From Xenococcaceae cyanobacterium MO_167.B52 (lineage in GTDB: Bacteria > Cyanobacteriota > Cyanobacteriia > Cyanobacteriales > Xenococcaceae): DNA of 34,182 nt. The number at the start of each line of letters is the position of its first letter. Positions within the stretch are counted from its first letter, which is position 1. The position numbers were made by a program, and so were the translations under genes. The notes under the pieces are model-generated. The model was not told the origin of the DNA. It saw only the letters and a list, made by a program, of their open reading frames with translations, and made no database searches. Shown piece after piece: positions 1 to 34,182 of the stretch. The DNA lies in the NCBI GenBank assembly GCA_030065315.1, contig JASJDB010000015.1:1-34182 (forward strand), in the 5' to 3' direction.

Positions 1-292
1 CGATACAACAGGGCGGGAAGGGGGGACATATTCAATAGATAACCTGTTGACGCCACAAGATTAACTTAAACTCCCCCCATTCCGGGCCCCGCAGAGTCTA
101 ATAAAAGTCGAATTATTAGTAGGTCTGAGGCAACAAAGACGGAACACTCGGTCGGGTAAAGGATGAAGGAAAAAGCGAAAGCTTGGGGTAATGCCCAAGA
201 TAAGAGTTCAAAATTTGCTCTTGAGCGAAAGCAATAGCAAACTTCCTTTGGGTCATATACGAAATTGATTTTGTGATTAGAAATCGAACCAA

Positions 293-1825
293 ATGAAAAG
301 TTTGATATTGAGTCAAAACTCAATAAATGGACAGGCGGAACAGCTAATGGATTGGAGTCAGATTAACTGGCGAAAAGTTTATAAGCTGATTAGAAATCTA
401 CAACAACGAATATTTCGTGCCAGAAAACTTGGTCAATGGAAGCAACTAAGAAGATTGCAGAAATTGATGAATAGAAGCTACGCTAATCTATTAATTTCGG
501 TGAGACAAATTACTCAAGTAAACACTGGAAAGCATACCGCAGGGATAGATAAGGAGGTAATTAACACCCCGAACGAGCGAGTAAAACTTGTCAATAACTG
601 GGAGAAGCCAAAAGCTCAACCCACGCGAAGAGTCTACATACTTAAAACAAACGGTAAGAAACGTCCTCTCGGCATACCAACCATAGCAGATAGGTCATGG
701 CAGTGTCTAATAAAATACGCCATAGAACCAGCACATGAGGCTACTTTTCACGCCAGAAGCTACGGTTTCAGACCTGGACGGTCAGCACATGACGCACAGA
801 AGGTGCTTTTCATGCAATTAAGAAGCCAAAGTAATGGATATAAAAAGAAAGTCCTGGAACTCGATATAGAAAAATGTTTCGACCGCATAAGCCATAAGGC
901 AATCTTAGAGCGAGTCATAGCTCCCGAATATGTCAAACACGGTCTTTACCGATGTCTAAAATCTGGAGTTGACCCAAAATTCCCCGAACAAGGTACACCA
1001 CAAGGAGGCACGGTAAGCCCCCTCCTGGCTAATATAGCTTTAAACGGTATCGAAGCAATAGGGCAAAGCGTAAGATATGCAGACGACATGATTTTCATAT
1101 TGAAACCAAACGAAAACCCTGAAAAGTTACTCAATAAGATTGAGGCATTTTTGAGTGAAAGAGGAATGAACGTCAGCCACAAGAAGACGAAAGTGACTGC
1201 CTCGACAGATGGATTTGACTTCCTTGGGTGGCATTTCTGCGTCCAAAGAAACAACCAAAAGTTTAGGAGTACTCCTTCAAGAGAGAACTACAAAGCTTTT
1301 CAGAAGAAAGTTAAACACATCATCAAAAACTCTAATTATGGTGCTGAAGTAAAAGTAAATAAACTAGCTCCTATTGTAAGGGGATGGCGAAACTACCACA
1401 AACACTGCAAGATGAAAGGTTCACGGTTCAGCCTGTGGGAACTAGACCATAGTGCATTTAAGAACTTCTTAAAGCAAAAAACCATTAACCGATATCAGGC
1501 GGAAAAGATGGTAAAAATAGCCTTCCCAAACGTTAATTACTCAGAGAACAGATTTATCAATGTAAAAGGAAACAAATCACCTTTTGACGGAGATATAACA
1601 TACTGGTCGCAGAGAAATAGCGTCCTCTACTGGGGCATGACAACAAAAGCTTTGAACAGGCAAAACCATTCATGTGGTCACTGTGGACTCAAATTCATCA
1701 GTGAAGAAAGAGTAGAACTCCACCATCTTGATGGAAACCACTCGAACTGGAACAGAAACAATCTAAGTGCAGTACATAAAAGCTGCCACCAATACCTCCA
1801 CATGAGCAAAAGTTGTAAAAACTGA
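293..1825 (+). CDS. ltrA: Group II intron reverse transcriptase/maturase with HNH endonuclease domain
   Basis: Multifunctional intron-encoded protein of 510 aa that helps its intron fold and splice and copies it into DNA at new sites. The N-terminal RT fingers/palm are visible, with the motif KRPLGIPTIADR, the segment GTPQGGTVSPLLANI and the catalytic YADD box (SVRYADDMIF). A maturase (X) region with a GWRNYHKHCKM-type segment follows. The C-terminus is an HNH nuclease: CGHCG, then ELHHLDGNHSNWNRNN and a final HKSCHQYLH. Length and domain order are normal for a bacterial intron protein, and no frame break was seen, so it may be active. The ATG at 293 is the first in frame after the RNA domain I region. 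The symbol ltrA is the generic family name, not an orthology claim. Confidence 0.95.
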   Translation: MKSLILSQNSINGQAEQLMDWSQINWRKVYKLIRNLQQRIFRARKLGQWKQLRRLQKLMNRSYANLLISVRQITQVNTGKHTAGIDKEVINTPNERVKLVNNWEKPKAQPTRRVYILKTNGKKRPLGIPTIADRSWQCLIKYAIEPAHEATFHARSYGFRPGRSAHDAQKVLFMQLRSQSNGYKKKVLELDIEKCFDRISHKAILERVIAPEYVKHGLYRCLKSGVDPKFPEQGTPQGGTVSPLLANIALNGIEAIGQSVRYADDMIFILKPNENPEKLLNKIEAFLSERGMNVSHKKTKVTASTDGFDFLGWHFCVQRNNQKFRSTPSRENYKAFQKKVKHIIKNSNYGAEVKVNKLAPIVRGWRNYHKHCKMKGSRFSLWELDHSAFKNFLKQKTINRYQAEKMVKIAFPNVNYSENRFINVKGNKSPFDGDITYWSQRNSVLYWGMTTKALNRQNHSCGHCGLKFISEERVELHHLDGNHSNWNRNNLSAVHKSCHQYLHMSKSCKN

Positions 1826-1835
1826 AGATTCTCGG

Positions 1836-1870
1836 AAGCTGGATGCACCGAAAGGCGCACGTCCAGATTT
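1836..1870 (+). ncRNA. Group II intron domain V
   Basis: Catalytic hairpin of the intron. The 5' strand carries the AGC triad (1837-1839), followed by TGGA and TGCACC, a GAAA tetraloop (1850-1853), then GG, CGCA, the CG bulge and TCCA. This matches the canonical 34-nt domain V fold. It lies 11 nt after the maturase stop codon, as usual. Confidence 0.9.
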
Positions 1871-1872
1871 CA

Positions 1873-1909
1873 AGGAGAGGTGCGAGGGGCAATACCCTCC
1901 ATCGACTCC
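1873..1909 (+). ncRNA. Group II intron domain VI
   Basis: Stem-loop directly after domain V: GGAGAGGTGCGAGGG pairs imperfectly with CCCTCCATCGACTCC. The unpaired A in ATCGACTCC (about 1905) is the likely branch-point adenosine. A second hairpin (GAGCG-GTAA-CGCTC, 1920-1933) follows and is not part of standard domain VI. Confidence 0.75.
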
Positions 1910-1955
1910 ATCGAGGGGCGAGCGGTAACGCTCAAACCTTACCCGACTAGGGGAT

Positions 1956-2231
1956 GACAACGATTCAATAAATATAGTATCATATCAGGCTAAAAGCATT
2001 GACTGATAAGAGTTTCGTAGATTGCTATCAAAACCAAGCAAAATTATTGAAAAGCCTATAATCACGTTGTATTCGAAAAATTAAGCAAGACGAATTTAAT
2101 GGGTTTGAGGCTTATATGACCCTTTGATTCAAGAATCGTTGCCATATGCCTTAGGGAGTCCGGCAACATTGACTTGTTAGCCGTAACCAGCTCGACAAAC
2201 CTAATTCCAATTTTTCAGTTTTTATTCAAAA
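1956..2231. other. Intergenic stretch without recognisable gene
   Basis: Between the intron 3' region and the SelO stop codon. No ORF with coding character, RNA gene or clear terminator was seen. It presumably contains the 3' exon of whatever the intron interrupted. Confidence 0.5.
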
Positions 2232-3932
2232 TCAAGATGAACAGCTATAATACGACACGCCACCAACGTCAGAAAACGCGCTAGGTCTTAGACGATAGTA
2301 TTTATCTTCTACGTCTTGTGATTGCTCATCATAGGGATAGCTAAGGACTGCTTGCAACTCTTTAACTAACGTATAGTCACCCTGCATGGCTTGTTGATAG
2401 GCAGGGACAATCAACCACTCTCGCCATGTGTATTTTGGGTTAGTCTGTTTCATCTTTGTTGATATCTCAGCCAAATTGCCGTCGTTAATGAGGTCGCGCC
2501 AGCTTTTTAGCCAAGATTGCCATTGTTCATCGAGTTGTTGTGACGTTTTACCATAGAAGCTCTTTTTCAAGGCTGAGACATCCTCTGGTATATGGGATAA
2601 CTCGCGGAAGAAAATGGTGTAATCCACATCTGAGTGGGTCATTAACTGCATTAATTTCTTAAATAGCTCTGGGTGATATTCAGTCAAGCCAAGTTTAGCC
2701 GCCCACATTTGTTGGATTTGTTTTTGCATGGCTTCTGCAAAGCCACGGCCTACTTGGTCGAACTGTTCTAAAGCTTTAGCATCTTCTGCCAGTAGCGGTC
2801 TCACAGCTTTCCAAAACATATAATAATTCGCTTCTGCTGCGATGGGCTGATTGAAGAATGAAAAGTGTTCGCCGCCGCCAGTCCAAGGTTGAAACCAAGG
2901 GTCAAAAATTTCACAAAACCCAAAGGGTCCATAGTCGAGGGTAAAGCCGCCAGCGGCGCAGTTGTCACTATTAAAATTCCCCTGGCAATAACCAACACGT
3001 AGCCAATTGGCTACCAGTGAAGTAAGACGCTGGCGAAACAGCTTAGCCAACTCAACCAATTGATCTGCAAAACCTTGGTTTTGATTAATGTCGCTTTTGT
3101 ATTCTCGGTCAATTAAATGCGACACTATCATGCTCAGCTCTTCTAATGCTCTTGGATGGGCATTGGTGCGAGCGCGGCGGGCAAATAACTCTAGCTGACC
3201 AACGCGCAAAAAGGAAGGTGCAACGCGAGTTGAAATAGCCACAGGATCGTTCACCAAAATATCAGGCTCGATGGAGTAGGAGTCTTGAGAATACCAAGGT
3301 CGGGTAGCGGTCTCAGATTTAGAAACATACAGTGTCAAAGAGCGCGATGTTGGAACACCTAAAGCCTGCATATATTCTTGCGCTAGAAACTCACGCACAC
3401 TTGAACGTAGTACTGCGCGACCGTCGGCACCACGGCAATAAGGCGTTGGGCCACCACCTTTCAATTGCATTTCCCAGCGCTGGCCATTAATGATTCCTTC
3501 AAATATAGATATCGCCCGACCATCACCATAACCATTACCCGTACCGAATGGACATTGTTCGGTATATTCGGTGCCATAAATCGACAGTGCATAACCCGTC
3601 GCCCAGCCAACCTGACGCATAGGCTCATGGGCAGCAGAAATATCACCGGAAAATACATGACGAAATTTTTCATCAAGCGCCAGCTCATCGCTCAATCCAA
3701 GTTCATTAAAAAAAGTGCTGCTATGGGTTACATATTCTGGTTCTGCAAGCGGCGTGGGTGTCACAGGTACAAAATGACCAGAAAAAACCTGGCGGGCACG
3801 GTGATCATCACCATCAACCGTGGCATCAGGGTCGGCATTTAAGGTATCCATCAGAGAATAATCCGTCAATCGCACAAACTCCTCGAAGGTCGTTACACAG
3901 GGCTCAGCAGATGGTTTAGATGGATATGACAT
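2232..3932 (-). CDS. selO: SelO-type protein adenylyltransferase (YdiU/SelO pseudokinase)
   Basis: Pseudokinase-fold enzyme that transfers AMP from ATP to protein Ser/Thr/Tyr; the family is linked to redox homeostasis. Visible signatures are GYGDGRA (residues 134-140), the lysine-containing [10 protein letters not shown] (156-165), [13 protein letters not shown] and the active-site region NSDNCAAGG followed by LDYGPFGF, with [14 protein letters not shown] after it. The length of 566 aa is normal. The C-terminus is SYYSCSS, so Cys564 is antepenultimate, where eukaryotic SelO has selenocysteine. The ATG at 3932 gives a full N-terminus. The gene looks GC-richer than its neighbours and contains no HIP1 site, which may mean acquisition by transfer (inference). 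It has no operon partner. Confidence 0.93.
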
Positions 3933-4067
3933 TAGTTGCTAACTATTTATTATGTATTATGCGGAAACTTTCTGGATATTCGCCCTATATGGAATAAATA
4001 AAAGAATTTTTCCATACATACTCCTTGTAGAAGGATATCAAGAAAATTGGCACTGGTCAATTAAGAT

Positions 4068-4638
4068 GTGTTGAGAGATAATGGAGCTTACCTAAACTTT
4101 AATTTAAGCGATCTCGAAGAGATCCGCGTAGCGGTGCGCTGTACTTTGAACTGTCCAAATTGCTCAAGCCAAAAAACCATAAAATATGGTGTAGATACCT
4201 TAAAAAATGGCACTAAAATTCAAAAATATAAGTGTAAAGATTGCGGAAAAAGGTTTAATCAAAGAACTGGAACCCCAATGTATAGGCTACGCCATTCTTC
4301 AGAAACAGTAAGTTTAGCAATGAAGATGCGAAGCGAGGGTAACGGTTTAAGAGCAACTGGAAGAATTTTAGGGAAATCTCATGCCACAATCATTGGCTGG
4401 GAAAAACACGTCGAAAAAATGGAAGCAAAATGGTCTCCTCCTGCGCCAGAGGGGGGAGATGTCACATTGGAAGGGGATGAACTGTATACTCGTGTAAAAA
4501 AAACTTGATTCTTCTGACTCAGAAGGTTGGACAATAAATTTTATTGAACGGAAAAGTCATTATTGGGTTGAATCATTGGCAGGATTTAAAGATTACTCCC
4601 CCTATCGCAATTGGGTATATCAAAAAGACCAATTATGA
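4068..4638 (+). pseudogene. IS1-family transposase, frameshifted
   Basis: The first frame (4068-4508) encodes an InsA-like zinc-ribbon region (CPNCSS ... CKDCGKRF) and an HTH segment (GLRATGRILGKSHATIIGWEKH), then GDELYT, the start of the catalytic domain. It stops just after an A8 run (4496-4503). The transposase frame resumes at 4504 one base out of register, with DSSDSEGWTINFIERKSHYW, and ends at TGA 4636-4638, well short of a full catalytic domain. A palindromic repeat (4110-4134) lies in the 5' coding part, and the usual catalytic C-terminus is missing. The frameshift alone could be programmed slippage, but the truncation argues for a dead copy. Confidence 0.75.
4110..4134. repeat. Palindromic repeat (double hairpin) inside transposase 5' region
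   Basis: Two adjacent perfect hairpins share a C: GATCTC-GAA-GAGATC (4110-4124) and CCGC-GTA-GCGG (4124-4134). This looks like a cyanobacterial dispersed palindromic element. Its translation (LEEIRVAVR) does not look like transposase sequence, which suggests insertion into the gene or its leader. Confidence 0.6.
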
Positions 4639-4689
4639 TAGAAGAAATGCTCAATTCGCGAAGCTGGGAAGATAACACATCTTAGCGGA

Positions 4690-4900
4690 TTATAAATCCG
4701 CCAAGGAACGCGCACCAAGACAAAGAATTAAGTCTTTGACAACTAAACAAGCAAGACTCTACCAATGGTCAATGCCGACAATCCCAACCAACACAAATTC
4801 TCTGGCAGGAGAATTAAACGTGGATTGTATAGGACTAAAGAGCGATATTAACTTTCAAGCGATATTAACTGTTTTTGATGTATCAACAGTAGTGACATAA
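4690..4900 (+). pseudogene. Possible transposase C-terminal remnant
   Basis: A + strand frame free of stops encodes SAKERAPRQRIKSLTTKQAR and then SMPTIPTNTNSLAGELN, which resembles the C-terminal part of a DDE transposase. It lacks a start, continues antisense into the kinase gene, and may come from a different element than the IS1-like fragment. Low confidence. Confidence 0.3.
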
Positions 4901-6381
4901 ACTTGTTCTTTTGGCGTGAAAGCTTCGGTATTTGCTTGTTGGCTTGTAAGTAAATCAGCCGTAGCATCAGAAATATCACCACTACGCTTATTTAAGCGAT
5001 CTCGCAATACTTCTATAGGTGCAGTGCAATGTATAATCTGTAAAGAGATATTATTGGTTTGAGTTGCATCTATGATTTTATGGCGACAGCCAATGCGATC
5101 ATATTTAGCATCTAGAATTACAGTAAAGCCTTCTTGTACTAGCATCATACCTAATTCTAATAAGCGGTCGTAAGTTTTTCGGCTCATTTGAGGGCTATAT
5201 ATCTGCTCACTTCCTGTTGCATCTAGAGAGATCCCTGCAAGATGTTTGCGAACTGCATCAGAACGGATATGTATTCCACCTATAGCTCTAGCTAAGGTTT
5301 TCGCTACAGTAGTTTTACCAGAACCAGATAAACCCGACATTAATATCAGCTTTCCTGGTTTACTTTGGGTATATTCCCAAGCTTGTTTGTAATAGTCTGA
5401 AGCTGTTTGAGTAGCTTCTTCTTTCACTGCTTCAGGAATAGCGGGATCATCAAGCAAGAAAGAGGTTACCTTAGCCCGTACATAGGCTTGCCGACTAAGA
5501 TACAAAGGTAATAGGGGTAATCCTTCCCAGTCTCCTGTTTGTTCTAGATAGGTATTGAGAAAAGCATTAGCAAAGTCTTTTTTGCCTCTAGCTTCCAAAT
5601 CCATCATGGTAAAAGCCACATCGTACATTACATCTACAAAACGGAACAGTTCATTAAATTCGATGCGATCAAAAAGTTGAATTTTGTCTTCCCACAAACA
5701 GATATTTTTGAGATGTAAATCTCCGTGGCATTCTTTGATTTTATTATTAGCAATTCTGCTATTGAATAAGTCTTCTCTTTCAGCAAAAAATTGATCTGTA
5801 TAAGCTTGAGTTTCTGTTAGTTGTTTTTGAGTCTGTGCTCTGCCGACATAGCCTTGAGTTTGAGCATAGTTTTCATCAAAAGCTTGACGAATTTTCTCTA
5901 CCTTACCAAAAGTATTAATATATTCGCTAGTTTTGGCTTTATCATGGAATTTAGCTACAATCTTCCCCAATTCTTCCATATATTCAATAGACAACTTGCC
6001 TGCTTCAAAGAGATTAATTAGGAGATTTTCTTGAGGGAACTGACGCATCTTAAGAGTGTATGCCACAGGTTCACCAGAACCATTAAGAACAAATTTATCT
6101 CCTTCTTGAGTAATAGGTAAAACTGCTAAATATAGTTCTGGCGCGATCGCGCTATTCATAGTGATTTCTGCATCTAAAAACTGCTTTCTCTTCTCTAAAG
6201 TGGAATAGTCAAGAAAGCCAAAGTCAACCGACTTTTTCAGTTTATAAGCATAGTCTCCTGTCAACAAAACATAAGAAACATGAGTTTGTACTAATTCAAT
6301 ATTGTCGGCTACTTCATGGGGATAAAAATCCGACTGTTGCATCTGAGAAATAAGAGCAGAAATTTCCATCGAGAAAGTCAC
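4855..6381 (-). CDS. APH-like phosphotransferase / P-loop kinase fusion protein
   Basis: Two-domain protein of 508 aa. The N-terminal half is an aminoglycoside-phosphotransferase-like kinase fold: a nucleotide-binding region around GDYAYKLKKSVDFGFLDYS and the catalytic loop HGDLHLKN (219-226) with a downstream DRIEFNE metal-binding segment. The C-terminal domain is a P-loop ATPase of the AAA_33/zeta-like type, with Walker A GLSGSGKTT (350-358). Such fusions are common conserved hypotheticals in bacteria; the substrate is unknown, so no resistance function should be inferred. The longest frame begins at GTG 6381; the ATG at 6369 (MEISALIS) is an equally good start. The 3' end abuts transposase debris but the protein looks complete. 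Confidence 0.85.
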   Translation of the reverse strand: MTFSMEISALISQMQQSDFYPHEVADNIELVQTHVSYVLLTGDYAYKLKKSVDFGFLDYSTLEKRKQFLDAEITMNSAIAPELYLAVLPITQEGDKFVLNGSGEPVAYTLKMRQFPQENLLINLFEAGKLSIEYMEELGKIVAKFHDKAKTSEYINTFGKVEKIRQAFDENYAQTQGYVGRAQTQKQLTETQAYTDQFFAEREDLFNSRIANNKIKECHGDLHLKNICLWEDKIQLFDRIEFNELFRFVDVMYDVAFTMMDLEARGKKDFANAFLNTYLEQTGDWEGLPLLPLYLSRQAYVRAKVTSFLLDDPAIPEAVKEEATQTASDYYKQAWEYTQSKPGKLILMSGLSGSGKTTVAKTLARAIGGIHIRSDAVRKHLAGISLDATGSEQIYSPQMSRKTYDRLLELGMMLVQEGFTVILDAKYDRIGCRHKIIDATQTNNISLQIIHCTAPIEVLRDRLNKRSGDISDATADLLTSQQANTEAFTPKEQVYVTTVDTSKTVNIA

Positions 6382-6748
6382 AATTACAGCCTATATATAA
6401 TAGCTCGCTCTGTTCTGTTTAGATATATATATGGCAGTTCTCGAATTAGTGAAATACACCTTGGTCAAGATAAGTTCGGAGTGACCTTCGGTAGTCGCTG
6501 CGCGTACGGAGTTCGGAAAGACCTTCGGTAGTCGCTGACCTAACGGTAGTCGCTGCGCGTACGCGGACGGAAAATTTTGTACCTCACCTATTTGAGAACC
6601 GCTATATCTGCGGGATTAATTGCGATCGCTTAAATCCCTTTTGTAATATTCTTGTACTTAAAATATGCTCTTAATTGATAGAAACTGCGAGAGTCAGACT
6701 GTTTTATTTCTTAGTTTATGGCTAGTTCTGTTACGGATCCCAGTTAAT
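6382..6748. other. Intergenic region with palindromic repeats
   Basis: About 370 bp between the kinase gene and the DUF29 gene. It holds a repeat cluster (6477-6570) and one HIP1 site (about 6621). No coding sequence is supported; the frame that crosses it on the + strand is made of repeat sequence. Confidence 0.6.
6477..6570. repeat. Clustered short repeats (GGTAGTCGCTG units)
   Basis: GGTAGTCGCTG occurs three times within about 95 bp. Two copies are preceded by GACCTTC and two are followed by CGCGTACG. The unit also shares CGTACGCGGACG with a short repeat at 21370-21382 between two genes of the lipid-synthase run. This is typical of dispersed, non-coding cyanobacterial repeats. Confidence 0.75.
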
Positions 6749-7225
6749 TTAACTTGGCAAGAATTCATAAGCAAGAATATCTTGGATTTTATAAGGAAAT
6801 ATTGTGGGAAATATTGACAATCCTGTTTCTTTTTCAGCAGCAATAATAGCTAAGGGATAAGCTTTTTCTTTTATATCTTCAAGAGATGATTTTAAACTAG
6901 GATTTTCTGATAGCAATTCTTCCAATTGTAAGCGTTGCTCTTTAATAGTTAATTGCCAACTTCTAGAACGTAAATTAGGTTGAAATTGCCATTTTAACAA
7001 GTGCATAATTAAAACTTTTAAGCGATTTTTTAATTGTCTTTTTTCTGACCTCCCCATACTTTCAATTTCTTCGGCAATATTTTCCCAATCTAAAGAATTA
7101 ATATCCTTATTCCTCAATAATTCAGCTTGTTTCTGTGTCCAAGCATAAAAGTCTATTTCATAGCCTTTAAGATCCATCGTCATTAATCTTGAATAGTCTT
7201 GATTTTTGTTAAAATTTATTGTCAC
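6749..7225 (-). CDS. DUF29 family protein
   Basis: A 158-aa protein of the DUF29 family, very common in cyanobacteria, often in several copies per genome, with no established function. Recognisable features are the N-terminal DFYAWTQKQAELLRNKDINS, the acidic segment NIAEEIESMGRSEKRQLKNR and the following helical LLKWQFQP stretch. The longest frame starts at GTG 7225; the Met at 7183 (MTMDLKGYE) would remove 14 residues and still keep the whole domain. It lies about 55 bp upstream of the clpB 3' end region, but is transcribed in the same direction and is therefore downstream of clpB. It could be co-transcribed. Confidence 0.85.
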   Translation of the reverse strand: MTINFNKNQDYSRLMTMDLKGYEIDFYAWTQKQAELLRNKDINSLDWENIAEEIESMGRSEKRQLKNRLKVLIMHLLKWQFQPNLRSRSWQLTIKEQRLQLEELLSENPSLKSSLEDIKEKAYPLAIIAAEKETGLSIFPTIFPYKIQDILAYEFLPS

Positions 7226-7281
7226 AATACTACTTTTGACTCATATTTTGCACCACCACAAAAAACTAATTAATTATCTTC

Positions 7282-9954
7282 TTAAGAAGGAACTACGGTA
7301 ACTTCTTTAGTTTCTATAATAGGTTCATCCTTAGAAAAGGTTAATTTATTATCAACGCAATCCACTAGAATTTTATCCCCTTCGGCAAAATAATTTTCCA
7401 GTATTTTAGTAGCAATAGTATTCTCTAACTCCCGTTGAATCGCTCTATTTAAAGGACGCGCTCCAAAAGCAGGATCGTAACCAACTTCAACTATGCGGTC
7501 AATAGCTGCTTCCGATAGTTGGAGAGAAATTTTTTGTTCTGATAATAGCTTTTCGACTCTCTTAATTTGAATCTTAACAATATCTCGTAATTGTTTTCTT
7601 TTTAAAGAATGGAAAATAATTTGTTCATCAATCCGATTAACAAACTCAGGACGAAAATGTTTCATTAAGGCTTGATTAACTCTTTTTTCTACTTCTTCGT
7701 AGTTAGTATCATCATCTCCCGAAACATTGAGAATATGTTCGCTACCCACATTACTAGTCATAACAATGATAGTGTTGCGAAAATCTACTACCCGCCCTTG
7801 AGAGTCGGTAATACGTCCATCATCCAGCACCTGCAATAAGATATTAAACACATCCTTATGGGCTTTTTCCACTTCATCTAATAGCACTACAGAGTAAGGA
7901 CGACGGCGGATAGCTTCAGATAGTTGTCCCCCTTCCTCATAACCTACATACCCAGGAGGCGCACCAACTAGACGAGATACAGCGTGTTTCTCCATATATT
8001 CCGACATATCAATCCGTACCATCGCATCTTCACTGTCGAACAATAAAGCTGCTAACGCCCTAGCAAGTTCCGTTTTACCCACCCCAGTGGGACCCATAAA
8101 CATAAATGAACCAATAGGTCTTCCTGGGTTTTTCATACCAGCTCTCGCCCTTCTGATAGCTGCTGCCACTACTGCTACTGCTTCTTCTTGTCCGATAACT
8201 CTTTGGTGCAAATGTCCTTCTAATTGGAGTAATTTTTGTTTTTCAGACTCTAAAAGACGACTTACAGGTACACCTGTCCAATTAGCGACAATTTCCGCGA
8301 TGTCAGATTCAGTTACTTGTTCTCTTAATAATGCTGTTTCTTGGGTTTGAATTTCTAATAACTTAGCTTCTTTGGCTTCGATGTCCCTTTGTAAAACTTC
8401 TAGCTTGCCGTATTTTAACTGGGCTGCTTTATTTAGATCATAAGCTCTCTCAGCTTGCTCTACTTGTAAGCGGAGTTTTTCTTCTTCTTCTTTAAGAGTA
8501 TTGATTTCATCAAGTAATTCTTTTTCTGATGTCCATTGGGAAGATAGCTCTTTTTGTTTCTCTTCTAGCTCCTTAATTTCAGCTTTGATACGTTCTAATC
8601 TTTCTTTCGATGCGGGGTCCAATATCACCATGCCAGGACGAGTACTTTTATTTTCCTGTTCTAGGGATAGCTTTTCCATTTGTAGCTGCATTACCCTACG
8701 GTCGATTGCCTCTAATTCTACAGGTTTAGAGGTAATCTCCATCTTAAGTTTAGCTGCTGCCTCATCCACCAGATCGATCGCCTTATCGGGTAGAAATCGA
8801 TCTGTAATATAGCGATGGGATAAATTAGCTGCTGCCACTAAAGCAGAATCTGTAATCTTAACCCCATGATGCACTTCGTATCTTTCTTTGAGTCCCCTGA
8901 GAATAGAAACTGTATCTTCCACACTCGGTTGCTTGACATAAACCTGTTGGAAACGCCTTTCCAAGGCTGGGTCTTTTTCGATATTTTTGCGGTACTCATC
9001 GAGGGTAGTTGCCCCAATACAACGCAATTCACCGCGAGCTAACATGGGTTTAAGGAGGTTTCCTGCATCCATCGCCCCCCCACCTTCTCTGGCACCAGCA
9101 CCTACTACAGTATGGACTTCATCAATAAATAAAACAATTTGTCCCCCTGAATCTGTAACTTCTTTGAGAACATTTCTCAGCCTGTCTTCAAATTCCCCTC
9201 GATATTTCGCCCCTGCAATGAGACTCCCCATATCTAAAGATATTAACTGACGATTTTTGAGGGATTCTGGTACATCTCCGTTGACAATACGCTGCGCCAA
9301 TCCTTCCGCTATGGCAGTCTTCCCAACTCCAGGTTCACCGATTAAAACAGGATTATTCTTAGAACGGCGGGAAAGAACCTGAATAACCCTTCTTATTTCT
9401 TCATCTCTCCCGATTACTGGGTCTAATTTCCCTGCTTTGGCTTCTTCAGTTAAATCTCTACCGTATTTTTCTAAAGCCTGATACTGTTCTTCCTGATTTT
9501 GTTCAGTGACTTTTTTGGTACCTCGAATCGATTTGATAATCTTCTCTAAATCTTGAGATTCGAGATGAAAACTTTTAAATATGCGCTTACCAACTCTTCC
9601 ATCTTCGGAGAATGCTAAGAGAATATGTCCAACAGAAATATATTTATCATCCCAACTACTGCGATAAGCTTCAGCTCGGTCTAACATTTTATCTAAAGCT
9701 TGACCTAAATATAGTTGAGAACCTCCGATCTTCGGCTGACGATGGGTAAAAGATTCTAGCTGTTGTTTGAGACGAGGAATATCAACATTAGCCTTAGTCA
9801 GTATGGTAGCAGCTAAACCTTCTTGCTCCAATAAAGCTAAGATAATGTGTTCTACTTCTAAATTTTGATTTTGAAACTGTTTGGCTATTTCTTGTGATTT
9901 AACAATTCCATCCCATGCTTGCTCGGTAAACTTACTAGAATCGGTTGGCTGCAT
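7282..9954 (-). CDS. clpB: ATP-dependent disaggregase ClpB
   Basis: Hsp100 chaperone that solubilises aggregated proteins together with DnaK in the cytosol. All parts are present in 890 aa: an N-terminal Clp repeat domain (1-145), AAA1 with Walker A GEPGVGKT (206-213) and Walker B LFIDEVH, a coiled-coil middle domain (about 410-545), and AAA2 with Walker A GPTGVGKT (621-628) and Walker [11 protein letters not shown]. The C-terminal domain follows ([16 protein letters not shown]). The presence of a middle domain and the lack of a ClpP-binding IGF-type loop separate it from ClpA/ClpC. Cyanobacteria often have two ClpB paralogues; which one this is cannot be told. The start ATG at 9954 fits the family. 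No CIRCE-like inverted repeat was noticed upstream. Confidence 0.97.
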
Positions 9955-10102
9955 ACTATGAAGTTACTTACTATAAATTGCTTCTTATAAAATTATTGTA
10001 GTCGTAAGTATAGCAAGGTTAGGAATCATTTATCTTGGGTTAAAAAATTTACTAGGATACTTCATCACAGGTTAAATGTACTCTGGCTTTTGAAGACAGA
10101 GA

Positions 10103-10891
10103 TTATTTCAACTTTGTCAGATTCTTATTTAAAAACCATTCATAACCTTTTTTCAGTTGGTTTTTAGCATCATTTTCCACAATGCTACCATGAGCCATAA
10201 TCACTCTTTGGAAATCCCAACTCAAGATTTTTTCTACAGAGGCTTGCACTTTTTCTCTGTCTTCGATAACTAATTTTTCTAACACTGAGGGTTGAAGAGT
10301 ATCATAACTACCCATAATTTTTGCTCCTAACTGAGTCAACCAAGGAAAAGTCCGATCAACACGGTGATTGGATATGCTCTCTGACCGAGAGCATCCCTCA
10401 CCGTCAAAGTTAAAAGCTGTATCTGTCAGAATCAAGGTTTTACTGGCTGGATGATAAAAAACTACTTCATTTAAGGTTGCAGCTTGGGTAATCATAGAAA
10501 CTCGAAATCCAGCAAATAAAATATATTCAAGCTCTGATCCAAAATCAATTTCGTCCTCAAAAAAGACTTTATCTATAGCAATTTCTGGCTGTTTATCTGT
10601 CAATCCTGGTACTACTAATACTTGTGCTTGAGGATAAATATTTTTGGCTTCTTGAAGATATAAATAGTGAAAAAGATTAGGAGCAATAATATATTTTACT
10701 GTGCCTAATTTCGAGATATTTTCTTGAGTTTGTGATTCTAACTTAATTGGAGAAATCAGGATAATGCTATTTCCTACCAAACGAATCACCGTCATTCTTG
10801 TACCAACTTCCAAACCCCAATACTTAAAAGATTGGTCTTGAACCCAAATATTGCGATCAATTTCTCGTAACCTTTGATTATTTAATATCAT
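10103..10891 (-). CDS. DUF4336 family protein (metallo-beta-lactamase-like fold)
   Basis: A 262-aa member of the DUF4336 family. The pattern IWVQDQSFKYWGLEVGTRMT at the N-terminus, LILISPIKL-like hydrophobic strands and YIIAPNLFHYLYL are typical. The family is thought to have a metallo-beta-lactamase-like fold, but the classic HxHxDH motif is not present; I see only scattered His residues (NLFHYL, AHGS). Function unknown. Its start overlaps the end of the upstream HAD gene by 14 nt, so the two are probably translated from one mRNA and may be functionally linked. Confidence 0.8.
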   Translation of the reverse strand: MILNNQRLREIDRNIWVQDQSFKYWGLEVGTRMTVIRLVGNSIILISPIKLESQTQENISKLGTVKYIIAPNLFHYLYLQEAKNIYPQAQVLVVPGLTDKQPEIAIDKVFFEDEIDFGSELEYILFAGFRVSMITQAATLNEVVFYHPASKTLILTDTAFNFDGEGCSRSESISNHRVDRTFPWLTQLGAKIMGSYDTLQPSVLEKLVIEDREKVQASVEKILSWDFQRVIMAHGSIVENDAKNQLKKGYEWFLNKNLTKLK

Positions 10892-11573
10892 CTGATTGAA
10901 GCAACTGTAAATTCAAGGTACTGGTTTTTTGTTTCAATAAATCCCAAAGTTTAGCACTATTAAAATCCTCAATGACCATACTGGCTCCAAGCTTTAATAG
11001 TACCCCTGGTTCATGACTTGAGGAAACCCCAATAGTATAAATCCCAGCGGTAACAGCCGAGGTAATTCCAGCAGGGGAATCCTCAAATGCGATCGCATTT
11101 TCACTTTTTACACCCAAACGATTTAAAGCTAACTGATAAGGCGCAGGATTGGGTTTTCCTGGTGGTGCATCCTTAGCCATAACTACTACAGGAAAAACAT
11201 CATTTAGCCGTAAGTTTTCCAGCATATATTTAGCATTTTCCTCTGGGGCGTTAGTAACTACAGCTTTCTTTAGACCAGCTTTATCAGTAAATTTGAGTAT
11301 TGTATCCAACCCAGGCATTGGATACAATATTTTAGCTAAGTTGCGATATTTTACTTCTTTTTCGATCCCCAATTGCCATTTTTCTTCTGGAGATAATTGA
11401 GATAGGATATCATTCGTTATCTGGGCATTAGTTTTACCAGAGATATGCTGTCGATAGAAAGCCTGATCTATATTCATGTTGTACTGAACTAAGATATCTT
11501 GCCACACTGCAAAATGTATTGGGTCAGTGTTAACTATTGTGCCATCTAAGTCAAAAAGTATTGCAGATAACAT
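10878..11573 (-). CDS. HAD-superfamily hydrolase, beta-phosphoglucomutase-like
   Basis: Soluble 231-aa phosphatase or phosphomutase of HAD subfamily IA. Motif I FDLDGT (residues 7-12) provides the nucleophile and acid Asp; motif II is VVTNA; the motif III Lys is in GKPNPAPY; motif IV is AFEDSPAG. A helical cap domain lies between motifs I and II (TDPIHFAVW, YRQHISGKTNAQI). The closest relatives by pattern are beta-phosphoglucomutase and phosphoglycolate phosphatase-like enzymes; the substrate cannot be deduced. It overlaps the downstream DUF4336 gene by 14 nt. Confidence 0.88.
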   Translation of the reverse strand: MLSAILFDLDGTIVNTDPIHFAVWQDILVQYNMNIDQAFYRQHISGKTNAQITNDILSQLSPEEKWQLGIEKEVKYRNLAKILYPMPGLDTILKFTDKAGLKKAVVTNAPEENAKYMLENLRLNDVFPVVVMAKDAPPGKPNPAPYQLALNRLGVKSENAIAFEDSPAGITSAVTAGIYTIGVSSSHEPGVLLKLGASMVIEDFNSAKLWDLLKQKTSTLNLQLLQSDDIK

Positions 11574-11725
11574 TAAAGCCAGAATTCTCGTCTATGATCA
11601 ACAAGACCGAAAGCATCTTTTACGGTCGATCTATATTATTAACATTTATGGGAAATAATTTCTCGTTAATTTTATGGATCAATTAGTTTCCTGTTGATCT
11701 TTCATCGTTCATTGTTAGTAACTGC

Positions 11726-12061
11726 TCACTCGTACAAAAGTTCTTCAAAACAGAGTTGTCCAACTTCAATTAACTCATTAGAAGCATTTTCATCGGTTTC
11801 TGCTGAGGTATTGAGTTGTTGAAATTCTGCCAGAGTATATTTTTGCTGGAATTCTCTAAGAGTACAGCGACAAAGTTTCTGAGCATCAATTTCTTCTAAT
11901 CCCTCTTTGACGGAAGTTTTCTGACAATTTTGTAAATATTTTTGGCTATATTCTGGAGGATATTCTGTAACAGCTTTCTTAGTAGGTGCTGCTACTGCTC
12001 CTAAAGATGTCAGAGTAGCAAGAGATAATGGGATAAAAAAATTCCAGATTGGTTTAATCAT
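11726..12061 (-). CDS. Secreted small cysteine-containing protein, hypothetical
   Basis: The reading frame opens at 12112, but the ATG at 12061 gives a clean signal peptide (MIKPIWNFFIPLSLATLTSL, then GAVAAP), so I prefer that start (111 aa). The mature part has four Cys (NCQKTS, LCRCTL, QLCFEE) that could form two disulfides or bind a metal in the periplasm. The rest is helical and rich in Glu and Gln. Not recognised as a named family. It stands alone between the HAD gene and a non-coding stretch. Confidence 0.65.
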   Translation of the reverse strand: MIKPIWNFFIPLSLATLTSLGAVAAPTKKAVTEYPPEYSQKYLQNCQKTSVKEGLEEIDAQKLCRCTLREFQQKYTLAEFQQLNTSAETDENASNELIEVGQLCFEELLYE

Positions 12062-12112
12062 CAGCAATATTATATTTATTTTGTTGTGATTGTTGATGCT
12101 GTTGAGCCCCAA

Positions 12113-12462
12113 AAAGTTCCGCGAGGACTCTCAATTCCTATTAGCTAGATAGTTTCAAGAATTGCTATAATCCCATTGATTAATGCAAAATTACTCTATC
12201 GACTTGTGACAAAAGATTTAATTGATGGCATTTTTAATGCTATGTTGAGCGTTACTCAACCAGATATTCCCAACTGGGTTACTACACTGTTAATGTACTT
12301 CATGAGTTCAATAACTCCTAAGTGCTTCAACAAAATTACTTACACACTTTAGTAATATATAAAAATCTCTCTAATTCTTTTCTGTTGCCTATTGCCTGTT
12401 CCCTTTCTCAACTATGTAATTTATTTTGTGCGACTACTCATAACATTTATCATTTAACAATT
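12113..12462. other. Intergenic stretch, nothing recognised
   Basis: About 350 bp between two divergently oriented small genes. An open frame on the + strand continues through 12322-12462, but its translation has no recognisable coding character. Promoters for both flanking genes are expected here; none could be assigned with confidence. Confidence 0.4.
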
Positions 12463-12738
12463 ATGAAAGCTTGGTTAGTTAGTGTCGGAATTTTATTTGT
12501 TTTAGTAGAAATTTTTTCTTGGGTAAAAAACTTTATTTTGCCTTTACCAGTTTATATTTTAGCAGGAGCTTTTATCGCGATCGCATCTAACTATGATAAA
12601 GGAATCATAGCTATCTTTCGTCAAAAAACAGCAGAATCGAACGATATCATCACTCAAACAGCATCTCTAATCGAAGAAAGAAAAGTAAGAAACCCAGCAG
12701 AAAAGAGTAGAATTTTGGTTAAAGATTCGAGATATTAA
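12463..12738 (+). CDS. Small membrane protein, hypothetical
   Basis: The frame opens at 12322, but the internal ATG at 12463 starts a more credible 91-aa protein. It has two hydrophobic segments (WLVSVGILFVLVEIF and LPLPVYILAGAFIAIAS) followed by a basic, polar cytoplasmic tail (KTAESNDIITQT, EERKVRNPAEKSR). This resembles small conserved cyanobacterial membrane proteins of unknown function. A HIP1 site lies inside the gene (about 12577). No operon partner. Confidence 0.6.
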   Translation: MKAWLVSVGILFVLVEIFSWVKNFILPLPVYILAGAFIAIASNYDKGIIAIFRQKTAESNDIITQTASLIEERKVRNPAEKSRILVKDSRY

Positions 12739-12871
12739 GGTTGAAGAATTAATTTTTATCTCCAATAAAAATTAATTGGTAGAAATTGGTTATTTGTCAA
12801 TACAATATAAAATTAATTCTGGGAATATCACAAATTTACAAAAATTTGCAAAAATACAGGTTGCGTCAGAA

Positions 12872-12892
12872 GTAACCATATTGTATGGTTAC
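12872..12892. repeat. Perfect 9-bp inverted repeat, 3-nt loop
   Basis: GTAACCATA-TTG-TATGGTTAC. It is not followed by a T-run, so it is not a standard intrinsic terminator; it could be an operator, a processing signal or a remnant of a palindromic element. Confidence 0.7.
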
Positions 12893-13033
12893 ATTAACCT
12901 ACTTTTTCAGTAAGTATAGTAGCAATTCTCATTTTTTTCTACTAAAATACGCTTTAAAAAGTATCAAAGTATTGAATTGGCTAACGAAGCAATTAGATTT
13001 TGAGGCACTTAAATCCGCAAAGTAGTGAGAATC

Positions 13034-13055
13034 ATTCTCGTAATGTAACGAGAAT
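13034..13055. repeat. Perfect 8-bp inverted repeat, 6-nt loop
   Basis: ATTCTCGT-AATGTA-ACGAGAAT, about 70 bp before the start of the methyltransferase fragment. It could be an operator or leader hairpin; no T-run follows. Confidence 0.65.
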
Positions 13056-13112
13056 TGCTGGTAAAACAGATTTTATCCCACATCAACAACCTAATTAAGC
13101 CAAACTTATGCC

Positions 13113-13117
13113 AGGAG
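13113..13117 (+). promoter_or_regulatory. Shine-Dalgarno of methyltransferase fragment
   Basis: AGGAG seven nucleotides before ATG 13125. It is one of the few strong ribosome binding sites in the window and fixes the start of the truncated gene. Confidence 0.7.
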
Positions 13118-13124
13118 ATTTTTC

Positions 13125-13382
13125 ATGAACACCCCTAAAAATACCTCTATCCCCACCCTAACAGCGGGCAATCTTCTCAGAGGAGAAGATTGGGGATTAT
13201 GGGAACGTTTTATTCCCGAGCAAATACTCGATGGTGATACCGCCGAACAGAGGATTGCCGAGATTCATTTTCGACGCTACGAAACTGCCCTGAACTATCT
13301 CAAAGATAAGCGAGTTCTCGACATTGCCTGTGGGACAGGATATGGCACGCAAATGTTGGCTTTAGGATGTCTTCTCTGTTAG
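13125..13382 (+). pseudogene. N-terminal fragment of a SAM-dependent methyltransferase
   Basis: An 85-aa frame with a good ribosome binding site. It contains the class I methyltransferase motif I (VLDIACGTGYGTQML), preceded by a typical lead-in (EQRIAEIHFRRYETALNYLKD). Immediately after motif I the sequence changes to LALGCLLC and stops at TAG 13380-13382. A functional enzyme needs another 130 or more residues to complete the Rossmann fold, and no continuation was found in the following 200 bp. It is most likely the remnant of a gene cut by deletion or rearrangement next to the SDR gene. Confidence 0.75.
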
Positions 13383-13580
13383 TGATCGCTAAGAACTGAA
13401 TTGGTAAACTCGCTGTAATCCTTAAAGATAATCATAGTAAAGCTTTTAGGCTTATTAAAATTTAGTTTACGAATCAGCCCTAAATGTAGATTACACCTAA
13501 TGTAAAAAGTACTACAGGTAAAAAATAAGCCAACTGTCAGTCAGATATCAAACGATTTAGCTAATTGTTTATCTCATTCA

Positions 13581-13585
13581 AGGAG
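13581..13585 (+). promoter_or_regulatory. Shine-Dalgarno of SDR gene
   Basis: AGGAG six nucleotides before ATG 13592. It decides the start against the upstream TTG at 13565. Confidence 0.75.
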
Positions 13586-13591
13586 ATCGGC

Positions 13592-14455
13592 ATGAGAACC
13601 ATTAAAGGGAAAACTGTTCTGTTAACAGGAGCTTCACGAGGACTAGGGCTATTGATTGCCCGCGTACTGGCCCAAGAAGGAGCAACTATAGTGGGTGTGG
13701 CTCGCTCCTCAAAAGGGCTAGAGCAATTCTGTAGCCTCCTTAATGGTAACGCAATTGCCATTCCTTTCGATCTCAGCCGTGTTGAAGAATTGCCCATTCT
13801 TGTGCAAGAGGTCAAACACTTAGCGGGATCAGTTGACATTCTTATTAATAACGCCGGAATTGAGAAATATCGAGCCTTTACAGAATATTCTTTAGCGGAT
13901 CTCCAGGCTGTCTTGTCCATTAATCTTGTGGCTGCGATGGAGTTAACCCGCCTGATCCTGCCAGAGATGTTACGCCGAGACAGTGGTCACATTGTCAATA
14001 TGGCTTCTTTGGCAGCCAAAAAAGGCTCACCCTACAACAGCATCTATTCAGCAAGTAAAGGGGGTTTACTGATGTGGACCGATACGGTGCGTCAAGAATT
14101 GGTCGGGACTGGGGTGGGCATCTCAGCGATTTGTCCAGGTTATGTATTACACGTGGGGATGTCTGCGGATACTGGTGTCCCTATATCCCGCTTAGCAGGG
14201 GCTTCTCAACCCTGGGTAGTTGCTAAGGCAGTGGCGAAAGCCATCCAACACAACCAAGCAGAGAGGATCATCAATCAAGATTTTATCACAGAGGGCTTTA
14301 CGAAACTCTTGTTTATGATTGCCCAATTTTCTCCCCGATGGGTCGATGCTGTTTATCAATTGATGGGCATAGGCAAGCTTAACCAACGGCGGATACAGGC
14401 TCAAACGAAAGCTGCAAAGTTTGCCAATCCCAAAAACGATTGTACGAAAAATTGA
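13592..14455 (+). CDS. Short-chain dehydrogenase/reductase (SDR)
   Basis: NAD(P)H-dependent oxidoreductase of the classical SDR type, 287 aa from the ATG at 13592. Residues (from this start): cofactor motif TGASRGLG (12-19), NNAG, catalytic Ser139 in NMASLA, and Tyr152/Lys156 in IYSASKGG. PG with a substrate-loop region follows, and the C-terminal part (LLFMIAQFSPRWVDAVYQLM) is hydrophobic, which suits a lipid-like substrate. It is convergent with the lipid-synthase/DevBCA run on the other strand. A role in modifying the acyl product is possible by proximity only; HetN, a ketoreductase-like SDR, lies beside the hgl genes of Anabaena, but orthology is not claimed. Confidence 0.88.
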   Translation: MRTIKGKTVLLTGASRGLGLLIARVLAQEGATIVGVARSSKGLEQFCSLLNGNAIAIPFDLSRVEELPILVQEVKHLAGSVDILINNAGIEKYRAFTEYSLADLQAVLSINLVAAMELTRLILPEMLRRDSGHIVNMASLAAKKGSPYNSIYSASKGGLLMWTDTVRQELVGTGVGISAICPGYVLHVGMSADTGVPISRLAGASQPWVVAKAVAKAIQHNQAERIINQDFITEGFTKLLFMIAQFSPRWVDAVYQLMGIGKLNQRRIQAQTKAAKFANPKNDCTKN

Positions 14456-14779
14456 TTGATGTTGAGGATTGGACTTTGGACAAATCACCTACTGATACCA
14501 AGTTATACCGTTTTCATTTAGCTTGACTACAGATAATTGACGCGGAGACTTAGGGAAAGGAGTCCTAACCCTAAAGGGTACCGCTTCGCATAAGGATATA
14601 TCGGCAGGTGTCCCGCAAGGGTATACCGCTTCGAGACCGTAGGGAATCCTTTAGGGCATATATCCCGTGGGACACCTTCGGATAACGCGGAGAACAATTT
14701 GTAGCAGTACTTTTTGAAATTGGTATTACATTCAAAGGCGTAACTTTCAACACGGAGACAGGGAGAAAAAACCATCCCT
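14456..14779. other. Convergent intergenic region with palindromic repeat element
   Basis: Lies between the 3' ends of the SDR gene (+) and devA (-). About 180 bp of it is a nested inverted-repeat element (14538-14695). ACGCGGAGA motifs flank the element. Apparent frames here are repeat sequence. Confidence 0.65.
14538..14695. repeat. Nested inverted-repeat element
   Basis: AGGTGTCCC (14606-14614) pairs with GGGACACCT (14669-14677), and GGATATAT (14594-14601) is inverted at 14658-14665. CCGCTTCG occurs twice (about 14581 and 14627), each after GGGTA-type sequence, and an ACGCGGAGA/ACGCGGAGAAC motif stands at each edge. It could fold into a long branched RNA and may act as a bidirectional terminator between convergent genes (inference). 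Confidence 0.7.
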
Positions 14780-15538
14780 CTATAAAAGCCTACCATCTTC
14801 GATCCGAATAATGCGGTCAGCAATATCTAAAATGCGGTTGTCGTGAGTAACCATTAAGATAGCTGAACCCTGTTCTAATGCTAGTCGCTGCATCAAATGA
14901 ATCACATCTCGACCTGTTTTACTGTCTAAAGCAGCAGTGGGTTCATCAGCTAAGATCAGTTTAGGATGATTGACTAAAGCACGCGCAATAGCAACTCTCT
15001 GTTTTTGTCCTCCCGATAAATGTTGGGGATAGGATTTACAGTAGTCTCCTAACTTAACAGCTTTCAACATTGCCTCTGCCTTAGCACGGGCTTTTAGATT
15101 AGTAATAGTTTTGTTCAGTTCAAGAGCTATTTGTACGTTCTGTTGGGCTGTTAAAAACTCCAGTAAATTGTGACCTTGAAAAATATAGCCAATTCTACGA
15201 CGTACCTGGACTAGTTGGTTAGACTTAGCACCACAAAGTTCTTGACCAAGAAATTTTAAACTCCCTTCTCGAATGGAGCGTAACCCACCAATTAAAGTAA
15301 GCAAAGTTGTCTTTCCTGCTCCAGATGGTCCTGTAAGAATGACAATTTCTTTAGATTTTATTTCCAGATTAATATCTAATAATATTGGTTTACGTAAGGC
15401 TTTTTTACCAAAGTAATAGTTTAGATTTTTTATAGTAAGAATAGATTGGAGTTTATCTTGTTTTTTATTGGTTGAAATATTTTGTATCAATTGACTAGAT
15501 TGTGTATCTAATATCTTTAAATTGAGTTGATTATTCAA
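14780..15538 (-). CDS. devA: DevA-type ABC exporter ATP-binding protein
   Basis: ATPase subunit of a DevBCA/MacB-like exporter, 252 aa. Walker A is GPSGAGKTT, the Q-loop is around GYIFQGHNLL, the ABC signature is LSGGQKQR, Walker B is LILADEPT, the D-loop is AALDS and the switch His is in MVTHD. In Anabaena, DevBCA with the outer-membrane channel TolC exports heterocyst glycolipids; DevA energises the complex from the cytoplasm. No ATG exists before the Walker A motif: the frame opens with TTG 15538 right after a TAA, which suggests weak or coupled initiation. The N-terminus has about 35 extra polar residues. It is separated from devC by a small repeat-protein gene, unlike the usual devBCA order without an insert. 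Confidence 0.9.
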   Translation of the reverse strand: MNNQLNLKILDTQSSQLIQNISTNKKQDKLQSILTIKNLNYYFGKKALRKPILLDINLEIKSKEIVILTGPSGAGKTTLLTLIGGLRSIREGSLKFLGQELCGAKSNQLVQVRRRIGYIFQGHNLLEFLTAQQNVQIALELNKTITNLKARAKAEAMLKAVKLGDYCKSYPQHLSGGQKQRVAIARALVNHPKLILADEPTAALDSKTGRDVIHLMQRLALEQGSAILMVTHDNRILDIADRIIRIEDGRLL

Positions 15539-15680
15539 TTAATCTAAATCTCCAGTTGTAGGCGATCGCTAAAATAAAAGAAAGAGAAAGTAATAACCAA
15601 TAATTTGATTTTTTTAGCTAAAACTTTCTCAGTAAATTACTAACTATCATTTAGGTTTGGCTCTAATTTTGCTATTGATC

Positions 15681-16019
15681 TTACACAAAACCAAAGAAAC
15701 CTGCTAGGAAGGCTAAAGTGCCAATAGCAGAAGGATTAGCAAGCTCAGTAACATCAAGTCCGAAAACTTCAACCTCTGGCAACCCTGTTGAATCAGCTTC
15801 TACCTCAACTATATCGCCAACACCGACTTCTACTACAGTTTCAGCGAAAGGAGCGATTTCTAGCTCTACTTCGCCGACTTCTACTACAGTTTCAGCCAAA
15901 GGATCGACTTTTAGCTCTACTTCGCCGACTTCTACTACAGTTTCAGCCAAAGAATCGACTTCTAAGGTTACTAACTCATTGCTAATCTTAATATCTGTTG
16001 TATCCAATAACATACTCAT
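15681..16019 (-). CDS. Small acidic repeat protein between devC and devA
   Basis: A 112-aa acidic protein of unknown function. A 20-aa unit with the core AETVVEVGEVEL is repeated three times in residues 23-68, and the third copy is shortened. The unit is also an approximate 60-bp DNA repeat. The C-terminal third is different: PEVEVFGLDVTELANPSAIG and a hydrophobic, Gly/Phe-rich end (AFLAGFFGFV). There is no signal peptide and no Cys or aromatic cluster. GGAG (16030-16033) lies 10 nt before the ATG at 16019, which supports translation. Its position inside the exporter gene set suggests a partner or cargo of DevBCA, but this is inference; no family was recognised. Confidence 0.65.
   Translation of the reverse strand: MSMLLDTTDIKISNELVTLEVDSLAETVVEVGEVELKVDPLAETVVEVGEVELEIAPFAETVVEVGVGDIVEVEADSTGLPEVEVFGLDVTELANPSAIGTLAFLAGFFGFV
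15788..15962. repeat. Imperfect 60-bp tandem repeat (coding)
   Basis: Three units containing CTTCTACTACAGTTTCAGC followed by AAAGGA and variable sequence, within the acidic repeat protein gene. Unit similarity at the DNA level is high, which indicates recent duplication. Confidence 0.75.
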
Positions 16020-16218
16020 TGTTTGGTAACTCCATTATGATTGTTTTCATGTGTTTAAGCTGTCAATTAAGCCAATGCAGACACAAAGACCTCTGGCAAA
16101 AATATTTTTAAATGAAAATAGAATGAACAAGAAATTTATGTTGTTGGAGCTTCTATTTTCAAGACAGGTCTAAAGAGCATAATTTGGCTTTAAATAGAAT
16201 ATAGATAGATAAATTTTT

Positions 16219-16233
16219 AGGTGGCTACCACCT
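16219..16233. other. Short hairpin downstream of devC
   Basis: AGGTGG-CTA-CCACCT, a 6-bp stem in the spacer between devC and the repeat-protein gene. No T-run follows on the minus strand (A/T-mixed sequence), so terminator function is doubtful; it may attenuate or stabilise the transcript. Confidence 0.4.
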
Positions 16234-16255
16234 CCTTAATTCAATAAACTTTTTT

Positions 16256-17431
16256 TTAAAAGATTTCTGCTGGATCGACAGAACGTAATTTTTGAATTGC
16301 TAAAATGCCTGAAATAATACACATTAAAAACACTGAAAAAAATACATTTAAATTTTTATTTAAAGTCATAATTACTGGTAAATGAGTGGCATTTTCTGCC
16401 ACATCATAGAGTAAAGCTGAACAGATTATTCCAGGTATGTAACCCAAAATAGCTAAGATAAATGCCTGTTGAAATACAGCTATTAATAAATATTTGTTAG
16501 TAAATCCAATTGCTTTTAAAGTGGCATAGGCAACTAAGTAATTAGAGATATTGCTATAAAGAATTTGATAGGTAATACCGATACCAACTACAAAACCCAT
16601 AAAAACCATAAGTTTAAAAATAAAGCCAATAGGAGTTCTTAAATCCCAATATTTTTTTTCCAAATCAATGAACTCGTCCAAAGTTAAAACTTTGACATCT
16701 TTAGGTAAACTAGCTATCAAATCAGCTTGAACTTGTTGAATGTTTGCATTGGGTTTAAGGTTAATCAATCCTAAATCTATTTCGTCAACCTTACGGTCAG
16801 TAAAAGTATTAAGAAAAGTCGAATAGTTGGTAATTAAATTACCATCAACTCCAAAGGAAGGACCAATGCTAAATAAACCATGTATTTTAAATCTTCTGGC
16901 AAGTTTTATTTCATTAAAAGAAGCAATTTCTAGTTTTACTTCTTGTTTGTGATTAAATTCCTGTACAATGGGTCCAAATTCAGGACGTGAAGCACTATCA
17001 AATAAAGCAACATCAGGAAGCTTAATTTTATCTAAGTTTTGATTAATATCTGGGAGTTTAAAAGTTACTTTTCCTGGATCAATTCCAAGTACAAATATCG
17101 AATATTTTTGTCCATTTTCAATATTTTTTAATTTGCCAAATTGGAAATATACAGGACTAATCGAGGCGACGCTTCTCAAGGCAGGAGCTTGATATAGACG
17201 AGTTCGGGGAAAACTTTGTTGGGCAGTTAGAGATTTATATTGAGAACTAATTAAAAACAAATCTCCCTCCAAAGCCTCATTTATTCTTACTGCACTGTCA
17301 AATAAGGCATCTTGAAAACCTAATTGCATAAACAGCAAAATAACGACAAAAGAAATACCCCCTAAGGTAGCGAGAAAGCGAACTTTGTGGTGAATTAATT
17401 GAAACCAAGCGATGGGGATATAGAGCAGCAT
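16256..17431 (-). CDS. devC: DevC-type ABC exporter permease
   Basis: Inner-membrane permease of the MacB/DevC type, 391 aa. The topology is as expected: one N-terminal transmembrane helix (about 18-38), a large periplasmic domain (about 45-265), and three C-terminal helices (FKLMVFMGFVVGIGITYQIL, LLIAVFQQAFILAILGYIPG, FFSVFLMCIISGILAI). The protein ends in the typical RSVDPAEIF motif. By analogy to Anabaena DevBCA it works with a DevB adaptor and TolC to move glycolipid from the inner to the outer membrane. It follows the receiver-DevB gene after 48 bp that carry AGTTAGT-like repeats. Confidence 0.92.
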   Translation of the reverse strand: MLLYIPIAWFQLIHHKVRFLATLGGISFVVILLFMQLGFQDALFDSAVRINEALEGDLFLISSQYKSLTAQQSFPRTRLYQAPALRSVASISPVYFQFGKLKNIENGQKYSIFVLGIDPGKVTFKLPDINQNLDKIKLPDVALFDSASRPEFGPIVQEFNHKQEVKLEIASFNEIKLARRFKIHGLFSIGPSFGVDGNLITNYSTFLNTFTDRKVDEIDLGLINLKPNANIQQVQADLIASLPKDVKVLTLDEFIDLEKKYWDLRTPIGFIFKLMVFMGFVVGIGITYQILYSNISNYLVAYATLKAIGFTNKYLLIAVFQQAFILAILGYIPGIICSALLYDVAENATHLPVIMTLNKNLNVFFSVFLMCIISGILAIQKLRSVDPAEIF

Positions 17432-17479
17432 AATTAGTTAGTAGTTAGTGGTTAGTCGTGAGTTGCTACTGATTACTTA
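17432..17479. repeat. AGTTAGT-type heptamer repeats between devB and devC
   Basis: Degenerate heptamers (TTAGTTAGTAGTTAGTGGTTAGT) followed by GCTACTGATTACTTAC. They resemble the AGTTAAT heptamers on the other side of the receiver-DevB gene. Confidence 0.55.
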
Positions 17480-19357
17480 CTAAAGTTGAATTACTACTTG
17501 TACCTGTAAGTTGCTTAAACTGGCTACTCGCGCGCTGGATTCTGGAGCAAGACGAATTTTTACCTCAACTACTTTGTTGTCGGTATCTGCTAGAGGATCA
17601 GAATTAAACACATCTTGACGAGATACTTTTAACCCAATTTCGGCAACTTTGCCTTGGAGTTCCTCAGAGAAAGATGCAGCGGTAACAGTGGCTCGTTGAC
17701 CGATTTTTAATCGTTTGATATCGGTTTCATAAACTTCGGCAACTACATACATTTGTTCTGTTTTACCGATTTCTGCAATTCCTCGATTGCCGATAACTTC
17801 TCCTGGACGCACCTGAACTTTTAACACTTGACCGTCAATAGGCGATCGCACTTCTGTAAGTTCTAAAGTTGCCTCTGCTTGCTTAACCGCAGCTTTGGCT
17901 TGTGCTAGTTCCGCTCTTGCTACTTGTACATCTTCCGCTCGAACTTCAGCAATACTTTCGAGTCTAGCTTTGGCTTCACGGCTCTGAACTTTAGTCGTTT
18001 CAATGGTTCGGTTTAAGGTTTCTTGAGCTTCTTCTAGTTGTCGTTGAACCGTCTTGACTCTTAAGCGTTTTGCATCTCGCTCAGAACTAGAAATAGCTCC
18101 TTCTTCGTATAGCTCTTGACGGCGACGATCTTCTACTTCAGCATTTTCCAATTCAGCTTCTAATCGAGCCAGGGTTGCTTGTTGGGTAGCAATTTGACCA
18201 CGTAATTCAGCTTCTAAACGGTTAATAGTAGCCTTTTGTGCGTCGATATCTCCTTGTTTTGCTCCTGCTTTAACTCGCTCTAGATTAGCTTGGGCTATTT
18301 GAACATCAGCCTTGGCACTTTCTAAAGCAGCTCGACTACGGTTATGGCTATCTAGAATTGCCACAACTTGACCTTGCTGTACTTTATCTCCTCGCTCAAC
18401 TAAAAGTTTTTCGACTCTTGAACCTTCGGCTGCGGAAGATACTGATAATTGAATAATCTCTCCTTCTGGCTCGATCCTTCCCAAAGCAGAAACTGCGGTA
18501 GGCTCAGGAAGAGAAGGTGTAATTGATGATTCCAGAACCGACTCGCTGGCTTGACCAGAGATATCTGGCTTGAATACAGCGATCGCTAATCCAGATATAA
18601 TTAGAGTAGCAATTCCGATTATGGTCCACATCAAGGTTCGCAAACCGAAGGATGTATCTTTTAAAGTCAAGGAGCTCTCGCTCTCGATTGTAGCTTCGAT
18701 CTCTCCAGTCTCTTCAGTTAACGCTAAAGTCGGTTTTGATTCGAGATCTGGCTTGAAAGTAGTAGGCAAATTTGGTTTTGAAATTTCTTCTGGCTTGAAA
18801 GTAGTAGGCAAATTTGGTTTTGAAATTTCTTCTGATCTTAAAGGGAGATCATCCCCTGGCAGTTTCGGCCGAGCAGAACGGCGTATGACATTTTCTAACA
18901 GTCCGGGGCTAATTTGGCAGTAGCCTTTATTGATGGCTCTAATTCCCTCTATGAGTTCGCGCGCGGGTGTTCCTGTTTTGAGAAAATAGCCTTTAGCTCC
19001 TGCTTTGAGACATTCGATCAGATATTGCTCTTTGTTGTAACTACTTAATACCAAAATTTTTGTTTCGGGAAATTGCTCGCAGATAATTCTGGTACTTCTA
19101 ATACCATCAAGTTCTGACAGCTTTATATCCATAAGAACCACATCTGGTCTTTGTTTGGCTACTAATGCGATCGCTTTTTTGCCACTATCTGTCATGCCTA
19201 CTACTTCAAAATCTGATTCCCTTTGGAGTATGATGTTGAGTCCTTCGCGGATTATATTTAAGTCATCTACGATTGAAATCCGAATTTTATTAATTTCATT
19301 CGATTTTTTATATTTATTTGGATAGCCATTTACTTGAGTCATGATTGTAGTTGGCAT
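17480..19357 (-). CDS. devB: Response-regulator receiver / DevB (HlyD) membrane-fusion protein chimera
   Basis: A 625-aa protein that joins two normally separate parts. Residues 24-145 form a CheY-like receiver: acidic pair D31/D32, phospho-acceptor D77 in VLMDIKL, S105 and K127 in YFLKTG. The end (GYCQISPGLLENVIRR) matches NarL-type regulators just before their HTH, but no HTH follows. A Pro-rich linker (146-237) has the duplicated unit EEISKPNLPTTFKP. One transmembrane helix (about 241-262) leads to a DevB/HlyD periplasmic adaptor (287-625): ALGRIEPEG, long coiled-coil hairpin (about 340-480), lipoyl-like LTEVRSPIDGQV and beta-barrel. Topology would place the receiver in the cytoplasm, so phosphorylation could gate the exporter (inference). 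It is the first gene of the devB-devC-orf-devA set, and the frame is continuous. Confidence 0.92.
   Translation of the reverse strand: MPTTIMTQVNGYPNKYKKSNEINKIRISIVDDLNIIREGLNIILQRESDFEVVGMTDSGKKAIALVAKQRPDVVLMDIKLSELDGIRSTRIICEQFPETKILVLSSYNKEQYLIECLKAGAKGYFLKTGTPARELIEGIRAINKGYCQISPGLLENVIRRSARPKLPGDDLPLRSEEISKPNLPTTFKPEEISKPNLPTTFKPDLESKPTLALTEETGEIEATIESESSLTLKDTSFGLRTLMWTIIGIATLIISGLAIAVFKPDISGQASESVLESSITPSLPEPTAVSALGRIEPEGEIIQLSVSSAAEGSRVEKLLVERGDKVQQGQVVAILDSHNRSRAALESAKADVQIAQANLERVKAGAKQGDIDAQKATINRLEAELRGQIATQQATLARLEAELENAEVEDRRRQELYEEGAISSSERDAKRLRVKTVQRQLEEAQETLNRTIETTKVQSREAKARLESIAEVRAEDVQVARAELAQAKAAVKQAEATLELTEVRSPIDGQVLKVQVRPGEVIGNRGIAEIGKTEQMYVVAEVYETDIKRLKIGQRATVTAASFSEELQGKVAEIGLKVSRQDVFNSDPLADTDNKVVEVKIRLAPESSARVASLSNLQVQVVIQL
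18748..18831. repeat. 42-bp perfect tandem duplication in the receiver-DevB linker
   Basis: The unit beginning GGCTTGAAAGTAGTAGGCAA and ending TTTCTTCT occurs twice in tandem and encodes the duplicated 14-aa EEISKPNLPTTFKP. Perfect identity points to a recent slippage event that keeps the frame. Confidence 0.8.
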
Positions 19358-19362
19358 TTAGT

Positions 19363-19390
19363 AGTTAATAGTTAATAGTTAATAGTTAAT
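19363..19390. repeat. STRR heptamer array (AGTTAAT x4)
   Basis: Four exact tandem copies of AGTTAAT between the TubC_N protein gene and the start of the receiver-DevB gene. These short tandemly repeated sequences are characteristic of cyanobacterial genomes; here they sit in the leader of the exporter genes. Confidence 0.9.
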
Positions 19391-19460
19391 TGCTGATTAT
19401 TACTTGCTACTTGTTTTTTCTCCCAGCTTTACAAGTGAAACGACTACTTAACTGTTTGTT

Positions 19461-21323
19461 CTAGGGCAATGTTAAAGAGATAAAGTGCTTGCCACCTAAT
19501 TCGATTTGTCCTGTTTCACATCCCTCTTGGACTCTGGTGATGAGATAGTCTAAATCTGAAGCAATGACATTAGTGCCGTGATCGGGTTCGATTAAACCAA
19601 CTAAGGCAATATCATCTCGCTCTGCTAGAGAAGAGAGTCCCAAAAAGTTGAGGACTCCCGATTCATAAGTTCCACAGGGGACAGAAGGATTTTTCACTCC
19701 TGCGTAGTATTCACCAGATTTGAACCAATCCGCAGCAGGATAACCGTGGAAATGGACGATGGGCGCACCATTGGCGATTAATTTTGGTACATATAAAGCT
19801 GCTGCTAGAGCGATCGCAACCATCACATAGACATCGTAAGAAGGTTTGATATCAAGCTTTTGAGAGTCAACCCCTTGAGGAAGTTGCAGTACTAGTTTGT
19901 CTGTTAAACCAATTCTAATAACGTCCTGTTCTAAACTCAAATTGGTTTTATTAGAGCCAGAGCGAGAACTCACTAGCCAGAGGTCAGGGATTTGCTGAAA
20001 GACCAGTTTTTCTCCAATTTGGGTTTTGAGGTAACGTCTGCCGATATCATTGCGCCGAACTTCATCCTGACTGAATCCTGCCACAGGTAGTAATTTTTCC
20101 CAGTCTGCTGCGCTTATTTCTCGCTCGCCAATATATTGAGGGGCTTCTATGTAGGCGACAAAACCATAAGATACACCAGTTCTACCATTGACAATAGTGC
20201 TAACAATATCCCGATGAGACTTTCTGGCAATCGTTTTACTAAGCTGAGAACCAGGGGGAAATAAGCCAGTTTTTGCCAGTTTTTGACTTAAAGTTACTAA
20301 TTTTTGGGCATAAGTAGATTCGGTGGGAGCATATTCTCCCAGTTCAAATCGGCTCAGGGGTAAGGGCATGATGGGGACATAAATTTTCGGAACCAGAGAA
20401 TTGAGAACAAAGCGGTCAATTTCCTGGCGGGCAAAAATTGAATCGGAAAGATTCATATTTAAAATGGAAATCTTTTCTGAGGAAACCCCAATGAAAAGCT
20501 CCGAAAAAGTCCGAATTAAAGTATTTAAACCAATGCCTATTTTTTGCTGATAAGGTAGTTGGGGATCGACAAATTCACGGTCTAATTCCGAGAGAGTAAT
20601 AACTTGAGTATTAGTTGGGTCTTCAACATATTTTGCTGCGCCCTCTTCCGCCCAGCCGATGATCTGGGCAATTTTCAATACAGAGAGTTTTTGCTTGTTT
20701 CCTGCAAAGCGACAGTATAGTTGATAGATTTTTTCAGCGACAAATTGCTTGGCTCTACTTAGGATAGTAGGTGGTCTTTCCACATCAATTACTGCCTGAA
20801 TGCCTGTTTTTACCACGAGGGTCTTGATTCTTTTTTGCCACCACTTGAGCAACGGAATTGTGATGTCGTACTGTAACTCTTTTGTGGCTTGCTCCCAAGG
20901 AACTACGGTAACTTGATTATCTTGAAGTTTGAGTTTTAGCTCGTTCCTAAATTGTGAAACTACTTCTTTACTGTACCCTGGAGGTAAAGGTCTAAAAGTC
21001 ACGGCTAACTTTTGAGCCATCACTCTAGAATCAACTACAGGGGGCTGATACTGAGTGGTTAACTGCTGGCTAAATCCGCCAATTAAACCACCAATAGTCT
21101 GAAGGGTTAACCCATTACCACAAGAAACAGAAGGAGAGCTAACAGAATCATTGTTATTTAATTGCTGCAAAAACTTCAGGATTTCCGTCTTATGGGTAGC
21201 TAATTCAGATCGCAGTTCTGGGGTAATTACCCCTTTAGGAGAGCGAATACTTAACTTGTCCTCATTAGCGGACACTTGAACTCCTTGCTGATTGAGTTTG
21301 GTTAAAAGCTCCAATGTGTTCAT
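19461..21323 (-). CDS. Unrecognised protein with N-terminal TubC-type docking domain
   Basis: A 620-aa protein. Residues 1-56 match the TubC_N docking fold used for subunit contacts in NRPS/PKS lines: ELLTKLNQQGVQVSANEDKL, then RSPKGVITPELRSELATHK and a LLxFLQQ end. The remaining 560 residues were not recognised. They contain a GGLIGGFSQQL segment, basic helical stretches, ISILNMNLSD, a FVAYIEAPQYIGE region and a conserved-looking C-terminal part with HFHGYPAADWF, VPCGTYESG and IEPDHGTN. No transmembrane helix is obvious apart from a moderately hydrophobic VAIALAAALYVPKLI. Its place right after the ACP gene and its docking domain imply that it contacts the synthase, perhaps as a release, transfer or tailoring enzyme (inference). 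Confidence 0.75.
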   Translation of the reverse strand: MNTLELLTKLNQQGVQVSANEDKLSIRSPKGVITPELRSELATHKTEILKFLQQLNNNDSVSSPSVSCGNGLTLQTIGGLIGGFSQQLTTQYQPPVVDSRVMAQKLAVTFRPLPPGYSKEVVSQFRNELKLKLQDNQVTVVPWEQATKELQYDITIPLLKWWQKRIKTLVVKTGIQAVIDVERPPTILSRAKQFVAEKIYQLYCRFAGNKQKLSVLKIAQIIGWAEEGAAKYVEDPTNTQVITLSELDREFVDPQLPYQQKIGIGLNTLIRTFSELFIGVSSEKISILNMNLSDSIFARQEIDRFVLNSLVPKIYVPIMPLPLSRFELGEYAPTESTYAQKLVTLSQKLAKTGLFPPGSQLSKTIARKSHRDIVSTIVNGRTGVSYGFVAYIEAPQYIGEREISAADWEKLLPVAGFSQDEVRRNDIGRRYLKTQIGEKLVFQQIPDLWLVSSRSGSNKTNLSLEQDVIRIGLTDKLVLQLPQGVDSQKLDIKPSYDVYVMVAIALAAALYVPKLIANGAPIVHFHGYPAADWFKSGEYYAGVKNPSVPCGTYESGVLNFLGLSSLAERDDIALVGLIEPDHGTNVIASDLDYLITRVQEGCETGQIELGGKHFISLTLP

Positions 21324-21365
21324 TTTTTCTTTCTCTTGAAACAGAATCTAACTACTGTGGGGTGA

Positions 21366-21410
21366 TTCTCGTACGCGGACGAAGGGAGCGAACCTCTTCG
21401 CCCCCATATG
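21366..21410. repeat. Short palindromic repeat between ACP and TubC_N genes
   Basis: Contains CGTACGCGGACG, shared with the repeat cluster near 6559-6570, followed by CGAAG...CTTCG pairing (ACGAAGGGAGCGAACCTCTT). It could form an RNA hairpin that shapes mRNA stability in the operon. Confidence 0.6.
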
Positions 21411-21412
21411 AT

Positions 21413-21700
21413 TTAAATTTCCAATATTTCGGAATCTTCTAATTCTTCGGCTAAACGCTCTGCTAGACTTTGGATTGTGGGATAGTACCAAAGAAGCCTA
21501 GGTGATAGCTCAAAAGCAAACTGTTTTTCGGCTCTACTCACTAGCAACATGGCTTGGGCGGAATCTAAACCATAGTTTTCAATCGGTTCTTGGACATCAA
21601 TCTCATCAGGTTCAACTCCTAGCTGTTCGGATATGTTTTCCACTAGCCAAGTTTTAATTGTTTCTACGCTATAAGTTGTATTTAAAATTCGCTGAGTCAT
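21413..21700 (-). CDS. Free acyl carrier protein
   Basis: A 95-aa stand-alone carrier protein. The 4'-phosphopantetheine attachment site is Ser47 in NYGLDSAQAM, followed by a normal helix II/III pattern (LLVSRAEKQFAFELSPRLLW, then PTIQSLAERL). This PKS-type ACP differs from the DLGIDS type of the PfaA-like ACPs, so it probably serves another step: loading, release or hand-over to the TubC_N protein (inference). Its ATG lies 2 nt after the stop of the enoyl reductase gene, implying translational coupling. Confidence 0.92.
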   Translation of the reverse strand: MTQRILNTTYSVETIKTWLVENISEQLGVEPDEIDVQEPIENYGLDSAQAMLLVSRAEKQFAFELSPRLLWYYPTIQSLAERLAEELEDSEILEI

Positions 21701-21702
21701 AG

Positions 21703-23328
21703 TTAAAGTTCTGAGGTAAAAGGAACAGGATGATATTGATTATAGCGATCGCTCAATTGCAGACCTTGTAATTTCAAACTCTGCATCCGATACAAATAGG
21801 CAGTTCCCGTGAGCATATGTAATGCCACATCAACTACTCTGCGATTTTGGGGTTCGGCAAGGTAAGAACCCCGAACCCAATCGTTAAAAGCTCCCATAGC
21901 AGGACCACACCAAATTTGATAATCCATTTCTCTGCCTTTTTCTCCAGAGTTTGACCAACGGGAAGATAAGCCTAAGTACCAGCGAAAAATTAAAGCCATC
22001 TTCAGCTTGGGATTCTTCTGGGCTTTGGCTAATTTATCGGGATTACGTTGGGATAGATAGACGGTGGTATCTTGCCAAACAGCTTCGAGAGGTCTACGAA
22101 AAATCTGTTTTTCGATCTTCTCTCGCTCTTGGGTCGGAATAGCTGCGATGGAGTCATAAGCTTTATAGAGGTCGAAGAGTTTTTGCGCTCGTAAGGGAAA
22201 CATGGAACCTCGTTTCAAGACTTGTAGTTTCACCCCCATCTCAAACATATCAGCAGCAGGAGCCATCATGACATCGTGCATTTCGGCGGTTGCTAGTAAC
22301 TTTTTGGCATGGGTTGAAGTTCCCGCCTCCAGACAAGATTGATTAACTGAACCTGTTACCACATAAGCAGCACCCATCATGTAAGCAGCTAATGCGGATT
22401 GAGGGGTAGCAATTCCCCCAGCTACACCCACTCGGACAGGGTTGGAGTAATTATATTGCTGTTGAATTGTGTCTCTCAATTCTAAAATCGAAGGTAACAG
22501 ACATACCAAAGGGCGATTATCCGTATGACCACCAGAATCTGCTTCCACGGTAATATCGTCCGCCATTGGTACTTGGGCAGCTAACTTTGCCTGTAACTCA
22601 GTAATTAATCCTTGTTCTAGCAATTCTTGAACCATTTTGGGGGGTGCTGGTTGCAAAAACTTGGTTGCTACTTCCCTTCGAGAAATTTTGGCGATGACTT
22701 TGTGGTTGATTTGAATGCGATCGCCATTTAAAGCCAGTCCAGACAGACGATAATAGACAATATGGGGAGTTAAATCAAGAAAAGCTGAAGCTTCGACCAC
22801 ATTAACGCCATATTTAACATATAAATCTATTGTTCCCCGTTCCATTGCTGGCTCACTGGGATTGTGGAGCAAATTTAAAGCATAAGGACCATTGGGAAGA
22901 GCCTGCTGAATGCGTTGAATAGCTGCTTCTACTCGCTTGAGACTTAAGCCCCCTGCACCAAAGGAACTTAAAATTTGTTGTTTGCCTAAAGCAATCACTA
23001 ATTCCTCCGAAGCAATCCCTCCAGCCATTGCCCCCGTAAAGTAGGTGTACTTAACACCGTAAAATTCGCGAAAATTGCGATCGCCTAACTGTTCTTTGGG
23101 TAAAGGTGGGACAGCCATCAGCAATTGAGTTTCTGGTTGCTGAATCCAATAATCTTCGTTAGTTACACCAATTTTTCCTGAGGTTTTTACAACATAACAA
23201 GGTTGGTCTAAATTTAGCAATTTAGCTTTGATACTTGCTTCATCAAAAGCAATAGAATTTTTCTTACTTTCTTGATCAAAACCTGAATAATTATTGTAAT
23301 TATTTTTTATATTTTCAGTACTAATCAC
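21703..23328 (-). CDS. pfaD: PfaD-type FMN-dependent trans-acting enoyl reductase
   Basis: TIM-barrel flavoenzyme of the PfaD/nitronate monooxygenase-like family, which reduces enoyl intermediates on a PUFA-synthase-like PKS. Typical segments are YTYFTGAMAGGIASEELVIA, FGAGGLSL, YALNLLHNPSEPAMERG, VEASAFLDLTP, a GGHTDNRP motif, RVGVAGGIATPQSALAAYMM and AAYVVTGSVNQ. The length (541 aa) is normal. The start is GTG 23328, overlapping the end of the preceding gene by 8 nt, with an AGAGG ribosome binding site in that gene's last codons. Adjacent to the PfaB-like and ACP genes in one transcript. Confidence 0.93.
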   Translation of the reverse strand: MISTENIKNNYNNYSGFDQESKKNSIAFDEASIKAKLLNLDQPCYVVKTSGKIGVTNEDYWIQQPETQLLMAVPPLPKEQLGDRNFREFYGVKYTYFTGAMAGGIASEELVIALGKQQILSSFGAGGLSLKRVEAAIQRIQQALPNGPYALNLLHNPSEPAMERGTIDLYVKYGVNVVEASAFLDLTPHIVYYRLSGLALNGDRIQINHKVIAKISRREVATKFLQPAPPKMVQELLEQGLITELQAKLAAQVPMADDITVEADSGGHTDNRPLVCLLPSILELRDTIQQQYNYSNPVRVGVAGGIATPQSALAAYMMGAAYVVTGSVNQSCLEAGTSTHAKKLLATAEMHDVMMAPAADMFEMGVKLQVLKRGSMFPLRAQKLFDLYKAYDSIAAIPTQEREKIEKQIFRRPLEAVWQDTTVYLSQRNPDKLAKAQKNPKLKMALIFRWYLGLSSRWSNSGEKGREMDYQIWCGPAMGAFNDWVRGSYLAEPQNRRVVDVALHMLTGTAYLYRMQSLKLQGLQLSDRYNQYHPVPFTSEL

Positions 23329-26215
23329 TTATTACCTCTTTGTAATTTTTTTTGCTTTTTTTGGTATATTGTTGCTCTACTAACTCTAATTTTAGTGAAA
23401 GAATATTACTAATTTGACTTAGGTTTTCTTGACGAGACTGCAAAAAATTAGCGTGGATTTGGGTGATTTTAGAATTCCCCTCTGCTAGTTTTTGCTTGAA
23501 TATGATATCACGATTATTAGAGGTTTTTTGAGATAAAACACTATGTTTTTTAGTATTTAAAGGGATTTCAAGTTTGGGATTGGGAATCTTTTCCTTGACT
23601 TTTGTCTCGAATTTTTCAAGCTCTTTTTGAGGATTATTAACTATATCTAGTTTTTTTTGAGAAATGTCTGAATTGGATTTTAAAGATGTTAGGTTATCGG
23701 TATTTTTGTTCTTAATAACTACTTTTTGTTGTTTAGTTTTAATAGTAGCAATATTTTCATTAAATGCAATATTTTTTGTTCCTTTGGTTATTTTTGCAGT
23801 TTGATAATTATTATTGATTGGTGACTTTTGACCACTGTCTTTAAAAGCTTTTTTAGGAGAAAAACTGCCATAATTAGCAATATTTGAAGCTAGACTCTGT
23901 TCTTGCTCATACAGAGGTGATAAATCTAGTTCGACACGATGACTCAAAAGCTTAGCTAAGGCTTTGACCAGAGAAACATGGTCGTCTATGCCTCTGCGAT
24001 GGAGGGAAACCGTTAAATGTTCTTGAGGCTTCAGGATTTCCCTAATCCAGCGAGAACAATTACTTCCTGCACCTACTTCAATAAAAATGCGAAACTCATC
24101 CTGATAAACTCGGTTAACTAAACGGGAAAAATCAAGCTGCTCACAGAGGGTTTGACTGATGATTTCAGCGATTTTCTGACGGTTAAAATTAACTGGTTCG
24201 TAGTGAGCAGCAGAATAAAAAGTAGTTGTGAGATGATTTTGTAGGGGTAAAGTGTTGATTCGTACCAGTTCTTCATACTCCGAGTCCATAATAGGACAGT
24301 GGATGACATGGTTAAAAGGAGCGCGGAAAGCATCGCAGTTGAGGTCTTCAATTACTCTCTTACAAGCACTGGGAGCACCAGCAATCACTACCTCTTTGGG
24401 GGTACTAATTTGAGTTAGGAAAACTCGACTTTCTAGTTTCACTCGCTCTTTAACTATGGAAGCTGAAGCCATCAACACATAGGTACACCAAATATCTGAC
24501 TCAGAATCTGGCAATTGCCAATAATCTCGCACCGCCTCCTTAGAGCCAGCTAAGCGGGTTTGAAACAGGGGTGAGGTGTTTAAGCGATCGCTACTTTGAC
24601 CCATATCAGTCCACACTCCCTGAGCGTACATCGCGCTGATTTCCCCTAAGCTATAGCCGAAAATCCCTTTAGGCTGTATTTGGAAGTAATCTCTTAAAAC
24701 TGCGGTCATTAATCCAGCAAAGCCCATTTCTGATTCCAGCATTGCTAGGGGATCGCTCATTAATTTAGCTTCTGAAGCCTCTAGTTTTCTCCTCGATAGT
24801 TGCTCCCAACTTCGGGGATAGAGGAGTCTTTCCAGTTTTGCCAAACGGTTACGAGTACTTTGAATTACTGGATCATCGAATAATTTGGGAAAGATGCGAA
24901 ATAAATTTCGCCCCAAGCCAAGATGGGCGTTATAAGCCCCTGGATAGACGTAAGCAACCTTGCCTTTTCTCCCTTGAGGATTGAGAGTAAAGTAGCTACC
25001 TGTAGGAGTTTGCCAATCTTTTTCGGTAGCAAAAGCCTGGTCAATACCTTTAACAGCCCGTTCGATTTCTCGCAGTAAGTCTGATTTGGTTTTTCCCAAA
25101 ATCGCTAAAGCATAAGGATAGTGGGGATATTTTTGATAGGTAATAAACGTTTGCTGGGCAGTCAAAGATAGAGAATCACTAGCTTCGATGGCTTGCTGAA
25201 GAGTGCGAAGTTGCTGGTGTAAATTATTGCGATCGCTGCCTGCTAGGGGGAACAGATAAAAAGAGGTTTGTTCTAGATAGGAACTCTGGTATTCTTGAGG
25301 CTCTGATGCTTCGGTTAAAATCAGATGGGCATAGGTGCTGTGAACCGCAGCAATTCTAGTTGCTCCTGGTGCTAAAAACCAGGGTTTGGATTCAGTAACT
25401 ACATAGAAAGGATTATTGTGCCATTTTGCCTCTTTTGCAGGCGACCACTCAGGAAAAGCCGGAATATAACGATAATAGAGACAGAGTGCAGTTTTAATAA
25501 TGCTGGCAATTTCTGAGATAACACCAAGATTGGTAGTATTACCAAGAGCGCAGCTACAACTACTCTCAGAAGTTCCATAAGCTGCGATTGCATCTGTGAT
25601 TCTGGCATCATCTGCGGATACTGTTTCCCGACTGCAAATGTCCAGATAACCGATTGCTGCTGGCTCAATTCCCGCTTGGGCAAAAGCTGCTTCACCAGTT
25701 TTTGGGATTACTTCTGAGTCTTGAGAAGAATCCTGAACCACGTTAGTTACAATCTCGGCATAGATCCGATTCTGCTGCTGTTTAGCAGTTGTATCGAGTT
25801 GTAAGACTACTGCTCCGATATTAGCTTGACCAGCACTGGCCATGAGTAGCAATGTATCCACTGTGCCAGAAAATAAAACCTTTTGGGCTGTTGCTATCGC
25901 CTGAAAAACGGAACTTTCAGGGGTTAAATTGAGGAAATCCCCCACTTTAGGAACAATGGGATTCCTCCCATCATTAGCAACAATAACTGCAACTTTCACC
26001 CCTGTAACTAGGTTGGCATCCTCAAGAGCATTGTTTGCTACTTTGATCAGTAGTTGCTCTGTTGGTAAGTGTTCCCGTTCTTCGACACTAAGATGCTCCT
26101 GGGATTTTCCTTCATAAATACTCTGTTCCCAAGCCGACAAGGATTCACAATGACCAAAGTAAACATCCATGCCGACAATAGCCAGTTTTGGTTCGGTTGC
26201 TAGTTTAATTTCCAT
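23321..26215 (-). CDS. PfaB/HglC-like protein: degenerate ketosynthase plus acyltransferase
   Basis: About 964 aa. Residues 10-305 have a ketosynthase-like fold (KLAIVGMDVYFGHCESLSAW) but lack the catalytic DxxCxSS element: that place reads NLTPESSVFQAI, as in PfaB-type proteins. An acyltransferase follows (about 418-760): KVAYVYPGAYNAHLGLGRN at the start and Ser523 in GYSLGEISAMYA as nucleophile. The last about 150 residues are Lys/Asn/Ser-rich low complexity (SPKKAFKDSGQKSPINNN and similar) ending KKSKKNYKEVISD, with no domain. In PUFA synthases PfaB determines acyl transfer and product type. The frame opens with TTG 26218, but the next codon, ATG 26215, is the better start. It overlaps pfaD by 8 nt. 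Confidence 0.88.
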   Translation of the reverse strand: MEIKLATEPKLAIVGMDVYFGHCESLSAWEQSIYEGKSQEHLSVEEREHLPTEQLLIKVANNALEDANLVTGVKVAVIVANDGRNPIVPKVGDFLNLTPESSVFQAIATAQKVLFSGTVDTLLLMASAGQANIGAVVLQLDTTAKQQQNRIYAEIVTNVVQDSSQDSEVIPKTGEAAFAQAGIEPAAIGYLDICSRETVSADDARITDAIAAYGTSESSCSCALGNTTNLGVISEIASIIKTALCLYYRYIPAFPEWSPAKEAKWHNNPFYVVTESKPWFLAPGATRIAAVHSTYAHLILTEASEPQEYQSSYLEQTSFYLFPLAGSDRNNLHQQLRTLQQAIEASDSLSLTAQQTFITYQKYPHYPYALAILGKTKSDLLREIERAVKGIDQAFATEKDWQTPTGSYFTLNPQGRKGKVAYVYPGAYNAHLGLGRNLFRIFPKLFDDPVIQSTRNRLAKLERLLYPRSWEQLSRRKLEASEAKLMSDPLAMLESEMGFAGLMTAVLRDYFQIQPKGIFGYSLGEISAMYAQGVWTDMGQSSDRLNTSPLFQTRLAGSKEAVRDYWQLPDSESDIWCTYVLMASASIVKERVKLESRVFLTQISTPKEVVIAGAPSACKRVIEDLNCDAFRAPFNHVIHCPIMDSEYEELVRINTLPLQNHLTTTFYSAAHYEPVNFNRQKIAEIISQTLCEQLDFSRLVNRVYQDEFRIFIEVGAGSNCSRWIREILKPQEHLTVSLHRRGIDDHVSLVKALAKLLSHRVELDLSPLYEQEQSLASNIANYGSFSPKKAFKDSGQKSPINNNYQTAKITKGTKNIAFNENIATIKTKQQKVVIKNKNTDNLTSLKSNSDISQKKLDIVNNPQKELEKFETKVKEKIPNPKLEIPLNTKKHSVLSQKTSNNRDIIFKQKLAEGNSKITQIHANFLQSRQENLSQISNILSLKLELVEQQYTKKSKKNYKEVISD

Positions 26216-26309
26216 CAATGTTAGTTAAGTAATAAAGTAGTCAACAAATTATTTCTTCTTTGTCCCCTCTGCCAGCCAAAATTATCTATTGATTCAACAA
26301 ATATTTAAT

Positions 26310-28040
26310 TTACCCAGGTGGCAAGGAAATAATAGTTCCCCTTGCTCCCATCATTTGGGAATAAATTTGACCATTTTGCTTGTGGGCAATAACATCCGCT
26401 ACTACCGCCGTATCGGTTTTGGATTTAATTTCACAAGAAACATAAAAAGTTTCACCAAAAGCAATGGAAGCATACTGTTCATAGTGTGCGATCGCTGAAG
26501 GCAAGCAAATCTGTTGATGTAAATACTGGCTCCATAACCATAAGGAGTGAATTTGTACGTCCAAGATATAAGGATTAAAAGTTTGAACTGGAAACTGTCC
26601 CTGTACTTGGGATGCTACTGGAGGTAAAGAACACTGGATGGTTATTTTTTCCTCATTACAATTGAGGATTTTTTGAACTCCTTGGAAAGAAGCACCATGA
26701 AACAAACTCAACCCACCGCTCTGATAAAAATCATTTTTAATGACCTGTTGTGGTTGGGGGGTTAGATTTAATGACTCATACTGAGGAGAGTCGGGAATCT
26801 TTACTTTGAGAACTAGCTGAGTGCTGAAGTGATAGCGGATTTTTCCTGCTTGATTCTTACTCCAAATACGAGCTTCAAATTCTATTTGATCCCTATCTTT
26901 GGTAATTTCTGTCAGGTCTAAAATATATTCCTGGGGAATATTGTCTTCAAAAACAATTCCTTTTAGAACTTTGAACTGTTGACAGCCAAAATACTTATAG
27001 CCTGGATAAATTTGTTCGCAACTATTGGTAATCCAGGACATCGCACAAGCAGCAGGTAACACGGGACGATTGGCGATCACGTGATCTAGTAGAAAGGGAT
27101 TAGCAGCTATAGATAGGCGACGGCGAATTTGATAGCTTTTTAATTGGGGATCTATAGCGATCGCTGAAGGAGTCAAAGGGCTACCAATAATAATTTGGGT
27201 ATCTTGATTTGGGGTTGCTAGTTCTTCTACTAGCATCTGTGTGCCAACCTCAATAGGAATGGTTTCAATGCCCCGTTCAGCAAAAGCCTGTTTTAATTGA
27301 GGGCTAACCATCCCACTATCCCAAGGACCCCAATCAATCGCTACGACTCGACAGTGGGGGTGATCTCGCTTTACTAAATGGGCTGTTTTGTTGAGAATGT
27401 CATTGGCAAGGGCATAATCTGTTTGCCCGGCATTGCCATAAAAACCCACTACCGAAGAAAACAGCACTAAATAATCTAGTTGACTAGGATCGACGCAACT
27501 GAGTAAATTTCTTAACCCCAATACTTTAGGTGCATAGACGATATCGTAATCTAGCTCAGATTTTTTCTCAATGGGCTTGTCTGCCAGATTTCCTGCACCG
27601 TGGATAATGGCAGTGACTGAACCAAGCCGTTCCACAGCTACTGCTAGTTCCGCTGCCAGGGCGGTTTCATCTGTCACATCCACACTGAGATATTCCGCCT
27701 TTCCACCTGCGGATTCAATTTCTCGTAAGGTTTGTTCAATTTCTCGTTTAGCTGTGATCGCTTTGTACTCTTTTTGCACCATCACAGGAGTTGGTTTGGT
27801 GCCTTGTTCTAGCAAATGCTCTAGAATACGCTTTTTTAATTCCAATTCACTGTTACAGTCTCGTAACCAAGTTGCTTCTGGTTGAGAGATTGAGGAACGC
27901 CCCAACAAAATAAACTTACATTGATATTGCCGAGCAACGGCGATCGCTGCTTGGGCGGTGATTCCTTTACCACCACCACTAACTAGACAAACCGAATTGG
28001 CATCCATTCCCTTGGTTATTCTTTCTTCAAGACTGATCAT
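26310..28040 (-). CDS. Ketoreductase catalytic domain plus dehydratase-like domain
   Basis: 576 aa. Residues 15-290 are the catalytic half of a PKS ketoreductase: NADPH motif SGGGKGITA (21-29), catalytic LFSSVVGF (Ser195/196), Tyr209 in QTDYALAN and Asn213. From about 300 a PKS dehydratase-like hotdog region follows, with His320 in FLLDHVIANRPVLP; the HxxxGxxxxP motif has Asn in place of Gly. It reduces beta-keto and probably dehydrates intermediates on the PfaA-like protein. Its ATG follows directly on the in-frame TAA of the preceding ORF, with GGGGG five nt upstream of that TAA-ATG. The structural half of the KR is in the other ORF, so the two must act together or be made as one chain. Confidence 0.9.
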   Translation of the reverse strand: MISLEERITKGMDANSVCLVSGGGKGITAQAAIAVARQYQCKFILLGRSSISQPEATWLRDCNSELELKKRILEHLLEQGTKPTPVMVQKEYKAITAKREIEQTLREIESAGGKAEYLSVDVTDETALAAELAVAVERLGSVTAIIHGAGNLADKPIEKKSELDYDIVYAPKVLGLRNLLSCVDPSQLDYLVLFSSVVGFYGNAGQTDYALANDILNKTAHLVKRDHPHCRVVAIDWGPWDSGMVSPQLKQAFAERGIETIPIEVGTQMLVEELATPNQDTQIIIGSPLTPSAIAIDPQLKSYQIRRRLSIAANPFLLDHVIANRPVLPAACAMSWITNSCEQIYPGYKYFGCQQFKVLKGIVFEDNIPQEYILDLTEITKDRDQIEFEARIWSKNQAGKIRYHFSTQLVLKVKIPDSPQYESLNLTPQPQQVIKNDFYQSGGLSLFHGASFQGVQKILNCNEEKITIQCSLPPVASQVQGQFPVQTFNPYILDVQIHSLWLWSQYLHQQICLPSAIAHYEQYASIAFGETFYVSCEIKSKTDTAVVADVIAHKQNGQIYSQMMGARGTIISLPPG

Positions 28041-28709
28041 TTAAACCCCCATTAAAGTAGTGCGTCCTTTTACCCCATAAGCCACTTCAGCAACTAAACG
28101 ATTGGGATCGTGTAGTTCTGCCATAATATGTTTTACTGCCACAGATGACTCAAGATCAGGATCAAGGTCAATTGCCCGACAAAAGACTGAGTTCCATTCC
28201 CAGCGCAAAGCTTTAGTTAGCCCAAATAAGCCTCCTGCGGTTGCACTAAAGTCACGTTTACCACTCAAACCAAACTCTCCATCGAGATGAGCCACCGTCA
28301 GAAAACAACTCCGTCCTTGTTTGGCTGCTTGATTGAGAGAGACTTTGAGATGTTTGGCTAAGAAAAAGACTTGTTTAAGAATTGCTGCTTCTTGTTTCTG
28401 ATAACTATCATCTTGGGCTTTTTTCAGCGGAGGATGGAGATGAATAAAAGTACTGATTGAGCCGTATTTATTAGCGATCGCCTTTAGTTGAGAATCTATT
28501 TCCCTTCCCTCTTCGAGAACAACACGATCAAACCCTTTTGAGAAGGATGTTTCTGGGGTTAAAGAGTGCAGAAAACTCAACATTACTACTTTTGCTCCTT
28601 GTTGGGTCAGAGATTGAGCGAGAGGGGCTGCTAAAGGTGATCCATTATCGCTTAAGAGAATAATCTGTCCTGGGGAAAAATCGAACTCTAGCCAATCTGG
28701 CTCTGGCAA
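28041..28709 (-). CDS. Structural (N-terminal) half of the split ketoreductase
   Basis: 222 aa, matching the non-catalytic Rossmann subdomain that precedes catalytic KR domains in PKSs (QIILLSDNGSPLAAPLAQSL, then WNSVFCRAIDLDPDLESSVA and VAYGVKGRTTLMGV). No ATG precedes residue 43: the frame has only TTG 28709 as a start, without a well-spaced ribosome binding site. The same frame is open further upstream to a TGA at the A9 run and there encodes RSPVSLKVLPEPDWLEF, which looks like the usual lead-in to this domain. This implies translation from the PfaA-like ORF by a -1 shift, or a frameshift mutation. It ends with TAA directly before the ATG of the next ORF, same frame. Confidence 0.8.
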   Translation of the reverse strand: MPEPDWLEFDFSPGQIILLSDNGSPLAAPLAQSLTQQGAKVVMLSFLHSLTPETSFSKGFDRVVLEEGREIDSQLKAIANKYGSISTFIHLHPPLKKAQDDSYQKQEAAILKQVFFLAKHLKVSLNQAAKQGRSCFLTVAHLDGEFGLSGKRDFSATAGGLFGLTKALRWEWNSVFCRAIDLDPDLESSVAVKHIMAELHDPNRLVAEVAYGVKGRTTLMGV

Positions 28710-28747
28710 AACCTTGAGACTAACTGGCGATCGCCCGATCTTCCCTC

Positions 28748-31700
28748 TTATGACCGACTCACCATTAAATTCGCTGGAGGAGTTTTTTTTTCAGCCCGAT
28801 CAGCTTGTAGATAGTCAACAATTTGACCAAGAGTCTGAAATTCTGACCCAGACAAATCAAGTTGAAACTCAGGAATTCGCTCTTGCAGTGCTGCTAAAAT
28901 TTCCTGCCGTTTGATGAGGTCAATGCCTAAATCCGTTGTTAGATTCATCTCTAAATCCAGCATAGAGATGGGATAGCCTGTTGTTTCACTGACCACAGTA
29001 AAGAGGGTGTGACCCATCGAGTTGGACTCAATAGAAGGTTGTACAGGGGCTTGAGTTGCTTCTTCTACTATGGAAGTTGACTCAATAGAAGATTGTACAG
29101 AGGTTTCAGTTGCCTCTTCTAGAGAATCGGTTTCCACTTTGGCAGTATAAGATTGTAAATAATCAATAATCTGTGCCAAAGTGCTTAATCCTGCTAATTC
29201 TTCTAGGTTAGGTTGAGGCAAATCAGGCATTTGCTCTCGCAACCCTCCCAAAATTTCCACTCGTTTAATGGAGTCAATCCCCAAATCTGCCTCTAAATCC
29301 ATCTCCATCTCTAGCATTTCTGCGGGATAGCCTGTTTTATCACTCACCACCTCAAGGAGGGTTTGACTGAGAGTCGCAACATCAATTTCTGGAGTTGAGG
29401 GTGTTGCTACGGTAATAAAGTTAGATAAATCTGGTTCGACTACTTGAGCAGTTTCTTTTTCTGGTAAAGCAATAGTAGTTTGTTGGGTTCCGTTACTATG
29501 TCCCTTACCATTGCTGTGATAATAGCCATTCCCATTACCATTGACAGTAATTGGAACAGTGGTCACTTGTAGTTCCGACTCAGTAGTAGGAGCAATCAAC
29601 TCTGTTACTTGAGAAGGCTGGGATGATGTAATTTCTGTCTCTATCTGACTAATAGGAATCCCACCAGTTAATAGTTGTGAATAGCTTTGCTGGGTTAACT
29701 GCAACAGATTTTTGGCATATTCTCCCTGATGATTTAAGTATTGCTCGTGAACTCTCAGAGTATCGGTTTGATGCTCCTGAAACTTCATGAGACTGCGCTC
29801 GGAACTTTGAATTACTGCGGTGTGGCTTTGTTGTGCTTCGGGAGTAGTTGACAGATTGAACCACAAATTATTTTGTTGCTGTATCAGTTGGAAAAAGGTT
29901 TTAGTGTATTCCGTCTGATGGTTGAGATAGAGCTTGTGAACTTCTAAAGTTTCCTGTTGATGTCGACTAAATTGATTCAGGCTATATTCTAAGCTTTCGA
30001 GCACTCTAGGGTAATTAACTTCTAATCTAGGTTGAATCTTAGCTTCAACTGGTGATCCTGTAACTAGGTCTTGAGGTTCTGTAGAGGAATGTCCATTTTG
30101 TTGGGCTGTTGTAACCGCAGTTTTAGCAAGTCCATTCTCAGAACTAGATTTGATCTGATGCCCATTTTGCAGTGCTTGTTCAAAACTCATCTTACTTTTT
30201 TCCGACTGATAATTGACACTACTTAAACGCACGTTTAAAGGATGTTTCGGAGTTGGGGTTATTTTTGGTGGTAATTGATAGGGGTCAAGATTTTTTAAGG
30301 GTAAACCTGCAACAAGTAACTGAACTACCGCCTCTCTCAGTTGATAATCACTATCCTGTTGACGACTGGAATTGAGAGCTATAGCTAGATGAGGGCGATC
30401 TCCTAAAATCTCATCTACCAGGTTAGTCAAAATTCTTCTAGGTCCAAACTCAACGAAACAGAACCCACCAGCAGCGTAAATATTTTCAATTTCCTTTTTA
30501 AATAACACTCGATTTAGTAAGTGTTGCTTGAGGATTTTTTTGCTAGCTTCTGGTTCATCGGGATAGAAATCGCCAGTTACATTAGTCAGGATAGGAATCT
30601 GGGACTTGTTAAAGGTAACTTGATCCACAGCACGGGCAAAAGGTTCTTGAGCATGACCCACCAGGGGAGTATGAAACGCAGCAGATACAGGAAGCAATAC
30701 AGCTTGATATTCTTGCTGCTGTAAAATCTCTTGAACTTTCAGAATTTCCGACTTAACACCTGCCAAAACCACCTGTTGCGGTGAATTATAGTTAGCAACG
30801 GCGACCTGGGGAAATGGAGCGATTATAGCTTCAATTTGGCTGACATCTCCGCTAACTGCCAGCATCGCCCCTGTCTCAGAGCCGGATTTAGCAGACATGG
30901 CTTGACCCCTTTCTTTGACTAAGAAGAAGTAATCTTCATCACTAAGAACTTGAGCAGCCCAAAGAGCCGTTAGTTCACCAAAACTGTGTCCTGCAACGAA
31001 ATCTGGTCTAAATCCCGCCTGTTGTAGAATTTTATATAATCCCACACTCAAACCTGCGATCGCAGGTTGAGCTGTTTCTGTTTGCCGTAAAGCTGTCTCT
31101 TGAGCTTCTCTTTGAGCAGAATTGAAGGTAGGAGGGGGAAAAACCCGTCGGGAAATTGCTATCTTACCATCATCAGTAAACAGGCGATCAATCTCGCTAT
31201 AAGTTTGACGCAGACAAGGGAAATTGATTGCTAATTCCCGCCCCATTTCTAGATACTGAGAACCCTGACCAGAAAATAAAGCAACTACCTTTCCTTCCGT
31301 CTCTAAGCCAGTTTGACGATAAAAAATGCCATGGGGATGTTTCCAGTCTTGGGCTTCGGGTTGTCTCTTTAAACAGTTGATCGCTTTTTTGAGTTTATCG
31401 GTTGCTTCAGTAAGAGAGGCAGCCACAAATCCCAAACGAGGTGCAGCAGCAGGAATTTCTCTAGCTTTACTTGCTTCTAACAGTCCTTGATAAAACTTTT
31501 CCTTTTCTTCCGACTGTAGCTGCTCTAACACTTCTTGACATCTACTTAATAATTGCTCAAAAGTTGCCTCTGTTAACAGTATGACTTGAGCATTGTCATG
31601 TAAGCGATAAGAACTATTTTGTTCTGGTTCATATTCTTCTAAAACCACATGATAGTTTGTTCCACCAAAGCCAAAAGAACTCACTCCCGCTCGCCGTGGC

Positions 31701-33169
31701 GTATCTTCCTTTGTCCGCATCCAAGGTCTAGTTTCCGTATTTAAGTAAAATAGGGAATGTTCAATATCCAGCTTGGGATTAGGTTTAGTAACATTAATTG
31801 TTGGCGGTAAAACTTTGTGATGTAGTGATAGGGCGGTTTTAATAAGGCTAGCTGCTCCTGCTGCTGCTTTAGTATGCCCAATCTGGGATTTTACACTACC
31901 TAAAGCAATCTGCTCTTGTTCAGAATTATCTTCACCAAAAAAGGTTTTAAGAGCAGTAACTTCTGCGGGATCGCCAGCCATTGTTCCTGTACCATGAGCT
32001 TCTATATAGGCAACACTGGTGGGATCAAAACCAGCTTCTTGATAGGCACGATCTAAAGCTTTTACTTGACCTTCAGGGCGCGGTGCATAGATGCTTTTAT
32101 GACGACCATCACTAGAAGTACCAATCCCTCTAATTACTGCATATATTTTATCTCCATCTCGTTCCGCATCTTCCAGACGCTTGAGGAGCAACATTCCTAC
32201 CCCTTCTCCTAACATCATACCGTCGGAATTGGCATCAAAAGGTCGAGTTTGCTGACTACGAGAAACAGCAGGAGTTTTACTAAAACACATATAAGCCACA
32301 ATAGAATTGTCAGTATCAACTCCTCCCGTAAGCATCATGTCTGCACGATAAGAAGTTAATTCTGCGATCGCCATCGATACTGCCCCCAAAGAGCTAGCAC
32401 AAGCAGCATCAACTACACAATTCATTCCACCCAAGTCAAAGCGGTTAGCAATTCTTCCTGCCACTATATTAGCCAGCATTCCTGGAAAAGCGTTTGGTTC
32501 CCAATCTACGTAAGCACTCTTAATTTTGGCAATAATTTTTTGCGTATCTGCATCAGATAGCCCACTACTTTTTAAGGCTTTTTCCCATACTGGATATTGC
32601 AATCTAGCAGATAACGGCATAGATAACTGTCTAGCTAAAGCCACACCCAAAATTACCCCAGTTCGCTCCCGATTAAAAGATTTATCTTCATACCCAGCAT
32701 CAGCAAACGTTTCTTTAGCAATTATTAATGAAAGTAACTGAGAGATATCGGTAACTTCCAGCAAATTGGGAGGCAGCCCGAACTCCATAGGGTTGAAATC
32801 AATCTCAGGCAGAAAACCACCTCTTTTACAGTAAGTTTTATCTGGTTTCATGGGATCGGGGTCATAATAATCTTCTACATCCCATCGCGAAGCAGGAACA
32901 TCGGTGATACAGTCCACCTTCTGGACTATTTTAGACCAGTATTCCCGTAAATTACGGGACTGAGGAAAGACTGATGCCATTCCGATAATCGCAACTGGTG
33001 TTTGTTGTAATTGAAGTTTTAATTTGGCTTCCACTTGTTTTTCAGCCGTAGATTGATTGTCAGAAGTCATTTTTTTTGTCCGTACAAGCTCTACAAGAGT
33101 TTTTTCTAACTTGTCAACTTCATTTGAAAGCTGCATCAAAGCAGTGCCAAACTTGATAGAATTAGGCAT
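28748..33169 (-). CDS. PfaA/HglE-like polyketide synthase (KS-AT-ACP-ACP*)
   Basis: 1473 aa. Ketosynthase (about 57-515): Cys257 in DAACASS, His392 in EAHGTGT, His432 in QIGHTK. Acyltransferase (about 625-940): FSGQGSQY, Ser729 in GHSFGE, His833 in AAFHTP. A long Gln/Asn-rich linker (about 960-1260) carries a duplicated 40-aa unit. ACP1 has Ser1300 in DLGIDSIKR; ACP2 has Leu1418 in the same place (DLGIDLIKR), so it cannot carry phosphopantetheine. PfaA proteins usually continue into KR; here that part lies in the next two ORFs. It builds acyl chains by repeated malonyl extension, as in PUFA or heterocyst glycolipid synthesis (family knowledge); the product is unknown. ATG 33169 lacks a clear Shine-Dalgarno; ATG at residue 34 is an alternative. 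Confidence 0.93.
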   Translation of the reverse strand: MPNSIKFGTALMQLSNEVDKLEKTLVELVRTKKMTSDNQSTAEKQVEAKLKLQLQQTPVAIIGMASVFPQSRNLREYWSKIVQKVDCITDVPASRWDVEDYYDPDPMKPDKTYCKRGGFLPEIDFNPMEFGLPPNLLEVTDISQLLSLIIAKETFADAGYEDKSFNRERTGVILGVALARQLSMPLSARLQYPVWEKALKSSGLSDADTQKIIAKIKSAYVDWEPNAFPGMLANIVAGRIANRFDLGGMNCVVDAACASSLGAVSMAIAELTSYRADMMLTGGVDTDNSIVAYMCFSKTPAVSRSQQTRPFDANSDGMMLGEGVGMLLLKRLEDAERDGDKIYAVIRGIGTSSDGRHKSIYAPRPEGQVKALDRAYQEAGFDPTSVAYIEAHGTGTMAGDPAEVTALKTFFGEDNSEQEQIALGSVKSQIGHTKAAAGAASLIKTALSLHHKVLPPTINVTKPNPKLDIEHSLFYLNTETRPWMRTKEDTPRRAGVSSFGFGGTNYHVVLEEYEPEQNSSYRLHDNAQVILLTEATFEQLLSRCQEVLEQLQSEEKEKFYQGLLEASKAREIPAAAPRLGFVAASLTEATDKLKKAINCLKRQPEAQDWKHPHGIFYRQTGLETEGKVVALFSGQGSQYLEMGRELAINFPCLRQTYSEIDRLFTDDGKIAISRRVFPPPTFNSAQREAQETALRQTETAQPAIAGLSVGLYKILQQAGFRPDFVAGHSFGELTALWAAQVLSDEDYFFLVKERGQAMSAKSGSETGAMLAVSGDVSQIEAIIAPFPQVAVANYNSPQQVVLAGVKSEILKVQEILQQQEYQAVLLPVSAAFHTPLVGHAQEPFARAVDQVTFNKSQIPILTNVTGDFYPDEPEASKKILKQHLLNRVLFKKEIENIYAAGGFCFVEFGPRRILTNLVDEILGDRPHLAIALNSSRQQDSDYQLREAVVQLLVAGLPLKNLDPYQLPPKITPTPKHPLNVRLSSVNYQSEKSKMSFEQALQNGHQIKSSSENGLAKTAVTTAQQNGHSSTEPQDLVTGSPVEAKIQPRLEVNYPRVLESLEYSLNQFSRHQQETLEVHKLYLNHQTEYTKTFFQLIQQQNNLWFNLSTTPEAQQSHTAVIQSSERSLMKFQEHQTDTLRVHEQYLNHQGEYAKNLLQLTQQSYSQLLTGGIPISQIETEITSSQPSQVTELIAPTTESELQVTTVPITVNGNGNGYYHSNGKGHSNGTQQTTIALPEKETAQVVEPDLSNFITVATPSTPEIDVATLSQTLLEVVSDKTGYPAEMLEMEMDLEADLGIDSIKRVEILGGLREQMPDLPQPNLEELAGLSTLAQIIDYLQSYTAKVETDSLEEATETSVQSSIESTSIVEEATQAPVQPSIESNSMGHTLFTVVSETTGYPISMLDLEMNLTTDLGIDLIKRQEILAALQERIPEFQLDLSGSEFQTLGQIVDYLQADRAEKKTPPANLMVSRS
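28783..28791 (-). other. A9 run at PfaA-like/KR junction (candidate frameshift site)
   Basis: On the coding strand GCT GAA AAA AAA ACT. Adding one A, or a -1 ribosomal slip, moves translation from the PfaA-like frame (stop at 28748) into the KR frame, which stays open to 28041. The KR frame has a TGA just before the run, so the run is the only place where both frames can join smoothly. Confidence 0.65.
29670..29995 (-). repeat. Duplicated 40-aa unit in the PKS post-AT linker (coding)
   Basis: Residues 1060-1100 and 1123-1163 of the PfaA-like protein share the pattern SLxxFxxHQxxTLxVHxxYLNHQxEYxKxxxQLxQQ. Predicted helical and Gln-rich; a dimerisation or docking helix pair is plausible (inference). 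Confidence 0.7.
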
Positions 33170-33978
33170 ACTACTGTGAATATTTAATTTTCTAAAGATT
33201 TACTCTTTATCGTGGTTTTTCATAAGGGAGTTACCATTATCTTTTTTACCATCAATAGCAAAAACAGCTAATTTAAATAGACTCACTTTATCAAAAAAGT
33301 CGCAAAATAAAACTACTAAATTAAAAAATATAGTGTTTATTACAAAGCATGAGATACACTTTGCCTGTGTTTTGAAAAAGGGAAAAACAAAAAAGTCTTG
33401 TACCTTAAGAGTCTGATGATTCTTAATAAATAACCCAACTCAAAAAGTGGTGTATGAGGTTTTAAAATATTATACTAGCTCTTCCTTTTATTCATCTTAT
33501 TCATCACAATCAAGGTATCCGCTTAATTAATACCTTTTAGTTACATAGATAATCAAGTCGCTTATTTGAAGTAATCTATTTTTAGTAACTTATTTTAAGT
33601 ATTGGTATGATTTATAATCTCTAAAAATAAGTATAATCCTTACAGTATAAGGTTTTGAAAAAAAAAAGAACTTATAAAATCATAATTGATGGAGAGAAAA
33701 TTTAACTAAAAAATGATGATAAAAACCCAACTTATGTAAAAAAGAAACACTTCATATGTAAAAAAAATGACATTTTTTATTGGCGATAAAAATTTAATTT
33801 TTGTGACTTTGTATTGAATTGTATAATCAAAGACAGTTTAATATTAACAAGAAGTTTATTATTGAAGTTATGTATTAAATAATTTCGCTTTTGTTTAAAA
33901 TGTAGCTTTAAAAAAATCCGATAGAAAAACAACTCTATAATCCTGGGCTATTATGATTTTTAATCAACCATATTACTA
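33170..33978. other. Long AT-rich divergent intergenic region
   Basis: About 810 bp between the start of the PfaA-like gene (-) and the partial gene (+). Very AT-rich, with many A and T runs and no supported gene. It must carry the promoter of the 18.4-kb run and probably that of the divergent gene. A direct repeat ATGTAAAAAA occurs at 33734-33743 and 33756-33765, 22 bp apart. No certain -10/-35 pair could be chosen. Confidence 0.55.
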
Positions 33979-34182
33979 ATGTTAATGGACAGCAACTCTC
34001 AACCTTGGAGATGCGTACTTGACCCCTCTCTCGCCCTATCTTATTACGGATCACTCATAGTAAAAAATTTAGGAAAGGAAGTAGAATTATGGATTGCAAG
34101 AGAATTGTGGAATATTATCAGAAACACTGACTTTTACCTACACCGACCAGAGTTAATTATTCCTCAACATTACTCTCATGAG
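33979..34182 (+). CDS. Partial hypothetical protein (runs off the window)
   Basis: An open frame of 68 codons from ATG 33979 (or ATG 33985) to the last base, with no stop. The translation has coding character: DSNSQPWRCVLDPSLALSYY, then LIVKNLGKEVELWIARELWN and FYLHRPELIIPQ. It reads like the start of a globular soluble protein, possibly a PIN-like or small cyanobacterial conserved protein, but I do not recognise the family. It is divergent from the synthase run and shares its upstream region. Confidence 0.6.
   Translation, partial: MLMDSNSQPWRCVLDPSLALSYYGSLIVKNLGKEVELWIARELWNIIRNTDFYLHRPELIIPQHYSHE

Follow-up and report, generated by a model that had tools for sequence, protein, structure and literature searches.

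What does a response-regulator receiver do when it is attached not to a DNA-binding domain but to the periplasmic adaptor of an exporter? The question is raised by a gene at positions 17480–19357 (minus strand) of the window, that is, the whole 34,182-nucleotide stretch of DNA analysed here. A preliminary description had given exactly these coordinates without the strand. Response regulators have been described chiefly as transcription factors or as enzymes, and both parts of the protein belong to families that are already known, the NarL receivers and the DevB/MacA adaptors.

The open reading frame encodes a receiver-TM-DevB fusion of 625 amino acids, as delimited by the frame itself and by Pfam and NCBIfam models. 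The probable start is M6 at 19342, in register with the first residue of the ortholog in genome G021, and the protein may therefore be 620 amino acids long. Residues 27–132 (18962–19279, minus strand) constitute a NarL/LiaR-type receiver on the basis of Pfam PF00072, conservation, and an AF2 model. The Response_reg match has an E-value of 5.6e-24 and a score of 84.9 bits against a cut-off of 30.2 bits. The receiver is complete, with its acidic pocket (D31, 19265–19267; D32, 19262–19264), the phospho-Asp (D77, 19127–19129), the Ser/Thr position (S105, 19043–19045), and the Lys (K127, 18977–18979), all on the minus strand; Ser105 and Tyr124 are the switch residues. Modelled in isolation, this part adopts a receiver fold with a pLDDT of 91.4, and the nearest solved structures (top Foldseek hits) are activated LiaR, VraR, and DesR.

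The receiver is followed by a linker that includes a perfect 14-residue tandem duplication, two copies of EEISKPNLPTTFKP, in a flexible stretch at residues 176–203 (18749–18832, minus strand). A single TM helix spans approximately residues 244–262 (18572–18628, minus strand), as judged by hydropathy and charge. Lys and Arg are more frequent on the N-terminal side of this helix by charge count, which places the receiver in the cytoplasm and fits an adaptor with a cytoplasmic N-terminus. The full-chain AF2 model puts a helix at residues 239–253 with low confidence; its mean pLDDT is only 56, since receiver rows and DevB rows did not combine into one alignment, and it served for secondary structure only. 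Residues 289–623 (17489–18493, minus strand) form the DevB membrane-fusion domain, which covers positions 1–327, the whole of the heterocyst_DevB model TIGR02971 (6.9e-105, 351 bits, curated cut-off 129 bits). The preliminary description had located D31/D32, D77, and K127 at these positions and had called the linker Pro-rich, which is fair; its placement of one TM helix between the receiver and a full DevB adaptor likewise agrees with the hydropathy profile and the whole-model match. No helix-turn-helix (HTH) downstream of the receiver was matched by Pfam or NCBIfam models, the region being occupied by linker, TM helix, and DevB. By every test that can be run on the sequence, the product is a DevB-family membrane fusion protein; it is not a NarL/FixJ response regulator, since it has no C-terminal LuxR-type HTH.

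The neighboring genes are those of a DevB operon. Downstream, on the same strand, lie the exporter permease DevC of the FtsX/MacB type (16256–17431, minus strand, TIGR01185, 426.8 bits) and the ATPase DevA (14780–15538, minus strand, TIGR02982, 348 bits). Between them is a small ORF of 112 amino acids without a family match that consists of VDPLAETVVEVGEVEL repeats (15681–16019, minus strand); ORFs similar in style occupy the same devC/devA position in G010 and G021. Upstream, all on the minus strand, are a 620-amino acid protein with a TubC_N docking domain (19461–21323; Pfam and synteny), a stand-alone acyl carrier protein (ACP) of 95 amino acids (21413–21700), a PfaD-family enoyl reductase (21703–23328, TIGR02814), a PfaB-family protein (23321–26218, TIGR02816), and PKS genes (26310–33169). 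The latter comprise 26310–28040, a PfaA-like KR at 28041–28709 (profile match), and a KS-AT-ACP protein at 28748–33169 that is labeled HglE-like from a reading of its sequence. From their sequences, these upstream genes are a heterocyst-glycolipid-like, PUFA-type PKS island, and the DevBCA exporter presumably carries its product, the substrate being inferred from the PKS neighborhood only.

The gene order of the window is matched in G010 and G021 (PfaB-PfaD-[reductase]-TubC_N-[GT]-REC-DevB-DevC-DevA), and the TubC_N protein is 60–62% identical to its counterparts there. The islands of these two genomes additionally encode an ACP-thioester reductase, a DUF2141 protein, and a family-2 glycosyltransferase; the stand-alone ACP of the window sits where they carry the reductase, and the DUF2141 and glycosyltransferase genes are absent from the window island. 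A further ORF of the window, at 293–1825, reads in translation as a reverse transcriptase/maturase of the group II intron type whose C-terminus is HNH-like.

The corresponding locus in other families has no receiver. Seven such loci (L262–L268) carry DevBCA beside PKS genes, with DevB proteins of 395–445 amino acids. Identities to the window are 52–60% for DevB and DevC (52–57% for DevB), 65–73% for DevA, and 54–59% between their PKS and the protein encoded at 28748–33169. Among 390 genomes sampled across the class, matches spanning both receiver and DevB came from family members only, at a strict E-value that could miss divergent fusions elsewhere. The receiver-less DevB at the corresponding PKS-linked locus makes the fusion a lineage-specific domain gain, in which the short N-terminal cytoplasmic tail of the adaptor was probably replaced by a functional receiver. 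The receiver-less exporters provide a natural control for what the receiver adds.

The DevB fusion is part of a wider set of receivers with membrane outputs. A paralogous REC-TM-HlyD type-I-secretion adaptor of about 715–767 amino acids occurs in all 27 family genomes, including the single-contig G015, and is incomplete at a contig edge in G009; the copy in the source genome, G000, is cut by the end of contig C425 (L005:3–776, minus strand). Its orthologs in the class-wide sample mostly begin after the receiver, the exceptions that keep it (G257, G302, and G325) all belonging to one other family. Another 20 receiver-bearing ORFs of 620–710 amino acids were found, and ten were scanned: eight are HlyD-like, and two give low-scoring matches to the Wzz/tyrosine-kinase domain GNVR. 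Further fusion partners of receivers are GNVR/Wzz-like proteins, BON proteins, and coiled-coil proteins with a tail anchor. In the receiver-TM-BON proteins L120:8494–9540 and L130:5487–6506, Asn replaces the phospho-Asp, which makes them pseudo-receivers.

Several individual loci illustrate this variety. At L006:1501–3372 (G000, C155), which comes after a glycosyltransferase gene, the receiver is joined to a coiled-coil protein that resembles Wzz/GumC and has two TM helices. In L007, L010, and L011 (G000, C67, C283, and C200), a coiled coil comes after the receiver and a TM anchor lies at the C-terminus, with no HTH; L007 and L010 had been misfiled as HTH regulators by a motif, an assignment rejected on reading the sequences. 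At L106:6951–9968 and L112:782–3505, the C39 ABC exporters that adjoin receiver-HlyD adaptors have a cNMP-binding domain at the N-terminus, so that both subunits bear regulatory domains. L123:987–2033 and L122:597–1643, from Leptolyngbyaceae and Pseudanabaenales MAGs, combine a receiver with an unrecognised 200-amino acid output without TM helix or HTH.

In a tree of the receivers, built on 124 columns from rows picked by similarity to the query and without three long-branch rows, one branch with support 97/91 separates 38 membrane-output receivers from 48 HTH receivers, the latter classified partly by motif with doubtful cases read individually. The DevB fusions form two groups, an hgl type and an NRPS/PKS-neighborhood type, and a single origin for them is possible. 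The preliminary description had proposed that the adaptor replaced the HTH of a NarL regulator. The HTH is indeed missing; a one-off replacement does not hold, and because the receiver groups with membrane-output receivers, the protein is better read as an adaptor that gained a receiver of the membrane type. Whether a distinct NarL-type receiver lineage has left transcription in this family and now serves as a plug-in phospho-switch on machines of the inner membrane (DevB and HlyD adaptors, GNVR/Wzz-like chain-length proteins, BON proteins, and coiled coils with a tail anchor) is an evenly balanced proposition.

Within the family, the search for this architecture that had been proposed beforehand recovered the REC-DevB fusion from independent genomes, in 8 of 27: G000, G006, G010, G012, G014, G021 (twice), G023, and G024. 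G023 has an additional second copy of the hgl type, which is broken. By identical DNA, G009 corresponds to Hyella patelloides LEGE 07179 and G023 to Hyellaceae cyanobacterium CSU_1_1. The eight intact fusion proteins align end to end, and D31, D32, D77, S105, and K127 are invariant among them.

The most likely role of the receiver, to which we assign a probability of roughly 60%, is that of a switch by which phosphorylation governs the assembly or the activity of the exporter. In this reading, the fusion is the periplasmic adaptor in a DevBCA exporter, MacB-like and placed beside the heterocyst-glycolipid-like PKS island, and a histidine kinase encoded elsewhere would phosphorylate D77. The LiaR, VraR, and DesR receivers change their receiver-receiver contacts upon phosphorylation, and the fused receiver may do the same. 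Adaptors of the MacA/DevB type act as hexamers; with one receiver per subunit, a ring of about six adaptors would bring together an equal ring of receivers at the cytoplasmic side, near DevC and DevA. Phosphorylation of D77 could then alter contacts within this ring or with DevC/DevA, favoring or opposing adaptor assembly or ATPase coupling and thereby gating the release of the glycolipid-like product from the cell. The linkers of the aligned fusions are long and divergent, which makes a rigid connection across the membrane unlikely. Other members of the receiver lineage might act likewise on type-I secretion (HlyD) and on GNVR/Wzz-like proteins. An intact, conserved receiver under selection suggests that the cell may be able to throttle export by phosphorylating the exporter itself.

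The phosphodonor would be encoded at a distance. A partner histidine kinase gene had been sought nearby, and none is adjacent: the 34-kb window contains no kinase gene (PF02518, PF07730), and none of the 73 HATPase matches in the source genome falls on the six contigs with membrane receivers (C54, C425, C155, C67, C283, and C200), in an assembly of 449 contigs and 79% completeness from which a partner kinase could be missing. NarL-type receivers usually pair with kinases of the HisKA_3 class. The source genome has two of these kinases, each beside an HTH regulator (C93 and C132), and there are none in G010 (99% complete) or G014 (96% complete), though both hold the fusion; the donor would therefore be of another class.

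Orphan status and divergent linkers would equally suit a receiver that serves as a phosphorylation-independent protein-protein module, one that dimerises or clusters the exporter or docks it to its synthase or to some site in the cell. The two BON-type relatives carrying Asn still keep the architecture, so part of the lineage works without phosphorylation. Of the exporter fusions, 39 of 39 retain the switch positions (phospho-Asp, Lys, and Tyr), while the phospho-Asp is lost in both BON fusions sampled, a contrast that speaks for a role of phosphorylation in the exporters. Interaction surfaces alone need no acid pocket, and we consider a purely structural module unlikely.

Signal flow might instead run in reverse, the tethered receiver acting as a phosphate sink or informing a kinase of how loaded or how fully assembled the exporter is, and so tuning gene expression rather than export. 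Transporters of the BceAB type do feed two-component systems. The SLC5/STAC kinases are a further instance (PMC9100948). The orphan state of the receivers would be compatible with such a route; the receiver, however, is on the adaptor and not on the energised subunit, and its lineage is also attached to non-transport proteins, which together make reverse flow improbable.

Compared with a phosphorylation switch on an intact fusion, separate action of the two parts, through internal initiation after the receiver or through proteolysis, is very improbable. In the G024 copy a TAA falls between the parts and is followed by an open DevB frame of 458 amino acids, as two chains would allow. Against this, the fusion is open in eight intact copies, and no internal ATG, GTG, or TTG is conserved between orthologs. 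In the window, no start codon between receiver and TM helix has a Shine-Dalgarno sequence, and the first ATG after the receiver is residue 243, at the edge of the TM helix. Two chains by internal start are accordingly rejected.

Codon comparison of three DevB-fusion pairs gave receiver dN/dS values of 0.17, 0.17, and 0.12, the third from a pair with dS near saturation. These are close to the 0.10–0.13 of DevB, and the linker is looser (0.39–0.51 where not saturated); receivers of REC-HlyD proteins range from 0.02 to 0.09. On these ratios, the receiver is under purifying selection like the adaptor. An assembly artefact or a decaying relic, which the fragmented source genome might invite, is refuted by orthologs of the fusion in G010 and G021, where the gene order is shared, by the REC-HlyD protein in single-contig G015, and by an intact receiver under purifying selection, in agreement with the earlier view that decay was unlikely.

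If correct, direct phospho-control of an export conduit would be a new class of response-regulator output, with two-component signaling acting on export without gene regulation. It would account for orphan receivers in those cyanobacteria whose genomes contain dozens of histidine kinase genes, and it offers a testable route for quick switching of lipid, peptide, and polysaccharide secretion. No description of receiver-HlyD/DevB fusions or of membrane-bound response regulators was found in the open-licence literature, and an account in a subscription journal is possible.

Among known systems, the hgl-like islands of non-heterocystous cyanobacteria (PMC11804610) resemble the window in pairing a PKS island with exporter genes; HG analogs are reported there from a Pleurocapsales strain, and its main text makes no mention of DevB or response regulators. 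HlyD/NHLP-type adaptors beside C39 ABC exporters are represented by the paralogous REC-TM-HlyD of every family genome, yet they belong to a different adaptor family, and their orthologs outside the family mostly have no receiver. The NarL/LiaR/VraR/DesR regulators have receiver sequence, fold, and phosphorylation residues in common with the fusion, which differs in having no HTH, in having a membrane-inserted exporter adaptor as its output, and in lying on the opposite side of a supported branch. The closest exporters are the MacB-like tripartite DevBCA-HgdD/HgdBC glycolipid exporters of Anabaena, whose likeness extends to full-length matches to the DevB, DevC, and DevA models and to the adjoining hgl-like PKS. 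Their DevB, at about 390–445 amino acids, has no receiver, whereas the DevB of the window does.
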